From a bacterium (lineage in GTDB: Bacteria; Myxococcota_A; UBA9160; UBA4427), in NCBI GenBank assembly GCA_024742285.1, contig JANSYR010000011.1, positions 124,001 through 188,000 of the forward strand: a stretch of 64,000 nucleotides of DNA. Reading direction: 5' to 3'. Numbering within the stretch: the stretch's first letter is position 1; the number at the start of each line of letters is the position of its first letter. Of this stretch, positions 1-64,000 are shown piece after piece. The position numbers were made by a program, and so were the translations under genes. Below the pieces are notes generated by a model that ran no database searches, had not been told where the DNA came from, and saw only the letters and a list, made by a program, of their open reading frames with translations.

Positions 1-551
1 ATCTCGGGATCCCCGTCGCCGGAGACGCCCGTCGCGCTCGTGACGATCGCGTCGGACCAGCGCTTGAAGTCGTGGAGGCGTTCGGATGGGACGCCAAGAA
101 GCTCCGCGATGACCCGGACGGGGAGCGGCATGGACAACGCCTGCACAAAGTCGACCTCGCCGGAGGCTGGGAGTGAGGCGAGGCAATCCTTTGCGATTGC
201 GCGCACCCGTGGCTCGAGCTCCGCCATTCGGCGCGGCGTGAAGCCGCGATTGACGACTGCCCGTAGTCGGTCGTGGATCGGCGGGTCGGACGAGATCACG
301 CTATTCGAATCGGTCAATGCGCTTGAGCGCTGACCCGAGCCCATCATGCCCGTCTGGCCGGTCATCATGGCTCGCATGCCCGCGGACGAGAACACTTCCG
401 GAGTCTTCAACACGTGCTGCACGTCTTCGTGACGGCTTACGGCGAACACACCGAAGGGCTGCATCTCGTGGACGGGCGCCTCCTTTCGAAGAAGCGCGTA
501 TCCAGGGTAGGGATTCGCGCGCGATTCGGGAGAAAGAGGGTTGTAGTCCAT
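1..551 (-). CDS. Cytochrome P450, N-terminal part (cut by window edge)
   Basis: This is the first 183 codons of a bacterial cytochrome P450; the C-terminus, including the heme-binding cysteine, lies outside the window. The protein begins MDYNPLSPESRANPYPGYAL, the usual opening of soluble class I P450s. It carries the stretch SSDPPIHDRLRAVVNRGFTP, where the conserved His and Arg of the C-helix contact heme propionates. It sits 63 bases downstream of the RND pump gene on the same strand and could be the last gene of that operon. Substrate is unknown; other P450s in the window suggest catabolic hydroxylation. The family call is firm although the catalytic half is unseen. Confidence 0.88.
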   Translation of the reverse strand, partial: MDYNPLSPESRANPYPGYALLRKEAPVHEMQPFGVFAVSRHEDVQHVLKTPEVFSSAGMRAMMTGQTGMMGSGQRSSALTDSNSVISSDPPIHDRLRAVVNRGFTPRRMAELEPRVRAIAKDCLASLPASGEVDFVQALSMPLPVRVIAELLGVPSERLHDFKRWSDAIVTSATGVSGDGDPE

Positions 552-614
552 GTCAGATCTCCATGTGGTTAGCGTGCTACTCGGTCTTGCGGCGACGTCG
601 AGGTCACACAGTGA

Positions 615-3600
615 TTACTCATGCGAAAGCTCACCTCGAGGAACCTCGCGCAAACGAGTCTTGCGGTGGCTTGCTAGGCGGATGAGTCGCTTGCCGTAAC
701 CGACCGCGTCGTCCGTCAGCGTGTAGACAACGGGCACAACGAGAAGCGTCAGGGCCGTCGAGGAAAGCATTCCACCGATCGCGAGAACGCCCATTGGACT
801 CCGATACTCCGAGCCATCTGCTTGAGAGAGAGCGAGCGGAAGCATTCCGAAGACCGTAGAGAGCGTCGTCATGAGAACTGGGCGCAGGCGAACCGGTCCT
901 GACTCCATCATGGCTGCATGCGCGTCCAATCCTCGCTCGCGCGCTCGGTTGGCGTAGTCGACGAGCAGGATCCCGTTCTTCATGACCAGGCCGACGAGTG
1001 CGAGAAGCGCAATCTGTCCGAATATGCTGAGGTTCTGGCCCGAGATGGCGAGGGCGATGAATGCACCCACAAACGCAAGCGGTGCCGTCGCCATGATGGC
1101 GATGGGCTGAATGAAGCTATTGAACTGACTTCCCAGCACCATGAAGAGTGCAAGCACGGCGAGGAAAAAGGCGAAGACAATGGCCTCACCCGTGTCCTGC
1201 ATCTTTTCGCCCCAGCCCCGGTGACGTCCGGTGACGCCTGGCGGTAAACCAACTTCCGATACGAACCGGTCGAGCTCAGCGACGGCGTCGCCAAGTGCCA
1301 CTCCAGCTGGATTGTTTGCGAAGATTTCAATTTTTCGCGTTCGATTTTCTCTATCGATTTGGACAGGTCCAGAGCCGACTTCGAGTGCAGCGATGCTCGC
1401 AAGATTCGCGAGCGAACCGTCAGCGGACCGGACCTGGAGGATGCTGAGGTCTGCTAGGTCATCGCGCTGAGACTCCTCGAGCCGAACCCGGACGTCGTAG
1501 CGCTCTCCGTCCTCCTCGTAGGTCGCTGCGTCGACGCCGCCCACGGTTGCTCGAAGCGTGTTGGCGACCGAGCGGAGGAAGACCCCCTGGTCCGCAGCCG
1601 CACGCCGGTCGACCAGGGCCTGAATTTCCGGGCGTCCCGTCTCGTAGGTCGAGGTCGGGTCTGCGAAGAGTGGGTTCGCTCGCATTCGGGAGATGAGTGC
1701 GTCTGAGACCTGTGCGAGTTGGTCCAGGTCGGGCCCTTCGAGTGCGTATTGCATGTTGAAGCCTGTGTAGCCGCCACCGGAGATCGCAGAGACTTCGCTT
1801 ACGACCACGCTCTTTGCTTCCGGTACGGCAGCTGGAACGACACGGCGAGCTTCTTCCATCACCTCGAGCATCGTCGCCGCCCGTTCTTGCTTCGAGGTCA
1901 GCCCCACGTAAAGAAGAATTTCATTCACGCGACCCTGGCTTCCGGAACCAATCGTTGCGAATACGGCCTTCACGTTCTCAACCGAAGCAAGCGCCGCCTG
2001 CGCCCGCTTGGCGGTGAGCTTCGTCGCCTCGATACCGGTTCCTAGTGGGAGTTCGATGTGGGTCTCGAACTCCGACCGGTCTGCTCGCGGAGAGAACTCG
2101 AGCGGAATGGTCCGTGCCATCAGTCCGGCACCTACGACTGACAGGAGCGCGAGGCCGAGGAGCAGAGCGCGGTGACTCAACGCTGCGCTGAGAATGCGTG
2201 CGTATCGAGATTCGAGAGCGGAATAGAGCCCCTCAAGGGCCGCGAAGAGCTGCCCGTGGCCTTCTTCTCGCCGCATGACGCGCGCGCCGAGGGCAGGCGT
2301 GAGCGTGACCGCCACGAAGAGCGATACCGAGACCGCGAACACGACCGTGAGGCCATACTCGAGGAACATGCGGCCAATCATTCCCTTCATGAAGGCAATG
2401 GGAATGAAGACGGAAGCAATCGCGGCTGTAGCGGCGAAGACCGCCGGGCCGACTTCGGCTGTTCCGTTGGCGGCGGCTTCGAGCGGAGACTCGCCAGCCT
2501 CAAGGCGGCGATGTATGGCCTCGACAACCACGATGGCATCGTCGATGAGCAGGCCAATCGAGATGGAGATGCCGATGAGGCTGATGATGTTGAGCGTAAA
2601 GTCTGCGAGGTAGAAGAGGTAGAACGTTGCGACGATGGACGTTGGAATCGCTGTGGCAACGAGAAGAGTCGTCCGGATGTTGCGCAGGAACGCGAGGGTG
2701 ACGAGAACCGCGAGAATCCCGCCGACCACCATGTCGAGAAACGTCTCCCGGACTGAGGATTCAATGAAGCGGGAAGAGTCGCGCGCGGCGAGAATCCGAA
2801 CGCCTGGCGGCGCCCGCGCAGCGATGTCGTCGAGTGCTGCCTTTACACGGTTCGCGACGGCGACCGTGTTCTCGCCTGACTGGCGTCGGAGCTCGAGTGA
2901 GACGCCCGGAACGCCGTCGAGCTCCGCGTAGGTGCGTTCGTCTTCCAACCCGTCTTCGAGCCGAGCGACGTCACCGACGCGGGTCGGAGCCCCATCTCGG
3001 AAGGCAACGACGAGGTCCGAGAACTCCTCGACGGACTCGACCTCTCCCTTCGTCTTGAAGGAGAACTCAGACGTGCGCCCGCCGACCTCGAGGCGTCCGC
3101 CCGGAACCTCGGCATGTTCTCTGCGGATCGCTTGAACCACGTCGTCGGCTGTGACTTCGTAGGCGCGCATCCGGTCGGCATCGAGCCAGACGTGAATTTC
3201 GCGTTCGCGGTCACCGACGAGAGTGACAGAGCCGACACCACGGATGCGTTGCAATCGCTCCTTGACTTCGTCCTTGACGAAGCGGGTGAGCTCGCGGACG
3301 GGCAGGTCGCCAGCCACCATGATTGCGAGAATGGGCTGCGAATCCGGGTCCACCATCTCGACAATCGGCGGTTCGGTGTCAGGCGGAAGGTTCTGGCGAG
3401 CGAGCTCAATCTTCGCGCGCACGTTCTGCACGGCGGATTTCGCATCCATCTCGAGTGCAAACCGAGCAAGTACCAGCGAGAGTCCCTCGGAACTTGTTGA
3501 GCTCAAGTCCTCGAGTGAGGCGAGGTTGCTGATCTCTTCTTCGATGACCTCCGTCACCTCCGTCTCGATGGTCCCGGGGGTCGCACCCTCTAGGACGGTC

Positions 3601-3743
3601 GTCACGGTGACAATCGGCATCTCGACCTGCGGAAAGAAGTCGACGCCGACGCGCCCCAAGGAAATCCAACCGAGCGCGACGAGCGCGGCGCTGAGCATGA
3701 CCGCAAAGACTGGCTTCTGGACTGAGACGTCAGAAATCCACAT
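615..3743 (-). CDS. RND-family efflux transporter, inner-membrane pump subunit
   Basis: A 1042-residue resistance-nodulation-division transporter of the AcrB/HAE1 type, expected to be a proton-driven trimer in the inner membrane. The N-terminus (MWISDVSVQKPVFAVML) is a typical first membrane helix. Two periplasmic porter regions follow, each after a first helix. The fourth helix has the paired acidic residues needed for proton relay (GLLIDDAIVVVE). The length matches the family. Its start overlaps the end of the membrane-fusion gene by 14 bases, so the two are probably translated together. No outer-membrane TolC-type gene is seen nearby. Exported substrates cannot be told from sequence. Confidence 0.95.
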   Translation of the reverse strand: MWISDVSVQKPVFAVMLSAALVALGWISLGRVGVDFFPQVEMPIVTVTTVLEGATPGTIETEVTEVIEEEISNLASLEDLSSTSSEGLSLVLARFALEMDAKSAVQNVRAKIELARQNLPPDTEPPIVEMVDPDSQPILAIMVAGDLPVRELTRFVKDEVKERLQRIRGVGSVTLVGDREREIHVWLDADRMRAYEVTADDVVQAIRREHAEVPGGRLEVGGRTSEFSFKTKGEVESVEEFSDLVVAFRDGAPTRVGDVARLEDGLEDERTYAELDGVPGVSLELRRQSGENTVAVANRVKAALDDIAARAPPGVRILAARDSSRFIESSVRETFLDMVVGGILAVLVTLAFLRNIRTTLLVATAIPTSIVATFYLFYLADFTLNIISLIGISISIGLLIDDAIVVVEAIHRRLEAGESPLEAAANGTAEVGPAVFAATAAIASVFIPIAFMKGMIGRMFLEYGLTVVFAVSVSLFVAVTLTPALGARVMRREEGHGQLFAALEGLYSALESRYARILSAALSHRALLLGLALLSVVGAGLMARTIPLEFSPRADRSEFETHIELPLGTGIEATKLTAKRAQAALASVENVKAVFATIGSGSQGRVNEILLYVGLTSKQERAATMLEVMEEARRVVPAAVPEAKSVVVSEVSAISGGGYTGFNMQYALEGPDLDQLAQVSDALISRMRANPLFADPTSTYETGRPEIQALVDRRAAADQGVFLRSVANTLRATVGGVDAATYEEDGERYDVRVRLEESQRDDLADLSILQVRSADGSLANLASIAALEVGSGPVQIDRENRTRKIEIFANNPAGVALGDAVAELDRFVSEVGLPPGVTGRHRGWGEKMQDTGEAIVFAFFLAVLALFMVLGSQFNSFIQPIAIMATAPLAFVGAFIALAISGQNLSIFGQIALLALVGLVMKNGILLVDYANRARERGLDAHAAMMESGPVRLRPVLMTTLSTVFGMLPLALSQADGSEYRSPMGVLAIGGMLSSTALTLLVVPVVYTLTDDAVGYGKRLIRLASHRKTRLREVPRGELSHE

Positions 3744-4830
3744 GAGCGGTCCGAATCACGATGGGAGTTCCCTCGACGAGGCGCGGGAGAGACGGGCCCG
3801 CAAGAACCTGGTCGCCCGCTGTCAGGCCCGACACCACCTCCAGCCGGGCGGCGTCGAGGTCGCGAACTTCGACGGCACGCTTGGTGGCAACAGAGTTCTC
3901 GGAGAGGAACACGTGGCGGCTGCCGTTCGTCCCGAGTACGGCGCGTCTTTCAACAACGAGCGCCTTCCGCGGCTCGGGACGAAGCTCGGCGCGAACGAAA
4001 AGCCCCGGCTTAACCGCAAAGTCATTGTTCTCAATCGGGATTCGCACCTCGAACGCACGGCTCTTGCGGTCCACGCGGTCATTCAGGATGAGAACCTCGC
4101 CCTCATAGGGATCGGGCAAGCCATCGATATGGAGGGTGGCGGGTGTTCCGAGCCTGATGTTCGCGAGGTGGAGCGCGGGCACCTGGACGATGGCTGCCAC
4201 GATGTCGGTCTTCATGAGCTGGACAACGTGTGAGTTGCCGCTCAGCATCGTGCGCATCATCACGCCTTCGTCGACGAGGCGTGCCGTGATTACTCCGGGA
4301 TACGGGGCGACAACGACGGTATCTGCGAGGTTCTGTTCGGCCCGTTCGAGCGCGGTCTGAGCCGCACCAAGGCGGGCGGCGGCAATCTCATCATCCGTGC
4401 GAACCGTGTCTAGCTGTTCGCTCGATGCCACACCCTCGCTTGAGAGCTTCTCGATGCGCTTCCTGTCCCTCGTGGCCTTCCGTGCTTCGGCACGAGCCAA
4501 GCGAAGAGAGTGTTGGGCTTCCTTCACGAGGATTCGATAGTCGGTATCCCGACTTCGAAATAGCGGAGCGCCGCTTTCAACACGGTCTCCCACTCGGACA
4601 AGAATCTCTTCGATGATGCCATCGACACGGGGGCCAATGTTGCTCGTCTTGTGGGCGGCGATAGACCCGGTGCCAATGATGGGTTGGGCAATCGCCTCCT
4701 GAGTGACCTCTACAGCCCAGACATCGAGAGCCGGCGCCTGGGAGGTGGGCACATTGCCTGCGTCGGTCTGGCCGCACGCGACCAGTAGCGCAAGCAATGC
4801 AGCTAGAATGCTAGTTACAACGGGCCTCAC
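3730..4830 (-). CDS. RND efflux periplasmic adaptor (membrane fusion) lipoprotein
   Basis: A 366-residue membrane fusion protein linking the RND pump to an outer-membrane channel. The signal sequence ends in a lipobox (LVAC, Cys at residue 19), so the mature protein should be a lipoprotein. A split lipoyl/barrel-sandwich domain (IGPRVDGIIEEILVRVGDRV and later VVAPYPGVITARLVDEG) flanks an alpha-helical hairpin, with beta-barrel and membrane-proximal domains at the C-terminus. It overlaps the TetR gene by 4 bases upstream and the pump gene by 14 bases downstream, a tight three-gene operon. Confidence 0.94.
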   Translation of the reverse strand: MRPVVTSILAALLALLVACGQTDAGNVPTSQAPALDVWAVEVTQEAIAQPIIGTGSIAAHKTSNIGPRVDGIIEEILVRVGDRVESGAPLFRSRDTDYRILVKEAQHSLRLARAEARKATRDRKRIEKLSSEGVASSEQLDTVRTDDEIAAARLGAAQTALERAEQNLADTVVVAPYPGVITARLVDEGVMMRTMLSGNSHVVQLMKTDIVAAIVQVPALHLANIRLGTPATLHIDGLPDPYEGEVLILNDRVDRKSRAFEVRIPIENNDFAVKPGLFVRAELRPEPRKALVVERRAVLGTNGSRHVFLSENSVATKRAVEVRDLDAARLEVVSGLTAGDQVLAGPSLPRLVEGTPIVIRTAHVDF

Positions 4831-5474
4831 GCTGACTCCGTGAGCAGCGCTTCAAAGAGAGCCCGAACTCGCGGCGCGGCGTCGGACACAGATTTGCCCC
4901 GCGGCTCTTCCACCCAGCGAGCCGCGGTTGTCGTAACGGCACCGATGAGGGAGAGGGCGAACGTCTCAGGGTCGAGCTGTCCAAGGTTCCCAGCGCGTTT
5001 AGCATCTGCCGCGATGCCAACGAGCCATACCTTGAAGTCGTGGAAAACCGCCAGTGACTCGTCGCCCAGGGCCTGGCGAACGCGCCACGGGAGGCCGTGT
5101 GTTGTGGTGGCGTAGAGCTGGAGGAGCCCTTCGTGCGCATCGAAGCATTCGAACAGAGTGTCGATGACGGCAAGAAGCTTTTCAGCCGCGCTGGGGAGGC
5201 CATCGACCTTGGCCTGCACGCGGTCTCTAATCGTGGTGGCGGCGGCATGGACGACGGCTTCGTAGAGCTCCTCTTTGCCTTTAAAGAGTCCGTAGACTGA
5301 GTTCAGCGAGACCTCAGCGGCATTCGCAATCTCCGCAACTTGCGCGCCCTGGAAGCCTTTCGCAGCAAACGTTGCGGCCGCAGCCACAAGGACGTCTTCG
5401 CGGCGAAGCGCAATCTCACGGAGGCGGCGTTCTTCGCGAACGGAACGGAGCTCAGGACCTGCCATTCCTTCCAC
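4827..5474 (-). CDS. TetR/AcrR-family transcriptional regulator
   Basis: A 215-residue TetR-type repressor. The helix-turn-helix is near residues 28-72 (ATFAAKGFQGAQVAEIANAA, then VSLNSVYGLFKGKEELYEAV). The C-terminal helical part would bind ligand and dimerise. It is the first gene of the efflux operon and overlaps the adaptor gene by 4 bases. Local autoregulation of the pump by an effluxed compound is therefore likely (inference). The AT-richer bases just upstream (about 5475-5600) are where a promoter and operator would be, but I see no convincing palindrome there. Confidence 0.93.
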   Translation of the reverse strand: MEGMAGPELRSVREERRLREIALRREDVLVAAAATFAAKGFQGAQVAEIANAAEVSLNSVYGLFKGKEELYEAVVHAAATTIRDRVQAKVDGLPSAAEKLLAVIDTLFECFDAHEGLLQLYATTTHGLPWRVRQALGDESLAVFHDFKVWLVGIAADAKRAGNLGQLDPETFALSLIGAVTTTAARWVEEPRGKSVSDAAPRVRALFEALLTESA

Positions 5475-5932
5475 CCAACTGTTAGTTTCAAAGGGAAGAA
5501 TAGCGGTTCTTTCAGGAAGAGCCTCAGATTTTTCTGGATTTTTGTACGACCGAACGTGACTTTTGGTCCGTAAGTCATTGAAATATCGACTTTTTCAACG
5601 TCCAAACAGTCCAGCGGACGTCATGACATACAGTGAACGCGGGGGAGGACCTCCCACTGCGGTGACGGGCGGGATCCTCTTGGCCGGGGTAAATCACCCC
5701 GGATTCGGGGCTGCAAACACGGTATTCGCAGTTCGGACGGTTCCGGCCAATCAGCTCGAATCAGCCCGGGAACAGACTGCCCCAAGTCCTATCCGCTGGG
5801 TCCTCGGGAGCGCTCGGGGACCCAACGTGGCGCGACGCATTCCGGAAGCGCCGAAATCCCAGGCCCCAAAAGTGCTCTCGAGCTCTCCTACTATTTGGTT
5901 GGGACGCTGCTTGAGCATGCTGCACCTTCGAC
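5475..5932. other. Intergenic region with two small inverted repeats
   Basis: No convincing gene. The right-hand promoter-side half near the tetR start is AT-richer than the rest. A perfect 7-bp stem-loop, CCGGGGT-aaatc-ACCCCGG, lies at 5684-5702 without a T-tract. A short GGGAGG-a-CCTCCC palindrome lies at 5643-5655. Either could be an operator or a weak terminator for the leftward monooxygenase transcript, whose gene ends at 5933. Confidence 0.5.
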
Positions 5933-7576
5933 TCACTCGAGCACGAAACCGGCATAGCCGCTCGAGGTCTCCTCATCACATCTCGCACGATACGCCGGGG
6001 AGCCACCGAGGTACGCCATGAATACCGGCTTTCTGTCGGGCAAGTTGTGGTTGACGCCCATGAACCAGGAGTCGACTTTCGTCAGAAGCGAAAACTCGGC
6101 TGTCTCGTAGACATGCTTCGTCCACTCGTCCTCTGATTCCTGACGCGGCGAAACCCGCTCCTGGCCATTGGCGCGCATGTTTCGAATCAGCTCCGTCACC
6201 CACTCGACGTTCTGTTCGATGCACCTCGGAATGTTGCAGAACGTCGCAGCGTTGTGTGGACCAACCAGTGTCAGGAGATTCGGGAAGCCCACGACCTGGA
6301 TGCCTAGGTAGGTGCGCGGGCCATCTGCCCAATGATCCTTGAGCTTCTTACCTTCTTCGCCGCGAATTTCGATTCGATCGAAGGCTCCGGTCACGGCGTC
6401 GAAACCCGTGGCGTAGATGATCATGTCGAACTCGTGCTGGGTGTCGGTCGTTTCGATGCCCTGAGGTGTGATCCTCTCGATCGGGGTCTCGAGGAGGTCG
6501 ACGAGCAAGACGTTGTCCTGGTTGTAGATCTCGTAGTAGTTGGTCTCCATCGGAACACGCTTCGTGCCGAAGCCGTGATCCCTAGGAACCAGCTTCTCGG
6601 CGATCTCGGGATCATGGACCCGCTCTCGGATCTTCCGCTTCATGAAGTCCGTGATCAGTGCGTTCGCCCTCTCGTCGATCATGTTGTCACTGAAGTTGCC
6701 CAGCCAGATTCCGAATCCCGGCTCGCCGTAGAGCTTCTCGTAGAAGGCCTCCCGCTCCTCATCAGACACCTCGAGGGCCGATCGAGGGTCGGACATATGC
6801 ATGAATCCACCGTGAGAGTCGTGGCATCGCTGGAAGACCTCGGGGTAGCTGGCCTTGAGTTCGGACTGGGACTCCGGCGCGATCGGACTATTGCGCAGAG
6901 GCGCGCAGAAGTTCGGTGAGCGCTGGAAGACGGTGAGGTGAGCGGCCGTCTTCGCGACTTCTTGAATGACCTGAACGCCGGTCGCGCCCGTCCCGATCAC
7001 GGCGATGCGCTTCCCCGCAAATTCGACGGGCTCATGCGGCCATCGGGCGGTATGAAAGGACTCGCCCTCGAAGTGATCGAGGCCGTCGATTTTGGGCATC
7101 GTGTATGCCGAGAGAGGACCAATCGCCGTGATCAGGAAGCGCGCCCGTGCTCGAGTTCCGTCTTCCGCTTCGATCGCCCACGTGTTCTCGGCCTCATCGT
7201 AGATCGCAGACGCGATCCGCGTATCGAACTGGATGTCCTTGCGGAGGTCGAACTTGTCTGCGACGTGACTGAGGTAGCGCAGCGTTTCCGGTTGCGGCGA
7301 GAAGTGTTCGGTCCAGTCCCACTCCTCGAGGAGTTCGTCCGAGAAAGAGTAGGCGTAGCTGTAACTCTCGGAATCGAACCGCGCTCCCGGATAGCGATTC
7401 CAGTACCAGGTGCCTCCGACGTCGCCGCCGGTCTCGAAGACTCGGACAGAGAGCCCCAATTCACGAAGCCGGTAGAGCTGGTACATCCCCGCCATTCCAG
7501 CGCCGATGATGATGGCGTCATAGTCTCCGCCTCGAGAGGAAACGCCTGTAGTCGGTTCGGTCGTGTTCGTGGCCAT
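5933..7576 (-). CDS. Flavin-containing Baeyer-Villiger-type monooxygenase
   Basis: A 547-residue flavoprotein monooxygenase of the cyclohexanone/steroid monooxygenase group. It would use NADPH and O2 to insert oxygen next to a ketone, giving an ester or lactone. An N-terminal FAD Rossmann motif (IIIGAGMAGMYQLYRLRELG) is followed near residue 165 by FEGESFHTARWP, matching the Baeyer-Villiger fingerprint FxGxxxHxxxWP. A second Rossmann motif (IAVIGTGATGVQVIQ) binds NADPH. It lies 53 bases downstream of the DUF35 gene on the same strand, so ketone oxygenation is probably part of the same pathway as the thiolase/DUF35 pair. Confidence 0.93.
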   Translation of the reverse strand: MATNTTEPTTGVSSRGGDYDAIIIGAGMAGMYQLYRLRELGLSVRVFETGGDVGGTWYWNRYPGARFDSESYSYAYSFSDELLEEWDWTEHFSPQPETLRYLSHVADKFDLRKDIQFDTRIASAIYDEAENTWAIEAEDGTRARARFLITAIGPLSAYTMPKIDGLDHFEGESFHTARWPHEPVEFAGKRIAVIGTGATGVQVIQEVAKTAAHLTVFQRSPNFCAPLRNSPIAPESQSELKASYPEVFQRCHDSHGGFMHMSDPRSALEVSDEEREAFYEKLYGEPGFGIWLGNFSDNMIDERANALITDFMKRKIRERVHDPEIAEKLVPRDHGFGTKRVPMETNYYEIYNQDNVLLVDLLETPIERITPQGIETTDTQHEFDMIIYATGFDAVTGAFDRIEIRGEEGKKLKDHWADGPRTYLGIQVVGFPNLLTLVGPHNAATFCNIPRCIEQNVEWVTELIRNMRANGQERVSPRQESEDEWTKHVYETAEFSLLTKVDSWFMGVNHNLPDRKPVFMAYLGGSPAYRARCDEETSSGYAGFVLE

Positions 7577-7629
7577 TTCGGAGATCCTCGATGTCGTGGC
7601 CGCAGCGCTCGACCACGCCGCGGCTGCCT

Positions 7630-8067
7630 CTATTGCGGGTTCGACGTTCCGGGTCGGAACATCGGTAGAGCGAAGCCGTCCTCGAATCGCTCGAAGTAGA
7701 GCTCGAGCGGGATTCCAATCTCGAGCTCGTCGGTCTCGACTCCGCGAAGTTGGCTGACCATCCTCACGCCCTCATCGAATTCCACCACGGCGACGACATA
7801 GGGAACCTCGGACGCGAATTGAGGCAGCATCGCCTGGTGGGTCACGGTCCAGGAGTACAGATGTCCTCGTCCGGCTGACTGTTGCCAGGCCCACTTCGCA
7901 GAGCCGCATTGAGCACACATCATCCGCGGAAGATGACGCCATGTTTCACAGTCATCGCAAACCTGGAAGCAAAGACGTTCCTGCGTGCAGTGCTGCCAGA
8001 ATTCGTCGTCGAGCAAGGTTTCGGCCCGAGGGCCGGGTCGCGGCGCCGCAGCGGGTGAATCGGTCAT
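7630..8067 (-). CDS. DUF35 (Zn-ribbon/OB-fold) protein, thiolase partner
   Basis: A 145-residue protein with a rubredoxin-like zinc ribbon (CDDC and CAQC pairs near residues 38-54) followed by an OB-fold (GRGHLYSWTVTHQAM, PYVVAVVEFDEG). In steroid degraders such proteins bind SCP2-type thiolases; for example the DUF35 domain of ChsH2 binds Ltp2 to form a retro-aldolase. The gene is 4 bases downstream of a thiolase gene, which supports a complex between the two. It probably delivers the acyl-CoA substrate to its partner rather than catalysing alone. Confidence 0.92.
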   Translation of the reverse strand: MTDSPAAAPRPGPRAETLLDDEFWQHCTQERLCFQVCDDCETWRHLPRMMCAQCGSAKWAWQQSAGRGHLYSWTVTHQAMLPQFASEVPYVVAVVEFDEGVRMVSQLRGVETDELEIGIPLELYFERFEDGFALPMFRPGTSNPQ

Positions 8068-8071
8068 TCGA

Positions 8072-9235
8072 TCATCTCCTCAAGACGACGATGCTGCCGT
8101 CTCCGAAGTCTCCCCATCCCGTAACGAGGCCGACCTCGGCGTTGGCGACCTGAGTCGCGCCGCCGTCGCCTCGGAGCTGACGCGTGGCCTCGACGACGTG
8201 ATTCAGACCCCAGACGTGCGCTTCGGACAGAAGACCGCCATGCGTGTTGATGGGGCATTCGCCTCCGTGCTCGATCCTTCCGCCGCGGACGAAATCGCCT
8301 GCTTCGCCCGGGCCACAGAGCCCCAGGGCTTCGAGCTGGAGGAGGACCACATACGTGAAGCAGTCGTAGATCTGAAAGAAATCGACGTCCCCGACCTCGA
8401 TCCCCGCCATCCCTAGCGCTCGGGGGGCAGCGGAGTGCAGACCGAAGCGCAACATGTCAGGTCGGCTCGGGATATCGTCAGCAGGGTACGGGTGGCCTTC
8501 TGCGGCGCCCATCACGTACACCGGCGTATGGGGTCCGTTTCGCGCCCGCTCTGCGCTCGACAGCACGACCGCGCACGCACCATCCGTCTCGAGACAACAA
8601 TCGTTCAGGCGAAACGGCTCCGAGATCCAGCGTGAGTTGAGGTACCCCTTCATGTTGAGAGGTCGGCCCCGCATCACGGCCCGCTCGTTCGACTGGGCGT
8701 GCTTTCGGCACGCGATCGCAACGGCGCCGAGGCTCTCCTCCTGGATGCCGAAGGTCTTCATGTGTCGCGTGGCGATCCACGAGTACATCTGCACCGGCGT
8801 CGTCGCGCCGTAGGGCAGGTAGTACCCGCCGATCGCACGTCGCATCGCTGCGATCGAAATATTCTCTCGGCGTACACCCGGCTTCGGTCGCATGGCCGAG
8901 AAGCCGAGCCAGCCCACGACGACGACGACATGCGTGGCGATGCCTTCTGCGATTGCGAGTGCAGCAGTTTGGAGAGCAGACGTCGGACTCGCGCCGCCCA
9001 TCTGAACGGTTGCGGCGTATCGCAGGTCCTCGATCCCGAAATTCGCTGCGATCTCCTCGGCGGTGATATTCACAGGCGGTAGAACCAGGCCGTCGACTTC
9101 GTTGGGAAGCAGCCCGGCATCCGCGATGGCTATCCGCGCGGCATTCAGCATCAGCTCGGCCGAGCCTTGCTCGGCCCCTCGTACGTAGGGCGTTTCGCCG
9201 ATTCCCACGATCGCGGCGCGGTCTCGAATGCTCAA
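8072..9235 (-). CDS. SCP2/Ltp2-type thiolase-fold enzyme
   Basis: A 387-residue thiolase-superfamily protein. I place the start at a TTG preceded by GGAGAG, because the protein then begins [16 protein letters not shown], the normal family N-terminus; the frame stays open further upstream but looks non-coding. The C-terminal [17 protein letters not shown] contains the conserved HGG loop. The usual nucleophile region reads [12 protein letters not shown] without an obvious cysteine, as in the retro-aldolase Ltp2 group. Together with the adjacent DUF35 gene this suggests thiolytic or retro-aldol side-chain cleavage of a CoA ester (inference). Confidence 0.9.
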
Positions 9236-9366
9236 GGTCGAATTCTCTCCTACCGGCTTGGTCGCGACCTGCGATTCGGCGTGCGTCGATTCGATTCCGC
9301 CGCGCTCGGCCGTCGCGTCGCTCGCAATGCCACTTCGGCCGCGTTTCCGATTCGGTTCGATTATGC

Positions 9367-9376
9367 TAAATCGGAT
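9367..9376. promoter_or_regulatory. TAAATCGGAT motif in divergent promoter
   Basis: This 10-mer lies between the leftward thiolase and rightward nitronate-monooxygenase-like genes. An identical 10-mer occurs at 16559-16568 in the other divergent promoter of this cluster. It is flanked by an imperfect palindrome (TCGATTAT-GC-TAAATCGG). It may be an operator for a cluster regulator; two occurrences are weak evidence. Confidence 0.35.
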
Positions 9377-9417
9377 ACGACCGTGACACAAGGCGAATGG
9401 GACTCGAGGTCCACGCA

Positions 9418-10566
9418 ATGGAGACACGCATGACGCTGCGCACCAGAATCTGCGATCTGCTGGAAATCGAGGTCCCCATCGTACTCGCTGGAATGGGGGG
9501 CGCGGCGACGCCCGAACTCGCGGCGGCGGTTTCCAATGCCGGAGGGTTGGGCGTGCTCGGCGCGGCCGCCTGCGGGCCGAATCGATTGAGGCGTTGGATC
9601 GAGCGCACCCGGGAGCTGACGGACGAACCGTTCGGCGTCGACACATTGCTGCCGGCCTCCGTGCGGCGTGGTGCATTCGAAGCAAAGGCAGGCCCCTCGC
9701 CGCTCGATCAGCTTTCCGGCCACCAGGCCTTTGCACGCGAATTCCAGGAGCGCGAAGGCCTCGAGCCGCTCTCCGAAGATGATCGCGGTCCGCTCGGCGG
9801 CGGTGATGACCCCGACGCGGGCGGGCCCATGCCCTTCTCCAAGGAGTTCTTCGAGGCGCAGATGGCAGTGGTGATCGACGAACGTGTGCCCGTTTACGCC
9901 GCGGGTCTAGGGGATCCGGGTCCCTACGTGGATCAGCTTCACGCCAACGGCACCCGGGTCATGGCGGTCGTCGGGCAGACCTATCATGCGCGGAAGGTCG
10001 CAGAGTCCGGCGTCGACATCATCGTAGCTCAGGGACACGACGGCGGTGGACACAACGCGCCAGTCGGCACGATGGCGCTTCTTCCGCAGGTCAGGGACGC
10101 GATCGGTGATCTCCCGCTGCTCGGGGCGGGCGGGATCGGCGATGGTCGAGCGGTCGCGGCGGCACTCATGCTCGGTGCCGATGGGGCCTGGGTCGGGACC
10201 GCCTTCCTGGCGACCCAGGAGGCCGGCATTCACGACTTCCAGAAGCAGGCGCTCGTCGATGGGACGGATGCATCTACGACGATCTCCCGCAGCATCACGG
10301 GCAAGCCCGCGCGGATGATTCGCAGCAAGTGGTCGCAGGCCTGGGAGGAAGCCGACATCGATCCGCTTCCCATGCCCTATCAGTCGATGATCGCGATGCC
10401 CGTGCTCGGAGCTGCGACGCGCGATGCCCGCGCGGACGTGATTCCGGGCTTCGCGGGGCAGGGGCTCGGATTGATCGATCGTGTCCGGCCGGCTGCAATC
10501 GTGCTGGAAGAGATGGTGCGGGATGCCGAGAACGCGCTGGCGTCTGGCGGGGATCTTCTTGGGTAG
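9418..10566 (+). CDS. Nitronate monooxygenase / FabK-like flavoprotein
   Basis: A 382-residue FMN-dependent TIM-barrel protein of the nitronate monooxygenase (2-nitropropane dioxygenase) family, which also includes enoyl-ACP reductase FabK. The N-terminus [20 protein letters not shown] is typical. [20 protein letters not shown] carries the conserved His-containing loop, and [20 protein letters not shown] and [15 protein letters not shown] bind the flavin phosphate. Starts at 9397, 9418 and 9430 are all possible; 9418 has GAGG eight bases upstream. It is transcribed away from the thiolase operon. In catabolic clusters such proteins are often annotated as NMO with unproven substrates. Confidence 0.88.
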
Positions 10567-10602
10567 TCGGTCGCGTCCTGAGGGGCCGCGTCGCGTTCGA
10601 AA

Positions 10603-11988
10603 TCAGTCGTCTACGTACTCGTCGAGTGTCTGCCGCATGAGACGAATCCGGCTCTCCTGGTAGTTGCCGAGCCGGGCGCGTCGAGTCTTGGATGCACGCA
10701 GGCCGCGTTGTACGCGGGGCATCGTCTCGAAGTCCTGGTCCAGGATCGGGCCGAAGTATCCGAAGGCGTCGACGGATGACCAGAGCTGGTTCGCCTGCAG
10801 TTCGACGAGCGGCGCCGCCGGAGGACGAGCGGTGCCGTCAGGCACGGGGAGAAGAAGGCGAACCTCGAAATAACAACGGTTCGGATCGTCACCGAATGGA
10901 CGGACGCGATACACGAGTGGGGACCCTAGACCGCCGAAGATCACCAGATTCGGAAAGACGTGATACTGGATCACGTCCAGAATCTCGGTGTCACTCAAGC
11001 CGCTCGTGTCGATCCCCAAGTCGTTGCCGAGCCGTTCTCGCATCGCCGACACGATCACGTCTCGGGCCCGAGCTCCCTCGGGCACCGCGGAGGCCGCTTC
11101 GCAGAGTCCGAAGTTGGCAGCCTCGTCGAGAATCCGCTGCTCGCTGTAGGAGCCCTCGGTATGAGGGCTCGCTACACCGGACAGGTTGATCATTCGGCTC
11201 GTGTGCCGCTGTCCCGGCCAGACGTCGTACTGAGCGTTCGCGTCACCGAAGAGGGGTAGGGACTGGGGATGAATCCCGATGACGTGGAAGACTTCGATGA
11301 AGGCTTCGATCGCGATCTTCCAGTTGCATTCGAGGACCTTCCCGGCGTGCGCCGCAGTGTATCGGTCCTCGAGCGGCCACCTCGCGAAATCCTGCGGCAC
11401 GCGCTCGAGATACTCGGAGAGCGCTCCCGCGTCGCTGTCCAGGTTGACGAAGACGAAGCCTCCCCACTCGTCCACACGAGCCTCGGGAAGTCTGAGATCG
11501 TCCTCATTCAGATCGGGGAAGTCCCATGGACAGGTGATCTTTTCGACCTCGCCGTTCAGATTCCATGTGAAGCTATGAAACGGACATCTTATCCGGCTGA
11601 TGCGGCCGCCGTCTTCTCGAAGGAGCGTTCCGCGATGGAGGCAGGAGTTGTGGTAGGCCCTGATCTCGTCGGGCGTCGAGCGGATCACGATGAGAGAAGT
11701 CTCCCCGATCTCGTAGACGACGTGGTCGCCGACCTCCGGTATGTCTTCCTCCCGACAAGCGACCTGCCAGACGCGTGACCACATCCGCTCGAGTTCGAGT
11801 CGGTGGTAGTCGGGCGACGTGTAGACATTGGTGGGGAGCGCGCCACCGCCGATGCTTGTCGAGACGGTCTCTCTCAGGAACGCCGGCGGCTCGTTGGTGT
11901 CTTCCCGGTACACGTCCTGAACGGATTCACCCGGACAGCGGGCATCGCCATCCGCATCGGGCGTGCTTGACGATCGTGTAGGCTTCAT
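10603..11988 (-). CDS. Rieske non-heme iron oxygenase, large (alpha) subunit
   Basis: A 461-residue ring-hydroxylating oxygenase alpha subunit. The Rieske 2Fe-2S ligands are CLHRG and CPFH (CxH...CxxH, 16 residues between). The mononuclear iron site is EAFIEVFHVIGIH, with two histidines and a C-terminal acidic ligand expected. The start is set at the ATG with AAGGAG seven to eight bases upstream, although the frame is open further upstream. It would hydroxylate or demethylate a ring substrate using electrons from a reductase that is not encoded nearby. It is the last gene of the leftward operon, 159 bases after a thioesterase gene. Confidence 0.93.
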   Translation of the reverse strand: MKPTRSSSTPDADGDARCPGESVQDVYREDTNEPPAFLRETVSTSIGGGALPTNVYTSPDYHRLELERMWSRVWQVACREEDIPEVGDHVVYEIGETSLIVIRSTPDEIRAYHNSCLHRGTLLREDGGRISRIRCPFHSFTWNLNGEVEKITCPWDFPDLNEDDLRLPEARVDEWGGFVFVNLDSDAGALSEYLERVPQDFARWPLEDRYTAAHAGKVLECNWKIAIEAFIEVFHVIGIHPQSLPLFGDANAQYDVWPGQRHTSRMINLSGVASPHTEGSYSEQRILDEAANFGLCEAASAVPEGARARDVIVSAMRERLGNDLGIDTSGLSDTEILDVIQYHVFPNLVIFGGLGSPLVYRVRPFGDDPNRCYFEVRLLLPVPDGTARPPAAPLVELQANQLWSSVDAFGYFGPILDQDFETMPRVQRGLRASKTRRARLGNYQESRIRLMRQTLDEYVDD

Positions 11989-12147
11989 CGATAGACACTC
12001 CTTACCGTTCAGTTCGTGGCGGCCGCACGTCAATACAACGACTCGCAAAGCCCGGGTCCGCATCCCGGCCCCTCCCGCATTCGGCGTTGTCGATGGAGTT
12101 GGGTGAGGCTGGCTCTCATGTCGAGGGCGCGCGGGTCGCAAGTCTTG

Positions 12148-12900
12148 TTATTCGCGAGCGGTTCTCTCCTTCGCGATCGCCTCTGCGTCCGGGGAGAAAC
12201 GTTGTCTGCGAATGCGGCTCAAATCTTCGAATTTCTCGCGATCGATCGAGATGAAGAGGCCGGACGCCTCTGCGCAAAGCCGATCGCCTGCGTACATCTC
12301 GCCGCGAGTGCGGATTTTTCGGCCGCTACGGCCCTCGTAGCGCCCTTCGAATCTGAGCGTCGTTCGAATCGGAGTCGGGCTGCGGTAGCTCACTTCGAGA
12401 GTGCCGGTCATCCCCGGCGCGCCAGAGTAGATGCAGGCCATGCCCAGAAGCTCGTCGAATGCGGCCGCGATGAAGCCGCCATGGACGCAGCCGGGCGCTC
12501 CCTCGTACGCGTTGCCGAAGAAGCCCGTCCCCGAGACGAAGCCCGCGTCGGGATCTGGAGCGAACTGGAGTGGCGGCGCGATCGGATTGGCGCGGCCCAC
12601 GAGCGGGCTTCGGTCGTGGAAGTTCTCCATGCCGGCGAAGGCCATCTCGGCGATGCCACGCGGCTCGTCCTCAACGGGCTCCTTGCCGAAACGATCTGCG
12701 AGCCTCTGAATTTCGGCCGCGCCCGCCAGCAGCGCACTCGTGTCGGCGTCTGTCGCGCACAGTACGTCGAGCAGCGATCGCACCGATTCGGCTACGTCGC
12801 GCTTTGCTCTCCAGCTGTCAGGAACTTCCTCGTCGGCCTTGCGGAAACGGGCAATCCGTTCCGCGATCAAATCGGCGCTCATCGCTCCATCGTCGGTCAT
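12148..12900 (-). CDS. Hotdog-fold thioesterase (PaaI/4HBT-like), long form
   Basis: A 250-residue protein whose C-terminal half is a hotdog thioesterase domain: YEGAPGCVHGGFIAAAFDEL holds the conserved HGG/Asp active-site segment, and GTLEVSYRSPTPIRT is the typical central strand. The N-terminal 100 residues form a helical extension seen in some actinobacterial and proteobacterial relatives. It would hydrolyse a CoA thioester. It lies 21 bases after the P450 gene. An alternative start is the Met at residue 7. Confidence 0.85.
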   Translation of the reverse strand: MTDDGAMSADLIAERIARFRKADEEVPDSWRAKRDVAESVRSLLDVLCATDADTSALLAGAAEIQRLADRFGKEPVEDEPRGIAEMAFAGMENFHDRSPLVGRANPIAPPLQFAPDPDAGFVSGTGFFGNAYEGAPGCVHGGFIAAAFDELLGMACIYSGAPGMTGTLEVSYRSPTPIRTTLRFEGRYEGRSGRKIRTRGEMYAGDRLCAEASGLFISIDREKFEDLSRIRRQRFSPDAEAIAKERTARE

Positions 12901-12921
12901 TCGAACAGCTCTGCTCCTCGA

Positions 12922-14184
12922 TCAGGCCGCGTTCGCCGCGGGGAGCAGGCGATAGCGGATCGGCATGTGCTTGATCCCTCCGACGACGCTCGACCGAAGT
13001 CGCTCGACGGGGCCCGCGAGCTCCACGTCGGTGAGTCGTGCGAGCAGATGGCGGAAGATCACCTGCAGCTCGAAACGGGCGACGTGGGCACCCAGGCAGA
13101 CGTGCTCTCCGATTCCGAATGCGATGTGGCGATTCGGCTGTCGGTCGATCCGAAAGCGATCAGCGTCCTCGAAGATCGACTCGTCCCGATTTGCAGACGG
13201 ATAGAAGAGCGTGAGCGTCTCACCCTCGCGGATCGTCTGCCCGTGCAGCTCGACGTCGCGCACGGGAGTCCGGCAGAAATGAATCACCGGTGAGGTCCAA
13301 CGCAAGACCTCCTCGACGAGGGATCGGTTGAGGTCCGGTCGCTCACGGGCGAGCGCCAGCTGATCCGGATTCTCGATCAGTGCGAGGAGACCTCCGCTCG
13401 CGGCGTTGCGGGTCGTTTCGTTTCCTGCGACGACGATCAGGAAGTAGTACGACATCAGCTCGAAGACGGGAAGCTCTCCGCCGCCGATCTTCGAGTGGGT
13501 GAGCACGCTGACGAGATCGTCTTTCGGGCGTCCCCGCCGTTCGTTCGTCAGGTCCTGGAAGTAGGAGAAGAGGGCGAGCCGGGCGGATTGCACCGTCTCT
13601 TGAGGCGTCTTCCCCTCCTCGCGGTATTCCGGATCGGCCGCCCCTAGGACGCGGTTCGTCCAGTCGAAGAGCAGTTCCCAATCCGACTCCGGGACGCCGA
13701 GCATCTCGGCGATCACCCAGATCGGAATCTTGGCGGAGAACTCTCGCACGAAGTCCACCTCGGACTCCTCCCCGTCCGCGAAGATGTCGTCGAGAGCGCG
13801 CGTTGCGATCGCGTCGATCCGCTGAGCGATGTCTCGAAGGGCTCGGGGCGTGAATCGCTTGTTCACCAGGGATCGGTAGTCGGCATGATCGGGGGGATCC
13901 ATGTTGAGGAGCATCCGAACCGGCAGCTCGCCCGATTCTCCCGTGAGTGTGTCTGCGCCGACGACGAGTCGAGGCGAGTTCAAATAGAGGTCCGGTCGTC
14001 GCGAGACCGCGACGATGTCCTCGTGGCGCGTCAACGCCCAGAACGGCTGGAGCGCGAGGCGATCGAAATGATAGACGGGCGCCTCACGCCGAAGAAGTCG
14101 AAAGGCCTCGTGTGGATAGCCATGCTCGGCATAGTGGACCGGGTCGATCAGTTCAACATCGTCGAGTTTCATTGCGGCACTCAT
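12922..14184 (-). CDS. Cytochrome P450
   Basis: A 420-residue class I bacterial P450. The oxygen-binding I-helix is VVAGNETTRNAASG, the K-helix ExxR is EVLR, and the heme loop is FGIGEHVCLGAHVARFEL with Cys as axial ligand. The start MSAAMKLDDVELIDP follows GAAGGAGTGAGATCA, a strong ribosome-binding site; an in-frame extension to 14643 overlaps the thioesterase gene and looks non-coding. The gene begins 5 bases after the thioesterase. It resembles CYP125/CYP142-like catabolic enzymes in general layout, but the substrate is not determinable. Confidence 0.94.
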   Translation of the reverse strand: MSAAMKLDDVELIDPVHYAEHGYPHEAFRLLRREAPVYHFDRLALQPFWALTRHEDIVAVSRRPDLYLNSPRLVVGADTLTGESGELPVRMLLNMDPPDHADYRSLVNKRFTPRALRDIAQRIDAIATRALDDIFADGEESEVDFVREFSAKIPIWVIAEMLGVPESDWELLFDWTNRVLGAADPEYREEGKTPQETVQSARLALFSYFQDLTNERRGRPKDDLVSVLTHSKIGGGELPVFELMSYYFLIVVAGNETTRNAASGGLLALIENPDQLALARERPDLNRSLVEEVLRWTSPVIHFCRTPVRDVELHGQTIREGETLTLFYPSANRDESIFEDADRFRIDRQPNRHIAFGIGEHVCLGAHVARFELQVIFRHLLARLTDVELAGPVERLRSSVVGGIKHMPIRYRLLPAANAA

Positions 14185-14189
14185 TGATC

Positions 14190-14636
14190 TCACTCCTTCG
14201 GATCGCGGATCAGGACCGTGCCCTGTGCAATGCAGGCGAGCCGGTCTGCGTTTCGAACTTCGATGCGCACGACTGCGGTCGCACGCGTCATAGAGATGAT
14301 CTCCGCGTCGGCGACCACAGCTCCCGTGCTCACTGGAGCGAGGTAGTTGACCTTGAACTCGGTCGTCGCTGCCCACTGGCCGGGCTTCATGTGCGGATAG
14401 CAGACGCAACCCAGGACGTGATCGCAGACGGCCGCGAGGACGCCGCCGTGCATGTTGCCGAACGGCGTGAGGAGTTCCGGCCTGACCTCGAGCTTCGCCC
14501 TGAGGTGGCCGGGTTCGAACTCCGCAAACTCGACACCGAGGAATCCGGGCAGACCCTCGAGCTTCTTGCTCGCGTCGATGAATCCCTTTGCCACGGATGC
14601 GTCGAAGCTCGCTCGTAGTCGATCGCTGGTACTCAC
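14190..14636 (-). CDS. PaaI-family hotdog thioesterase
   Basis: A 148-residue single-domain hotdog thioesterase. PFGNMHGGVLAAVCDHVLG holds the conserved GG plus Asp catalytic segment, and WAATTEFKVNYLAPV is the substrate-channel strand. It starts with GTG. It is sandwiched between the XRE-cupin regulator (31 bases) and the P450 (5 bases) in the leftward operon. It probably releases CoA from a pathway intermediate or dead-end thioester. Confidence 0.9.
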   Translation of the reverse strand: MSTSDRLRASFDASVAKGFIDASKKLEGLPGFLGVEFAEFEPGHLRAKLEVRPELLTPFGNMHGGVLAAVCDHVLGCVCYPHMKPGQWAATTEFKVNYLAPVSTGAVVADAEIISMTRATAVVRIEVRNADRLACIAQGTVLIRDPKE

Positions 14637-14667
14637 GCTCCATCTCCTCTCGGTCGTGCGTGACCGG

Positions 14668-15279
14668 TCATCGCTTGTCCTTCTGCACCGTTTGCACGTG
14701 CAGGTGCAGCTTCTTCCGGAGTCCGCGCGGAAAGTTGCCCGCGATCAGGAACCGGGCGATCCGTCGGCTCGGGTTCCACCATCGATGCGGAATGCCGGCC
14801 TTGAAGTGGAGAGAGTCACCCTGGCCGAGTTCGAACTCCTCGTCGCCGACGGAAAAGTGGATTTGGCCTTCCTCGCAGACGATGACCTCTTCGCCGTCGT
14901 ATCCGTGTGCGCCGCTACCACTCGAAAAGCCGGGATAAACGGTCACTCGCCACATCTCGATCGCCGGATCGAAGAGGTCTCCCGAGAGCCGCTCGACGCG
15001 GAGCTTCTGTCGGGAGTCGATCACGGAGTGCTCCTTCGAGCGCATGAAGACGACGTCGGCCTCCTCGGGCTCAGAACTGAGGAGCTCCGCGGGCCTGCGA
15101 TCCAGGCCGCGAGCAATTTTCAGTGCGATCGCGATCGACGGGACCATCTGGCCGGTCTCGACCTTCTGGATCGTACTTGGCGCTACGTCGCACCGATTCG
15201 ACAGGTCCTGAAGCGAGAGCCCGAGTTCGTCGCGCCATTGTCGAACGCGAACGCCAACGAATTCAATGTCTTCTTCCAT
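14668..15279 (-). CDS. XRE-type HTH regulator with C-terminal cupin
   Basis: A 203-residue regulator with an N-terminal helix-turn-helix (VRQWRDELGLSLQDLSNRCD, VAPSTIQKVETGQMVPSIAI; residues about 8-60) and a C-terminal cupin barrel (GYDGEEVIVCEEGQIHF, LGQGDSLHFKAGIPHRWWNP) that would bind a small ligand. Such proteins often repress local catabolic genes. It is embedded in the operon between an amidohydrolase and a thioesterase gene, so it probably controls cluster 1, possibly through its divergent promoters at 9236-9417 and 16515-16639 (inference). Confidence 0.92.
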   Translation of the reverse strand: MEEDIEFVGVRVRQWRDELGLSLQDLSNRCDVAPSTIQKVETGQMVPSIAIALKIARGLDRRPAELLSSEPEEADVVFMRSKEHSVIDSRQKLRVERLSGDLFDPAIEMWRVTVYPGFSSGSGAHGYDGEEVIVCEEGQIHFSVGDEEFELGQGDSLHFKAGIPHRWWNPSRRIARFLIAGNFPRGLRKKLHLHVQTVQKDKR

Positions 15280-15323
15280 GACTTCTCCCTGGTACGTCTG
15301 TCGCGTCCCCGCGCTCTTCTCGG

Positions 15324-16514
15324 TCAGGCCGGTAGCGGGATCCGGTAAAGCTCCGCCGCATTGTCCTGGAGGACTCGCTTGCGGACGTGCGGGGTAAGCC
15401 CTCCCAGAACCTCCGTGACGTGTTCACGATTGTCCGGATACAGACAGGTGGGGTGCGGGAAATCGGTCTCGAAGAGCACGTTCTCGACGCCAACGTCTTC
15501 GATGAGCTTTTTTGGGGCCGTCTTCTCGAACCAGAAGCAGCCGTACACCTGACGCTTGAAGTACTCCGAGGGAAGCATCTTCAGCTTGCCGTTGGCGTTC
15601 GCGCCCGTCTCGTGCATCTCGTAGTCGAGGGACTCGAGCAGGAAGGGCAGCCATCCGATCCCGCTCTCGACTGAGACGACTTTGACCTTCGGGAACCGCT
15701 CCAGTACGCCGCTGTAAAGTAGGTTCCCGAGCACGCGCGCGTTCTCGAGGAAAAGCGCGGTCGAGCCGAGTGCGAGCTTCTCCGGGAGGTCGGTCGATTG
15801 CCAGGCAGCGCGGCCAAACATGTTGAAGGAAGTCTGACTCGCACCGATGTGGAAGTTCACGGGCATCTCGAGTTCGCCGCACACGTCCCAGAACGAATCC
15901 CATGCCGGATCGCCGAGGTCGGGCAAGCCAACGGAATCGGGATCGCTGCACATAACGATCCCGCGAAGCCCCATCTCGTGCGAGCGTCGGATTTCGGCCG
16001 CACACGCCTCGATGTGCCACCAGGGGACAAGTGCCATCGGGAAGATCCGCTCGTCCGATCCACGCTGGATCTCGACCATCGCGTCGTTGTAGACCGTTGC
16101 GCAGGCGAGGCGGAGTTCCTCGTCCTCGATCTGGGTGAAATTCTGGTTTCCGAAGCCAGCCACGTTCGGGTAGATCACTTGCGCGCCAATGCCGAGCTCA
16201 TCCATCAGGCGGACGCGCGCCTTCATGTCATAGGAGGCAACGTGAACATCCTCTTGTGACCAGCCGAAGAACTCGATCCCGTCGGATTTCTGGCCATCGC
16301 TCCGAACGACGCTCACCGGCGTGGCCGCGCCCAGATCGATGTCGCCGTCGACGACCCAGTGTTTCGCGCCGTCGATCTCCTTGACCTGGGGCAGCCGCGC
16401 GCGGATGGCACTGGGGGCGTTCGCCGTCCACAGATCGTGGGGTTCCGAGATATGTGTGTCCGCGTCGATGACGTGCAAGCCATCGAAGATCGTGTCCATG
16501 TCCGCAGTGCTCAT
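15324..16514 (-). CDS. Amidohydrolase-2 family metal-dependent hydrolase
   Basis: A 396-residue TIM-barrel protein of the amidohydrolase-2 family (relatives include ACMS decarboxylase and gamma-resorcylate decarboxylase). The first metal site is VIDADTHISEPHDLW, a conserved His lies in PVNFHIGAS, and the late metal-binding Asp is in LFETDFPHPT. Family members hydrolyse or decarboxylate ring-derived acids. It is the first gene of the leftward operon and diverges from the alcohol dehydrogenase gene. It is one of four such proteins in the window. Confidence 0.9.
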   Translation of the reverse strand: MSTADMDTIFDGLHVIDADTHISEPHDLWTANAPSAIRARLPQVKEIDGAKHWVVDGDIDLGAATPVSVVRSDGQKSDGIEFFGWSQEDVHVASYDMKARVRLMDELGIGAQVIYPNVAGFGNQNFTQIEDEELRLACATVYNDAMVEIQRGSDERIFPMALVPWWHIEACAAEIRRSHEMGLRGIVMCSDPDSVGLPDLGDPAWDSFWDVCGELEMPVNFHIGASQTSFNMFGRAAWQSTDLPEKLALGSTALFLENARVLGNLLYSGVLERFPKVKVVSVESGIGWLPFLLESLDYEMHETGANANGKLKMLPSEYFKRQVYGCFWFEKTAPKKLIEDVGVENVLFETDFPHPTCLYPDNREHVTEVLGGLTPHVRKRVLQDNAAELYRIPLPA

Positions 16515-16558
16515 TGGGGTTCCCCTCGTCCGGATTGACTGGCTATGATCGGGGACGT

Positions 16559-16568
16559 TAAATCGGAT
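16559..16568. promoter_or_regulatory. TAAATCGGAT motif in divergent promoter
   Basis: Second exact copy of the 10-mer at 9367-9376, here in the intergenic space between the leftward amidohydrolase operon and the rightward alcohol dehydrogenase operon. Possible binding site for a shared regulator such as the XRE-cupin protein; chance identity is not excluded. Confidence 0.35.
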
Positions 16569-16639
16569 TGGAAACTTTGTCTACCGAGCGGGCGGCCGCA
16601 CGAAGACGTGGTCGAAGAAGGATCCAGAGGAGGCGGGTC

Positions 16640-17740
16640 GTGTCGGGAACGCCGAAGAAGACGCGAGCGATCGTCCAGACTGGGCCGCGGAGTCTGGAGC
16701 TGCGGGATCTTCCGGTTCCGGAAATCGGCGCGGACGATGCCCTGCTTCGGGTCGAGGCCTGCGGCATCTGTGGCAGCGACGTGGAGCAGTACCACGGGGC
16801 GTTGCCACTTCCATTTCCGGTGATCCCCGGTCACGAGCCGCTCGGCCGGATCGAGTGCATCGGCGATCGCGCCGCCGAGCGATGGGGCGTCGACGTGGGC
16901 GATCGCGTCGCCGTCGAGACAATGCTGTCCTGCCGTTTCTGCCCCCCCTGTCTCCGAGGCGACTATCACCTTTGCCGTGCTCGACAGATCTATTCCTACA
17001 TCCCGTTGGATCGACCACCGGGGCTATGGGGGGCCTATGCGGATCTGATGTACCTCGCGCCGACCTCGATCGTTCATCGCGTCGACCCAACGCTTCCACC
17101 CGAACTCGCTGTGATGTTCAACCCGCTGGGCGCTGGGTTCCGATGGGCGGTCGAGATCCCTCGCACGCAGCCCGGTCAGAGCGTCGTGGTCCTCGGCCCC
17201 GGCCAGCGTGGCCTGGCGAGCGTGATCGCCTGCCGCTCGGTCGGCGCCGGCCAGATCGTCGTGACGGGCCTCGAGGCAGACGCCGAGAAGCTGTCGCTGG
17301 CCCGCACGTTCGGCGCCGACGTGACCGTCGACGTCGAGAACGAAGACGCGCGTAGTCGGATTCTCGAGGCGACGGACGGCGGTGCGGACGTCGTCGTGGA
17401 TGTGTCAGCCTACGCGACGTCTCCAGTGGCCGAGGCGCTCGACTACGTGCGACCCGGCGGAACGATCGTCCTGGCCGGAGTGAAGGGCCACGTTCCGATC
17501 CCCGAATTCATCTCGGACAAGATCGTGATGAAGGAGATCGCTATACGAGGAGCGATCGGCGTGACGCAGTCGGGCTATTCCGAAGCGATTCGACTGATCG
17601 AGTCCCGGCGTGTACCTCTCGAGAAGATGCACACACACGACTTCGCGCTGGGAGACGCCGAGGAGGCGATCCGGACACTGGCAGGCGAGATGGATGGAAC
17701 GCGCTCCATCCACTCGTGTCTCCTGCCAGGACTGGGCTGA
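16640..17740 (+). CDS. Zinc-dependent medium-chain alcohol dehydrogenase
   Basis: A 366-residue MDR-superfamily dehydrogenase. Catalytic zinc ligands lie in CGICGSDVEQYHG and GHEPLG; the structural zinc site is CRFCPPCLRGDYHLC. The Rossmann fold is VVVLGPGQRGLASVIA. I choose the GTG start because GAGGAGG lies 6-7 bases upstream and the protein then begins at the usual place (KKTRAIVQTGPRSLELRDLP). It would oxidise an alcohol intermediate with NAD(P)+. It starts the rightward operon with the thiolase gene 17 bases downstream. Confidence 0.93.
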   Translation: MSGTPKKTRAIVQTGPRSLELRDLPVPEIGADDALLRVEACGICGSDVEQYHGALPLPFPVIPGHEPLGRIECIGDRAAERWGVDVGDRVAVETMLSCRFCPPCLRGDYHLCRARQIYSYIPLDRPPGLWGAYADLMYLAPTSIVHRVDPTLPPELAVMFNPLGAGFRWAVEIPRTQPGQSVVVLGPGQRGLASVIACRSVGAGQIVVTGLEADAEKLSLARTFGADVTVDVENEDARSRILEATDGGADVVVDVSAYATSPVAEALDYVRPGGTIVLAGVKGHVPIPEFISDKIVMKEIAIRGAIGVTQSGYSEAIRLIESRRVPLEKMHTHDFALGDAEEAIRTLAGEMDGTRSIHSCLLPGLG

Positions 17741-17757
17741 GGCGAGAAAGGAGCTCG

Positions 17758-18906
17758 ATGTCGAATCCGAGGGCACCGGTCATCGTGGGCATCGGTCGCA
17801 CGGTCTATAGCCGAAGCTCGGGTCGGACGACGCTCGCGATGGCCGCGGAGGCCGCTCGGTTCGCGCTCGACGACGCCGGGCTCACCGCGGCGGATGTCGA
17901 CGGAGCGGCGACCTATCAGGTCGGCGATTCGGCGGGGCCGATGAGAGTGTCGGACGCGATCGGGTCGCCCGGTCTCCGCTGGAATCTGGATCTAATGGGC
18001 GGCGGCAACTATGCGTCGAGCGTCGTCACGAATGCAGCGATGGCCCTCGAGTCGGGCGCCTGCGAGACGGCAGTCGTCTACCGCTCGCTCAACGGGCGGA
18101 GCGGTCGGCGATTCGGTCGTGCGGATGGGGCTCGCAGGGTCGGCGGGCCGATGCAGTTCACGGCGCCTCAAGGCTATTCGACGCCACCGCAGTGGATGGC
18201 GATGTGGGCGCGGGAGCATCAACGGGTCTACGGAACGACCTGTGAAGATCTCGGCGAGATCGCGGTAACCCAACGACGGCACGCCTCTCGGAATGAGCAC
18301 GCCGTCCATCGCAAGCCCATCACGATCGATGACTATCTCGCCGCCCGCTGGATCAACGAGCCGCTCCGGCTCTACGACTGCGCGCTCGAGGTCGACGGCG
18401 CCGTGGCCCTCGTGCTCACCACGGCGGAGCGGGCAAGAGACACGCGCCAGCCACTCGTTTCGCTCCTCGCGCATGCCGAATTCACGGGGGCCGGCGGTTC
18501 CTGGGAGCAGTGGCCCGACCTAACGACGATGTACTCGAAACACGTGGCGCCCGACCTCTGGAGTCGGAGTGGCCTGGTCCCCGCCGACGTAGACGTTGCC
18601 TGCATGTACGACTGCTTCACCTACACCGTGATGGTCACGCTCGAGGAGTTCGGTTACTGCGGACGCGGCGAGGTGGGCGACTTCTTCCGCGAAGGAAGAG
18701 CGACGTACGGCGGCGAAGTCGTGGTCAATCCACATGGCGGACTCCTCTCGGAGGGATATATCCACGGTCTGAACCACAGTTTCGAGGCGGTCCTTCAGCT
18801 ACGTGGCGACGCGGGCGTCCGGCAAGTCGATGCGGCGGAGGTCGCGCTGGTCACCGCCGGTGCGGGGCCCTATGGAGGCGCCATGCTGCTAGCGGTGTCT
18901 CGATGA
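17758..18906 (+). CDS. SCP2/Ltp2-type thiolase-fold enzyme (second copy)
   Basis: A 382-residue thiolase-fold protein, paralogous to the enzyme at 8072-9235. It starts at ATG after AAAGGAG with APVIVGIGRTVYSRSSG. The nucleophile region reads LMGGGNYASSVVTNAA with no evident Cys, and the C-terminal loop is NPHGGLLSEGYIHGLNHSF. The lack of the cysteine is shared with Ltp2-type aldolases that act with DUF35 partners. Its stop codon overlaps the start of the DUF35 gene (ATGA). Probable role: thiolysis or retro-aldol cleavage of a beta-hydroxy or beta-keto acyl-CoA (inference). Confidence 0.9.
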   Translation: MSNPRAPVIVGIGRTVYSRSSGRTTLAMAAEAARFALDDAGLTAADVDGAATYQVGDSAGPMRVSDAIGSPGLRWNLDLMGGGNYASSVVTNAAMALESGACETAVVYRSLNGRSGRRFGRADGARRVGGPMQFTAPQGYSTPPQWMAMWAREHQRVYGTTCEDLGEIAVTQRRHASRNEHAVHRKPITIDDYLAARWINEPLRLYDCALEVDGAVALVLTTAERARDTRQPLVSLLAHAEFTGAGGSWEQWPDLTTMYSKHVAPDLWSRSGLVPADVDVACMYDCFTYTVMVTLEEFGYCGRGEVGDFFREGRATYGGEVVVNPHGGLLSEGYIHGLNHSFEAVLQLRGDAGVRQVDAAEVALVTAGAGPYGGAMLLAVSR

Positions 18907-19358
18907 GCGACCGGGCGACGATGCTTCCGCCGCAGCCCCAGCCGGACTTCGATACCGAAGGATTCTGGAAGGCCACGGCGTCCGGACGGGTCGAGCTGTG
19001 TCGATGCGTGGAATGTGGCCTCTGGCATCATCCGCCGCTCGAGCGATGCCGTGCGTGCGCGGGCAAAACCACTTTCGCGCCGATCGCCGGAACCGGTCGT
19101 CTGCGAAGCTTCATCGTGGTCCAGCACGGCGCGGTGCCCGGATACCTCGACGCCATCCCCTACGTCGTCGGGTTGGTCGAGCTCGACGAGCAGTCGGGGC
19201 TCCGTCTGGCCGGTCGCGTCCTCGACGTGCGGCCCGGCGAGCTGGCGTGCGGTGCCCGCGTCCGGAGTGAGGTGATCTCGCTGCCGCCAGGAGAATTTTC
19301 GGTGGTCGGTTTTCGAATCGAAGGTGTTCCAGACAATCGAGAAGAGGAGGTCGCATGA
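18903..19358 (+). CDS. DUF35 (Zn-ribbon/OB-fold) protein, thiolase partner (second copy)
   Basis: A 151-residue protein with a zinc ribbon (CVEC ... CRAC near residues 35-52) and an OB-fold (GTGRLRSFIVVQHG, IPYVVGLVELDEQ). It is paralogous to the protein at 7630-8067. ATGA overlap with the thiolase gene on one side and with the carboxymuconolactone-decarboxylase-like gene on the other indicates coupled translation. Expected to form a stable complex with the upstream thiolase. Confidence 0.92.
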   Translation: MSDRATMLPPQPQPDFDTEGFWKATASGRVELCRCVECGLWHHPPLERCRACAGKTTFAPIAGTGRLRSFIVVQHGAVPGYLDAIPYVVGLVELDEQSGLRLAGRVLDVRPGELACGARVRSEVISLPPGEFSVVGFRIEGVPDNREEEVA

Positions 19359-19921
19359 GGGGAGGTGTTCGGGCGGAACCGCTTGGGGAGGAGGAGGCAG
19401 CTCAGATCGCCGAACAGCTCGGGTTGAACCCGGCGTTCGCCTCGCTCTCCGTCTTTCGGGTGTTGCTGCGGACGCCCCATCTCGCGAAGTCGGTGGCGGG
19501 GCTCCTCGAGACGCTCCTCCGAGGCGAATACCTGGACGGCAAGCTTCGCGAACTCGTGATTATGCGGATCGGGTGGGTCACGGGCTCGTGCTACGAGTGG
19601 ACGCAGCACTGGCGGGTGGCGCGCATGATGGGAATCTCCGAAGAGACACTGCTCGGCGTCCGGGATTGGCAGAGCCATGCCGGCTATGGAGCCAGAGAGC
19701 GAGCCGTGCTGGCTGCGACCGACGAGACAATCGATACGGGGACCATTTCGCCCGAGACGTGGCAGGCATGTCGCGACTGCCTCGGCAGAGACGAGGTGCT
19801 GATCGAGCTCGTCGCGGCGATCGGTAACTGGCGACTCTTCTCTTCGCTGCTGCGCAGTCTGGAGATTCCTCTCGAGGACGGCGTGGAGGCATGGCCGCCC
19901 GACGGGCGAGAGCCGACGTGA
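19355..19921 (+). CDS. Carboxymuconolactone decarboxylase / AhpD-like protein
   Basis: A 188-residue all-helical protein of the CMD/AhpD superfamily. Recognisable segments are LDGKLRELVIMRIGWVTGSC, YEWTQHWRVARMMGISEE and LLGVRDWQSH. The AhpD-type CxxC pair is absent: the position reads CYEWTQH, with one Cys and a His, more like gamma-carboxymuconolactone decarboxylase relatives of unknown substrate. It overlaps the DUF35 gene by 4 bases and is the last gene of the rightward operon. Confidence 0.87.
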   Translation: MRGGVRAEPLGEEEAAQIAEQLGLNPAFASLSVFRVLLRTPHLAKSVAGLLETLLRGEYLDGKLRELVIMRIGWVTGSCYEWTQHWRVARMMGISEETLLGVRDWQSHAGYGARERAVLAATDETIDTGTISPETWQACRDCLGRDEVLIELVAAIGNWRLFSSLLRSLEIPLEDGVEAWPPDGREPT

Positions 19922-20220
19922 TGCCGGTGCTTTGACACGTTTGGTGTGGGTCGGCCCGGTAGGGCAGCGATTAGCCTGGGTGCGGGCTGCTTGTCAGCTC
20001 AATGCGTATCGAGGCCGGCGACAGCGCCGCCCGAAGTTCCCCGCCAATCCGCAATCGCCGACCGCCCCGCGTTCTTTCAACGTTGGGCCGTCGTCTTGCT
20101 TTCTGACAGAATGAACCACGCCGGCGTCGTGGGGTTCGTGGGGCTCCTTCCTGAGGGGGACGTAGCGGCTTTCGAGGCCAGCAGCGAAGTCCGCGATAAA
20201 GCAGTGGGTCCCGCGTGATT

Positions 20221-20408
20221 TGCCTCTCCTTGCCTCTCAGTGCACATCCTTGCCTAGTAAGACCGGACCAGGAATCAAGAGAAGCTCAACGAATCCAGAT
20301 GGTTGCAAGATCTCCAGAATTACTTGCCAACGTGAGGGTCGCCAGTTCGAATCTGGTCTCGTGCTCCACACACGAAAAACCCGTCGCCCAAAGGGCGGCG
20401 GGTTTTTT
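20221..20408 (+). repeat. Repeat copy A: coding-like block, tRNA-Gly-like 3' half, terminator
   Basis: A 111-base block (20221-20331) is homologous to 23384-23494, with 22 of 37 codons giving the same amino acid and 11 of those changed silently. It runs into a segment spaced like the 3' half of tRNA-Gly(GCC): TTGCCAA (20324-20330), 5+5 bases, then T-arm GCCAG-TTCGAAT-CTGGT, CTCGTGC, T and CCA ending at 20368. The anticodon stem does not pair and no matching 5' acceptor (GCACGAG) is found, so this is not a functional tRNA. A terminator hairpin follows. Confidence 0.7.
20380..20408 (+). terminator. Rho-independent terminator after repeat copy A
   Basis: Stem CCCGTCGCCC / GGGCGGCGGG with loop AAA and a T6 tract. 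The A-run before the stem could make it bidirectional. Confidence 0.85.
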
Positions 20409-20460
20409 GTGTCTGGGGCACGGCCCAGGTCCTTGGATTGGACCCTCGGGTTTAAGAGCA

Positions 20461-20613
20461 TTGCCAACTTGAGGGGGAGCTGCGAGCGAATAGCGAGCAG
20501 CGAGTGGAGCGTCCTGCGCGGCGAACGCCGCGCGGGGCGCGACCGGACGCCAGTTCGAATCTGGTCTCGTGCTCCACCTACGAAAGAAGCCGTCCCACAA
20601 AGTGGGGCGGCTT
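20461..20613 (+). repeat. Repeat copy B: tRNA-Gly-like tail interrupted by structured insert, terminator
   Basis: TTGCCAA (20461-20467), 5 bases and GGGGG are followed by a 71-base insert (20478-20548), then the same 28-base tail as copy A (20549-20576, T-arm loop TTCGAAT, ending CCA). The insert holds two hairpins: GCTGC/GCAGC at 20479-20501 and GCGCGGCG-aa-CGCCGCGC at 20516-20533. A third hairpin (20587-20613) follows the CCA. Sequence before 20461 is only weakly similar to copies A and C. Confidence 0.65.
20587..20613 (+). terminator. Terminator-like hairpin after repeat copy B
   Basis: Stem AAGCCGTCCCAC / GTGGGGCGGCTT (one G-T pair) with loop AAA, followed by TCTTCG. A weaker T-tract than after copy A. 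Confidence 0.7.
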
Positions 20614-20823
20614 TCTTCGTACAGGGGCTTGGACTCGGTCGAAGTTCGCCAATACCTCGTCCTCGCCGCCGGCGGTGGGAAGCTCGGGCGGCCGTCCGGG
20701 TCGAAGCCCGTGGCCTCCGCGCTGCCCAGGGACTAGCGGCCCGAGAAAATCGCGCTGCGTGAACCGCTTCACGGAGCGGCCGCGGCTCCCGTCCGAATCT
20801 GTCCTCGAGACCGGGAGGACGGC

Positions 20824-23217
20824 ATGAAGACGAGACGCGTTTCACAAGAAGTTCGGGAGCGGGTGCTCGAGCGCATCCGCGGCGCCCTCGCGACCGCGGT
20901 CGCGATCGGCGTCTGTCTCGCCGCGTCGAGTGCCTTCGGCGCGACCTTCTCGGTCAACTCGACCGCCGACACCGGCGACGCCACGCCCGGGGACGGTGCC
21001 TGCTTCACCGGGCTCTTCATCCAGATCGCTCCCGGCGTCTTCGCCGGCCAGTGCACCCTGCGGGCCGCGATCGAAGAGGGAAACGCGCTCGCCGGCGCCG
21101 ACGTCGTCGAGTTCGCGGCCACGCTGCCCACGGTCGCGGGCGTCGTCGAGATCTTCCCGACCAGTCTCCTGCCGACGATCAGCGATCCGCTCACAATCGA
21201 TGGCTATACGGCGCCCGGCTACGCCCTGCTCGACCCGAATGCCAAGCCGATCATCAACATCGGCGGCGGACAGGCTGGCGGTGGGGCGGGCCTCGTCGTC
21301 ACCTCCGGCGCGACGGGCAGCGTGATCCGCGGCCTCGCGATCCACGGATTCGACCTCTCCGGCATCATCGTGACGACCGGGACGCGCGTCGACGCGGACG
21401 TCGCGATCGAAGGCTGCCACATCGGCATCTCCCGGGGCGTCTTCTACCCCGGCAACGGGGCCTACGGCATCGAGGTGCGTGCCTCCCGTTCCGTGCGGAT
21501 CGGCAAGTCGTGCGGGGCCGGGGCCTGCACGGGCCGTCGCAACGTGATCGCGAGCAGCGGGTCGCACGGGATCCGCCTGGCGAACAGCCTCTTCGTCGAC
21601 GTGAACGGCAACCTAATCGGGACGGATACGTTCGGTTCCTCGACCTTCGTCCCCTTCGGCGGCAGCACGCCGAACGGCGGTTACGGCGTCGCGCTCGTCG
21701 ACGGGTCGACCCGGAACCAGATCGGCTCTGCGCTGGAAGGCGGGGGCAACCTGATCTCGGGCAATGGCCTCGGCGGCGTGCTCATCGAGCCCGCGGTGGC
21801 GAACACCGTGATCGGGAACACGATCGGGACCAACCTCGCAGGGACTTCGGCGCTGGGGAACCAGGGAAGCGGCATCGAGATCGTCGATGGCTTCGGGCAT
21901 CTGGTGCGAAACAACCTGATCTCGGCCAACGATGGCGCCGGGATCGACTCCGAAGGGGCGAACCGGATCGACTTGAACATCGTCGGCCTGAACAGGGACC
22001 TCGATGACACGCTCGGGAACGGTTCGCACGGGATTCAGGTCGACGGGGTCGATGCGACCATCGAGGGCAACATCGTCGGCGGCAACGCCGTGAACGGGAT
22101 CCTCGCCTTTGGTGCCGATCACACGATTCTCCGGAACACGGTCGGCACCAACGCCCAGGGCGACGATCTCGGGAACGACTGGAACGGGATCATCGTGAGT
22201 GGCGCGCAGGGCGTGGTGGTCGGGGAACCCGGCCTCGGCAACATCGTCGGCCATCAGCGCATCGGCATCGGTTTCTCGTTCTCGTCCGCGCAAAACTTCG
22301 TACTGGGGAACTGCGTGGGTACGCTGCCCAGTGGGACGCCCATTCCGAACTCGATCGCGGGGGTCTACGTCTCCAACTCCGACGACGTCGAGATCGGGAC
22401 GATCGACGGCCTGGACAACGGCGGGGGTAACGTGATCGGTCACAACGCGGCGCCGGGCATCCAGCTCGTCTCCGGCGGTTCGGCGAACACGGGCAGTCGG
22501 GTTCGGGGCAACTGGATCGGCGTGCTGCCCGACGGGACGCCAGCGCCCAACGCCGACGGCGGTGTCCAGGTCCAGGGGAGTGGCAACACGATCGGCGCGG
22601 CGCTCGGCGCGCTGGACGAGATGGTCGCGGCCGCGGCCAACGTGTTCGCGCACAACGAAGACTCGGCGATCCGCGTCTTTGAATCCGCGCAGGGCACGAC
22701 CGTGCGGGGGAACGTGTTCTTCGAGAGCTTCGACTATCTGCCCGTCGATCTCGGCGACGACGGGGAGACGGACAACGACCTCGGCGATACCGACGTCGGC
22801 GCGAACCAGCTCCAGAATCTGCCGCTGATGGATCCGGTGTTCACGGAGTTCAATCCGATCACCGGCGACCTCGAGGTCCGCTATCTCGTCGACGCCGACC
22901 CGCTCGAGGCGAGCTACCCGCTCAAGGTCGATTTCTACCTGCGCACGACGCCGGACGGGCGGGCGGACGTCTACGTCGGGTCCGACCTCTACCCGGCGAC
23001 CGCTGCGAACACCTATCGACTCATCGGCGTCGTGCCCCAGATCGAGGGCGACCTCGACGGCATGCTCGTGGCGACCGCGACGGATGCGGACGGCAATACG
23101 AGCGAGCTCACCCGTCAGTCCGTTCCCGTCCCCGAGCCGGGCGCGGCCGGTATGCTCGTCGCCGGGTGCCTCGCACTCACGGGGATCACTCGCGCGCGTG
23201 ACTGCCGACGAGTGTGA
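20824..23217 (+). CDS. PEP-CTERM-anchored secreted parallel beta-helix protein
   Basis: A 797-residue exported protein. A signal peptide spans about residues 1-40 (positively charged, then ATAVAIGVCLAASSAFGA). Next comes the CTLRAAIEEGNAL motif common at the start of bacterial beta-helix surface proteins. Long repetitive stretches rich in G-N-x-I-G-T-N (NVIGTD, NLISGNGLGG, IGNTIGTNLAG) are typical of right-handed parallel beta-helices with pectate-lyase-like folds. The C-terminus has the exosortase signal: VPEPGAAG, a hydrophobic stretch and a basic tail (RARDCRR). Good ribosome-binding site GGGAGG. Bracketed by repeat copies B and C. Substrate or adhesion role unknown. Confidence 0.92.
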   Translation: MKTRRVSQEVRERVLERIRGALATAVAIGVCLAASSAFGATFSVNSTADTGDATPGDGACFTGLFIQIAPGVFAGQCTLRAAIEEGNALAGADVVEFAATLPTVAGVVEIFPTSLLPTISDPLTIDGYTAPGYALLDPNAKPIINIGGGQAGGGAGLVVTSGATGSVIRGLAIHGFDLSGIIVTTGTRVDADVAIEGCHIGISRGVFYPGNGAYGIEVRASRSVRIGKSCGAGACTGRRNVIASSGSHGIRLANSLFVDVNGNLIGTDTFGSSTFVPFGGSTPNGGYGVALVDGSTRNQIGSALEGGGNLISGNGLGGVLIEPAVANTVIGNTIGTNLAGTSALGNQGSGIEIVDGFGHLVRNNLISANDGAGIDSEGANRIDLNIVGLNRDLDDTLGNGSHGIQVDGVDATIEGNIVGGNAVNGILAFGADHTILRNTVGTNAQGDDLGNDWNGIIVSGAQGVVVGEPGLGNIVGHQRIGIGFSFSSAQNFVLGNCVGTLPSGTPIPNSIAGVYVSNSDDVEIGTIDGLDNGGGNVIGHNAAPGIQLVSGGSANTGSRVRGNWIGVLPDGTPAPNADGGVQVQGSGNTIGAALGALDEMVAAAANVFAHNEDSAIRVFESAQGTTVRGNVFFESFDYLPVDLGDDGETDNDLGDTDVGANQLQNLPLMDPVFTEFNPITGDLEVRYLVDADPLEASYPLKVDFYLRTTPDGRADVYVGSDLYPATAANTYRLIGVVPQIEGDLDGMLVATATDADGNTSELTRQSVPVPEPGAAGMLVAGCLALTGITRARDCRRV

Positions 23218-23383
23218 GGTCCGGCATGATGGAACCGCGAACGACGGCTTCTTCGACCTCTCGACGTCTCGCGATCGCCCCCGGCAGGGGCTGACGTGCC
23301 CCGGCGGGGCATGCTTGTCGGCTCGTGACAGATCGGCGGTGCCGAGAACCGGGCTTGTTCTTCGCGCGCTCCGCGATTCGTCC

Positions 23384-23646
23384 TGCCTTTCCTTGCCTCT
23401 CAGTGCCGGTCACTGTCTGGTTCGAGCGGACCAAGAGCCGAAGCAACCTCAATCATTCCGGATGATTGCGGGATTCCCGGCCTGGCTCGCCAACTCGGCG
23501 GGGGAGGAGGCGAAGCCTCCGAGTGCGAGCGATCAGCGAGTGGAGCGGCCTTCAGGCCGCGACCGGACGCCAGTTCGAATCTGGTCTCGTGCTCCGTATG
23601 AGCCCTCGGATTCTCTCGTGTATACGAGAAGTCCGGGGGGGCTCAT
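23384..23646 (+). repeat. Repeat copy C: coding-like block, interrupted tRNA-Gly-like tail, long hairpin
   Basis: The 111-base block 23384-23494 matches copy A in frame without gaps. TCGCCAA (23487-23493) is followed by a structured insert and the 28-base tail at 23569-23596, identical to copies A and B except that it ends CCG instead of CCA. The insert has two hairpins: GGAGGC-gaa-GCCTCC (23506-23520) and GCGGCCT-tc-AGGCCGC (23545-23560). They sit where copy B has hairpins of different sequence. A long imperfect hairpin follows the tail. Confidence 0.68.
23598..23646 (+). terminator. Long hairpin after repeat copy C
   Basis: ATGAGCCC at the left pairs with GGGCTCAT at the right, and TCTCGT pairs with ACGAGA around the loop GTAT. 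There is no clear T-tract, so termination is uncertain. Confidence 0.55.
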
Positions 23647-23698
23647 GTTAGGCCACGGTGACGGATAGCTGACCTGAGTCGGAGCTCCTGAATTTCGC

Positions 23699-23747
23699 GA
23701 CGGCCGCCGTACCTCAGTGGACAGATCGGGTCGAATCCCAGCCGTCA
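23699..23747 (+). other. tRNA-like fragment lacking the anticodon arm
   Basis: GACGGC at 23699-23704 pairs with GCCGTC at 23741-23746. Between them are a D-arm-like TACCTCAGTGGACAGA and a T-arm-like GGGTCGAATCCCA, but no anticodon arm and no CCA. It reads as a tRNA with its middle deleted. It also overlaps the end of the dehydrogenase remnant on the other strand, so partial coincidence is possible. Confidence 0.35.
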
Positions 23748-23908
23748 TCCGTGGCCGGAAACGTGTGATCCTCACGTCGGTAGTAGGCACTGGCGAGCGG
23801 CGTCCACTGACACAGGCCCGCCGCGCCGTGGATCTGGATCGCCCGGCCGATGATCGCGGCGACGGGCTCGCTGGTGATCTGCGCGATTTTCGCATCGCCA
23901 CGTTGTAG
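23714..23908 (-). pseudogene. Acyl-CoA dehydrogenase C-terminal remnant
   Basis: Read on the minus strand, this frame gives AKIAQITSEPVAAIIGRAI followed by QIHGAAGLCQWTPLASAYY, the C-terminal helices of an acyl-CoA dehydrogenase (compare the common family string IQVHGGAGVSQDTPLA). It then runs into unrelated residues and a stop at 23714. Upstream the match may continue in another frame (SSESALLLATFAGE, to about 23990), implying a frameshift. No start or N-terminal domain exists here, so it is a decayed fragment. Confidence 0.6.
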
Positions 23909-24201
23909 CCAGGGTGAGAACGTCCTCGTTGGGACTCTCCCGCGAACGTTGCCAGGAGGAGCGCCGATTCTGAGCTCGTCGGATCGACACGCAGGTCGTT
24001 CTCGAGATTGAATGGCGGGTGCCGACGCGCTGCGCTATCACTCTATTTTTCGGGTATCTCCCCGCCGCCTGCCAGGCCACAGAGGCAGCGGCCAAGATGC
24101 GGCTACAGCAGCCCCTCACTTCTCGAGCTGAGGCGCGCCGCAAACCACCTCTTCCCCGCCTGTTGTTTGGGTAAGAACGAAGTGCCGAGGCCACGCGGAG
24201 C

Positions 24202-25425
24202 GTGTCGCCCTCGCACGTTGGAGTCTCCTTCTTGCCCAGCGCCCTTGCGCGACCTCTGCCGAACGCCAGCTTCGGCACCTTTCAGCTCTCTGCGTCGATC
24301 TCGAACGCCCTCGAGGATTCGGGGTACCGAACGCCGCGTCCCATCCAATCCGAGACCCTTCCTGCCTCCCTGGCCCGTCGAGATGTGTTTGGCCTTGCCC
24401 CGACCGGGACAGGGAAGACGGCGGCCTTCGCCGTACCTGTTCTCGAGCACCTTGCGGGCGAGGAGAACGGCGGCACACGTGCGCTCGTCCTCGCGCCGAC
24501 CAGGGAACTCGCGACGCAGATCGAACAGGAGATCGTCGTCCTTGCTCGCTACACCCACGTATCCACGACCACGGTCTTCGGTGGGTTGTCCGTTCGCGCG
24601 CAATCTCGGCGCCTCGAGCAGCATCCCGATATCGTCGTCGGCTGTCCGGGACGGGTCCTCCGCTTGCTCGAGCAAGGGACGATGGATCCGAGCCGCATTG
24701 AAATGCTCGTGATCGACGAAGCGGATTGCTTGCTCGACATGGGGTTCAGGCGGCAGCTGATGCGAATCCTCGCGAAGCTGCCGAAAGGAAGACAAATCCT
24801 CCTGTTCTCGGCGACGATGTCGCGGGAGATTCGAAGCCTCGCCAACGAGATCCTGTCGAGTCCTCACGTAGTCGACCTGGCGTGTGCACCCTTGAGCGGG
24901 AAGACCGAGCACATCCTGTACTCCGTTCCTGAAGAGGGGAAGAGCGACCTGCTCAACCGCGTGCTGTCGCGACGTGACTGTGCGACTGCGATCGTCTTCA
25001 TGCGAACCAAGCATCGCGCTCGAGAAGCAGCCCAGCAGATCAGGGGACAAGGGCTCCGCGCCATCGCGCTTCAAGGTGACATGTCTCAGTCGCAGCGAGA
25101 ACAAGCGATGACGGGCTTTCGCGAGGGACGCTTCGACATTCTGGTGGCGACGGACATCGCGGCCCGCGGTCTCGACGTCCCCGGCGTAGACGACGTGGTG
25201 AACTTCGACGTCCCGAAGACGCCCGCGTCCCACATCCACCGAGTCGGAAACGCCGGGCGCTCCGGGGGCGCTGGCAGGGCGTGCACGTTCGTGACGCCGA
25301 ACGACCGGCAATGGCTGCGGGACACCGAGCAGGCACTCGGGCAGGGAACTGCCAGCCGAATCTCTCCGCGCCCGTCTCTGGTTCCCGCCTTCGGGTGGCC
25401 GGCGCCTGCGAGCGCCGAGAGCTGA
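24202..25425 (+). CDS. DEAD-box ATP-dependent RNA helicase
   Basis: A 407-residue minimal DEAD-box helicase starting with GTG. The motifs in order are Q-motif region FGTFQLSASISNALEDSGY, Walker A APTGTGKTAAF, PTRELA, CPGR, VIDEADCLLDMGF, FSATM, and in the second domain VATDIAARGLDVPGVDDVVN and HRVGNAGRSG. Motif VI normally reads HRxGRxGR; here the first of those two arginines (an arginine-finger position) is Asn. There is almost no C-terminal extension. An RRM protein gene follows about 220 bases later, as in cold-response helicase/RNA-binding pairs. Confidence 0.93.
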   Translation: MSPSHVGVSFLPSALARPLPNASFGTFQLSASISNALEDSGYRTPRPIQSETLPASLARRDVFGLAPTGTGKTAAFAVPVLEHLAGEENGGTRALVLAPTRELATQIEQEIVVLARYTHVSTTTVFGGLSVRAQSRRLEQHPDIVVGCPGRVLRLLEQGTMDPSRIEMLVIDEADCLLDMGFRRQLMRILAKLPKGRQILLFSATMSREIRSLANEILSSPHVVDLACAPLSGKTEHILYSVPEEGKSDLLNRVLSRRDCATAIVFMRTKHRAREAAQQIRGQGLRAIALQGDMSQSQREQAMTGFREGRFDILVATDIAARGLDVPGVDDVVNFDVPKTPASHIHRVGNAGRSGGAGRACTFVTPNDRQWLRDTEQALGQGTASRISPRPSLVPAFGWPAPASAES

Positions 25426-25641
25426 CCGAGGCCGACGCTTCTCGACCCGCCGCTTTGCGCGGGTTCGCAACTTGAAATTCACGATCACGCTGGCTGGCGG
25501 CGCGGAGTGACCTCGACGCCGCGGGCGACGCGCGAAGACGCGCGAGAGATCGAAGATCGACTCGGTCGCCTCAATCCGGAAGATCCGATGAGAGCATCGA
25601 GCGAGAGTCGCGACGGAAGACTGTCGCAGTTAGGACAACAA

Positions 25642-25917
25642 TTGAGCAACAAGATCTATGTAGGCAATCTCCCCTTCTCCTCGACCGAAGACGAGCTGCG
25701 CAGCGTCTTTGCCTCGCACGGCGACGTCGAGTCCGTGAACGTGATCACGGATCGCGACACAGGTCGGCCGCGAGGCTTCGCATTCGTGGAGATGGTCGAC
25801 GCCGACGCTGCCAGCAAAGCCATCCGGGCGCTCGACGGCTCGGAGCTGGGTGGCCGCAATCTGCGTGTGAACGAGGCGGAGGACAAGCGCGGCGGAGGCG
25901 GCTTCCGCGGCAGGTAG
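25642..25917 (+). CDS. RRM-domain RNA-binding protein
   Basis: A 91-residue RNA-recognition-motif protein. RNP-2 is IYVGNL and RNP-1 is RGFAFVEM; a short Gly/Arg tail (GGGGFRGR) ends it. I choose the TTG start because the product then begins like the family (SNKIYVGNLPFSSTEDEL) with AGGA six bases upstream. The frame is open back to a GTG at 25507, so a longer form is possible. Such proteins resemble cyanobacterial cold-induced Rbp proteins and are often near DEAD-box helicases. It probably acts as an RNA chaperone (inference). Confidence 0.9.
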   Translation: MSNKIYVGNLPFSSTEDELRSVFASHGDVESVNVITDRDTGRPRGFAFVEMVDADAASKAIRALDGSELGGRNLRVNEAEDKRGGGGFRGR

Positions 25918-25932
25918 TCCTATGGCGCGGTT

Positions 25933-25976
25933 CCGCCTGACAGGGAAGGGCGCGCTCGGCGCCCTCCCGTCAGGCG
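25933..25976 (+). terminator. Strong hairpin after RRM gene
   Basis: CCGCCTGACAGGGAAGGGCGC pairs, with two bulges, with GCGCCCTCCCGTCAGGCGG around the loop GCTCG. There is no T-tract. It lies 16 bases after the RRM stop and is probably the transcript end or a stabilising 3' hairpin. Confidence 0.65.
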
Positions 25977-26001
25977 GAGCCTGCCCGACCACGGAGTGGA
26001 C

Positions 26002-26508
26002 ATGAAAGTCTTCGTCAGCTTCGACGAGCGATACGATCGCGACCTCTACGAACGATTCACCGAGCAGTCGCGTCGCCCCGGCTCGTCGTTCGACATCGTT
26101 TGCGACGAGTCGAGCGCGATGCGGACGAAGGGCTGGTCGGATCATCCGCGCGGGCACATTCGGTCCGCGGATGAAGTCGTATTCCTCTGCGGGGAGCACA
26201 CGAACGAATCTCTGCGCATGTCCGTCGAGCTCGGTATCACTCGGGAAGAGGAGAAGCCCTACATCCTGGTATGGGGGCGTCGTGACCAAATGTGCACGAA
26301 ACCCGAGGGCGCTCTTCCGGGCGACGGAATGTACAGCTGGACGCACGACATCCTCGAGAGTCAGATGGCGGCCACCCTGCGCGCTGCCGCGCCGCGCGTG
26401 ATTCCGGAGTCGTACAAGCGGCCGCCCGAACGGAGCAAGCTCGCCGCGGAGCCGACTTCCGCCAAGTCAACCGACGACAAGCCGCCGCGCGAGCAAGGCG
26501 ATTCGTGA
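26002..26508 (+). CDS. TIR-like (MTH538/DUF1863-type) domain protein
   Basis: A 168-residue protein that looks like the TIR-like domain found in many small bacterial proteins: an initial strand MKVFVSFDERYDRDLYERF, a middle RGHIRSADEVVFLCGEHT, and KPYILVWGRR. The C-terminal 35 residues are charged and probably disordered. ATG preceded by GGAG. TIR-like proteins serve as protein-interaction or NAD-degrading modules, including in phage defence; whether this one is enzymatic cannot be said, since a catalytic Glu is not obvious. Confidence 0.6.
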   Translation: MKVFVSFDERYDRDLYERFTEQSRRPGSSFDIVCDESSAMRTKGWSDHPRGHIRSADEVVFLCGEHTNESLRMSVELGITREEEKPYILVWGRRDQMCTKPEGALPGDGMYSWTHDILESQMAATLRAAAPRVIPESYKRPPERSKLAAEPTSAKSTDDKPPREQGDS

Positions 26509-26709
26509 TGTCAATGCGACACGATGAGGCTGGATTCCGCTCTTGACCACCCAATCCGCTCGGTGTGGGAGAACCTTTGCCGATGGCGCGCCGCGAAGAC
26601 CGTCTGATATCCCCAGAACAACGCGCTTGACCACGTGAGTGAGGGTTCTGCGGACGGTGGCTCGGCGGATTCCGGCCGTACCCAGGCGACCGTCAAGCTC
26701 TGGTGTTGC

Positions 26710-27417
26710 TCACCGTCTTCTCGGGCTCGGTGATCGCCGGCGATTCGGTGACTGCCCCGACCAGGTGAGGAAGAGCGAGAGACCCGAAATCAGCATAGTC
26801 AGCAGGCCGATGTCCGAGATGGAGAACCTCGCTCCTGCAATCCGAAGCAGGTATCCATCACTGGTCCCCGAGGATGGAACGATTGCGGCAAGCCCACCCA
26901 TAGCCAGAGTGACGACACCAGCGATTGCGAGCAGGCGTGAGATCCGTGTTCGATTTCGCGAGAGGTGGGCGTCGAGTATTTCCTCGTATCGCTGCAATCC
27001 GCCAAGCTGCTGCTGTTCCGGTAGCGTTCTCAGGAGGACGAACGTCGCTTTCTCCATCGGGCGCGCTCGATCGCTATAGGCATTGACCTCTCGAACGAGT
27101 GGATGACCGACATCCAAGTACCGAGCGGAGCAGGGTGCTCGCAGATAGATGAGCTGATCCGGGTGAAGCCCCATTCGATCGAGGACGTCTAGCATGCATA
27201 CGCCTTCGACGATCACAGGACGAACGGATAGAGCGCGGCGGATGCGCCGATACTCCAGGCGGTTCGTGTAGCCGACACCGTTGGGTACGAGGTAGTCGTC
27301 GAGGTGGACCGATTTGACGCCGAGATCAGCCGAGAGGCGGATTGCAAGCGTCGACTTTCCAGCTCCGGGCAGCCCGTCCAGCGCGATCAGAGGGGCCTCG
27401 GACAGGCGAATCTGCAT
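26710..27417 (-). CDS. P-loop kinase-like protein with C-terminal membrane tail
   Basis: A 235-residue protein. The N-terminal 125 residues look like a uridine-kinase-type P-loop NTPase: Walker A GLPGAGKST, then VHLDDYLVPNG and VIVEGVCMLDVLDRMG (Walker-B-like). From about residue 155 two hydrophobic segments (LLAIAGVVTLAMGGLAAIV and IGLLTMLISGLSLFLTW) should span the membrane, with a basic tail. A kinase tethered to the membrane is not a standard arrangement. It faces the TIR-like gene in convergent orientation. Substrate unknown. Confidence 0.7.
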   Translation of the reverse strand: MQIRLSEAPLIALDGLPGAGKSTLAIRLSADLGVKSVHLDDYLVPNGVGYTNRLEYRRIRRALSVRPVIVEGVCMLDVLDRMGLHPDQLIYLRAPCSARYLDVGHPLVREVNAYSDRARPMEKATFVLLRTLPEQQQLGGLQRYEEILDAHLSRNRTRISRLLAIAGVVTLAMGGLAAIVPSSGTSDGYLLRIAGARFSISDIGLLTMLISGLSLFLTWSGQSPNRRRSPSPRRR

Positions 27418-27683
27418 GACTACCTGTTCGATCGACTGTCCGTTCTGGCACGCGACCTTGTATTCTTCGCGACTCGGGACCGAGATCGTTGGTGCCCCCT
27501 CTGTGATAGCTCTGGGAATGGTCCGATGGACGGACCCGCACGCAGCCCGCTTCGCGCCCCATTAGGCGATCTCCATGGTCGAGCTGCGGGTCGACTGGAC
27601 CACGCGAAGGGACGCGCGTCCGGCGTGGAAAAGCCGACGGAGAATGTGTCGTCGGACCTGAATTCCGTGTTGCGCGCTGACGA

Positions 27684-28853
27684 CTAGCGCCGCCAGTCGG
27701 TGGACGGACCCGATTGGCTTGGGCTGCGCGGTCGGCTCGCACGAACCGCCGGCTTCCCAATGTAGTGCGCTCGCGGTCGATAGATCCGATTGTTCTCGTA
27801 TTGTTCGAGAACATGCGCACACCAGCCCGCAACGCGGCTCGCCGCGAAGACGCACGTGAAGAGATCGTCGGGGATACCGAGCCCGTCGTAGACCGTGGCA
27901 GAGTAGAAGTCGACGTTCGCGATCAGGCCCTTGCGGTCCATCATGCGCTCCTCGATGCACGTGCTGATGCGAAAGAGGTTGGCCTCACCTCCCTCAGGGG
28001 CCATCCGTTCGCTCATCGCGCGAAGGACTCGGGCCCGTGGATCGCCGTCCTTGTACACTCGGTGGCCGAAACCCATGATCTTCGCGCGTCGATCGAAAGC
28101 ATCGTCGAGATACGGTTCGACCCGATTCACCGCACCGATCTCGCGGAGCATCTTGATGACCGCCGAATTCGCCCCGCCGTGCAGGCGCCCCTTCAATGCA
28201 CCGACGGCCGAGAGCACAGACGAGTAGAGACCGGATTCGGTGCTCGCGGTGACCCGGGCAGCGAAGGTCGAGGCGTTCAGCTCGTGGTCGGCGTGCAAAA
28301 TCAAGCAGACGTCGACGGTTCGTTCCTGTCCTGACGTGGGCGCCTCGCCGGTGATACCGCGAAGAAGATTCCACGCGATGGAGCGTTCCGGATCTGGCGC
28401 CAGAGGACGCTGACCGCGGCGAATGCGTTGATACGCGCCAACGATCGTCCCTAGACACGCTGTGAGCCGAAGGGCCTGATTCAGCGTTGCACTGCGGCGT
28501 ATCTGGTTCGCCTCCGCGTCGTGGAGAGCAAGCGTTGCGACGACTGTGGCGAGGTAGTCCATCGGGTGAACGTTGGACGGCATCACGCTGAGCCACCTGC
28601 GTGCCTCTTCGGGAAGCTTGACGTTCGCCTGGAGCTGCGCCCGGAAGCCCGATAGCTGAGGTGAGGTCGGAAGATCTCCGAACCACAGGAGGTAGACCAC
28701 CTCTTCGAACGTGGCGCTGGTGGCCAGCTCTTCGATCGTATGACCGCGATAGAGCAGCGTCGTGCCGTCAATCGTGCTGATCGCGCTCGAACAGGCGACG
28801 ACGTTCTCGAGCCCTTTGTCAGCCGCGGCCGTGAAGAGTGTCGATTGGGTCAA
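27684..28853 (-). CDS. Citrate synthase family protein
   Basis: A 389-residue citrate synthase fold enzyme condensing oxaloacetate with an acyl-CoA. Active-site segments are HADHELNAS (His), GFGHRVYKDGDPRA (His) and NVDFYSATVYDGLG (Asp). TTG start preceded by AGGTG. The length is nearer the short Gram-positive/methylcitrate type than the long Gram-negative enzyme, so a 2-methylcitrate synthase role is possible. The last 20 residues are basic and proline-rich instead of the usual tail. No other TCA genes are close by. Confidence 0.93.
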   Translation of the reverse strand: MTQSTLFTAAADKGLENVVACSSAISTIDGTTLLYRGHTIEELATSATFEEVVYLLWFGDLPTSPQLSGFRAQLQANVKLPEEARRWLSVMPSNVHPMDYLATVVATLALHDAEANQIRRSATLNQALRLTACLGTIVGAYQRIRRGQRPLAPDPERSIAWNLLRGITGEAPTSGQERTVDVCLILHADHELNASTFAARVTASTESGLYSSVLSAVGALKGRLHGGANSAVIKMLREIGAVNRVEPYLDDAFDRRAKIMGFGHRVYKDGDPRARVLRAMSERMAPEGGEANLFRISTCIEERMMDRKGLIANVDFYSATVYDGLGIPDDLFTCVFAASRVAGWCAHVLEQYENNRIYRPRAHYIGKPAVRASRPRSPSQSGPSTDWRR

Positions 28854-29089
28854 TTCGAGGCACCTCGCAGCGGACTAAGTCGCACCTTGCAGGGTTCGCA
28901 TACGGATAGAAGGTAGAGGCTGATGTGGAGTCGATCGCACCAGAAGCAGCGGCTCGATCTCGGCGAGGGATGCACTCCCATCAAGGAGCGACCTCGGCGA
29001 TCAAGCTTCTCGCTTCCTTCCAAAGCTCATTCCCTTCGGCTCCTTCTCGCGGTCGCTTGCTAAACGTCCGGGAGAGAAGCCTGTACCGT

Positions 29090-29650
29090 TCAAGCGCCTT
29101 CGTTTCGTGTGGCGCCGAGATCCGAAGGATTCAGCCGCTCTCGTGCACAAGTAGACCCGAGCAGGCCCGTGAGTACGGAGCAGACCTCATCGACCCCGGC
29201 CGACTGAAGGACATGCGTGTAGCCGAGCGCCGAAGCCCGATCCATGGCAAGGCTGTCGGAGCATTCCCGGAAAATGAGAAGAACACGAACGTCGGGATTC
29301 CGCTGGATCACCCGGCGCGCAAACTCGAATCCGGACATCTCCTTCATCTGGGCGCAGCAAACGACAGCGCCGATCTTGTGAGTCGAATCCTGGATGAGTC
29401 TCTCGCAGGATCGAGGCCCAGCCGCATGAAGTACCTCGTGCCCGGAGGCACGGAGAGCTCTCAGGAGGCCAATCCGCCGCCGCTCGTCGTCGTCGCCTAG
29501 GGCAACGAACGTCGGACCGAGACGAGGCGGAGACGTCCCCCCCGAGCAGCCAGCACCAGCGGGCGTCCAGCTGGGCGTTTGGCTCCCGGTGGCCACCGAC
29601 AGAGGAACGCGATCGCCCTGGGTCCAGGGATCTTGTCGGCGCTGCTCCAT
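29090..29650 (-). CDS. Receiver-like domain protein without phospho-acceptor Asp
   Basis: A 186-residue protein with a response-regulator receiver-like fold from about residue 47: FVALGDDDERRRIGLLRALR, then VVCCAQMKEMSGFEFARRVI, RVLLIFRECSD and THVLQSAGV. In a normal receiver the second segment reads CDxxMPxMSG; here the Asp is replaced (CCAQMKEMSG). The switch Thr/Ser and the conserved Lys of the later strand are also changed. It probably cannot be phosphorylated at the canonical site and may work as a protein-binding module. The N-terminal 45 residues are uncertain. A regulatory palindrome lies upstream. Confidence 0.65.
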   Translation of the reverse strand: MEQRRQDPWTQGDRVPLSVATGSQTPSWTPAGAGCSGGTSPPRLGPTFVALGDDDERRRIGLLRALRASGHEVLHAAGPRSCERLIQDSTHKIGAVVCCAQMKEMSGFEFARRVIQRNPDVRVLLIFRECSDSLAMDRASALGYTHVLQSAGVDEVCSVLTGLLGSTCARERLNPSDLGATRNEGA

Positions 29651-30180
29651 ATCGCCTCATCTGGCTGCGATCGTGTGTTCACTCAGCGCGACCGTGTTTG
29701 CCTCTTCGGTCAATCACTGCTTGGTATAGCAAGCATTCTCTCGAATTGCTTGCTACACCGAGCAATGCCTTGGAGAATGTGCAGATTGTCGGCATTTGGA
29801 ATCATGCAGATGGACGCGCACCCGGGGATCCGGGGGCATGGCCGGGCCCGTGATCGAAGGTCCAGGCACGCAAACCCAGCGTGCGCCTCGACGGTCGACC
29901 GAGTCGACGTCTGGCGCAGGACTCGACGGTCGAACCCGGGTGCACAAGACTCGAGTCCTTTCGTTCGCGACTCGACGCCCGTCCCAACGACTCGTTCACC
30001 TGTCAGTCGCCCGCTCGGGGAGGCTGACTGCAACCTCATCGTGCGCGCACATCCGGTCGTGAGGCTACTGCTTTCCCCAACGAGACTAGGACCTGCCTCG
30101 CTCTGGCGGCGCAATTCGGAACCTACGCAAGACGCGTAGGTCGCTTGGACCACGACACTGATTCGATTGGAGGGTTCGCC
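29651..30180. other. Intergenic region with operator palindromes and a hairpin
   Basis: No gene seen. It contains the TGCTTG-N6-CAAGCA operator pair at 29718-29766. Farther right, the tracts GACTCGA and CGACGGTCGA recur several times between 29880 and 30000. A perfect 8-bp stem-loop, ACCTACGC-aagac-GCGTAGGT, lies at 30121-30141 just before the lysine-rich small gene. Confidence 0.5.
29718..29766. promoter_or_regulatory. Double palindromic operator, TGCTTG-N6-CAAGCA type
   Basis: One site, TGCTTGGTATAGCAAGCA, is at 29718-29735. A second, inverted and slightly degenerate site (TGCTCGGTGTAGCAAGCA on the minus strand) is at 29747-29764. Together they form a long inverted repeat about 70-115 bases upstream of the receiver-like gene. 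The same palindrome occurs upstream of the XRE regulator gene at 31919-31936. Confidence 0.65.
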
Positions 30181-30324
30181 ATGGGTGACAAGGGAAGCAA
30201 GGACAAGAGCAAGCGGGAGAAACAGAACAAGGCCAAGCTGAGCGTCAAGGAAAAGCGAAGGATCAAGCAGGGCAAGAACAGCCTGCCTCCGAGCCCTCTG
30301 ACGTCGCCGCCCGGGGGCAAGTAG
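30181..30324 (+). CDS. Lysine-rich small protein (47 residues)
   Basis: A 47-residue open frame beginning MGDKGSKDKSKREKQNKAKL and ending TSPPGGK. GGAGGG stands six bases before the ATG, an excellent ribosome-binding site. About 30% of residues are Lys, and codon use fits the neighbourhood. Small Lys-rich proteins of this kind occur in several proteobacterial groups and may bind nucleic acid; no function is established. Below usual gene-finder length limits. Confidence 0.7.
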   Translation: MGDKGSKDKSKREKQNKAKLSVKEKRRIKQGKNSLPPSPLTSPPGGK

Positions 30325-30505
30325 ACCGAAGCGCTTGATTGCGCCTGGTCTACCGTCGAGCGAACGCATTCGCGCGCGGAGCGGCGTGACCCGACTCGGA
30401 CTTCGCCTCGCTCGCCGTGGGTATCCCCTCATTCATGCCATGCGCGCGATCGGCTTTCGTCGCTGATTGGGCTTGACAGGAATCAAAGAGTTCCACGAAT
30501 TCGTG

Positions 30506-31210
30506 CTAGTCGTTCTCCGCAAGGAAGAGCCAGTTCGTCTCCTTCTTGCCCGTGAGTTCGTTGTCGAATGCGACGGGCGCAATCTCTCCGTGAGGGAATA
30601 CAGCGCGAATCGCATCTGCAAACGGCGAGTTGCCGGCGTACGACCAGACACCGAGGACTCCGCCGGGACGTATGTGCTCCTTGGCCGATCTGAGGCCGGC
30701 CTCCGAATAGAACGCTGAATTCGCCTCGGCGAGCGGCTCGTCGGGTGAGTGGTCGACGTCGATCAGAACGAGGTCATATTGCAGCTCTGGTGGCGCGGCG
30801 AGCATCGAGTACACATCGCCCTCGATCGCCGAGTAGCGAGGATCGCTGTTCAGTTCGTCCGACAACGGGACGAGTCCCCTCTTCATCCAGGCGATCACCT
30901 GGGGCAAGAACTCGACCACGTCGACGCGGGTGACTGCATCCGACTTCAGAGCTTCCTGCGCGGTGTAGCCAAGACCCAGGCCACCCACGAGCACTCGGAG
31001 CCCATGGGTCCCGCGATGGCGTGCCAGGGCTTGGCTCGACAGGGCGCGCTCGGATTCCGTGTGATGGCTGCTCATCAAGAGCATGTGATCGAGCGTGATT
31101 TCGGTCACCATCGTCCCCGGGCTCGCCAGGAGTTCTCGACGGCGTAGGCAGATCGCACCGATCGGACTGTCGCTATACGCCAGCACTTCCAGACTAGAGG
31201 TTCTCTGCAT
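30506..31210 (-). CDS. Spermidine synthase-like methyltransferase-fold protein
   Basis: A 234-residue protein with a Rossmann/methyltransferase fold related to spermidine synthases: RVLVGGLGLGYTAQEALKSD (nucleotide loop), RVDVVEFLPQVIAWMKRGL, YDLVLIDVDHSPDEPL, and IRPGGVLGVWSY. It lacks the clear polyamine-binding N-terminal beta domain of true SpeE, so the product is uncertain. It stands alone, between the small Lys-rich gene and the XRE regulator. Confidence 0.82.
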   Translation of the reverse strand: MQRTSSLEVLAYSDSPIGAICLRRRELLASPGTMVTEITLDHMLLMSSHHTESERALSSQALARHRGTHGLRVLVGGLGLGYTAQEALKSDAVTRVDVVEFLPQVIAWMKRGLVPLSDELNSDPRYSAIEGDVYSMLAAPPELQYDLVLIDVDHSPDEPLAEANSAFYSEAGLRSAKEHIRPGGVLGVWSYAGNSPFADAIRAVFPHGEIAPVAFDNELTGKKETNWLFLAEND

Positions 31211-31426
31211 CAGACGGATCGACCTCCCTTCAAGAGAAAGGAGCCTCGACGACGCTCGCTCTTCGAAGTCATGGTCACAGCTGACGGACTCGCGGCGGCG
31301 AAGTCTGCTCGCAAGAGCGCCACGCCGTCGATGCGGGATGGCCGGCCGGTTTGCGCGTCCGATCCTCGATGTACGCAGCGAGCGCGAGAAACGACGGAGA
31401 CATGATAGGTATGGGTAGCGACGTCG

Positions 31427-31837
31427 TCACGAAGGAGCTTTTCGAGATCGAATGAACGCGAGATACTTCAGGAGTTCCTCTTCCTCTTCGGCGGTGAGGT
31501 CGTCGATCGCGAAAACTGCCAATCTTCTGCGTCGCGCGGGACCTGCATGCTCGGAGGGCAGTAGATATCCCGCCTTTTCCATGAGGGCCTCGTAGGGAAC
31601 GACGTAGACTTCGGCCAGGCTGTGCAGAACGTTGGGTGAAGGCTTCTTGATCTTCCCGTTCTCGAGCTGACTCAGATAGGCGTTCGAGACCGTGTTTCCG
31701 GTCGCCTGCTCGACCTCCCGAAGAGAGAGTCCTTTCGCCTTTCGCAAATCCGACAGGACGATGCCCAGTTCCTCGGGCTTCCCCTCGAACACCGGCCGGC
31801 GTGGCTGTCTCTTCGCTGCTTTTTTGCGCGCGGCCAT
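31427..31837 (-). CDS. XRE-family helix-turn-helix regulator
   Basis: A 136-residue Cro/C1-type regulator. A basic N-terminal arm (KKAAKRQPRR) precedes the helix-turn-helix (LSDLRKAKGLSLREVEQATG, SNAYLSQLENGKIKKPSPNV; residues about 28-80). The rest is helical (LTAEEEEELLKYLAFIRSRK), probably for dimerisation. ATG preceded by GGAG. The palindrome TGCTTGGTATGTCAAGCA lies 82 bases upstream, and a similar one stands upstream of the receiver-like gene; autoregulation is likely. Confidence 0.9.
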   Translation of the reverse strand: MAARKKAAKRQPRRPVFEGKPEELGIVLSDLRKAKGLSLREVEQATGNTVSNAYLSQLENGKIKKPSPNVLHSLAEVYVVPYEALMEKAGYLLPSEHAGPARRRRLAVFAIDDLTAEEEEELLKYLAFIRSRKAPS

Positions 31838-32195
31838 CGGTCTCCACTGCTAGAGGTTCGCGTCCCAGGCTCGTGCTGGGAGTTGCTCGTCGATTTCGAG
31901 CACGGATCGTGAACCATCTGCTTGGTATGTCAAGCATATTTCAAGAACGATCGGTATGCTGTGCCTACGGTTCTGCTGGAGCAATCGCGAATCGCAACGA
32001 GCGATTCCGGGATCTCTTTGGCCGGGTGGCGCAAGATGGGCGTTCCGCTCTGTGGGTGCCTCTTTCGCGTCTGGGGACTGAACGGCCGCTTGCTCACGCG
32101 TTCTCGCGTTTGGTCAGCCCTGGCCCCCGTGGCGCGGCCCTCCGTGTCGAGCAACAAGAACCCGAACCGCCGCCCGATTTCGAGCGAGGAGCGAA
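31838..32195. other. Divergent intergenic region (XRE regulator / repeat protein)
   Basis: No gene seen. It holds the operator at 31919-31936 and should contain promoters for both the leftward XRE gene and the rightward cysteine-repeat gene. Confidence 0.5.
31919..31936. promoter_or_regulatory. Palindromic operator TGCTTG-N6-CAAGCA
   Basis: TGCTTG-GTATGT-CAAGCA, a perfect 6-bp palindrome with a 6-base spacer, upstream of the XRE gene and between it and the rightward repeat-protein gene. Same core and largely the same spacer (GTATRK) as at 29718-29735. Confidence 0.65.
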
Positions 32196-32990
32196 ATGAG
32201 GCCCAGCAAGAAGAGCAAGCTACGACGCCGAGCTACGGAGATCGCGAGCAGCACGGGGGCACTCTTGTTGGGAGTGCCGGTGGTGATTCTCGCTCCCGCG
32301 CTGGCGTCGTCAGAGGAGGAGACTCGGCGAGCGATGCCCTTGCACGCTCACCCCAAGGACTACGGGTCCGGGTGGGAGTGCGATCGGGGGTACCGCCTCT
32401 CGGAACAAGAAAACTGCGTCGCCGTCGAGGTGCCGGAGAACGCCTTTCTCTCGTTCGACGGACGTAGTTGGCGGTGCCACCGTGGTTACGAGAAGCGTGT
32501 CGGGACCTGCGCCAGAATCGAGGTGCCCGACAATGCCCATCTATCGGACATCGCGATGGTGGGATGGAGGTGCGACCGCGGATTTCGACATGTTGGCGCC
32601 ACGTGCGCCGAGATCAAAGTTCCAGCCAACGGATTTCTCCATGCATCGGGAAGCGAGTGGAAATGCGACCGGGGATTCGAGGCCCGCGGCAACGAGTGTG
32701 TCGCCCTGAAAGTACCCGCGTCCGGATACCTCGACGAGACTGGCAACAGCTTCTCGTGCAACTTCGGGCATCGAAAGAAAGGGGCATCGTGCATCCTGGT
32801 CGACGTCCCACCACACGGTTATCTCGTATCGACTGGAAAGGACTGGCGGTGCGAACGCGGCTTCCGAAGGACTCGCCGCGCTTGTTCGGCCATCGAAGTT
32901 CCCGCGAATGCACGACTCACGGCGTCCGGAAACGCTTGGATGTGCAATGAAGGCTTCCGTCAACGACGTCAGACCTGCGAACCCGAATAG
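32196..32990 (+). CDS. Secreted protein with tandem cysteine repeats
   Basis: A 264-residue protein: basic N-terminus, signal-peptide-like hydrophobic stretch (TGALLLGVPVVILAPALA, ending near residue 38), then six full and one partial repeat of about 31 residues. The repeat consensus is W-x-C-x-R-G-F/Y, then 5-8 residues, C-x-x-I/V-x-V-P-x-N-x-x-L, then G. Examples are WRCDRGFRHVGATC and WKCDRGFEARGNEC. Each repeat has two cysteines, probably a disulfide, so it should act outside the cytoplasm. I recognise the repeat style from proteobacterial hypothetical proteins but know no function. Confidence 0.75.
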   Translation: MRPSKKSKLRRRATEIASSTGALLLGVPVVILAPALASSEEETRRAMPLHAHPKDYGSGWECDRGYRLSEQENCVAVEVPENAFLSFDGRSWRCHRGYEKRVGTCARIEVPDNAHLSDIAMVGWRCDRGFRHVGATCAEIKVPANGFLHASGSEWKCDRGFEARGNECVALKVPASGYLDETGNSFSCNFGHRKKGASCILVDVPPHGYLVSTGKDWRCERGFRRTRRACSAIEVPANARLTASGNAWMCNEGFRQRRQTCEPE

Positions 32991-33391
32991 CCGTGGCAAC
33001 GCAACTCGAAGAGCAACGACGCCCACGAAATCGCGCTTTCTTCCGGGCGGGGCGATCGTTCTCAGACGCTGATATCCGCGGTGGCGAGAACGCGCATTGA
33101 ACGGTGGAATCGCCGTCCGATGGTTGGCGCGATGCGGTACGTGCCCCGAGCGAGGTCGATTGTGTCCGACCGCAGGCAATGCGCGCGATCGATACCGGTT
33201 CGCACGTACTGCCAACTGGAGCGAAATCCGCTCGGCCGTACGGTACGGGGATCGTGGTGCATCAAGTGAACCGCCCCGGGAATTCCGGAGACTCGTTTGG
33301 TTGAGTCCCGGCTCCTGGGGAGCCCCTCTTGCCTGGAGAGACGGAGTCGCACATCCCGTGGAGCCCATCTGACTCCGTATCGCTGGCGGTT
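32991..33391. other. Convergent intergenic region
   Basis: The rightward cysteine-repeat gene and the leftward PEP-CTERM gene converge here. A minus-strand frame ending at 33062 (segment TIDLARGTYRIAPTIGRRF) looks somewhat protein-like but has no good start or known family, so I do not call it. No clear terminator. Confidence 0.45.
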
Positions 33392-34171
33392 TCAACCGGC
33401 TCTCCGGCGAGATCGTCGGCGGTCCGTGGTGGCGTGCGCGAGGACTGCGAGGCCGCCGATTCCGGTTGCGAGCATGAGACCGGTGGCCGGTTCCGGCACG
33501 CGGACGAGGAAGTGGCCGTAGCTGCCTGCGGAGTCGTTCGTCGGCGACGCAGTCTGGGGGGAGGTGAAGCTGCATCCCGTGACCGAGCCGAAGTCGTTCC
33601 CCTGGGAGATGGACGCTTCGATGCGGGCCCATCGCGGCGAACTCTCCGTGTCGTCGGCGACACACACGCCCTGTACGAAGCCGTGGCTGCCGCAGTTCGC
33701 TCCGGTTGCGCAGCCCAGATAGGACATGAAATCCCGCACGAGTGGGAAGCCCCCGATGGAGGCGAAGCTGCTCGCGAACGAGAAGTTCGCGTAGAGGCTG
33801 TTCGCCTGGGGCCCGTTCTGCCATCCCGTGACCTCGAAGGCGGTCGCGTATCGGAAGCCCTCGAAGTCGCCGCCGGGGCCGAGTTCATCGGTTCCATCGT
33901 TGCCGACAATGTCGTCGAAGCTGCGCCCTTCGGTCACGGTCAGGTCGAGCCAATCGAGCCCCGTCGAGGCGTCATGGGTGATGTTGCGAGCGTCCGGCGA
34001 GGGGGGGAGGGTGGGGTCGTCGAACTCGAAGAGCTGGGCGCCTGCGTCGGAGAAGGCCGTGATGGACGCGAGGGCGCTGAGCGCGGCGAGTCGACTCCAC
34101 GAGCGGCGAAATCGCTTCATCGAGCTGCGGGCGTCGGCCGGGAGGGAGGAAGCGGGCTGGTGGATCGACAT
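33392..34171 (-). CDS. PEP-CTERM-anchored exported protein of unknown function
   Basis: A 259-residue exported protein. A basic N-terminus and hydrophobic stretch (LAALSALASITAFSDAGA, residues about 28-45) form the signal peptide. The body is rich in Gly, Ser and aromatic residues; ITHDASTGLDWLDLTVTEGR and GFRYATAFEV resemble a widespread PEP-CTERM-associated exported domain. The C-terminus has the exosortase signal VPEPATG, a hydrophobic segment and an Arg-rich tail (RRRSRRR). AAGGAGA precedes the chosen ATG; an internal Met at residue 18 is less well placed. Exosortase itself is not in the window. Confidence 0.88.
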   Translation of the reverse strand: MSIHQPASSLPADARSSMKRFRRSWSRLAALSALASITAFSDAGAQLFEFDDPTLPPSPDARNITHDASTGLDWLDLTVTEGRSFDDIVGNDGTDELGPGGDFEGFRYATAFEVTGWQNGPQANSLYANFSFASSFASIGGFPLVRDFMSYLGCATGANCGSHGFVQGVCVADDTESSPRWARIEASISQGNDFGSVTGCSFTSPQTASPTNDSAGSYGHFLVRVPEPATGLMLATGIGGLAVLAHATTDRRRSRRRAG

Positions 34172-34315
34172 GGGTTGGGTCTCCTTGCGCGGGCGGCTCG
34201 GCTTCGATGGAGAGATCTTCGGCCCGGATGGCGCGGCCGTCTGTTGTCGACTTCACAGAACGGTCGATTGCGACGGCCGGCGCTGCGCTCACGTTGCGCA
34301 CGAGCTTCTCCTTGC

Positions 34316-36454
34316 TCAGGGCCGTTCGGCGAAGCGTCGACCGACTTCTTCGAGCGTCGAGAAGTGAACGCCCTCGAGGCGCTTGGCGTACTCGATGAAT
34401 TCCCGCAGTCCGTCGACGTTCGCGTCGCTGTGTCCGATGATCCAGGGGTGGAGCACGAGGACCATCACCCCGCGTTGCTCGTGGATCTCGTCGAGCGTCC
34501 GCTTCCAGATGTTCGAGAGGTAGCTCGGGTCGACTCCGTCGGGAGAGCGATGCAGCCGACCTCCGACGATGTCACCGTTGTAGCCCGTCCAATCCGATGG
34601 GTACGCGAAGGGGATCTCGATCAGCGAGTCTTCGCCTTCGACGATCTCGTAGGGGTAGGGAAAGGCATCGACCGACAGATCCGCGAGGTGGCTCGGCGGG
34701 GTGATGCCTCTCGACCGCGCATAGCGCGAGACCGTGGCGATCGAGCTGTCGACGTGGAGCCCGTACTCGCCCCCGGAACTGCTCGGGCGGCCGCGTAGCC
34801 AGTCGAGGGTCTCGACGATCGAGCCGTCGAAGGAACGGTGGCCATCGCAGTAGGGCGCCCGGAACGACGCCACGGATCGGCCGAAGAGTCGCACCAGATC
34901 CTCCTGTTGGGACTCGACTTCGTCGCGCTGCGTCGCGCTGTCCGTCGCGTTCAGGAGCGGGTCGTGTCGCGACCAGCCGGGGCGGAGGAAGCCGACGCGA
35001 CCCATGTGACTCCTGGTGTGGTTTCCGATGTCGTGATTCCGGAGGCAACGCATCCAGTCCGGATCGCGCTCCGCGCCGCCGGAGCCGGCGCCGTCGAGCA
35101 TGAAGGACGCGTCGATGCCCTGTTCGACGAGCAGGTCGTGGAGCGCGCAGGTCTGGTAGGCGAAGCCCTCGGTGTCGAAGGAGAGCACGACGACGGCCTG
35201 GGCTTCGGGGGCGAACCACGTGTCGACCGGGCGGGGAGTGCGCGCGCCTTCGAGGTGGGCCGAAGTGAGGCGACGCATCTCTGCGTACTCGGGGTGCAAA
35301 GACGAGAGCGTCTCGTGCATGTGGAAGAGATAGTAGCCGGCGCCGGCGCTTCCCCGGACGGACCAGCCGGAGCGGAACGCGAATCCGCGCGGCGCAGCGA
35401 AGTGGTAGAGCCAGTGCGCGTAGTGCCCGCGGTTCGCCCGCCCGCCGATCGCGTACGTCTCGTCGGGGGACCAGTCCTCCGGGACCGCCCGCCACCAGAA
35501 GGTCTGCGTGTAGTACCCGCCGTCGGGCCAGGGCCATCCCTCGACGAAGTCCGGACGCGTCTTCCAGTTCTCCGGAACGGCGTACTCCCAGAAGTAGTGT
35601 GCGTAGTGGCCGACGTCGTCTCCGTCGACGCGGTAGTAGTCCTGGCCGAGCGCCGTGACCTCGTCGTCGTAGCTCTTCCAGTTCTCGGGGATCGCGCGAA
35701 GCCAGAGCGTCTGCTCGTAGTAGCCGCCGCGACGATCGGGCCAACCCATGAAGGCATCTCTCGAGGCCCAGGCGTCGGGCACGGCGAGGCCCCACAGGAA
35801 GAATCGGTAGTACCCGAGCCGGTCCCTGGATCCGAGCTTCCAATCGCGCTTCGCCCAGTTCTTCGCGACGGCGCCGCGCCAGAACCACCACTGGTAGTAG
35901 GAAAGGCCGCTCACGTCTCCGCTCGGCCCCCAGGCAGGACCCCAACCATCGGGCACGGCCTCCAGCCAGAACGTCTGCGTGTAGTAGCCCCCTTCGGGCA
36001 GATACCAGCCGGGCATCGCCGAGGTCCACGCCCAGTTCTCCGGTACCGCATGGAGCCAGAGCGTCTGCGTGAAGTAGCCGCCGCCGTCGGGCTGGTACCA
36101 GCCTTCCATGGCCGGGACCGGGCTCCAGTTCTCGGGGACCGCGCGCTGCCAGAACGCGTTCCTCACGGAGACGGCACAGCTACCGGGAATCTCGCGCGGC
36201 ACGATCTGGTTCCAGAACCAATCCTGGTAGCGCGGCTCGCGGGCGACCTGATCCCACCACGCGCGATACTCGTCGGGGTTCTCCGCCGGGCTCAGGTTGC
36301 AGGCGAGATGGCCTTCGTTTTCCGGTTCCGGATAAGGGGTCGCAAAGGCGCGCTCGGCGGTCGCGAGCTGCGCGACGACGAGGAGGAGCGACAGGATCCA
36401 CACGGCGCGAAGAGGGCCGCGCGGACATCGAGGACTTCGATCGGGATCGGTCAT
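34316..36454 (-). CDS. Exported polysaccharide deacetylase with Trp-rich repeat region
   Basis: A 712-residue exported protein. The signal peptide ends near residue 38 (VWILSLLLVVAQLATAERAF). Residues about 60-360 hold nine units built around A-V-P-E-N-W (for example HAVPENW, EAVPDGW, GAVAKNW, RAIPENW, RAVPEDW), each preceded by an aromatic GGYYTQTFW-like strand. Residues about 420-712 form a NodB-type deacetylase: VVLSFDTEG (metal Asp), HDIGNHTRSH (HxxxH), FRAPYCDGH and LVLHPW. The start is the ATG after AAGGAG, not an upstream in-frame Met. It probably de-N-acetylates an exopolysaccharide at the cell surface. Confidence 0.87.
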   Translation of the reverse strand: MTDPDRSPRCPRGPLRAVWILSLLLVVAQLATAERAFATPYPEPENEGHLACNLSPAENPDEYRAWWDQVAREPRYQDWFWNQIVPREIPGSCAVSVRNAFWQRAVPENWSPVPAMEGWYQPDGGGYFTQTLWLHAVPENWAWTSAMPGWYLPEGGYYTQTFWLEAVPDGWGPAWGPSGDVSGLSYYQWWFWRGAVAKNWAKRDWKLGSRDRLGYYRFFLWGLAVPDAWASRDAFMGWPDRRGGYYEQTLWLRAIPENWKSYDDEVTALGQDYYRVDGDDVGHYAHYFWEYAVPENWKTRPDFVEGWPWPDGGYYTQTFWWRAVPEDWSPDETYAIGGRANRGHYAHWLYHFAAPRGFAFRSGWSVRGSAGAGYYLFHMHETLSSLHPEYAEMRRLTSAHLEGARTPRPVDTWFAPEAQAVVVLSFDTEGFAYQTCALHDLLVEQGIDASFMLDGAGSGGAERDPDWMRCLRNHDIGNHTRSHMGRVGFLRPGWSRHDPLLNATDSATQRDEVESQQEDLVRLFGRSVASFRAPYCDGHRSFDGSIVETLDWLRGRPSSSGGEYGLHVDSSIATVSRYARSRGITPPSHLADLSVDAFPYPYEIVEGEDSLIEIPFAYPSDWTGYNGDIVGGRLHRSPDGVDPSYLSNIWKRTLDEIHEQRGVMVLVLHPWIIGHSDANVDGLREFIEYAKRLEGVHFSTLEEVGRRFAERP

Positions 36455-36986
36455 GACGGGCAACTCCTTCGAGAGGACACCCGAAGCGTCGTCCGGTTCG
36501 GCGTGGCGCACCGTGAACCGCTTCACGCAAGCGCGAGGATCCGAGACCGGTCGGTGTCGCCCCACTCGGCGTCGCGCACCGAGCGGGGCGTCGGCGCTTC
36601 GTTGGGGCGACGGCGCACGCCCGCGCGCCGATCGGTCTCGAGGAGGCGTGGCAGGCCCATCGCGTGCACTCGGGCTACCTGGTGCTCGCCTCGTTCATGT
36701 CCTTCGTGCCGCCCTGCAACGGCGAGGATCAGCGCGCCTTCTCAGATGCGTTCCGCGATCGTGCGATCGAGGCGATGGACGACCTCGGGACGGCCGAGGC
36801 GATGCGCGAGGCGTTGGCCTGACGGCCAGGAGCCCCGTTCGTCCGCGAAGGAGAAGAGGAGCAAAGGAGCGAAGGCTCGTGGAATTCCGCGATGGGCGCG
36901 CATCCGCTCCTCTCGCCGTTCGGATATGTTCCACCCATCGGCTGTGGGTCGCTCCGCCACGAACCAACCCGCCCGAAGGAGACGTG
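36455..36986. other. Intergenic region with a possible gene remnant
   Basis: Divergent space between the deacetylase and oxidoreductase genes. On the plus strand one frame ending at 36822 gives LEEAWQAHRVHSGYLVLASF and AFSDAFRDRAIEAMDDLG, which is protein-like, but it lacks a good start and family match. It may be the 3' end of a decayed gene. Promoters for both flanking genes should lie here. Confidence 0.4.
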
Positions 36987-38039
36987 ATGCGTGCATGGCA
37001 AGTCGTACGAAACGGAAAACCGAGCGAGGCGCTCGAGCTCGTCGAGGTGCCGACGCCGGAACCCGGGCCGGGCGAGGTGCTCGTCGAGGCGCGCGCGAGC
37101 GTCTGCAACTACAATGAGGTCGACGGCTGTCACGGTCGCTACCTCACGATCGATCCGCCGCTGCCCTACACGCTCGGGATGGAGTGCGTGGGCGAGGTCG
37201 TCGCGGCAGGCCCCGGCGCCGAGTCGTGGATCGGCAAACGCGTGACGACGAGCGGCCAGGGCGGGATCGGAGCCCACGCGGAAGCCGTGATCGGAACGGC
37301 GGGAATGACCTTCGAGGCACCGGCCGGGCTCGACGATGCCGAGGCCGCCGCCTTCTTCTATCCCTTTCATCTCGCCCACCTCGGACTGCACGAGCGCGGG
37401 CGGCTGCGCGCAGGCGAGACCGTGCTCGTCCACGCGGCGGCCGGCGGCGTGGGTTCCGCGGCGGTGCAGCTCGCGAAGGCGGCGGGCGCGCGGGTGCTCG
37501 CGACCGTGGGAAGCGACGCCAAGTTCGACTTCGTGAAGAAACTCGGCGCGGACGTCGTGATCAACTACCGCGACGCGGCCTTCGACGAGGTCGTGCTCGC
37601 CGAGACGGGCGGCCGTGGCGTCGACGCCTGCTTCGACGGCGTCGGGGGCGACGTCATGATGCGCTCGCTGCGCTGTCTCGTCGAAGGAGGGCGTCATCTC
37701 GTCGTGGGCTTCGCCAGCGGGATCGAAGCCGAAGAGGTCCCGACGATCACCGGGCGAATGCTCTGCTTCGGAAACTTCGATCTCGTGGGCGTCATCCTCA
37801 CCTATGTCGACGCGCCACCGGGTGGCGTGCCCGGCGAGTTCGCTCCGGTTCCCGTTCCGCGCTTCAACCCGTGCTCGACGGAGACCGGTCGACGGATCCA
37901 GGGGCACCTGATCGAGCTGCTCGAAGCGGGCGCGATCCGTCCGACGATCGGAGCGCGCCACGCCTTCGAGTCGCTCCCGCAGGCACTCGAGGAGATGGAG
38001 GCGCGGACCACGATCGGACGCGTCATCATCGACCGCTAG
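36987..38039 (+). CDS. Quinone oxidoreductase-like (zeta-crystallin) MDR protein
   Basis: A 350-residue zinc-free medium-chain reductase: N-terminal MRAWQVVRNGKPSEALELVE, NADPH-binding VLVHAAAGGVGSAAVQLAKA, and GGRGVDACFDGVGGD. The alcohol-dehydrogenase zinc ligands are absent; CNYNEVDGCHG replaces the catalytic Cys loop. GAAGGAG precedes the ATG. Such enzymes reduce quinones, enones or acyl-CoA double bonds with NADPH. The isochorismatase-like gene follows 119 bases later. Confidence 0.92.
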   Translation: MRAWQVVRNGKPSEALELVEVPTPEPGPGEVLVEARASVCNYNEVDGCHGRYLTIDPPLPYTLGMECVGEVVAAGPGAESWIGKRVTTSGQGGIGAHAEAVIGTAGMTFEAPAGLDDAEAAAFFYPFHLAHLGLHERGRLRAGETVLVHAAAGGVGSAAVQLAKAAGARVLATVGSDAKFDFVKKLGADVVINYRDAAFDEVVLAETGGRGVDACFDGVGGDVMMRSLRCLVEGGRHLVVGFASGIEAEEVPTITGRMLCFGNFDLVGVILTYVDAPPGGVPGEFAPVPVPRFNPCSTETGRRIQGHLIELLEAGAIRPTIGARHAFESLPQALEEMEARTTIGRVIIDR

Positions 38040-38158
38040 GTGGCGAAGCTCGGCGGCCGCTACGTCGTGCCGAGAACGTAGGGAAAGTACCGACGCGCGC
38101 AGCGGAACCCGTCGCGAGAAGCGGGCGGCTCGAGCGACGGCCGAAGAAGGAGAAGCAC

Positions 38159-38779
38159 GTGACGATTCGTGAGCTCGTCGATCCGCGGCATACCGCCGTG
38201 CTCTGCATGGAAATGGAGCGTGGGGTGGTCGGCGATCTCGCGCGCTTCCCCGGGCCTCGGGAAGTCGTCGCCGACGAGGGGCTGGTGGAGCGCTGTGCCA
38301 CGCTCTTCGCCGGAGCGCGTCGTGCCGGGATCCGCGTGATCCACTGCACCGCCGCCTTTCGTCCGGACCGTGCCGGGAGCTACCGCAATATGCCCTTCGT
38401 GAGCGCGTTGATGGATGACCCGCTCCACATCCCGGTCGGATCGGACGCCGCCTCGCCGCTCGCCGAGTTGCTCGATCCCGCCGATCTCGTCTCGGAGCGA
38501 CTGCACGGTATCGCCCCTTTCGTGAACACGTCTCTCGTTCCCTATCTGACGAGCTTGGGGGTGCGCACGGTGATCGCGACGGGTGTGTCGCTCAATCGCG
38601 GGATCGTCGGCATGTCGATCGAAGCCGTCGACCACGGCTATTCGGTGGTGATCCCGACCGACGCGGTCGCCGGCTACCCGGCGGACTACGCGCGACTCGT
38701 GCTGAAGCACACGCTCGACGGCCTGACGACGCTGACCACCGTCGACGAGCTGGTCGACGTGTGGCGCGACGCGGACTGA
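38159..38779 (+). CDS. Isochorismatase-like hydrolase-fold protein
   Basis: A 206-residue protein of the isochorismatase/cysteine hydrolase superfamily. GTG start after AAGGAGAAGC. The usual catalytic Asp position (DxQ) reads CMEMERG, and the usual Cys position in TGxxTNxCV reads TGVSLNRGIVGM, so neither Asp nor Cys of the triad is evident. This variant, with VSLNxG, is familiar to me from catabolic clusters of actinobacteria and proteobacteria; function unknown. It probably belongs with the upstream oxidoreductase. Confidence 0.85.
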   Translation: MTIRELVDPRHTAVLCMEMERGVVGDLARFPGPREVVADEGLVERCATLFAGARRAGIRVIHCTAAFRPDRAGSYRNMPFVSALMDDPLHIPVGSDAASPLAELLDPADLVSERLHGIAPFVNTSLVPYLTSLGVRTVIATGVSLNRGIVGMSIEAVDHGYSVVIPTDAVAGYPADYARLVLKHTLDGLTTLTTVDELVDVWRDAD

Positions 38780-39083
38780 GTAGCCGTTCCGCTCGCGCTC
38801 GGCGCGTCGAGTCGCGACTTAGGCGACGTGCCCGGGGCGCGGAAAGAGCCGTTTCCTCACCATCCGCATCCCGCTCGCGGTGGCAAGCCCGTCGATCACG
38901 ACGGAGCCATTGGGAGTCTTCAGGACGAGACGACGGCTCAGATCTGCGATGGAGGGAACGCGGCGCGCGCACCGCGTGCGATCCGCACGTGGGCGCGTTG
39001 AAGCGACATGCGCGGTCTCATATAGTGCAGTTGCACTGTCGTGCGCGTCCTGAACGCGATCATCGGCGAGATAGGAGTGGACG
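38780..39083. other. Promoter region upstream of the fused dehydrogenase
   Basis: No gene recognised. It contains the perfect palindrome at 39024-39037. A divergent-looking inverted repeat (GTCGAGTCGCGACTTAGGCGAC) near 38806 may end the upstream transcript. Confidence 0.45.
39024..39037. promoter_or_regulatory. Palindromic operator candidate AGTGCA-GT-TGCACT
   Basis: A perfect 6-bp inverted repeat with a 2-base centre, 47 bases upstream of the fused acyl-CoA dehydrogenase start, overlapping a TATAGT that could be a -10 element. This size fits TetR-family or GntR-family operators. No second copy noticed in the window. Confidence 0.5.
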
Positions 39084-41318
39084 ATGAACCTCGACTTGAC
39101 CGCGGATCAAGAGCTGCTGCGCGACACGTTCGAAGGACTGCTCAGCGCCGAGTCGAGCGCCGATCGCGTCCGCGAGGCCGAAGAGAACGGCTTCGACGGG
39201 AAGCTCTGGTCCCGCCTGGTCGAGGTCGGCACGTTCGGACTCCGCGTCCCCGAAGCCGCCGGCGGAACCGGCATGAGCCTCTTCGACGCCGTGCTGGTCG
39301 CCGAGCAGGCGGGGCGCCACCTCGTCTCCGGACCGCTGGTCGAGTCGATCGTCGCCTGCGGCGGGCTCGCGGCCTTCGAGGACGAGGCGGCCCGGCGGGC
39401 CCTCGCGCATGCGATCGAGGGGGAGCGCGTCGTCAGCTTCGCGCCCGGCGCGAGCGACGACGGCCGGGTGCTCGTACCCGGAGGCGCGGTCGCCCGAAGC
39501 GTCGTCGGGCTCGACGGCGACGTGCTCGTCCTCCGCGAGCGCGCCGAATCACCGCCCCGGTCGCCGGACATCGGGACCGGTGCCTTCGCCGCATGGAACC
39601 TCTCCGCCGAGCGCGACGGATCCAGGACGGTTCTGGCCGAGGGCGAAGCGGCCCACGCGGCGTTCGAGCGGATGCGCGTCGAGTGGCGCTTGCTGACGGC
39701 GGCGGCGCTGGGGGGGCTTTCGCGCCGCTCGATCGAGATCGCCGCGGTCTACGCGACCGAGCGCATCCAGTTCGATCGCCCCATCGGCTCCTTCCAGGCC
39801 GTCGCGCACCCCCTCGCCGAGCTCATCACCGCGATCGACGGCGGTGCGGTCCTGGTCTGGCGCGCCGTGGACGCGATCGCTCGGGGCCTGCCGCAGGCCG
39901 CGGAGTGGAGCGCGCTCGCCTTCGGTTGGATGGCCGAGCACGCGCCGCGCGCGGCTCATCGCGCGCTCCATACGCACGGCGGCTACGGCCTGAGCGACGA
40001 GTACGACATCCAGCTCTTCCATCGCCGCTCCGTCGCCTGGTCCTACGCCGCGGGCGATCCGGGCGAGGCCTACGTCGACGCCGCCGACCATCGTTGGCGC
40101 GGGCGGACGGCGGCGCTTCCGGACGCCGGGGAGTGCTTCCTCGACTTCGCGCTGGGAGAGGAAGCCGAGCGCTTCCGGGACGAGGCGCGCGCCTTCTTCG
40201 ACGCCCACCCGGCGACCGAAGAGCAGAAGACGAACCAACACAACTTCGACGGCTTCGACCCCGACTTCCATCGGGCGATGGCGGAGGCCGGGCTGCTCTA
40301 CGTGTCGTGGCCCGAGGAGTACGGCGGACGCGGACTCGGGATGCTCGAGGCCACCGTGATGGGCGAGGAGAGCGAGCGGGCGCGTCGGTCGATCCACGCG
40401 AAGGCCGTGACCTCGATGGTCGGTCAGGTCGTGCTCGAGTTCGGCTCCGAGGCCCTCAAGCAGGAGGTGATTCCACGGATCCTCCGCGGCGAGGTGATCT
40501 GCAGCCTCGGCTTCACCGAGCCGGGCTCGGGATCGGACGTGGCCGCGGCGGTCACGCGGGCCCGCCAGGACGGCGAGGAGTGGATCGTCGACGGCCAGAA
40601 GATGTTCACGAGCGGCGCGAACATCGCGCAGTACGTGTTCCTCCTGACGCGCACGAATCCGGAGGTCCCGAAGCACAAGGGACTCACGATGTTCCTGGTC
40701 CCGCTCGACGCCCCGGGCGTCGACATCCAGGCCATCCACACGCTCTCCAACGAACGCACCAACGCGACCTACTACACCGAGGTGCGCATCCCCGACCGCT
40801 ACCGGATCGGTCCGGTGGACGGCGGCTGGGCCGTCCTCGGGCACGCCCTCCATCTCGAGCACGGATCGAACGGCGACGCGGGCTCGACCGGCGAGCTGCA
40901 CGACGTCGTCGAGGCGGCGGCGGAGTGGGCCGTGCGGCGCGTTCGAAACGGGGCGCCGGTGATCGAGAACGAGTCCTTTCGCGCGGTCCTCGGGCGGGCG
41001 CAGGCGGCGGTCGAGGTGACGGCCGCGCTCGGGCGGCGGCAGCTCTGGGTCGGGCTCAACGACCGGCCCGACGGTGGGGCGGGGCCGATGGTCGTCGCCT
41101 TCAAGAAGGACGCGTTCATCGACGTCTCGAGGCGCCTGCTGGCAGCCACGGCGCCGGACAGCGTCCTGGGACGCGGCGCGGAGGACGCGATCGCGGACGG
41201 CGCGATCGAGTTCGGCTACCGACTCGCCGCCGCGAACGCGATCTACGGCGGGACGGCCGAGATCCTGAAGAGCGTCGTCGCGCAGGCCACCCTCGGGATG
41301 CCCCGCAGCCGCGGCTAG
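39084..41318 (+). CDS. Fused double acyl-CoA dehydrogenase
   Basis: A 744-residue protein containing two acyl-CoA dehydrogenase domains. Residues about 1-345 resemble a beta-type subunit (MNLDLTADQELLRDTFEGLL, ERIQFDRPIGSFQAVAHPLA, LHTHGGYGLSDEYDIQLFHR). Residues about 350-744 are a complete alpha-type domain (RFRDEARAFFDAHP, SLGFTEPGSGSDVAAAVTRA, AIYGGTAEI). In steroid degraders these subunits are usually separate genes forming alpha2beta2 enzymes; here they are one chain, as in a minority of homologs. It would oxidise a CoA ester to the enoyl-CoA with FAD. Confidence 0.92.
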   Translation: MNLDLTADQELLRDTFEGLLSAESSADRVREAEENGFDGKLWSRLVEVGTFGLRVPEAAGGTGMSLFDAVLVAEQAGRHLVSGPLVESIVACGGLAAFEDEAARRALAHAIEGERVVSFAPGASDDGRVLVPGGAVARSVVGLDGDVLVLRERAESPPRSPDIGTGAFAAWNLSAERDGSRTVLAEGEAAHAAFERMRVEWRLLTAAALGGLSRRSIEIAAVYATERIQFDRPIGSFQAVAHPLAELITAIDGGAVLVWRAVDAIARGLPQAAEWSALAFGWMAEHAPRAAHRALHTHGGYGLSDEYDIQLFHRRSVAWSYAAGDPGEAYVDAADHRWRGRTAALPDAGECFLDFALGEEAERFRDEARAFFDAHPATEEQKTNQHNFDGFDPDFHRAMAEAGLLYVSWPEEYGGRGLGMLEATVMGEESERARRSIHAKAVTSMVGQVVLEFGSEALKQEVIPRILRGEVICSLGFTEPGSGSDVAAAVTRARQDGEEWIVDGQKMFTSGANIAQYVFLLTRTNPEVPKHKGLTMFLVPLDAPGVDIQAIHTLSNERTNATYYTEVRIPDRYRIGPVDGGWAVLGHALHLEHGSNGDAGSTGELHDVVEAAAEWAVRRVRNGAPVIENESFRAVLGRAQAAVEVTAALGRRQLWVGLNDRPDGGAGPMVVAFKKDAFIDVSRRLLAATAPDSVLGRGAEDAIADGAIEFGYRLAAANAIYGGTAEILKSVVAQATLGMPRSRG

Positions 41319-42502
41319 ATCCGGGCGGGAAGCGTCTTCCAGCCCCGGACGGTCGACGTCCGCGCCATCTGGGCGGCGTCGTGGTCGACCTCCCATTCGG
41401 GCCATCGTGCGAGCACCTCTTCGAGCGCGACGCAGCCTTCCAGACGCGCGAGGCTGGCGCCCAGGCAGAAGTGGATCCCGAGCCCGAAGCTCAGGTGGCG
41501 ATTGCGCTGTCGGTTCACGATCAGCTCGTCGGCCCGCTCGAACTCGCGCTCGTCGCGGTTCGCGGCGCCGTTCAGCAGGAGCAGGATGGAGCCCTCGCTG
41601 ATCCGGGTGCCGTGCCACTCGACGCCTTTCGTGACGTACCGCGCCTGCACGGGGGAGGGCGCCTCGAAGCGCAGGATCTCTTCGATCGCGTCCGACACCA
41701 GGCTCCGGTCCTCCGCGACGAGACGCCGCTGGTCGGGGAACCGGTCGAGCAGGTAGCCGGTCCATCCGATCAGCCGCGTGGTGGTCTCGTTGCCCGCGCC
41801 GGCGAGCAGCCCGATGTAGCTGAGCAGCTCCCCGTCGCGCAGGTTGCGCTCGACGCCGTCGTCGTCGACGAAGCGCGCCTGAAGGAGCTCCGTCATCAGG
41901 TCGTCGGAGGGGTTCTTGCGGCGCCACTCGATGTATTCGGCGAACGCGCCGGAGGGAAAGAGCGGGCCGCTTCCCAGACCCGACGAAGAGTCGTCGCCAC
42001 TCTCGAGGCTCAGCCCTTCGTCGATCGAGTCGCGGAGGGATTCCTGGTCCTCCTCGGGGATGCCGAGCAGCATCCCGATCACGCGCATCGGCATCTGGGA
42101 GCCGAGGTCGGCGATGAAGTCGAGCCGGTTGGACCCGACCAGCGGGTCGAGGGTCTGCGCGCAGTACGCGCGGATCTGCGGCTCGAGCTCGGCGATCCGG
42201 CGCGGCGTGAAGAGCCGCGCGAGGAGCGCGCGATGGGCGTCGTGCAGCGGCGGATCCTCGAAGAGGATCGAGCCGGGCGGGATCTCGACGCCGGAGCGGA
42301 TGAGCTCGAGGACGCTCCCGCGCGCCGAGCTGTACGTCTCCCAGTCGACGAGGCCTGCCGACACGTCTTCGTATCGGCTGAGCGCCCAGAAGTCGTACTC
42401 GTCGTTCCGGTAGAGCGGCGCCTCGTCGCGCAGGCGCTTCCACACCGGATGGGGGTTCGCGTCGATGTCGAAGTCGTAGGGGTCGTAGCGGAGTTCGGAC
42501 AT
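41315..42502 (-). CDS. Cytochrome P450
   Basis: A 395-residue class I P450. The I-helix is LLAGAGNETTTRLIGW, the ExxR is EEILR, and the heme loop is FGLGIHFCLGASLARLE. The start MSELRYDPYDFDIDANPHP lies 2 bases after the amidohydrolase stop; the frame is open upstream but overlaps that gene. Its 3' end overlaps the convergent fused dehydrogenase gene by 4 bases. Substrate unknown. Confidence 0.94.
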   Translation of the reverse strand: MSELRYDPYDFDIDANPHPVWKRLRDEAPLYRNDEYDFWALSRYEDVSAGLVDWETYSSARGSVLELIRSGVEIPPGSILFEDPPLHDAHRALLARLFTPRRIAELEPQIRAYCAQTLDPLVGSNRLDFIADLGSQMPMRVIGMLLGIPEEDQESLRDSIDEGLSLESGDDSSSGLGSGPLFPSGAFAEYIEWRRKNPSDDLMTELLQARFVDDDGVERNLRDGELLSYIGLLAGAGNETTTRLIGWTGYLLDRFPDQRRLVAEDRSLVSDAIEEILRFEAPSPVQARYVTKGVEWHGTRISEGSILLLLNGAANRDEREFERADELIVNRQRNRHLSFGLGIHFCLGASLARLEGCVALEEVLARWPEWEVDHDAAQMARTSTVRGWKTLPARI

Positions 42503-42504
42503 GT

Positions 42505-43833
42505 TCACTTGGGTTCGTCGTTGTCCCACGCGACGGAGAAGGCGTCGGCGAGCTGCTTCACCACGTCGCCGATCGTGACGTACCCCTTCTCGTAGTCGCT
42601 CGGCGGCTTGCCGCCGCCCCCCGCCTGGATCGAGACGTCGACGTCCCCCGCCGGCGCGCGGAGCGCGCCGACGGTGCACTGCTCGCGCGGAATCACCGAG
42701 AACGGGTCGTACTGGAACTGCCGCATGGCGTTCAGGTGGGTGATCTGGTCGATCTCCTGCTTCGGGAGATCCTTCACCGACCGCCAGAGCTTCTCGGGCG
42801 AGCGGGGCCAGGTCGTGTCCGAGTGGGGGTAGTCGCATTCCCAGGTCAGCGTGTCGACGCCGATCCGGTCCCGATTGGCGATGCCCGCGTCGTCGTCGAT
42901 GAAGCAGGTGACGATCTGCTCCCGGAAGAGGTCGCTCGGTTTCCGGCCCGGGCCGAAGTCCTGATGCGTCCACGGACTGTGGTGGTCGTGGACGTAGTCG
43001 ATGCGTTCCAGGAAGTAGGGGATCCAGCCGATGCCGCCCTCGGAGAGCGCGATCTTGAGCGTCGGGTAGCGCCGCAGGAAGTCCGAGTAGACGAGCTCGG
43101 TCGCGACGTTGAAGAGGCTGATGGGCGTGCCGGTGATCATGATCTCGATCGGCGCGCTCGGATCGTTCAGCGCCATGCCGGTCCCGGAGCCGATGTGCAG
43201 GCAGACGACGGTTCCCTCGTCGGCGCACGCCTTCCAGAAGGGCTCCCAGCTCGCGTCGTGCAGGCTCGGATAGCCGAGTCCGGTCGGGGAGTCGGCGAAG
43301 GAGATCGCGTGGCAGCCCTTCTTCGCGACCCGACGGACCTCGTCGGCGAGGAGCTTCGGGTCCCACATCATGGGGATCGCGAGCGGAAGGAAGCGACCGG
43401 GATGGGCGCCGCACCACTCGTCGATGTGCCAGTCGTTGTACGCCTGGGTCATCGCCCGGGCGAGGTCCTTGTCGTCGTTCTGGCCGAAGAGCTCGCCGCA
43501 GAAGCCCGGCACGGTCGGAAAACAGAGGGATCCGAGGACGCCGTTCGCGTTCATGTCCTCGATCCGCGCGTCCACGTCGAAGCAACCCGGTCGGAGCTGG
43601 TCGAGGGCCGTCGGCTCCATCCCGTATTCCTCGGGTGGGCGACCGGCGACGGCGTTCAGCCCGATGTTGGGGATCTGCCGGCCCTCGAAGACCCAGGCAT
43701 TGGTCCCGTCGGCGCGCGTCACGAGCTCGGGCGCCCGGGACTTCCACTTGTCCGGGAGCGCGTTCTTCCACATGTCGGGGGGCTCGCAGACGTGGTCGTC
43801 CACGCTCACCAGGATCATGTCCTCCATCTTCAT
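42505..43833 (-). CDS. Amidohydrolase-2 family metal-dependent hydrolase
   Basis: A 442-residue TIM-barrel amidohydrolase-2 protein. Metal site VSVDDHVCEPPDMW, His in VVCLHIGSGTG, and late Asp in WECDYPHSDTTW. AAGGAGAAGAG precedes the first Met. It sits between a crotonase gene (50 bases upstream) and a P450 gene (2 bases downstream). Members of this group occur in steroid and polycyclic degradation clusters, often with P450s and crotonases; the reaction is unproven. Confidence 0.9.
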   Translation of the reverse strand: MKMEDMILVSVDDHVCEPPDMWKNALPDKWKSRAPELVTRADGTNAWVFEGRQIPNIGLNAVAGRPPEEYGMEPTALDQLRPGCFDVDARIEDMNANGVLGSLCFPTVPGFCGELFGQNDDKDLARAMTQAYNDWHIDEWCGAHPGRFLPLAIPMMWDPKLLADEVRRVAKKGCHAISFADSPTGLGYPSLHDASWEPFWKACADEGTVVCLHIGSGTGMALNDPSAPIEIMITGTPISLFNVATELVYSDFLRRYPTLKIALSEGGIGWIPYFLERIDYVHDHHSPWTHQDFGPGRKPSDLFREQIVTCFIDDDAGIANRDRIGVDTLTWECDYPHSDTTWPRSPEKLWRSVKDLPKQEIDQITHLNAMRQFQYDPFSVIPREQCTVGALRAPAGDVDVSIQAGGGGKPPSDYEKGYVTIGDVVKQLADAFSVAWDNDEPK

Positions 43834-43883
43834 CGGTCTCTTCTCCTTGGATGGGTGGGGCGACGGGCGCGAGGAGATCCTCC

Positions 43884-44699
43884 TCAGCCCTTCTTGCCGA
43901 TCTCGCTCTTCATCTCGGACAGGTCCGACAACATGGGGTAGCCCGAGTAGCTGATCGCGTTCCCGTGGCCCGTCTGGTGGATGTCGAAGACGGCCTGGAG
44001 GGCCGCGTAGTAGCCCTGGACGTCGAGGGTCTGATTCACGGCGCGCTTCGCCTGGGCGAGGCCGAAGGGATGGCGCTTCGAGATCTCGCGGGCGAGAGCG
44101 TCGGTCCGGTCCCAGAGCTCGTCACGCGGCACGACCTCGCGCACGAGCCCGACGTGGTGCGCCTCTTCCGCGGTCATCGGTCGTCCGGTGTAGAGCAGGT
44201 CCTTCGCGCGCCGCGCGCCGAGGTCCCAGGTATGTCCGTGGTACTCGACGCCGCCCACCGCCATCAAGACGACCGGGTCGGAGAAGAGCGCGTCCTCGGA
44301 GGCGACGATCAGATCCATCGGAAAGATCAGGTTGAGGGCTCCGGCGATCGCCTTGCCCTGGACCGCCGCGATCGTCGGCTTCGGGATGTTCCGCCAGTAC
44401 CACGAGTAGCCGAAGAATTTCTTCGCCTCCCAGCGGTAGATCTTGTCGAGGCGGAAGGAGCCGTCCGGCTCGAAGAGCTGGACGGAGTCCTCGTGGCTGG
44501 TGTCGAGGTCGTGTCCCGCCGAGAAGTGCTTGCCTTCGGCCCGCATGACGATCACCCGGACGGAATCGTCCCGCTCGGCCTCGAGGAAGCACTCGTGGAG
44601 CTCGTCCAGCATGCCTTCGTTCTGGGCGTTGGCCTTGTCGCCGCGCGCGAGGGTGATCGTCGCGACGAAGTCCTTGTTCGCGTAGTTGACGTACTTCAC
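43884..44699 (-). CDS. Enoyl-CoA hydratase/isomerase (crotonase) family protein
   Basis: A 271-residue crotonase. The first oxyanion-hole segment is HFSAGHDLDTSH and the second is VQGKAIAGALNLIFPMDLIV. The later segment is GVEYHGHTWDLGARRAKDLL, where many hydratases have their second Glu. Probably hydrates, dehydrates or isomerises a CoA ester. First-strand MKYVNYANKDFVATITLARG is typical. Next to the amidohydrolase gene on the same strand. Confidence 0.9.
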   Translation of the reverse strand: MKYVNYANKDFVATITLARGDKANAQNEGMLDELHECFLEAERDDSVRVIVMRAEGKHFSAGHDLDTSHEDSVQLFEPDGSFRLDKIYRWEAKKFFGYSWYWRNIPKPTIAAVQGKAIAGALNLIFPMDLIVASEDALFSDPVVLMAVGGVEYHGHTWDLGARRAKDLLYTGRPMTAEEAHHVGLVREVVPRDELWDRTDALAREISKRHPFGLAQAKRAVNQTLDVQGYYAALQAVFDIHQTGHGNAISYSGYPMLSDLSEMKSEIGKKG

Positions 44700-44765
44700 T
44701 GGCGTTTCTCCTGTGGCTGGGCGACCGGCCTCCTTCTGGAGCGAAGGGCGCGCCTTCCGGGCTGG

Positions 44766-45860
44766 TTACATGGCGCCGACGGGAACGGTGAGCGGCAGGT
44801 CCATCGCTCCCTTGATCCCCGACGTCGCATCGCAGACGTAGGGGATCGCGTTGACGGCCCGCATCGTCGTCACGACGAGGCCCTGGTCCGAGAAGTTCCG
44901 CTCGGTCCCGACCCGGAGCTCGCAGTCGAGCTTCGGGTTGCCCTCGATCTCGATCCGGTAGACGCCGTCGCGGTCGGCGATCGGCCAGTCCGGTGCGAGG
45001 TCGAGCGCCATGCGGTTGACGTGCTCGATCACGATCGCGTCGCGGCCGTCGACGACGCCGATCGTCTCGAAGCGAAGCGCGCCCACGGTCCCGGCTTCGA
45101 TGTGTCCGGCGGCGACGTCGAGCGGGCGCGGAGTCACCCGCTTCTCGTAGGTCTCGCGGATCCCGTCGAGCTCGACGCCGAGCACGTCGGCGACCATCCG
45201 GATCGGCGGTCCCCAGATCGACGTCTGGATGCCGGGCTGCTCGAGGATCGCGACGTGCTCCTCGGGCTTGCCGAAGCCCATGAACTCGAACATCGTGAAC
45301 GAGACGGGATAGTCGGAGTAGCTGAAGAGCTCCTGCGTGCGGATCGACTCGATCTCGCTCGACCCGGTCGAGAGCATCGCAACGAGGTGGTCCGCCACGA
45401 AGCCCGGCTCGATGCCCGACATGTACAGAGAGGCGTCGCCTTCGAGGCAGGCCGCTTCGAGACGCGCGACGACGCCCGGGTCGTAGGCCGGGGCGTGGAT
45501 CAGGCCGGGCACGCTGGTGCTGACGACGTTCACGCCGGCGCGGAGGATCCGGCAGAGGTCGTCGAGGCAGGCCTCGGGTCGCGACTCGCCGATCGCCGTG
45601 TAACACACGCAGTCCGGAGCCAGGGCGAGGAGGGCGTCCGCGTCGTCGGTCGCGCGGACGCCGATCGGGGCACCGCCGGAGAGCTCGCCCACGTCACGCC
45701 CGACCTTCGCCGGGTCGTGGACCCACGTGCCGACGAGCTCGAGATCCGGGCGCCTCGCGAGGGCGGCGATCGCGAGCGAGCCGCACGCGCCCGTCGACCA
45801 CTGGACGACGCGCCGCTTTGTCGAGGGATCGGGGGGACTCATGGACCTTTCGATCTCCAT
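44766..45860 (-). CDS. DapB-like NAD(P)-dependent oxidoreductase
   Basis: A 364-residue Rossmann-fold oxidoreductase related to the dihydrodipicolinate-reductase N-terminal family and 2,4-diaminopentanoate dehydrogenase. The N-terminal loop is VVQWSTGACGSLAIAALARR and the next strand LELVGTWVHDPAKVG binds the cofactor. Homologs are common in catabolic clusters of actinobacteria and proteobacteria without proven substrates. The start may instead be the second Met at 45842. It is transcribed away from the amidohydrolase at 46090; an AT-rich operator-like motif lies between. Confidence 0.85.
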   Translation of the reverse strand: MEIERSMSPPDPSTKRRVVQWSTGACGSLAIAALARRPDLELVGTWVHDPAKVGRDVGELSGGAPIGVRATDDADALLALAPDCVCYTAIGESRPEACLDDLCRILRAGVNVVSTSVPGLIHAPAYDPGVVARLEAACLEGDASLYMSGIEPGFVADHLVAMLSTGSSEIESIRTQELFSYSDYPVSFTMFEFMGFGKPEEHVAILEQPGIQTSIWGPPIRMVADVLGVELDGIRETYEKRVTPRPLDVAAGHIEAGTVGALRFETIGVVDGRDAIVIEHVNRMALDLAPDWPIADRDGVYRIEIEGNPKLDCELRVGTERNFSDQGLVVTTMRAVNAIPYVCDATSGIKGAMDLPLTVPVGAM

Positions 45861-45934
45861 CGCTCGAGGCGGGCGCCGGCGCGGCTACGCCGGGGCGCCT
45901 CCCTCCGAAAGGAAGGGGATGGCTTGCAAGATGA

Positions 45935-45950
45935 AATATCATATTTGATA
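45935..45950. promoter_or_regulatory. AT-rich operator motif AATATCATATTTGATA
   Basis: An AT-rich island in a GC-rich context, between a leftward oxidoreductase and a rightward amidohydrolase. It contains the palindrome TATCA-TATT-TGATA. Fifteen of 16 bases match a site at 59911-59926 in another divergent promoter of cluster 2. Confidence 0.65.
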
Positions 45951-46089
45951 ATCACGGACGAGTAAAGCGAAGCCCCTCGATCCGCCTGACCCGAAACGGA
46001 GCCGATCCCACCTCCGCGAGCGAGGCCTGGCGCCTGCGACGGGCGGCGCCCGATCGACTTCCGAGGATCACCCAAGAAGGAGACCGACG

Positions 46090-47262
46090 ATGGCGAGCCT
46101 GCCGATCGATGCCGACAACCACTACTACGAGCCGCTCGATGCGTTCACGCGTCACCTGGACCGCGCCTTTCGCGATCGCGGCGTGAAGGTGGTCCAGGAG
46201 GGGAAGCGAACCTTCCTGCTGATGGGCGGCAAGCTGAACCGCTTCATCCCCAACCCGACCTTCGATCCGATCATCGTGCCCGGCTGCCTCGACCCGCTCT
46301 TCCGCGGTCAGATTCCGGAGGGTGTCGACCCGCGGTCCCTGATGAAGGTCGAGCCCTTGCCGCAGGAGTACCGAGATCGGGATCTCCGGGTCAAGGTGAT
46401 GGACGAGCAGGGGCTCGGGGCCGCGATCCTCTTCCCGACTCTCGGTTGTGGCGTCGAGCAGGCGCTGGCGAACGACGTCGGCGCGACGATGGCGTCGCTC
46501 CATGCGTTCAATCGTTGGCTGGAAGAGGACTGGGGCTTCGACTACGAAGGGCGCCTGATCGCGGCGCCGATGCTCTCGTTGGCGGATCCCGACGCGGCGG
46601 TGACGGAGCTCGACTCGCTGCTCGAGCGCGGTGCGCGGATCGTGCACGTTCGCCCGGCGCCGGTGCCGGCCGCGAACGGCGCGTCGCGTTCGCTCGGCGA
46701 CCCGATCTTCGATCCGATCTGGGCGCGACTCTCCGAGGCGTCCGTCCCCGTGGCCTTCCATCTCGGCGACAGCGGCTACGAAGGGCGGATGGCCTCGGCG
46801 TGGGGAGCGAGTGGGACCTTCGAAGGCTTCGGCAACATGGACATCCTGAGTCGCGTGCTGGTCGCCGACCGCGCGATCCACGACACGGTCGCGTCGTTGA
46901 TCGTCCACGGCGCCTTCCAGCGGCACCCGGGACTCCGGGTCGCGAGCATCGAGAATGGATCGGACTGGCTCCATCTCCTCGCGAAGCGATTGCGGAAGCA
47001 GGCGAACCAGACGCCCTGGGCGTTCGCAGAGGATCCGCTCGATACGATCCGGCGGCACGTCTGGACGACGCCGTACCTCGAAGAGGATCTCGAGAAGCTC
47101 GCGGACCTCGTCGGCGTGGAGCGCATCCTCTTCGGGTCCGACTGGCCGCACGGCGAGGGCGTGGCCCAGCCGCTCGACTTCGCGAAGGAGCTCGGTGCCT
47201 TCGACGAAGCGGCGAAGCAGCGCATCATGCACGACAACGTCTCGGAGCTGCTCGGCAACTAG
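46090..47262 (+). CDS. Amidohydrolase-2 family metal-dependent hydrolase
   Basis: A 390-residue amidohydrolase-2 protein: metal site PIDADNHYYEPLDAFTRHLD, His in VAFHLGDSGYEG, and late Asp in LFGSDWPHGEGVAQ. AGAAGGAG precedes the ATG. It faces the oxidoreductase gene across the AT-rich motif and is followed by a crotonase and a GntR regulator. Probably hydrolyses or decarboxylates a pathway acid. Confidence 0.92.
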   Translation: MASLPIDADNHYYEPLDAFTRHLDRAFRDRGVKVVQEGKRTFLLMGGKLNRFIPNPTFDPIIVPGCLDPLFRGQIPEGVDPRSLMKVEPLPQEYRDRDLRVKVMDEQGLGAAILFPTLGCGVEQALANDVGATMASLHAFNRWLEEDWGFDYEGRLIAAPMLSLADPDAAVTELDSLLERGARIVHVRPAPVPAANGASRSLGDPIFDPIWARLSEASVPVAFHLGDSGYEGRMASAWGASGTFEGFGNMDILSRVLVADRAIHDTVASLIVHGAFQRHPGLRVASIENGSDWLHLLAKRLRKQANQTPWAFAEDPLDTIRRHVWTTPYLEEDLEKLADLVGVERILFGSDWPHGEGVAQPLDFAKELGAFDEAAKQRIMHDNVSELLGN

Positions 47263-47280
47263 ATCGACCACCGGCTCGGG

Positions 47281-47332
47281 CCTCGCGGAGGCAGGTCCTC
47301 CCCGGGCGGGTGGGGCCCGTATCTCCGCGAGG
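47281..47332 (+). terminator. Long inverted repeat between amidohydrolase and crotonase genes
   Basis: Perfect 10-bp arms CCTCGCGGAG (47281-47290) and CTCCGCGAGG (47323-47332) enclose a GC-rich inner part that can also fold. No T-tract. It may be a processing or attenuating hairpin. Confidence 0.5.
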
Positions 47333-47431
47333 GGACGTGCCTGCGCTGATTGTTGGGCTCGGGCATATCCTCTACGATCGCCCGGGCCCGGGAACGGCAT
47401 CCGCCGGCCCATAGAGGAGGATCTGCGAGCG

Positions 47432-48238
47432 GTGCCTGGTCAAGTCCACTTCGAGAAGCAGGACGGCGTCGCGACGCTGACCCTGGACCACCCGAAGGCG
47501 CGCAACGCCTTCGACTACGAGATGACGCAGGAGCTCCGTCGGCGCTGGGCCGAGATCTCGGCGGACGGAGAGATCGTCTGCGTGATCGTGACGGCCGCCG
47601 GCGAGAAGGCCTTCTGTACGGGCTGGGACGTCACGTCCACTGCGGCAGGGGAGAGCCAGCACTTCGCCAAGGCGGAGCGCCTCGACGCCCCCTACTGCCA
47701 GATCACGGCGCTCCAGAACCGCTGCTGGAAGCCCGTCATCACCGCCGTCAACGGCATGTGCGTCGGCGGCGGGCTCCATTTCATCGCGGACTCCGACATC
47801 GTGATCGCCTCCGAGACCGCCACCTTCTTCGATCCGCACTGCGAGGTCGGGATGCTCTCCGGGTACGAGCCGGTCGGCCTGGCGCGAAAGATCCCCCTGG
47901 ACGCCGTCTTCCGGATGGCGCTGCTCGGGAGCGCGGAGCGGATGAGCGCCGAGCGCGCCATGGAGCTCGGCATGATCGGCGAGATCGTTCCGCAGGACCG
48001 ACTGATGGAGCGCGCGCGCGAGCTGGCGGCGATCATCGCCCGCCAATCGCCGGCCGCGCTCGCCCGTACGAAGCGAACGATCTGGCGCAGTCTCGACCAC
48101 GGACTCGAGGCCGGGCTCGACTACGCGTACGAGGAGCTCAAGGTCCATTCGGATCACCCCGACATGATCGAAGGCCCGAGCGCGTTCCTCGAGAAGCGCG
48201 CACCGAACTGGGCGCCGTACACGGGCGACGACGATTGA
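47432..48238 (+). CDS. Enoyl-CoA hydratase/isomerase (crotonase) family protein
   Basis: A 268-residue crotonase, starting with GTG (GAGGAGG lies 11 bases upstream). Oxyanion-hole segments AFCTGWDVTS and VNGMCVGGGLHFIADSDIVI, followed by FFDPHCEVGMLSGYEPVGLA, a string shared with the crotonases at 55587 and 56366. It belongs to a subfamily frequent in steroid and terpenoid clusters. The GntR regulator gene follows about 58 bases later. Confidence 0.92.
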   Translation: MPGQVHFEKQDGVATLTLDHPKARNAFDYEMTQELRRRWAEISADGEIVCVIVTAAGEKAFCTGWDVTSTAAGESQHFAKAERLDAPYCQITALQNRCWKPVITAVNGMCVGGGLHFIADSDIVIASETATFFDPHCEVGMLSGYEPVGLARKIPLDAVFRMALLGSAERMSAERAMELGMIGEIVPQDRLMERARELAAIIARQSPAALARTKRTIWRSLDHGLEAGLDYAYEELKVHSDHPDMIEGPSAFLEKRAPNWAPYTGDDD

Positions 48239-48296
48239 GTCGGCGCCCGGACGCCCCGGGACGCCTCTTTCGTTGCGAGCACGCAGCAGCAAGCCG

Positions 48297-48983
48297 ATGC
48301 CGAAGTTCAGAGCGAGTGCCAGCGGGTCCGACCCGGGTCGCGAGACCGATCGCCCCATGGAGCGGTCGAGCGTCTCCGAGGTCGTCGCGGATCACATCCG
48401 GCGTCAGGTCTTCTTCGGCGAGCTCGTCGACGGGCAACGCGTGCCGCAGCGCGAGATCGCCGAGGCGCTCGGCGTCAGCTCCGTGCCGGTTCGCGAAGCG
48501 CTCGCCGGTCTGCAGCGCGAGGGCGTGGTGTCGATCGAACCGAATCGCGGTGCGTTCGCGATCGGGCTCGACGCCGAGGTGGTCCGGGAGCAGTTCTACA
48601 TCTTCGGGCGGATCTACGGGCGCGCGACGCGGGTCGCGACCCAGCGCGCGGACGCGGACTTCGTCCTGGACCTCCGCAAGAAGGCGGACGCGATCGAGTC
48701 CGCGAAGGACGCCGACGCGCTGCTCTCCGCCAGCATCCGATTCCAGCTCACGATCGTCGAGCACGGCGGCTCCATGCGGCTTCGCGCGATCTTCACGCCG
48801 CTCTCGCGGATCGTGCCGGGCAACTTCTTCGTGACGATCCCGGGATCCGGGGAGGCCACGCGGCGCGGCGTGGCGGCCATGATGATCGAGATCGAGGGAC
48901 GTCGGCCGGCGGCGGCCGAGCGGGCCTGCTGGGAGCTGGTCGACGAGATCGGCGAGCTCGTGGCCGCACGCTTTGAGGACTGA
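48297..48983 (+). CDS. GntR-family (FCD-type) transcriptional regulator
   Basis: A 228-residue GntR regulator. The winged helix-turn-helix is about residues 22-85 (VSEVVADHIRRQVFFGELVD, PQREIAEALGVSSVPVREAL, GLQREGVVSIEPNRGAFAIG). The C-terminal all-helical FCD domain would bind an acyl-CoA or organic acid. Starts at 48273 (TTG), 48297 (ATG) and 48357 (ATG) are possible; 48297 is a compromise. It probably controls neighbouring cluster 2 genes. Confidence 0.9.
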   Translation: MPKFRASASGSDPGRETDRPMERSSVSEVVADHIRRQVFFGELVDGQRVPQREIAEALGVSSVPVREALAGLQREGVVSIEPNRGAFAIGLDAEVVREQFYIFGRIYGRATRVATQRADADFVLDLRKKADAIESAKDADALLSASIRFQLTIVEHGGSMRLRAIFTPLSRIVPGNFFVTIPGSGEATRRGVAAMMIEIEGRRPAAAERACWELVDEIGELVAARFED

Positions 48984-49049
48984 GCGCCCGCGGACCTTCG
49001 CGCCCGCGGCCTCAGCGCGCACCCCGTCGCCTCGGCGTCGGCGAGTCGT

Positions 49050-50624
49050 CTAGGCCGAGACCCCCGACGACCGGATCAGCGCCTGGAGGCCGTTCTTGTC
49101 GACCTTTCCGGTGGCCATCATCGGGACCTCGTCGAGCGACGTGAGCTGGACCCAGCGCTTCGGGACCTTGAAGGCGCTCAGCCGTTCGCGGGCCAATCGG
49201 TCGAGCGCCGCCGCGTCGGACACTTCGCGGCACAGGATCGCAGCGCCGACGACGTCACGATCGGTCTCGGGATCGCGGACGTTGGTGACGAAGACCTGGG
49301 CGACGGACGGGTGGCTGCGCAGCGCGGCTTCCACCTCCGAGGGATACACCGTCGCGCCGCTCACCTTGAACATGTCGTCCGCGCGCCCCTTGAAGAAGAG
49401 GTAGCCGTCCTCGTCGAGGAGGCCGAGGTCGCCCGTCCGGTAGTAGCCGTCGGGGGTGAACGTGTCCTCCCGCAGCCGACCGACGATTCCCTTCATGAGG
49501 TTCGGCCCCCGCACGGCGATCTCGCCCTGCTCGCCCGGGGCGGCGAGCGCTCCGGTCTCGAGGTCGAGGATCCCGACCTCGATTCCGTCGAAGGGGCGAC
49601 CGCAGCTGCCCCGTGCGTGTTCCGGGAGGTCACGGTCCGCGGCGGCGCCGCAGTAGGGGCCGAAGGTCTCGGTCATACCGAAGAGATTGGCGCGGGCGCC
49701 GGGTCGCGGGCGGCGCGCTTCGGGGAGGATCGCGGGGAGGCTGCCGCCTCCGAGGCTCGACAGGTCGGTCTCGGCGAAGGCCGGGTCGGCCGCGATCCGG
49801 GTGGCCTGGTCCGGCCAGCCCCGGAAGAGGGTCACGCGTTCGCGCGCGATCAAGGCGAGGGTGCTCGCCGGCGTCGGGTCGGACTCGCCGAGCAGCGTCG
49901 CCTCCGCCACGAGCGCGGTCAGGAGTCCGCCCGCGAGGCCGCCCGTCCAGAAGAAGGGCATGGGGATGTAGAGGCGCTCGCCGCGACCGATGCAGCGGGC
50001 TTCCAGGCCGCTGGCGACGGCGCGGATCGCGTTGCCGTGCGTGTGGAGCACGCCCTTGGGCGCGCCGCGGCTGCCCGACGTGAAGAGGATGAGGAAGTCG
50101 TGGGAAGGGCGGACCGCCGCCTCGAGGGCCTCGACGATCTCCGGAGGAGCCGTTCGGGTCGGGAGCGCATCGGCCTTCCACACCCGTTGCAGCGCGGGCA
50201 GCTCCGGGACGCGCCCCCCGTCCGCCGTCGTCGTCACGACCCCCGGCACGACCGACTCGAGCTCGTCGACGTAGTCGCGTCCGCGGTACGCCGGGGTGGC
50301 GATCAGGTGGGTCACGGAGGCCTGCTTCAGCTGGGCGACCAGCTCCGGGGGGCGGAGCAGCGTCGAGAGCGGGACGAGGACGGCCCCGAGCCGTGCCACG
50401 CCGTAGGCCGCAACCGCCCAGTCGATCCCGTTCTCGAGGAGCAGGGCGACCCGCGCGTGGGGGCCGACGCCGTCCGCGACGAGCCGCCCGGCGATCTCCC
50501 GACTTCGCGCGTCGAGCTCGCGATACGAAATCGACGCGTCGTCGTGGACGATCGCGATCGCGTCGCCCGCCGTGGCGCTCCGCACGGCCAGCAGGGCCGG
50601 AAGGGTCGGGCTCTCAATGTCCAT
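49050..50624 (-). CDS. AMP-forming acyl-CoA ligase
   Basis: A 524-residue ANL-superfamily ligase that activates a carboxylic acid to its CoA thioester via an acyl-adenylate. P-loop LFTSGSRGAPKGVLHTHG; NLFGMTETFGPY (A5 motif); YYRTGDLGLLDEDGYLFFKG (A7/A8); and the C-terminal catalytic lysine in MATGKVDKNGLQ. It overlaps the second ligase gene by 11 bases and is the last gene of the nine-gene coupled operon. Confidence 0.93.
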   Translation of the reverse strand: MDIESPTLPALLAVRSATAGDAIAIVHDDASISYRELDARSREIAGRLVADGVGPHARVALLLENGIDWAVAAYGVARLGAVLVPLSTLLRPPELVAQLKQASVTHLIATPAYRGRDYVDELESVVPGVVTTTADGGRVPELPALQRVWKADALPTRTAPPEIVEALEAAVRPSHDFLILFTSGSRGAPKGVLHTHGNAIRAVASGLEARCIGRGERLYIPMPFFWTGGLAGGLLTALVAEATLLGESDPTPASTLALIARERVTLFRGWPDQATRIAADPAFAETDLSSLGGGSLPAILPEARRPRPGARANLFGMTETFGPYCGAAADRDLPEHARGSCGRPFDGIEVGILDLETGALAAPGEQGEIAVRGPNLMKGIVGRLREDTFTPDGYYRTGDLGLLDEDGYLFFKGRADDMFKVSGATVYPSEVEAALRSHPSVAQVFVTNVRDPETDRDVVGAAILCREVSDAAALDRLARERLSAFKVPKRWVQLTSLDEVPMMATGKVDKNGLQALIRSSGVSA

Positions 50625-52230
50625 CGAAGCACTTCTCCAGCGCCCGCAGGTCGAGCTTTCCGCTCGACATCAGCGGTACGTCGTCCTCGCCGAGTCGCAG
50701 GAAGCTGCGGGGCACCTTGTAGGCGGAGAGCCGATCACGGAGCGCCGTCGCGAGCGCGGCGAAGTCGATCTCCTCGTCCGAGACGAGGGCGGCGGCTACG
50801 CGCTGGCCCCGTTCGGGGTCGGGCAGGCCGATCACGTGCGCCGTGCAGCCGGTGAGGTCGGCGATCTCCGCCGCGACCTCGAGGGGCGAGACGTTGGCGC
50901 CGGCGGTCTTGATCATCGCCCCCGCCCGTCCATGGAAGTAGTGGAGACCGTCGGCGTCGACGTGGAAGAGGTCTCCCGTGCGGAACCACTGGTCGGGCTC
51001 GAAGGTCTCGTGGCGCTCACGACCGAGGTAGCCCTGCATCAGGAAGGGACTGCGGAACTGGAGCTCGCCGACGGCGCCCGTGGCGCAGGGTTCCCTCGAT
51101 TCCGGATCGATGATGCGCGCTTCGAAGCCGACGGCCGGTCGGCCGAAGGAGCCGCGTCGGCTCTCCGGAAGGTCGTTTTCGTCGGGCGCGTCGAGGCAGA
51201 CGCTGCCCGCCTCGGTCATGCCGAGCATGCCGTGGCGCAGTCCCGGATCCTTCGGCTGGAGGGCCGCGGGCAGGATCGGATAGAGGTTGCCGCGCCGGAT
51301 GGACGAGAGGTCGCGGGTCGGGAACGTGGGATCCCGGGGCAGGTGGGCGACGGACTGGGCGAAGCCGTTCACCATGGTCGGCCGCTCCTGCTCGAGCAGG
51401 TCGAGCACGCGGGCCGGCTCCTCGGCGTTCGAGCAGACGAGTCGCGCGCCCGCGAGGAGCGTTCCGAGGAGGGTGTAGGCGAAGCCGCCGATCCAGAAGA
51501 AGGGTGAGTTCGAGAAGAGGATTTCGTCGCGCCCGTAGCGTCGGTTCTCGTTGAGGTTGTCGACGTGACGAATCAGGGCACCGTGCGCGTGGAGCACACC
51601 CTTGGGCGTGCTGGTCGAGCCGGAGGTGTGGATCACGACCATCGGATCCGACGGGGCGACGTCGTGCTCGGCGGCGGCGAGGACCTCGTCGGAGACGGAC
51701 GCCGCGGCGGCGAGCAGGGCGCCACCGGTCCAGTCGGGGTGGGTGTCGGAGGGCGCCGGGTCGAAGTAGATGCGGCGCAGACAAGGGGCGACGGTCGACC
51801 AGAGCTCGCCGGCGTGCGCGAGGTCGAGCTCGGGAAACGCCTCGCGAAGCGCCCCGACGAAGTCGTTGCGTCGATAGCCGTCGGCGGCGAGCAGGACGTC
51901 GACCGACGCGTTCCGGACGAGCTCGGCGATTTCGCGGGGGCGCGAGAAGGTGCTGAGCGGCACGGCGATCGCGCCGATCCGCAGGACCGCGAGGCACGCC
52001 ACGACGAAGTCCGCGCCGTTCGGGTAGAGCAGCCCGACGAACGAGCCCTTTCCGACGCCCTTCGCGAGCAGGCCGCGTGCGAGGGGACGGGAGCGTGCCT
52101 CCGCCTCCCGATAGCCGAGCCGTTCGTCGTCGACGACGACGAAGTCCCCGGGCTCGTTCGCCCGCGCGGCGAGCAGCGCGGGGAGCGTGAGCGGCAGGTC
52201 GTCGCCTGCATCGACGATCGGATGACTCAT
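50614..52230 (-). CDS. AMP-forming acyl-CoA ligase
   Basis: A 538-residue ANL ligase. P-loop VIHTSGSTSTPKGVLHAHGA, A5 MLGMTEAGSVCLD, A7 WFRTGDLFHVDADGLHYFHG, and the catalytic lysine near the end in LMSSGKLDLRALEK. Start at MSHPIVDAGDDLPLT, 4 bases inside the thioesterase gene (ATGA). It is a paralog of its downstream neighbour. Together with the third ligase they suggest several different acids are activated in this pathway, such as side-chain or ring-fragment acids. Confidence 0.92.
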   Translation of the reverse strand: MSHPIVDAGDDLPLTLPALLAARANEPGDFVVVDDERLGYREAEARSRPLARGLLAKGVGKGSFVGLLYPNGADFVVACLAVLRIGAIAVPLSTFSRPREIAELVRNASVDVLLAADGYRRNDFVGALREAFPELDLAHAGELWSTVAPCLRRIYFDPAPSDTHPDWTGGALLAAAASVSDEVLAAAEHDVAPSDPMVVIHTSGSTSTPKGVLHAHGALIRHVDNLNENRRYGRDEILFSNSPFFWIGGFAYTLLGTLLAGARLVCSNAEEPARVLDLLEQERPTMVNGFAQSVAHLPRDPTFPTRDLSSIRRGNLYPILPAALQPKDPGLRHGMLGMTEAGSVCLDAPDENDLPESRRGSFGRPAVGFEARIIDPESREPCATGAVGELQFRSPFLMQGYLGRERHETFEPDQWFRTGDLFHVDADGLHYFHGRAGAMIKTAGANVSPLEVAAEIADLTGCTAHVIGLPDPERGQRVAAALVSDEEIDFAALATALRDRLSAYKVPRSFLRLGEDDVPLMSSGKLDLRALEKCFDGH

Positions 52231-52874
52231 ACCGGTCTCCGGGGATCGACGGCGGGGAGGTCGTCCTGGTTGCTCGCGACCGCGCGCATCGTCGCCGTCG
52301 CGCAGAGCGTGTCGCCGTCGAAGAGCCGCGCTTCCGATTGGATGCGGCGGTCCGACTCGACCCGTTCGATCTCGATCCGCAGGTCCGTGAGCAGGGGAGT
52401 CGGGGCCTTGTAGCCGACCTCGAGCCGGGTGGTCTTGCCGGTGGCTCCGACGTCGCAGTTGTGTTGCTGGATCGCGAGGTCGAAGAGCACCGCGAGAAAG
52501 CCGCCGTGGACGAGGCCCGGGGGCCCCTCGAACGCGACCGGGAAGCGGACGCAGCCTTCGGCCCGGTCGCCGTCGACCTCGAGCGCGAAGACCGGGAAGC
52601 ACGGGTTGTAGTCCCCGACGTTCCGCGAATGATCGAGGTAGACGCGGCCGTCCTCCTCGAGGTGGGCGCCCACGCGGGGATGGGGGTGGGGCGGGAGCGC
52701 GGCCTCGAGCGTCTCCGCGGTCCGCTCGAGCGCGTCCGTCAGATCGGCGAGGGCGTGGGACGGACCCTCCTGCTGGAGCGCGGCGGAGATCACGCGACGC
52801 GCCACGGCGGCGAAGCGACCCGTCTCCTCGAGTGCGCCGTTGCCGAAGACCCATTTCGCGCGCGGCGACGTCAT
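52227..52874 (-). CDS. Hotdog-fold thioesterase-like protein
   Basis: A 215-residue protein with a PaaI/4HBT-like hotdog domain: GPPGLVHGGFLAVLFDLAIQ holds the HGG/Asp active-site segment, and TRLEVGYKAPTPLLTDLRIE is the typical strand. The N-terminal 90 residues are helical, like those of the protein at 12148-12900, so the two are probably paralogs. ATGA overlaps on both sides with an acyl-CoA dehydrogenase and a ligase gene. Confidence 0.88.
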   Translation of the reverse strand: MTSPRAKWVFGNGALEETGRFAAVARRVISAALQQEGPSHALADLTDALERTAETLEAALPPHPHPRVGAHLEEDGRVYLDHSRNVGDYNPCFPVFALEVDGDRAEGCVRFPVAFEGPPGLVHGGFLAVLFDLAIQQHNCDVGATGKTTRLEVGYKAPTPLLTDLRIEIERVESDRRIQSEARLFDGDTLCATATMRAVASNQDDLPAVDPRRPV

Positions 52875-54058
52875 CGGCCGCGGGGGAGCCCGAGGATGCG
52901 CTCGGCGATCAGGTTCCGCTGGATCTGCGACGTGCCCGCGGCGATCGTGTACTGGAGCGACCAGAGAAACTCGCGCACGACGTCGGAGACGGGCAGGCCC
53001 GCGACGTCCTTGCGCGTGAGGATGGGCCGGCCGACCAGACGCAGGGCGAGCGACGCGATCTCCTGGCTGAGCTCGCTGTATCGGAGCTTCACCGCGGAGC
53101 CGAACTGTGCGGGTGCGCCGGTCCGTTCGGCCTCCGAGATGCACATCTGTGTCATCCGCCAGAGCGCCTCGATCTGCGCCTCGAGGCGCCCGATCCGCCC
53201 GCGGATCTCGTCCGAGCTCCAGCCGGACTCCGCGCTCGCGAGGTCGGACCGTGCGAGCTCGACGAGCCGGCGGACCTGGGTCCGCAGCGTGATGATGTGC
53301 TGGGCGAAGGCCGTCCCCCGCTCGAAGCGGAGGGTCACGTTCGTCACGCGCCAGCCGTCGTCTTCGTCTCCCACGCGGTTGGACACCGGGATCCGGACGC
53401 GATCGAGGAAGAGCTCGCAGAAGTGGCTCTCCCCGTCGAGGGTCTTCATCGGCCGGACCTCGAGCCCCGGACTCTTCATGTCGAGGATCAGCCAGGTGAT
53501 ACCCTTGTGTTTGGGACCGTCGGGGTTGGTCCGAACGAGCAGCTCGCAGTAGTCGGCGACGTGCGCGCGGGTGCTCCAGATCTTCTGTCCGCTCACGACG
53601 TACGCGTCGCCGTCGCGTTCCGCCCGGGTGCGCAGGGAGGCGAGGTCCGAGCCCGCGCCCGGCTCCGAGAATCCCTGGCACCAGACATCGTCGCCGCGCA
53701 GGATCCGCGGGAGGTGGGTGCGTCGCTGCTCGTCCGTGCCCTCCGCGATCAGGGTCGGGCCCGCGTGCATCAGACCGACGAAGTTGACGCTGATGTAGGG
53801 CGCATCGGCGCGCGCGTACTCCTCGAGATAGACGAGCTGCTGCGTGACCGGGAGACCACGGCCGCCGAAGTCGGCGGGCCAGTGGAGGCCGGCGAGTCCG
53901 CCGTCGAAGAGCTTGCGCTGCCAGGCGGTGTCGTAGCGACGTCGCGCCGGCCAGTCGTCCGGCGGCGGAGGCGGACCGTGGGCGGGGACCTCCTTCTCGA
54001 GCCAGGCGCGGACGTCCTGGCGAAACGCTTCGTCCGCTTGCGAGTAGCGCAGGTCCAT
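52871..54058 (-). CDS. Acyl-CoA dehydrogenase, alpha-type
   Basis: A 395-residue acyl-CoA dehydrogenase. N-terminal MDLRYSQADEAFRQDVRAWL; FAD-binding WCQGFSEPGAGSDLASLRTR; and C-terminal TIAAGTSQIQRNLIAERILG. The start overlaps the stop of the ligase gene by one base (TGATG). Within this operon it is the alpha-like partner of the beta-like dehydrogenase at 57972-58949, so the two may form a heterotetramer (inference). Confidence 0.93.
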   Translation of the reverse strand: MDLRYSQADEAFRQDVRAWLEKEVPAHGPPPPPDDWPARRRYDTAWQRKLFDGGLAGLHWPADFGGRGLPVTQQLVYLEEYARADAPYISVNFVGLMHAGPTLIAEGTDEQRRTHLPRILRGDDVWCQGFSEPGAGSDLASLRTRAERDGDAYVVSGQKIWSTRAHVADYCELLVRTNPDGPKHKGITWLILDMKSPGLEVRPMKTLDGESHFCELFLDRVRIPVSNRVGDEDDGWRVTNVTLRFERGTAFAQHIITLRTQVRRLVELARSDLASAESGWSSDEIRGRIGRLEAQIEALWRMTQMCISEAERTGAPAQFGSAVKLRYSELSQEIASLALRLVGRPILTRKDVAGLPVSDVVREFLWSLQYTIAAGTSQIQRNLIAERILGLPRGR

Positions 54059-55590
54059 CAGGCGGAGGCTCCGTTCGTTCGGGAAGGCGTCCCGGCCCCG
54101 GCGTCGCCTTGCGCGGACGCGTCGAAGAGAGCGGCGACCGCTTGGAGGTCGACCTTGCCGGAGGCGGTTCGCGGCAGGCTCGGCTCGATGCAGATCTCGG
54201 ACGGCACTTCGTAGGGGGCGAGCTGGGACCCCAGGAAGCCGAGGAGGTCCGCTTCGCGGACGGCGCCCGTCGTGCGGAGCTCGACCGCAGCGACCGGAAC
54301 CGCGCCGAGGCGGGAGTCGGGACGCCCGACGACGGACGCGCCGCGGACGTCGGGATGACGCTCCAGTGCAGCCTGCACGGTCTCGGGCAGGACCTTGAAG
54401 CCCCCGCGGATGATCGCCTGATCCGCTCGGCCGAGGATCCACAGGAAGCCGTCTTCGTCGATTCGCGCGAGGTCCGTGGTGCGTGTCCAGTCGGTGCCGC
54501 CGAGCTGCGCGGCCTTCACCTCGAGCAGGCCCGGCTCGTCGGCCCCCTGGATCCGGCCGTCGCTCTCGGAGACGATCCGGAGCTCGCAGCCGGGGTGGGC
54601 GCGGCCCACGCTGCCACGCTTCTCCTTCCAGTACGCCGCATGGTCCTTCACGTTCCAGCCGGCGACGCCGCCGCCGAATTCGGTCGCGCCGTAGGAGACG
54701 AGCACCGGGATTCCGAAGCGCTCGAAGAAGGCGTCCGCATCTTCGGGGTCGAGGGGCGCCGTGCCGCAGACGATCGACTTGAGGCTCGAGAGGTCGGCGG
54801 AATCGATGTCGGCGGCGAGCACCATGCGCAGCGCCGTGGGGACGAGGCTCGACGTACGGGGCCGATGGCGGCGCACGGCGTCCAGCCAGGCGTCGACCCG
54901 GAAGCGATCGAGCAGGCAGAACGATCGCCCGTCGAGGACGCACTGGAGCGTCCGGAAGATGCCGCTCACGTGCACGAGAGGCGCGTTGATGATCGCGACG
55001 CCCTTGCGTAGCCGCAGGTCGTCGGCCTTGTTGCTTTCGTAGTGTTTGGCGCCCTGGAAGACCCGCTCGAAGAGGGCGTAGTCGAGATCGATCCGCTTCG
55101 GCGTGCCGGTCGTTCCGCTCGTCAGCATGCGCACCGCGGTCGCCGGGCGGGGCGTGGCCGGCGGATCGACCGATCGTTCGACACGCACGATCGTCTCGTC
55201 GCCGAGGTCGGGGAGCTCGATCCGGGTGCGCGTGTCGGAGCCGGCCTCGACGAGCGCCTCCACGTCCGATTCGAGGCCGAGCAGGACGTCGACGTCCAGG
55301 TCGGCGACGTCCGCGCGGGTTCGCTCGACGCCGCGTTCGGGATTGATGGTGACGACGCAGCCGCCGGCGGCGACGACGCCGAGGAGGGCGCCGACGAGGC
55401 TCGGGCGATTGCGGAGGAAGACGCCGACCTGGCGGCCGGGCTCCGTCACGACCGGGCCGACCTGGTCGATCGCGTCGGCGACGGCGCCCCAGTCGTGCCA
55501 GCGCCCTTCGTACTCGATCGCCGGCGCGTTCGCGTCGATCCGGGGCACGGCGCGGATCCGCTCCGCGAGGGGGTGGGCGCCGAGCGTCAT
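54058..55590 (-). CDS. AMP-forming acyl-CoA ligase
   Basis: A 510-residue ANL ligase, more divergent than the other two. P-loop MLTSGTTGTPKRIDLDYA; A5 SYGATEFGGGVAG; TTDLARIDEDGFLWILGRAD; catalytic lysine in RTASGKVDLQAV. The start MTLGAHPLAERIRAVP overlaps the crotonase gene by 4 bases. It resembles the FadD3/FadD19-like ligases of steroid degraders in organisation, but the substrate is unproven. Confidence 0.92.
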   Translation of the reverse strand: MTLGAHPLAERIRAVPRIDANAPAIEYEGRWHDWGAVADAIDQVGPVVTEPGRQVGVFLRNRPSLVGALLGVVAAGGCVVTINPERGVERTRADVADLDVDVLLGLESDVEALVEAGSDTRTRIELPDLGDETIVRVERSVDPPATPRPATAVRMLTSGTTGTPKRIDLDYALFERVFQGAKHYESNKADDLRLRKGVAIINAPLVHVSGIFRTLQCVLDGRSFCLLDRFRVDAWLDAVRRHRPRTSSLVPTALRMVLAADIDSADLSSLKSIVCGTAPLDPEDADAFFERFGIPVLVSYGATEFGGGVAGWNVKDHAAYWKEKRGSVGRAHPGCELRIVSESDGRIQGADEPGLLEVKAAQLGGTDWTRTTDLARIDEDGFLWILGRADQAIIRGGFKVLPETVQAALERHPDVRGASVVGRPDSRLGAVPVAAVELRTTGAVREADLLGFLGSQLAPYEVPSEICIEPSLPRTASGKVDLQAVAALFDASAQGDAGAGTPSRTNGASA

Positions 55591-56369
55591 CGACGCTCCC
55601 AGGCGCGCCGCGCGGGCGGGTTCTCGGCCACCTCGGCCATCCCGGTCGGATTGCCGAGACGCGTGTAGATCAGTCCCTGCTCCATCGCCGCCCGGTAGGG
55701 CCGGTCGAGGGATTCCCAGATGGCGCGAACCGTGCCCTGGGTCGCGACCGAGGGCTTCGCGGCGATCTCGCGCGCGATCTGGTGGGCGCGCTCCCAGAGC
55801 GCCTCGCGCTCGACGACCTCGGTGACGAGTCCGATGCGGAGCGCGGTCTCCGCGACCACGCGCTCGTCGTTTCCGCGCAGCGCGATCCGAAGCGTCTCGC
55901 CGAGCCCGATCTTGCGCATCAGGCCGATGGGCTCCAGCGCGCAGACGAGGCCGGCCGAGACGTGCGAATCGAAGAAAGTGGCATCGCTCGAGCAGATCAC
56001 GATGTCGGCTTCGTTCACGAAGTAGAAGGCCCCGGCGGTGCAGATCCCCTGGACCGCGCAGACGACCGGCTTCCAGACCTGCTGCCACTTGGGGCTCAAG
56101 AGCTCGCCCGGGTCCTCGTGGTTCCAGATGTCGTCCGGCTGGCCGTAGCTCGACTTGACGTCGAGCCCCGCGCAGAACGCGCGATCCCCGGCCGCCCGGA
56201 GCACGACGGCGTTCACCTCGGGGTCGTCCTTGATCCGCTTCCAGGCGACGCGCATCTCCTCGCACATCTGCCGGTTGAAGGCGTTCATGACCTCCGGGCG
56301 GTCGAGCGTGATCGTCGCGACGCGATCGTCGGAGACTTCGTAGAGGATCGTCTCGAAATCCTGACTCAT
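55587..56369 (-). CDS. Enoyl-CoA hydratase/isomerase (crotonase) family protein
   Basis: A 260-residue crotonase. Segments AFCAGLDVKSSYG and VQGICTAGAFYFVNEADIVI form the oxyanion hole, followed by FFDSHVSAGLVCALEPIGLM, shared with the crotonases at 47432 and 56366. It overlaps the next crotonase gene and the ligase gene by 4 bases each. First-strand ILYEVSDDRVATITLDRPEV is typical. Confidence 0.92.
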   Translation of the reverse strand: MSQDFETILYEVSDDRVATITLDRPEVMNAFNRQMCEEMRVAWKRIKDDPEVNAVVLRAAGDRAFCAGLDVKSSYGQPDDIWNHEDPGELLSPKWQQVWKPVVCAVQGICTAGAFYFVNEADIVICSSDATFFDSHVSAGLVCALEPIGLMRKIGLGETLRIALRGNDERVVAETALRIGLVTEVVEREALWERAHQIAREIAAKPSVATQGTVRAIWESLDRPYRAAMEQGLIYTRLGNPTGMAEVAENPPARRAWERR

Positions 56370-57169
56370 GAGCACTTCCAGTTCGGCTCGCGCTTCTCGA
56401 CGAACGCGGCCGGTCCCTCCTTGGCGTCGTCGGTGCGCACGACGCGCTCGCGGAACGCTTCGGCGAGGATCTCGCCCTCGTGGAGCGGCACGTCGAGGCT
56501 CTTGCGGATCGCGAGTCGCGTGCCGCGAACGGCGAGGGGCGCGTTCCGGTTGACCGTCGCGCAGATCTCGACCGCGCGGTCGAAGAGGTCGTCGTGCGGC
56601 ACGACCTCGGAGACGAGTCCGAGCGCGTAGGCGCGCTCGGCGCTCATGCGCTCGTGCTTGCCCATCAACGCCATGCGCATCGCGACGCCGACCGGCAGCA
56701 CCCGCGCGAGGCGGACGGACTCGCGGCCGGAGACGAGACCGATGCTCACGTGGGGGTCGAAGAACTCCGCGCGCTCGGAGGCGATCGAGATGTCGCCGGT
56801 CGTCAGCAGGTCGAGCCCGGCCCCGCAACAGATCCCGTTCACCGCCGTCACGACCGGCTTCGTCATCGAGCGGAAGGGCGGGGTCGCCTCCTGGGGCGCC
56901 TCCCATTGCGGGTAGGTCGAGAGGTAGGGGTCAGGATAGATGACCCGTCCGTCCTCCGGGATCTCCGTCGCGTCGGCGCCCGCGCAGAAGGCGCGTCCGT
57001 TGGCCGTGATCAGGAGCGTCCAGACGTCCGCGTCGGCTTCGGCCGCGGCGTAGGCCTGACGGAGCTCCTCGACCATGTGCGGGCTCAGCGCGTTCAGCTG
57101 CTTCGGGCGGTTGAAGGTGATGATCGCCGTGCGATCCCGCACCTCGTAGAGGATGTTCTCGTAGTCCAT
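56366..57169 (-). CDS. Enoyl-CoA hydratase/isomerase (crotonase) family protein
   Basis: A 267-residue crotonase. Oxyanion-hole segments AFCAGADATEIP and VNGICCGAGLDLLTTGDISI, then FFDPHVSIGLVSGRESVRLA. Starts at MDYENILYEVRDRTAIITFN, 2 bases after the upstream crotonase stop. The three consecutive crotonases at 55587-57975 are related but clearly different in sequence, suggesting successive steps or different substrates rather than recent duplication. Confidence 0.92.
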   Translation of the reverse strand: MDYENILYEVRDRTAIITFNRPKQLNALSPHMVEELRQAYAAAEADADVWTLLITANGRAFCAGADATEIPEDGRVIYPDPYLSTYPQWEAPQEATPPFRSMTKPVVTAVNGICCGAGLDLLTTGDISIASERAEFFDPHVSIGLVSGRESVRLARVLPVGVAMRMALMGKHERMSAERAYALGLVSEVVPHDDLFDRAVEICATVNRNAPLAVRGTRLAIRKSLDVPLHEGEILAEAFRERVVRTDDAKEGPAAFVEKREPNWKCS

Positions 57170-57171
57170 GA

Positions 57172-57975
57172 TCAGCGGCCCTTGAAATCGGGTTCTCGAC
57201 GCTCGCGGAAGGACGCGAGGCCCTCCCGGAAATCTTCGGTTCGGGAGGAGAGCTCGAGCGCGAAGGCTTCGTCCGCCATCGCTTCGACGAGGGTGCGGTC
57301 GAGGGCGCCGTGGATCGACCTCTTCGTGAGTCCGACCGCGACGGTGGCGCTCTCGGCGAGTCGACGGAGGAGCGCTTCGGCTTCGCGCTCGAGGGCGTCG
57401 GCGGGAACGCTTCGGAGGATCATGCCCCACTCGGCGGCGCGGGCTCCGTCGATCTTCTCTCCGAGCATCAGCAGGGACCTGGCGCGGGCGACGCCGATCA
57501 GGCGGGGGAGCAACCAGGACGCGCCGCTGTCGGGCGTGAAGCCGCGCGGAACGAAGGGCTCCCAGAAGACCGCGTCGTCCGCCGCGATCGTGAAGTCGGC
57601 GGCGAGGGCGAGCTGGCAGCCAAGTCCCGCGGCCCAGCCGCGGACGGTGCAGACGACCGGGCGCTGGATCGTCGTGATCATGTCGATCAGGCGGTGGGCC
57701 TGCAGCGCGGTGCGGCGCTGGAGGCTGCCGACGGGCGGCCGTTCGCGCTTCTCGGACCCCGCGTTGGCGGCGACCACGTCCGCGCCGGTGCAGAAGTCCG
57801 GTCCGCTCGACTCGATCGAGACCACACGGACGGCGTCGTCGGTGGCCGCTTCCTCGAGCGCTTCGACGAGAGTCCGGACGGCGTCGGGCGTGAGGGAGTT
57901 CTTCCGCTCGGGGCGGTCGAGGACGAGACGCAGGATCCCTTCGTCGCGGGCGACGCGAACGGGTTCCGCGCTCAA
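57172..57975 (-). CDS. Enoyl-CoA hydratase/isomerase (crotonase) family protein
   Basis: A 267-residue crotonase. I choose the TTG start that overlaps the dehydrogenase stop by 4 bases (TTGA); the product begins SAEPVRVARDEGILRLVLD. The open frame extends far upstream but only as antisense or out-of-phase sequence of other genes. Oxyanion-hole segments DFCTGADVVAANAG and VRGWAAGLGCQLALAADFTI. PFVPRGFTPDSGASWLLPRL contains the usual hydratase/isomerase acid region. Confidence 0.9.
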   Translation of the reverse strand: MSAEPVRVARDEGILRLVLDRPERKNSLTPDAVRTLVEALEEAATDDAVRVVSIESSGPDFCTGADVVAANAGSEKRERPPVGSLQRRTALQAHRLIDMITTIQRPVVCTVRGWAAGLGCQLALAADFTIAADDAVFWEPFVPRGFTPDSGASWLLPRLIGVARARSLLMLGEKIDGARAAEWGMILRSVPADALEREAEALLRRLAESATVAVGLTKRSIHGALDRTLVEAMADEAFALELSSRTEDFREGLASFRERREPDFKGR

Positions 57976-58949
57976 GAGGCTTCCCCTGCGAGGCTCTCGC
58001 TGATCGCGAGCGCGTGTCGCTTCGGGCTTCCGAAGTCGTGATCGAGCGCGATCGCGCGTTTCAGGAAGAAGTGAGGTGCCATCTCCCAGGTGAACCCCAT
58101 GCCGCCCAGGATCTGCACGGCCGCCTTGCCGTTCTCGACGGCCGCCTCGCCCGCCAGCAGCTTCGCGCCGGCGAGGCTGCGGTCGAGATGACCCACCGAG
58201 GGATCGTCGAGCACCGCCGCGGCGGCGTAGGCCGCGCTCCGCGCGAGTCCGATGCGGACGTACATGTCCGCCATGATGTGTTTGAGCGCCTGGAAGGAGC
58301 CGATCGGCACGCCGAACTGCTCGCGCTCGAGCGAGTACGCGACGGCGACGTCGAGCGCCGACTGGGCGACTCCGAGCTGCAGGGAGGCCGCCAGCATGGT
58401 GCCGGTCCGCGCGAGTCGAAGGGCGTCGTCCGCGCCTGCGACGATCTCGCCGTCGGGCAGCGCCGCCAGCAGGGCGGTGGGCGTCAGCGGATCGAGGGGC
58501 TCGTCGGCCACGTCCACGTCGATCACTTCGCGTGCGACCCGCACGACCGCGTCGTCGCGCAGCACGAGCACGACGTCCGACGCATGCACGTGTTCGACGC
58601 TCCAGGGACCGGCTCCGCGTGCATCGACCCCGGTGGCGATGGACGCCCCGCTGGCCACGTCCGGATCGACGAGACCCGCGAGGACCGACCAGAGCAGGGG
58701 GCCCGGGACGAGGTGCCGACCGAGCTGTTCGAAGGCGATGCTGGCCTCGACGCAGCCGAGCCCGAGGCCGCCGTGGGACGGGTCGGCGAGCAGGCCGGGG
58801 AGTCCGAGGTCGACGAATTCGTTCCAGGCGTTCCGATCGAAGGCGTCGTGCGGGCGTTCGGCGAGTCCGTCGATCGGCCATCGACTCTCGCAGAACTGGG
58901 ACACGGTCTCCTGGAGCGCGCTCTGGTCCTCGTCGAGATGGAAGTCCAT
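57972..58949 (-). CDS. Acyl-CoA dehydrogenase, beta-type
   Basis: A 325-residue acyl-CoA dehydrogenase of the short type. N-terminal MDFHLDEDQSALQETVSQFC; substrate/FAD region QFGVPIGSFQALKHIMADMY; C-terminal GMGFTWEMAPHFFLKRA. It lacks the YxGT...QR ending of alpha-type subunits, so it is probably a beta-type subunit needing a partner. First gene of the coupled nine-gene run; the crotonase at 59007 lies 57 bases upstream. Confidence 0.92.
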   Translation of the reverse strand: MDFHLDEDQSALQETVSQFCESRWPIDGLAERPHDAFDRNAWNEFVDLGLPGLLADPSHGGLGLGCVEASIAFEQLGRHLVPGPLLWSVLAGLVDPDVASGASIATGVDARGAGPWSVEHVHASDVVLVLRDDAVVRVAREVIDVDVADEPLDPLTPTALLAALPDGEIVAGADDALRLARTGTMLAASLQLGVAQSALDVAVAYSLEREQFGVPIGSFQALKHIMADMYVRIGLARSAAYAAAAVLDDPSVGHLDRSLAGAKLLAGEAAVENGKAAVQILGGMGFTWEMAPHFFLKRAIALDHDFGSPKRHALAISESLAGEAS

Positions 58950-59006
58950 GGTGGGGGTGCCTGGGCGGTGAAGAGGGAGGGGAGGGCGGTCCGCGATCGG
59001 GTCGAC

Positions 59007-59861
59007 TCAGCTCTCGTCGCCCGAGAAGTGGGCGTCTCGCTGCATGAAGGTCGAGGTCGCGTCGGAGCGGCTGCGCTCGCGGACGAAATTGAACTCGTCC
59101 TTCTCGAATCGGAGATTCGTCGCGAAGGCGTGGAAGAGCACGCTGGCGGACTCCTCGCCCTGGTAGGCCTGGGTCTGCTCGACGAGCCGGAAGGCCTCCT
59201 TCGCGATCACGAGTCCATCCGCTGGCATGCGCGCGATCAAGTGAGCGAGCTCCTCGGCTCGCTCGGCGACGCGATCCGCGGGGACGACGTCGGAGAAGAC
59301 GTCGGGCTTCGGAAGGTCGGCGACGTGCATGACCTCGCCCGTGAGCAGGAGACGCTTGGCGAGGACGGGACCCAGGCGATGGAAGAAGAGATGGAGATTG
59401 CCGATGGCGGGACCGAGGAAGCGCGCGCCCGGCATGCCGATCTTCGTCTCCGGACTCGCGACCGAGACGTCGGAGGCGAGGGCGAGCTCGAAGCCGCCGC
59501 CGAGCGCGTAGCTCTCGACCTGCGCGACGGTCGCCTTCGGGAAGCCGATGTAGTCGTGGTAGAAGGAGAAGCTCTCGCGGTCGACGGCGATCTTGCGACG
59601 TTGGCTCGGTCGCCGGTCGTCTCCCTTGCTCTCGTACCAGGTGTACGCGTTGCGCATGTCCGCGCCGGTACAGAAGATGCCTTCGGCTCCGCGCAGGAGC
59701 AGCACCTTCATGTCGTCGTCCTCGGCCACGTCGCGCATCGCTTCCGCGATCGCGCGCCGCATCGGAGGGTCGTAGCAGTTCTTCTTCTCGGGTTGGTTCA
59801 GCGTCAGACGGGCGACGTGCGTCGCCTCGTCCTTGTCGAGAAGCACGCGAGGGTCGGACAT
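59007..59861 (-). CDS. Enoyl-CoA hydratase/isomerase (crotonase) family protein
   Basis: A 284-residue crotonase. Oxyanion-hole segments IFCTGADMRNAYTW and VESYALGGGFELALASDVSV; IGMPGARFLGPAIGNLHLFF follows. Residues 80-100 contain a charged insertion (ESKGDDRRPSQRRK). It diverges from the amidohydrolase at 60038 across the second copy of the AT-rich motif and may be the first gene of the long leftward operon. Confidence 0.9.
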   Translation of the reverse strand: MSDPRVLLDKDEATHVARLTLNQPEKKNCYDPPMRRAIAEAMRDVAEDDDMKVLLLRGAEGIFCTGADMRNAYTWYESKGDDRRPSQRRKIAVDRESFSFYHDYIGFPKATVAQVESYALGGGFELALASDVSVASPETKIGMPGARFLGPAIGNLHLFFHRLGPVLAKRLLLTGEVMHVADLPKPDVFSDVVPADRVAERAEELAHLIARMPADGLVIAKEAFRLVEQTQAYQGEESASVLFHAFATNLRFEKDEFNFVRERSRSDATSTFMQRDAHFSGDES

Positions 59862-59910
59862 GGGGCCCCGGCTGGTGGTGGGCGGCGCCTCGGCGCCGAC
59901 GTTTGATTCG

Positions 59911-59926
59911 AATATGATATTTGATA
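59911..59926. promoter_or_regulatory. AT-rich operator motif AATATGATATTTGATA
   Basis: Second copy of the motif at 45935-45950 (one mismatch, C to G), again between a leftward catabolic gene and a rightward amidohydrolase gene. The surrounding TTCGAATATG...GATATTG is strikingly AT-rich for this genome. Confidence 0.65.
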
Positions 59927-60037
59927 TTGTGATCGTAGCAAGCGGCCCGGTCGTGCCGAGGCGCGTGATCCCTCGTCGTGCGACCGCTGGCCGGAGCCAC
60001 CTCCAGTCCCGGCAAACCCCGAAGCAGAGGGCGCCCC

Positions 60038-60868
60038 TTGGCCAATCGCGCGATCGACTGTCTGATCAACGTCAACCTGGGCGACCAGAAACCGCCCGAT
60101 TGGATGGTCCGGGTAAAAGAGGACTATTTCAAGGGCGGCGACTCCTTCTTCAAGAGTCCCGAGCTCGACGAGCTGCTCGACGAGATGGACGAGCACGGCA
60201 TCGAGCGCGCGATCATGACATCGAAGCTCGGCGTCGAGGACGATCGTGCGATGCGTTATGCGGAGAAGGCGCCGGATCGCCTGTCGCTCGCGGTCGGAGG
60301 CCTCGACCTCCTTCGGCCGATGCCTTCCCTCCGCGCGCTCGAGGACGTGGTCCGGAACCACCCGGTCTCGACCGTCGCGGTCGGACCCAGCTTCTGGGGC
60401 GATGGCAATTATCCGGCGAGCGACGCGGTCTACTACCCCCTCTATACGAAGTGCTGCGAGCTGGACCTGCCGCTCTGCATGAACACGGGTATCCCCGGGC
60501 CACCGCTTCCGGCGGAGGCGCAGAATCCGATCCACCTCGACCGGGTCTGCCAGCGCTTCCCGGAGCTGAAGCTGTGCATGATCCATGGGGCCGAGCCCTG
60601 GTGGGATCTCGCGATCCGCTTCATGGGCAAGTACAAGAACCTTCGCCTGATGACCTCGGCGTGGTCGCCGAAGTACCTGCCGGAGTCGCTGCTCCACTTC
60701 ATGCGGACCCGCGGACGGAATCGGATCATCTACGCGTCCGACTACCCCGTGCTCGGCTGGGAGCGGACGCTCGGCGAAGCCGAGAAGCTCGATCTGCCCG
60801 ACGACGTTCGGGAGAACTGGTTGCGCGGCAACGCGCGTTCGTTCTTCTTCGGAGAGGACGAAGACTGA
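60038..60868 (+). CDS. Amidohydrolase-2-like TIM-barrel protein lacking first metal motif
   Basis: A 276-residue protein of the amidohydrolase-2 family. I choose the TTG start preceded by GAGGG; the product then begins ANRAIDCLINVNLGD. A GTG at 59978 gives a longer form. The usual DxHxH metal site at the first strand is replaced by AIDCLINVN. Later segments LPLCMNTGIPG, LKLCMIHGAEPWW and IIYASDYPVLGWE still follow the family pattern, with the late Asp present. It may use an altered metal site or be non-catalytic. Followed by the dehydrogenase pair. Confidence 0.85.
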   Translation: MANRAIDCLINVNLGDQKPPDWMVRVKEDYFKGGDSFFKSPELDELLDEMDEHGIERAIMTSKLGVEDDRAMRYAEKAPDRLSLAVGGLDLLRPMPSLRALEDVVRNHPVSTVAVGPSFWGDGNYPASDAVYYPLYTKCCELDLPLCMNTGIPGPPLPAEAQNPIHLDRVCQRFPELKLCMIHGAEPWWDLAIRFMGKYKNLRLMTSAWSPKYLPESLLHFMRTRGRNRIIYASDYPVLGWERTLGEAEKLDLPDDVRENWLRGNARSFFFGEDED

Positions 60869-60953
60869 AGCGATCCGTCGCGGACGCGCCGGACGCGCGC
60901 CGCGCGACGACGGCGGCGCTCCTCGAGGAGCCCCGCCGAGAAGGAGGGTTCCG

Positions 60954-62216
60954 ATGTCGGATTCGGTGGTTTCGCCGGACCTGGACGAGACCGTTCGCGG
61001 CTGGCTCGACGAGAACTGGGACCCGGGTCTCAGCGTCGAGGACTGGTGGCAGAAGGTGGGCCGCGCGGGCTGGGCCGCGCCGCACTTCAGCCCGGAGGAG
61101 GGCGGGCGCGGAATGCCGCGCAACGCCGACGCACGGGTCCGCTCGATCTTCGCCGAACACGGCGCGCTCCGACCGCCCGGCGGCCTCGGCTTGCTCATGG
61201 CGGCGCCGACGATCCTGCGGCACGGGACGGAAGACCAGATCGATCGTCACGTCACGCCGATCCTCGAAGGGCGGACGAACTGGTGCCAGCTCTTCAGCGA
61301 GCCCGGCGCCGGCTCCGATCTCGCCGGCCTCTCGACGCGCGCCGAGCGGGACGGGGATCGCTGGATCATCACGGGGCAGAAGGTCTGGAGCAGCATGGCC
61401 CACGAGTCCGACTACGGGATGCTCCTCGCTCGGACCGACCCGGATCAGCCGAAGCACGGCGGGATCTCGTGGTTCGCCTTCGCCCTCGACCAGCCCGGGG
61501 TGACCGTGCGGCCGCTGCGAGAAATGACGGGCGAGATCATGTTCAACGAGGTCTTCTTCGACGGCGCGATCTGCGAGGACCGGGACCTGATCGGCGGCAT
61601 GAACAACGGCTGGGCGGTGACCCAGTCGACGCTCTTCTTCGAGCGGACCGGGATCGGTGCGGGCGGCGGGCACGCCGGCTTCCCCAAGCCCGGACCGAAG
61701 GGCGGGGCGCTCGGTCGGCTTGCGGGGGATGCGGCCGGGGACGAGCCGGAGGATCGCTACCGGATCGTGGCCTTCCCGCACCTGATCGAGCTCGCGCGAC
61801 GAACGGGGCGGCACGAGGACCCGATCGTGCGGGACAAGCTCGCGCGACTCTGGAGCTTCATCCAGACCGGCGCCTGGAACGCCCGGCGCGCCAAGGCCGA
61901 GGCGCGGCACGGCGGGGGCGGGGCGATCGGCAGCATCAGCAAGATCGCGCAGACGCGGATCGTGAAGCTGTCGGTCGAGATCGCGATGGACCTGATCGGA
62001 GCGGAGGGCCTCGTCGCCGAGGGTGAGGAGGCGCGCTTCGTGGATGCGTTCCTGTTCGCCCCGGCCAGCTCGATCTACGGCGGGACCGACGAGATCCAGC
62101 GCAACATCTGCGCGGAGCGGATCCTGGGACTGCCGAGGGAGGAGCGCGCGGACAAGGGGCTCACCTTCGCGGAATCGACGCGGCGACAACAGAGCATGCG
62201 GGGGGCACGGGCATGA
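60954..62216 (+). CDS. Acyl-CoA dehydrogenase, alpha-type
   Basis: A 420-residue acyl-CoA dehydrogenase. WCQLFSEPGAGSDLAGLSTR binds FAD, WIITGQKVWSSMAHESDYGM is the middle strand region, and SIYGGTDEIQRNICAERILG closes the domain. AGAAGGAGG precedes the ATG. Its stop overlaps the next dehydrogenase gene by 4 bases (ATGA). The two probably form an alpha2beta2 enzyme like those of steroid side-chain degradation (inference). Confidence 0.94.
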   Translation: MSDSVVSPDLDETVRGWLDENWDPGLSVEDWWQKVGRAGWAAPHFSPEEGGRGMPRNADARVRSIFAEHGALRPPGGLGLLMAAPTILRHGTEDQIDRHVTPILEGRTNWCQLFSEPGAGSDLAGLSTRAERDGDRWIITGQKVWSSMAHESDYGMLLARTDPDQPKHGGISWFAFALDQPGVTVRPLREMTGEIMFNEVFFDGAICEDRDLIGGMNNGWAVTQSTLFFERTGIGAGGGHAGFPKPGPKGGALGRLAGDAAGDEPEDRYRIVAFPHLIELARRTGRHEDPIVRDKLARLWSFIQTGAWNARRAKAEARHGGGGAIGSISKIAQTRIVKLSVEIAMDLIGAEGLVAEGEEARFVDAFLFAPASSIYGGTDEIQRNICAERILGLPREERADKGLTFAESTRRQQSMRGARA

Positions 62217-63340
62217 GCGCCGTCTTCGAGTTCAGCGACGAGCAGCGCGAGTTCCGCGACATGGTCCGGCGCTTCCTGGAAACCCACTCGACCGAGACGT
62301 CGGTCCGCGAATGGATGGACGACGACGGCGGGTACGACCCCGCCGTCTGGAAGGACATGGCGGGGCAGCTCGGGCTGCAGGGCCTGATCGTCCCCGAGGC
62401 GCACGGAGGCCAGGGCTTCGGCCCCGTCGAGCTCGCGATCGTGCTCGAGGAGATGGGGCACTTCCTGTTCGGCTCGCCCTTCCTGGCGAGCGCCGTGCTG
62501 GCGGTGAATGCGCTGGTCGAGGCCGGCGACGAGAAGGCCGCTTCGGACGTCCTGCCCGCCATCGCGTCGGGTGAACAGATCGCGACTCTCGCGCTCTGTG
62601 AAGCCGAGGGAAGCTGGGACCCGACGTCCGTCACCCTCTCGGCGAAGGGCGGGAACGGCGCGTTCCGGCTGTCCGGCGAGAAGCGCTACGTGCTCTCCGG
62701 CCACGTCGCCGACGTCGTCCTGGTCGCGGGGCGTTCGGAGGCCGGCGTGAGTCTCTTCCTCGTGCGAGGGGACGCCCCGGGCCTCGAGCGAAGTCCGGTC
62801 CCGGCGCTCGACATGACGCGCAAGCTGGCCACGCTTCGCTTCGACGACGTCGAGGCGACGCTGGTCGGCGAGGAGGGCGGCGCGGCGGCGAGCCTCTCTC
62901 GCGCGCTCGATCGGACGACGATCGCGCTAGCGGCGGAGCAGGTCGGGGCGACCCAGCGCTGCCTCGACATGGCGGTCGAGTATGCGAAGGACCGCTTCCA
63001 GTTCGGTCGCCCCATCGGCGCGTTCCAGGCGATCAAGCACAAGTGTGCCGACATGCTGCTCGAGCTCGAGTCGGCCCGATCGGCCGCCTACTACGCGAGC
63101 TTCGCTGCGGCCGATGCCGCCTCCGGCGACGACCTCGAGGAGATCACGGCGCTCACGAAGGGCTACTGCTCGGAGGCGTTCCTGCAGGTCGCGGCGGAGA
63201 ACATCCAGATCCACGGCGGGATCGGGTTCACCTGGGAGCACGCGGCCCACCTCTACTACCGCCGGGCGAAGTCGACGGACCTCCTCTTCGGCGACGCCGC
63301 GCACCAGCGCGGGCGATTGGCCGGGCGGATCGGCCTCTGA
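62213..63340 (+). CDS. Acyl-CoA dehydrogenase, beta-type
   Basis: A 375-residue acyl-CoA dehydrogenase. N-terminal FEFSDEQREFRDMVRRFLET; YAKDRFQFGRPIGAFQAIKH in the C-terminal domain; and HGGIGFTWEHAAHLYYRRAK near the end. As in the protein at 57972-58949, the terminal YxGT motif is missing, which marks the beta-type partner. Translationally coupled to the alpha-type gene upstream; the P450 gene follows 25 bases later. Confidence 0.94.
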   Translation: MSAVFEFSDEQREFRDMVRRFLETHSTETSVREWMDDDGGYDPAVWKDMAGQLGLQGLIVPEAHGGQGFGPVELAIVLEEMGHFLFGSPFLASAVLAVNALVEAGDEKAASDVLPAIASGEQIATLALCEAEGSWDPTSVTLSAKGGNGAFRLSGEKRYVLSGHVADVVLVAGRSEAGVSLFLVRGDAPGLERSPVPALDMTRKLATLRFDDVEATLVGEEGGAAASLSRALDRTTIALAAEQVGATQRCLDMAVEYAKDRFQFGRPIGAFQAIKHKCADMLLELESARSAAYYASFAAADAASGDDLEEITALTKGYCSEAFLQVAAENIQIHGGIGFTWEHAAHLYYRRAKSTDLLFGDAAHQRGRLAGRIGL

Positions 63341-63365
63341 TTCCGGCGGTTCGGGAGGCCCGAGC

Positions 63366-64000
63366 ATGATCGACTACGACCCCTTCTCCGACGAAGTCGT
63401 CCTGGGGGACCCGCACCCGCTCTACGCGCGACTGCGGGACGAACAGCCGGTCTATCGGGTCGAGAAGTGGGACGCCTACGCGCTCTCGCGATTCGAGGAC
63501 GTGTGGAACGCCTGCGCCGACCGGAACTTCTCGGTCGCGCGGGGGACGTCGGCGGGACAGCTGCTGACCGGGCTCCAGCCCGTCACGCCGTCCCTGAACC
63601 ACATGGATCCGCCCGAACACGGACGCCTCCGGTCGCAGCTGCGGACGCTCTTCCTGCCGGGCAGGATGCGGGCCTTCGAGCCCGAGCTCCGCGACTTCGT
63701 GGTCGACACCCTCGAGTCGCTCGCGGACCGCGAGGAAGTGGATCTGGTCAGCGAGATCGCCCAGCCCCTCGCCGCGTTCGCGGTGTGTCGGATCGCGGGC
63801 TTCCCCGTCGAGGACGCGGATCTGCTCCGGGGGCTGGTGGCGCGGTTCTTCTACCGCGAGCCGGGGCACGCGAGCACGACCGGGGACGGGATCGAGGCGA
63901 TGAACGAGATCATCGCCTACTTCCGCGACCTGTCGGCCCGGCGACGCGCGAATCCGTCCGCGGAGCCCGATGCGATCGGCGTCTTCCAGGCCTTCGAGGA
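63366..64000 (+). CDS. Cytochrome P450, N-terminal part (cut by window edge)
   Basis: The first 211 codons of a class I P450; the heme-binding C-terminus is outside the window. It begins MIDYDPFSDEVVLGDPHPLY, with HMDPPEHGRLRSQLRTLFLP carrying the C-helix His/Arg pair. No strong ribosome-binding site is visible (GGAGG lies about 10 bases upstream). Fourth P450 of the window, in line with the dehydrogenase pair. Confidence 0.9.
   Translation, partial: MIDYDPFSDEVVLGDPHPLYARLRDEQPVYRVEKWDAYALSRFEDVWNACADRNFSVARGTSAGQLLTGLQPVTPSLNHMDPPEHGRLRSQLRTLFLPGRMRAFEPELRDFVVDTLESLADREEVDLVSEIAQPLAAFAVCRIAGFPVEDADLLRGLVARFFYREPGHASTTGDGIEAMNEIIAYFRDLSARRRANPSAEPDAIGVFQAFE

What the first reader, a model, noticed from the sequence alone, without database searches (positions are those of the whole stretch)
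20221..23646. Three dispersed repeats ending in a tRNA-Gly-like 3' end plus terminator hairpin
At 20341, 20549 and 23569 the same 28-base tail occurs: a T-arm with loop TTCGAAT, a 7-base acceptor-like strand and CCA (CCG in the third copy). Each is followed at once by a strong hairpin. In copy A the spacing from TTGCCAA to CCA equals that of tRNA-Gly(GCC) exactly, from my memory of that tRNA, yet no matching 5' half exists. These may be attachment-site scars of elements that integrated at a tRNA gene, or a tRNA-derived small RNA family with its own terminators. I know no described element with this layout.
Basis: partly seen in the sequence, partly recalled or inferred. Interest (0 to 1): 0.7.

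Follow-up and report, generated by a model that had tools for sequence, protein, structure and literature searches.

The report
Stacked island scars at tRNA-Gly
The three repeats are the leftover ends of mobile DNA pieces that inserted one after another into the bacterium's single tRNA-Gly(GCC) gene 46 kb away, which is a known kind of event; two of the scars also carry an odd hairpin insert that recurs at the same spot of tRNA fragments in related bacteria.

Summary
The intact tRNA-Gly(GCC) lies 46.3 kb upstream of copy A, outside the window (C11:97958-98033), followed by a terminator, three TGGTCCGG repeats and a tyrosine integrase. Copy A repeats the tRNA's last 45 nt, anticodon loop to CCA, and is preceded by CCGGACCA and TTGCCTCTC repeats: it is the right attachment site (attR) of a ~46-kb island. 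B closes a 208-bp remnant, C a 3.0-kb integrase-less passenger with a beta-helix gene. Relatives show the same hotspot: synteny holds left of the tRNA and is largely lost on its right. The genome has a second stack at tRNA-Arg(CCG) with two integrases. Accreted tRNA islands and integrase-less tandem elements are known. I found no description of the structured insert in B and C: a covarying hairpin with a near-constant loop (GAGCGATnAGCGA) in the variable-loop position of 3' halves of tRNA-Gly, Arg(TCG) and Arg(CCG) across an order. None of 13 resolved hairpin-tailed elements has an integrase, against 4 of 7 plain-tailed ones. Its role is unknown; I rate it a new variant of a known kind.

The parts
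1..20323 (.). Right-hand part of the ~46-kb island (island = G000:C11 ~98034-144323)
   Evidence: Bounded by intact tRNA-Gly + tyrosine integrase on the left (L001/L006) and attR A on the right; not annotated gene by gene
20220..20270 (+). P-arm-like repeats of attR A: TTGCCTCTC (20220, 20230), CCGGACCA (20263-20270)
   Evidence: CCGGACCA is the reverse complement of the three TGGTCCGG beside the integrase; same block before plain tails of G005 and G006
20324..20368 (+). attR A: last 45 nt of tRNA-Gly(GCC), anticodon loop to CCA
   Evidence: exact identity to C11:97989-98033
20372..20411 (+). Terminator hairpin behind A
   Evidence: (-31.0 kcal/mol)
20416..20460 (+). Remnant of element left end (P'-like) ending GGACCCTCGGGTTTAAGAGCA
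   Evidence: a similar stretch (GTAGACCCTCGGGCTTAAGAGC) lies downstream of the intact tRNA in G012 and GATTAAGAGCATGCCAAC in G005:C135
20461..20475 (+). Anticodon-arm remnant of B (TTGCCAACTTGAGGG)
20476..20548 (+). Structured insert of B: stem1 20476-20504 (loop GAGCGAATAGCGA), stem2 20509-20540
   Evidence: covariation
20549..20576 (+). attR B: T-arm, acceptor 3' strand, CCA
20579..20621 (+). Terminator-like hairpin behind B
   Evidence: -29.1 kcal/mol
20824..23217 (+). Passenger gene, 797 aa, CSLREA-like N-terminus + right-handed beta-helix
   Evidence: Pfam PF13229 E 7e-9; TIGR04214 E 4e-5, just below its cut-off
23383..23433 (+). P-arm-like repeats before C (TTGCCTCTC 23393, CGGACCA 23427)
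   Evidence: spacing to the tail equals that of A once the ~65-nt insert is removed
23487..23503 (+). Degenerate anticodon-arm remnant of C (TCGCCAACTCGGCGGGG)
23504..23568 (+). Structured insert of C: hairpin 23506-23520, loop motif GAGCGATCAGCGA 23527-23539, stem2 23545-23560
23569..23595 (+). attR C: T-arm and acceptor 3' strand (CCG instead of CCA)
23598..23646 (+). Hairpin behind C
   Evidence: -31.0 kcal/mol; a similar hairpin follows the intact tRNA-Gly of G011, G027 and G028

Best explanation
The three tails are right attachment sites (attR) of mobile elements that integrated one after another into the single tRNA-Gly(GCC) gene, each pushing the older 3' fragment and its terminator outward. 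Copy A is the attR of a ~46-kb island whose tyrosine integrase sits next to the regenerated tRNA; the crossover was in the anticodon loop (TTGCCAA). B closes a 208-bp internally deleted unit, and C a 3.0-kb passenger that has an attachment site but no integrase. Shown: intact tRNA, identity block, integrase, repeats at both ends, conserved left flank, and a second locus with the same layout. Inferred: order of events, deletion origin of the 208-bp unit, and mobilisation of the passenger in trans or by accretion. The extra hairpin insert in B and C is real and recurrent, but its role is unknown.
For: The own-genome search finds one more exact copy, an intact tRNA-Gly(GCC) 46.3 kb upstream on the same strand. 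The identity block of A starts at the anticodon loop and ends at CCA. A tyrosine integrase (PF00589, E 6e-26) points towards the tRNA, with a small HTH ORF behind it. Three TGGTCCGG repeats lie beside the integrase, and the reverse complement, fully in A (CCGGACCA) and 7 of 8 bases in C (CGGACCA), lies before the tails. Upstream genes up to UDP-glucose dehydrogenase-tRNA-Gly are syntenic across the family, while no gene just right of the tRNA is shared with the stretch held around the window; in one other genus the right side is conserved, so the site looks uninterrupted there. Genomes where a tRNA-Gly(GCC) 5' half was found have one of it (two in G022), but up to 8 tails. A second stack exists in the same genome: tRNA-Arg(CCG), an integrase beside it, a tail at 41.9 kb with a second integrase, further tails at +17.4 kb and +0.28 kb.
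Against: No integrase lies in A-B or B-C, so those segments fail the strict tandem-island definition. An empty site in the same species could not be shown. The right boundary of the whole stack is not fixed: the hairpin behind C resembles another element's left end. Whether a 208-bp element can move at all is doubtful; it may be only a deletion scar. The hairpin inserts in B and C are not predicted by this model.
Confidence: 0.92

Rival explanations
1. The hairpin-bearing tails B and C belong to a separate class of small integrase-less elements whose attachment site contains the structured insert as a working part, recombining at or near the T-loop or borrowing the island's integrase. (This concerns the insert; it adds to, and does not exclude, the scar reading.)
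For: All 13 resolved elements that end in a hairpin tail lack an integrase and are small (0.18-0.28 or 2.3-4.3 kb), while integrase-bearing ones have plain tails (4 of 7; Fisher p about 0.007, my arithmetic). Stem1 covaries. Intact tRNA is kept directly left of such elements (G012, G005:C80), which an anticodon-loop crossover with this attP would not give.
Against: No integrase was found that belongs to this class; the elements are often decayed; some plain-tailed elements also lack an integrase; small sample from MAG contigs; groups were compiled by hand.
Confidence: 0.3
2. The structured insert is a small hairpin repeat (palindromic or REP-like element) that secondarily invaded displaced tRNA 3' halves, which tolerate insertion, at the variable loop. 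(Also about the insert only.)
For: Same position in fragments of three tRNAs; further palindromes stack in the T-loop region; three tandem hairpin units next to tRNA-Phe in the own genome; GTAG foot before stem2 resembles REPs (from memory).
Against: G000, G005 and G006, which carry many copies, have no Y1_Tnp/RAYT. The best 22 model hits all lie in tRNA halves, few elsewhere. Two G049 sites share a near-identical insert but have different left flanks.
Confidence: 0.4
3. Tails are a tRNA-derived small RNA family with its own terminators.
For: Each tail ends in a strong hairpin, A with a U-tract; stem1 shows compensatory changes.
Against: No promoter-like site and no Rfam family over threshold; tail identity is explained by the tRNA; plain and insert-bearing tails differ in the rest; G.U versus A.C counts do not decide the strand (11 versus 6).
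Confidence: 0.06

Closest known systems
Genomic islands in tRNA genes, Islander type (PMC4383910)
   Same: Intact tRNA at one end, displaced 3' fragment in the same orientation at the other, tyrosine integrase beside the tRNA, anticodon-loop crossover class
   Different: Segments A-B and B-C have fragments but no integrase; B and C fragments carry a hairpin insert
Dehalococcoides ssrA tandem islands (PMC3146451) and cis-mobilizable elements (CIMEs)
   Same: Multiple direct repeats of an RNA gene's 3' end in a row, several segments without integration module, explained by accretion
   Different: tRNA-Gly and tRNA-Arg instead of tmRNA, tyrosine instead of serine recombinase, no hairpin insert described there in the passages read
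E. coli tyrT 178-bp repeats / RtT RNA (from memory)
   Same: Short tandem units that each contain the 3' end of a tRNA
   Different: No Rfam match here; here the units are tied to integrase, arm repeats and islands
Palindromic repeats inserted in RNA genes (Rickettsia palindromic elements; REP/RAYT), from memory
   Same: Small hairpin-forming inserts, some reported in stable RNA genes
   Different: Here at a fixed position of tRNA 3' halves, and no RAYT in the genomes richest in copies

Membership tests
tRNA-integrated genomic island (Islander definition) | intact tRNA gene at one end | tested here: met
   tRNA-Gly(GCC) C11:97958-98033
tRNA-integrated genomic island (Islander definition) | displaced 3' fragment, same orientation, at the other end | tested here: met
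   copy A, 45 nt identical
tRNA-integrated genomic island (Islander definition) | integrase gene inside the island | tested here: met
   PF00589 E 6e-26, L006:13865-15211
tRNA-integrated genomic island (Islander definition) | empty site in close relatives | tested here: inconclusive
   left flank syntenic, right side conserved only within another genus
tRNA-integrated genomic island (Islander definition) | excision / circular form | not testable with these tools
   needs PCR or reads
Tandem island array (each member with own integrase) | integrase in A-B and B-C | tested here: not met
   only a beta-helix gene in B-C, nothing of that kind in A-B
Tandem island array (each member with own integrase) | integrase in the two large members of the tRNA-Arg(CCG) stack | tested here: met
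   L157 and L160 integrases
Cis-mobilizable element (CIME) | flanked by att sites, no integrase | tested here: met
   segment B-C, 3.0 kb
Cis-mobilizable element (CIME) | moved with a neighbour by accretion | not testable with these tools
   inferred only
RtT RNA / tyrT repeat | Rfam model match | tested here: not met
   (best other matches far below gathering scores)
Integron gene cassette / attC | IntI-type integrase and attC pairing conserved | tested here: not met
   the island's integrase is a phage-type SAM/catalytic protein (IntI-specific features not examined separately); pairing of insert and tail is not kept for Arg tails
REP / RAYT element | RAYT (Y1_Tnp) in the genome | tested here: not met
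   none in G000, G005, G006
tRNA gene | complete tRNA fold at A, B or C | tested here: not met
   ARAGORN 0 genes

The most novel reading that the evidence does not exclude
Across an order of bacteria, a class of integrase-less passenger elements (about 0.2 to 4 kb) carries attachment sites in which a conserved, covarying hairpin module (near-constant loop GAGCGATnAGCGA) is set into the variable-loop position of a tRNA 3' half. The module is a working part of the site, for instance marking it for a helper integrase or blocking competing integrases, so that the elements stack at tRNA-Gly and tRNA-Arg genes like cassettes.
Probability: 0.25. Interest if true: 0.7.

Novelty: new variant of a known kind. 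Interest (0 to 1): 0.45.

Why it matters
It turns an odd repeat into an ordered record of successive insertions at one tRNA gene in a little-studied lineage, and shows two parallel stacks in one genome. If the hairpin insert is a working part of the attachment site, it would be a new kind of recombination site and a route by which single genes without an integrase spread; that can be tested by simple excision assays with and without the insert.

Tried and rejected
attC-like pairing between insert and tail: seen in folds of Gly copies, but GGAGC is constant irrespective of the tail and Arg tails do not pair with it, so rejected. REP/RAYT: resemblance of GTAGGAGC-hairpin, but no Y1_Tnp in the copy-rich genomes. 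Insert as a dispersed repeat in the own genome: only two strong copies next to tails by BLAST; the covariance models added C2, C10 and C18. A strict pattern for stem1 was too narrow, one hit. Strand bias of wobble pairs: 11 G.T versus 6 C.A, not decisive. A tRNA-Arg(CCG) 5' half joined to the hairpin in G009:C108 first looked like a disrupted native gene, but the contig end repeats the upstream region, so it may be a duplicate copy. Literature searches for the insert gave nothing; one key paper (Williams 2002) is not held.

Full report
Observation. The 27-mer tail is present exactly at 20341, 20549 and 23569 on the + strand, followed by CCA, CCA and CCG and then strong hairpins. ARAGORN finds no tRNA in the window. 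The window is contig 11, 124001-188000, of a 6.55-Mb, 56-contig assembly.

The target gene. Copy A equals the GCC gene's last 45 nt, from the anticodon loop TTGCCAA to CCA; to the left of the loop identity stops. That is the signature of an anticodon-loop crossover, one of the described tRNA sub-sites (PMC4383910).

The island. Directly behind the tRNA come a terminator hairpin, three TGGTCCGG repeats and, convergent on the tRNA, a tyrosine integrase with a 92-aa HTH-like ORF behind it (named by eye). Before A lie TTGCCTCTC twice and CCGGACCA, the reverse complement of the repeats; C has TTGCCTCTC and CGGACCA with the same spacing once a ~65-nt insert is removed. I read these as arm-type integrase sites (inference). 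The same blocks stand before plain tails in G005 and G006, and the triple repeat stands behind a tail of G005 beside an integrase remnant.

Comparison across relatives. Of 30 family genomes, 25 show a tRNA-Gly(GCC) 5' half, one per genome except two in G022, while tails number up to 8. Genes left of the tRNA, ending in UDP-glucose dehydrogenase, are syntenic in nearly all loci compared; no gene just right of it matches the same side in the own genome. Within one other genus the right side is conserved, so the site looks uninterrupted there. The own genome holds a second stack at tRNA-Arg(CCG): an integrase beside the tRNA, a tail 41.9 kb on with a second integrase, a tail 17.4 kb further, and another after 279 bp.

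B and C. Between A and B lie 208 bp: terminator, a stretch that resembles the left end of the element behind the tRNA of G012 (GTAGACCCTCGGGCTTAAGAGC), an anticodon-arm remnant, the insert and tail B. I infer an internally deleted element. Between B and C lies a 797-aa beta-helix gene and no integrase. Comparable integrase-less segments of 2.3-4.3 kb elsewhere carry MNT/HepT-type genes, a TOTE-type primase-helicase, a FGE-sulfatase-domain protein, DUF3604 or an IS3-like transposase. Integrase-less tandem elements at an RNA gene are described as possible CIMEs in Dehalococcoides (PMC3146451).

The insert. In B and C ~65 nt lie between the anticodon-arm remnant and the T-arm. Related inserts were found by covariance models in 18 of 80 order genomes. 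The best 22 hits all sit in the variable-loop position of a tRNA 3' half: Gly(GCC), Arg(TCG), Arg(CCG) or close to these; part of these were training sequences and the model includes the GAGGG flank, which favours such places. Weaker hits elsewhere include three tandem units next to tRNA-Phe (C10) and one at C18 of the own genome. Stem1 covaries: 7 of 10 pairs change on both sides, score 0.505 against 0.221 in shuffles (0 of 500) and at most 0.175 when slid; about half of the rows came from a structure-based search and I aligned them by eye, which leans towards pairing.

Association. I could resolve both ends for 13 hairpin-tailed elements: G000 B, C and Arg-4; G012 two; G005:C80, C135 two, C10; G003:C9; G033; G060; G054. 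In none did tblastn with three integrases, or Pfam on the larger ORFs, show a tyrosine or serine integrase. Of 7 plain-tailed ones (G000 A, two G000 Arg, G005:C135c, G011, G028, one in G014), 3 have a full integrase and 1 a remnant. Fisher p is about 0.007, computed by hand on a hand-made list, so it is a lead and not a proof.

Verdict. The insert is a real and unexplained addition, hence new variant of a known kind.

Noticed in passing
G000:C2:129220-188861 (L153-L160): Second tandem island stack in the same genome at tRNA-Arg(CCG), with two full integrases (63% identical to each other, 43-44% to the tRNA-Gly one) and a hairpin-bearing tail 279 bp after a plain tail.
   Followed up: yes
G000:C10:241379-241510 (L143): Three tandem copies of the hairpin unit (stem1-GAGT-stem2, period about 50 nt) next to tRNA-Phe, not inside a tRNA fragment.
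   Followed up: partly
G009:C108:73329-73668 (L216, L258): 5' half of tRNA-Arg(CCG) joined directly to a hairpin-bearing 3' part beside tRNA-Val; the contig end repeats the upstream region, so a duplicate copy is likely.
   Followed up: partly
G012:C132 (L111, L128), G005:C10 (L148, L161): Additional palindromes such as ATCGATTGCATGCAATCGAT set in just before the T-loop of tRNA-Gly tails, partly in tandem.
   Followed up: no
G014:C129 (L114): Six tRNA-Gly tails in 19 kb, three of them with conserved left flanks; cargo includes a wax ester synthase and an AAA/STAND-like ATPase.
   Followed up: partly
window 20237-20845, 20286-20600, 23533-23901 (-); L006:13865-15211 (-): Spurious ORFs arise antisense to the tails (RPDSNWRP, ARDQIRTGV), and the integrase ORF reads on through the terminator into the tRNA, so the end of that ORF lies outside the element.
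   Followed up: no

Follow-up and report, generated by a model that had tools for sequence, protein, structure and literature searches.

A divergent NodB-type deacetylase domain preceded by an undescribed array of aromatic repeats

Members of the CE4/NodB superfamily (Polysacc_deac_1, PF01522) possess a metal-binding Asp-His-His set together with catalytic motifs, and binding modules are often joined to their catalytic domains. Deacetylases of the XrtA type carry DUF3473, and an amide-acting branch of CE4 includes cyclic imidases. One publication (PMC1569441) counts PF01522 proteins with those that lie near EpsH or have been linked to exopolysaccharide synthesis, and describes most PEP-CTERM genes as single-gene operons. 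The gene analysed here lies in a window of 64,000 nucleotides (the whole stretch of DNA that was studied) and encodes a protein with a CE4/NodB-type domain at its C-terminus and a long tryptophan-rich repeat array in front of it.

The open reading frame spans positions 34316-36454 on the minus strand (712 codons, ATG start, no internal stop). Taken at its longest, the ORF would extend to an upstream GTG (749 aa), and a simple codon-model gene caller, whose starts are rough, placed the start at 36526; it is not certain that the ATG at 36454 is the start of a 712-residue protein. If it is, residues 1-38 (36341..36454, minus strand) are read from the translation as a probable Sec signal peptide, with a basic start, a hydrophobic stretch AVWILSLLLVVAQLA and A-F-A before T39, all recognized by inspection. 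The array of ten units (residues 75-373; 35336..36232, minus strand) was delimited by self-comparison, the unit profile and the unit list. It is followed by a link to the catalytic domain (residues 374-405; 35240..35335, minus strand; inspection of the translation), which starts directly behind the array with YYLFHMHET, possibly a partial eleventh unit as judged from its letters. The deacetylase domain occupies residues 406-712 and, with the stop codon, positions 34316..35239 (minus strand; PF01522 match and motif positions). The protein terminates with EEVGRRFAERP and has no PEP-CTERM tail, and no PEP-CTERM profile was listed for it in the Pfam and NCBIfam scans. Base composition gives no sign of horizontal transfer (GC 0.671 for the gene vs 0.661 for the window). 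A sigma-70-type promoter and a terminator were looked for in 33200-36900 and neither was found; a sigma-54-like pattern has 7 matches in the window vs 6.8 expected, none of them in 33200-36900.

The assignment of the C-terminal part to the NodB-type deacetylases, made earlier from the translation, is borne out by the profile search: behind the array, PF01522 matches residues 419-537 with an E-value of 3.6e-8 and 33.9 bits (cut-off 23.1). The motifs are located at positions 425 (SFDTEG), 478 (NHTRSH), 531 (FRAPY), 567 (HVDSS) and 668 (LHP), and an alignment of the protein with four distant relatives (n=5) shows no change at His 479, His 483, Arg 532 and His-Pro 669-670. The first motif reads FDTE as compared to the canonical FDDG, with Glu where canonical members have Asp; MAFFT misaligned this stretch, and the comparison by eye gave FDFD, FDVD and IDDM in the relatives.

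Queried over its full length, the protein found matches in 5 of 60 relatives, the array's own genome included, and the other four matches cover only residues 590-711 (best E-value 9.0e-10, 38% identity over 119 residues). When the domain alone was the query, 8 of the 282 phylum genomes had a match, again counting its own, the other seven with E-values of 2.3e-7 or weaker. Identity to the plasmid and genome relatives is 24-31% over the aligned domain and up to 41% over short stretches; four relatives are encoded on plasmids (24-30% identity), and a single match was found in phage records (E-value 3e-3). The enzyme is common in kind, yet divergent. In this phylum scan with the domain alone, the best match from another genome (L030, G307 contig C503, 237-4937 on the plus strand; E-value 2.3e-7) is a 1566-residue ORF with a deacetylase-like start followed by more than 1000 residues.

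The best relative of solved structure is 3rxz (E-value 1.1e-4, residues 595-704). Two of the four plasmid relatives were inspected for their neighbors: one adjoins an amidase gene and the second adjoins creatininase and arginase genes, in both cases with ABC transporters nearby. In view of the 3rxz match and these neighbors, the domain is possibly part of a superfamily branch with other amides as substrates. The substrates would then be small cyclic molecules (amides or imides) or amides of another kind, not polysaccharide, with the array serving as a tether to a surface or a partner; the likeness by eye of FDTE to the FDFD and FDVD of relatives agrees with such an assignment. However, the probable signal peptide and the 300-residue aromatic array suggest an extracellular polymer rather than a small intracellular substrate, and we consider this explanation unlikely. 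Literature searches returned no publication that joins a polysaccharide deacetylase and a cyclic imidase.

The Trp/Tyr-rich repeat array that the earlier note had described at the N-terminus is clearly present. Comparison of residues 41-405 with themselves yields a peak at lag 30 (mean BLOSUM62 score -0.21), above all 200 residue shuffles (best -0.45), which indicates that the array is not due to chance; the second-best lag, 31, scores just under the best shuffle (-0.46). Residues 97-385 (289 residues) contain 29 Trp, 24 Tyr and no Cys, and the Trp fraction of the protein is the highest among the genes predicted by the codon model. At the DNA level the array appears as a 53-base family; of its seven copies, six share 64-83% identity with the reference copy. 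Tandem Repeats Finder reports 2.1 copies of 93 bases. The profile detects ten units, each 22-38 residues long, with a consensus of about 30 residues (approximately YYxQTFWxxAVPENWxxxxxxxGWxxPDGG) and a core of Y-Y, F/L-W, A-V-P, W and Gly; the most regular columns are Trp in column 7, Ala and Pro (each 9/10) and Trp in column 15 (8/10). The first unit is degenerate (IVPREI) and the tenth divergent (AAPRGF). The strict motif AVPxxW occurs at six sites, three of them with the exact AVPENW, and a relaxed search found nine sites by adding the variants AVAKNW, AAPRGF and IVPREI; a tenth site, AIPENW, falls outside the relaxed pattern and is present in the unit list. Thus, the earlier count of nine AVPENW repeats holds for the number of fair units, to which one degenerate unit is added at the front, but not for the literal motif.

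Codon usage in the aligned units suggests that the array is maintained at the protein level. The Ala column uses GCG (4), GCC (4) and GCT (1), the Val column four codons, the Pro column two and the Gly columns three and four. Such silent differences at Ala, Val, Pro and Gly suggest selection on the protein rather than recent copying, and the units may therefore be old and maintained in these columns. This argument does not extend to the aromatic residues, because the conserved Tyr and Phe columns use only TAC and TTC, with no silent change, and Trp has a single codon; the GC3 of the array is 0.89. Over 36 pairs from the nine units after the degenerate first (20 columns), pS is 0.52 and pN 0.44, values close enough to indicate that the remainder of the unit is loosely held.

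Searches for further copies of the array led back to a single genome. The array protein as a query matched only its own genome among 79 genomes of the order, the unit profile did so among 282 genomes sampled from the phylum (31-position profile, at most 28 first-look candidates scored per genome), and the two-unit profile among 90 genomes of the class (at most 70 candidates scored). In that genome the unit profile finds ten places, all in the deacetylase gene and none elsewhere. A tblastn search of the array with E-values up to 1 was negative for both 72,556 plasmid and 50,697 phage records. An exact one-unit pattern, which matches 5 of the 10 units here, was found at five loci of the GTDB contigs, a set from which records near the window's own genome are possibly left out; each locus has one match and none is an array. 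Applied to the matching frames, the unit profile reported one unit in each of four of these loci, and the four frames, when read, are not arrays; the fifth locus (L017) has no row among the unit-profile matches listed. Loci L020 (minus strand) and L004 show two stretches each by the unit profile, with E-values above 2. The one-unit pattern has no match in viral contigs, and no relative was confirmed among 14 pattern matches in a whole-protein scan of genome contigs or among 8 in an array scan of viral contigs. Within the scope of these scans, the array looks like an orphan repeat.

The array is also undescribed in the sequence libraries searched. With the whole protein as a query, neither Pfam nor NCBIfam gave a match over the array, PHROGs gave none anywhere in the protein, and PDB sequences matched solely over the deacetylase part; the array by itself retrieved no Pfam family at E-values up to 10. 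In PDB sequences, profiles of one and of two units as well as a typed consensus found only chance-level matches, of which a peptidoglycan amidase effector family (best E-value 0.026), a DNA polymerase (0.33) and a plant virus coat protein (1.2) came from the profiles. The typed consensus further matched 1-cysPrx_C (E-value 4.8e-4 over 11 residues, 20.5 bits with a cut-off of 21.1), a nucleotidase model (E-value 0.0024 over 19 residues) and PHROGs entries (E-value 0.18 or weaker); these too were taken as chance, since they involve short pieces of an idealized sequence and the real array has no Pfam match. Literature searches found no publication on AVPENW or on a polysaccharide deacetylase with a tryptophan-rich repeat, and the literature listings, as far as their text extends, contain nothing on an architecture of repeat array plus deacetylase. 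The earlier note knew of no described domain with this repeat, and this stands, as no credible match was found in Pfam, NCBIfam, PHROGs or PDB sequences, and the profile search did not align the repeat to a known carbohydrate- or cell-wall-binding family. The structure prediction that had been proposed alongside it yielded models too poor to reveal a fold: AlphaFold2 gave a mean pLDDT of 40.1 for the whole protein alone, with one strand in 9 of 10 units that is not trustworthy, and 29.6 for residues 68-244 (units 1-6) combined with a second row of residues 245-403 (units 7-10 and the link).

A nearby gene of the window, at positions 32196-32990 (plus strand), encodes a protein of 264 residues in which about six Cys-pair units (VPxNAxL...WxCxxGF......C) can be made out. 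It matches PF12946 (EGF_MSP1_1, E-value 3.8e-8), i.e. EGF-like repeats in a bacterium. By eye, its VPEN spacing and unit length are similar to those of the array, which is in line with the possibility that the array belongs to a known type of repeat (choline-binding, CBM5/12 or EGF-like Cys repeat) and has diverged too far for sequence searches to show it. Against this, profile comparison of the two repeats gave scores of 9.9, 9.0 and 10.5 for one, two and three copies, with E-values of 0.045 (one copy) and 0.33 (two or three), and the two-copy score lies under the 95% level of 100 column shuffles made for that version only (median 6.0, 95% level 9.5, largest 12.7); kinship with the Cys-repeat protein was rejected on this comparison. 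A likeness to CBM_5_12 (PF02839) noticed by eye was likewise discarded at the level of profile searches: there is no profile match, and few genomes of the phylum contain the family, which is matched in 3 of 235 (one over the cut-off) and absent from the array's genome. Given also that the profile search obtained no Pfam family for the array at E-values up to 10, we regard a diverged known repeat as distinctly improbable. That the YY-FW-AVPENW-GW unit represents a repeat domain without described relatives and a new class of aromatic glycan-binding repeat, which originated in one lineage and became joined to a deacetylase, is a doubtful proposal.

The analysis of genomic neighborhood revealed a PEP-CTERM-type protein (TIGR02595, PF07589) encoded at 33392..34171 on the minus strand, 144 bases downstream of the deacetylase gene. 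Its match to TIGR02595 is just over the cut-off (16.5 bits; cut-off 16) and that to PF07589 is under it (15.8 bits; cut-off 20.7). Eight further genes of the window were scanned: seven matched (beta-helix, citrate synthase, zinc-type dehydrogenase, isochorismatase, acyl-CoA dehydrogenase with doubled domains, P450 and amidohydrolase) and one did not. No polysaccharide synthesis or export family was matched among these scanned neighbors, which are a minority of the window genes. A helix-turn-helix protein and a spermidine-synthase-like protein are also encoded nearby. The beta-helix protein, of 784 residues and encoded at 20863-23217 (plus strand), matches PF13229 (E-value 6.7e-9) and is possibly surface-exposed.

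Four exosortase matches over the cut-off were found in the genome, all on other contigs, as are two further deacetylase genes. One of these deacetylases adjoins a Poly_export gene (E-value 1.8e-21) and resembles part of PgaB, below the cut-off (73.9 of 321.9 bits). The other, a 549-residue NodB-like deacetylase (L039, G000 contig C2), is encoded beside a PEP-CTERM pentapeptide-repeat protein, so that deacetylase and PEP-CTERM genes are adjacent twice in the genome, with different deacetylases; no inference is drawn from two cases. Among the 79 genomes of the order, 14 others have weak matches to the PEP-CTERM neighbor, several of them confined to its C-terminal tail, and all 14 lack the array. 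There is no sign of the two genes travelling together, although matches this weak would not rule it out. A functional association of the PEP-CTERM-type gene with the deacetylase is unproven.

The earlier note had taken the adjoining PEP-CTERM gene as a hint of a role in surface or exopolysaccharide assembly. The PEP-CTERM-type neighbor itself is confirmed, and the listing of PF01522 proteins among those near EpsH or linked to exopolysaccharide synthesis, in the publication cited above, favors such a role. On the other side, the exosortases are encoded elsewhere, no polysaccharide gene was found among the scanned neighbors, and the deacetylase that does adjoin an export gene is encoded on another contig; the same publication weakens the argument from adjacency, in that PEP-CTERM genes are mostly single-gene operons. 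The link of the deacetylase to exopolysaccharide is consequently weak. The PEP-CTERM-type gene could also be accommodated if the array were a self-assembling or protein-binding scaffold of a surface layer or biofilm matrix instead of a sugar-binding module, and its regular aromatic units and mixed charge (residues 97-385 contain 24 Lys and Arg and 32 Asp and Glu) are compatible with this. However, nothing positive speaks for a scaffold, which moreover would not need to be fused to an enzyme, and we think it improbable.

Our preferred reading, which we put forward tentatively and which falls a little short of being probable, is that of an exported deacetylase kept on its polymer by the aromatic array. 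The signal peptide would direct the protein across the inner membrane, and the C-terminal CE4-type domain would bind a metal and remove acetyl groups from an acetylated polymer (or cut a related amide). Anchoring on that polymer would fall to the array at the N-terminus, with Trp and Tyr side chains of each of its roughly ten aromatic units stacking on sugar rings and many weak unit contacts together holding the enzyme in place by avidity. The data show the array, silent codon variation over part of its core, the domain match and most of the motifs, while the export of the protein, its use of a metal, its substrate and its binding to glycans with avidity are steps that we infer; the array may bind glycans, to judge by its amino acid composition. 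In favor of this reading are the PF01522 match, the invariant His, Arg and His-Pro residues, the lag-30 similarity, the silent codons, the Trp/Tyr content and the frequent occurrence of binding modules fused to CE4 domains. It is weakened by the lack of a match between the array and any carbohydrate-binding family, by codon evidence that is silent on the aromatics, with pN close to pS, by the absence of a polysaccharide gene among the scanned neighbors, by the confinement of the array to one genome, and by the divergence of the catalytic domain, with FDTE in place of FDDG. Should the array bind glycan, an undescribed repeat module would join the known means by which carbohydrate-active enzymes stay on insoluble polymers, and the ten regular units would be convenient for measuring binding as a function of unit number. 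Otherwise, the array is nonetheless an orphan aromatic repeat, with a fold unexplained by the libraries searched.

In comparison with known systems, the protein shares with Polysacc_deac_1 members (PF01522, CE4/NodB) a match above the cut-off and the His-x3-His, RAPY-like and LHP motifs, and differs from them in the FDTE of the first motif, the low identity to relatives (24-31%) and the undescribed array in front. With the XrtA deacetylase (TIGR03006) it has in common a genome with exosortases and a sub-threshold DUF3473 match (12.1 vs 29.6 bits); however, TIGR03006 was not listed for it in the NCBIfam scan at E-values up to 1, and no export gene was found beside it among the scanned neighbors. 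The short aromatic unit and the Y/W spacing recall CBM_5_12 (PF02839) and other aromatic modules by eye only, whereas the array consists of ten tandem 30-residue units with no match at E-values up to 10. To the PEP-CTERM/exosortase system it is related by the neighboring PEP-CTERM-type gene and the four exosortase matches in the genome, and, in contrast to PEP-CTERM proteins, the deacetylase itself ends without a C-terminal PEP, transmembrane helix and basic tail.
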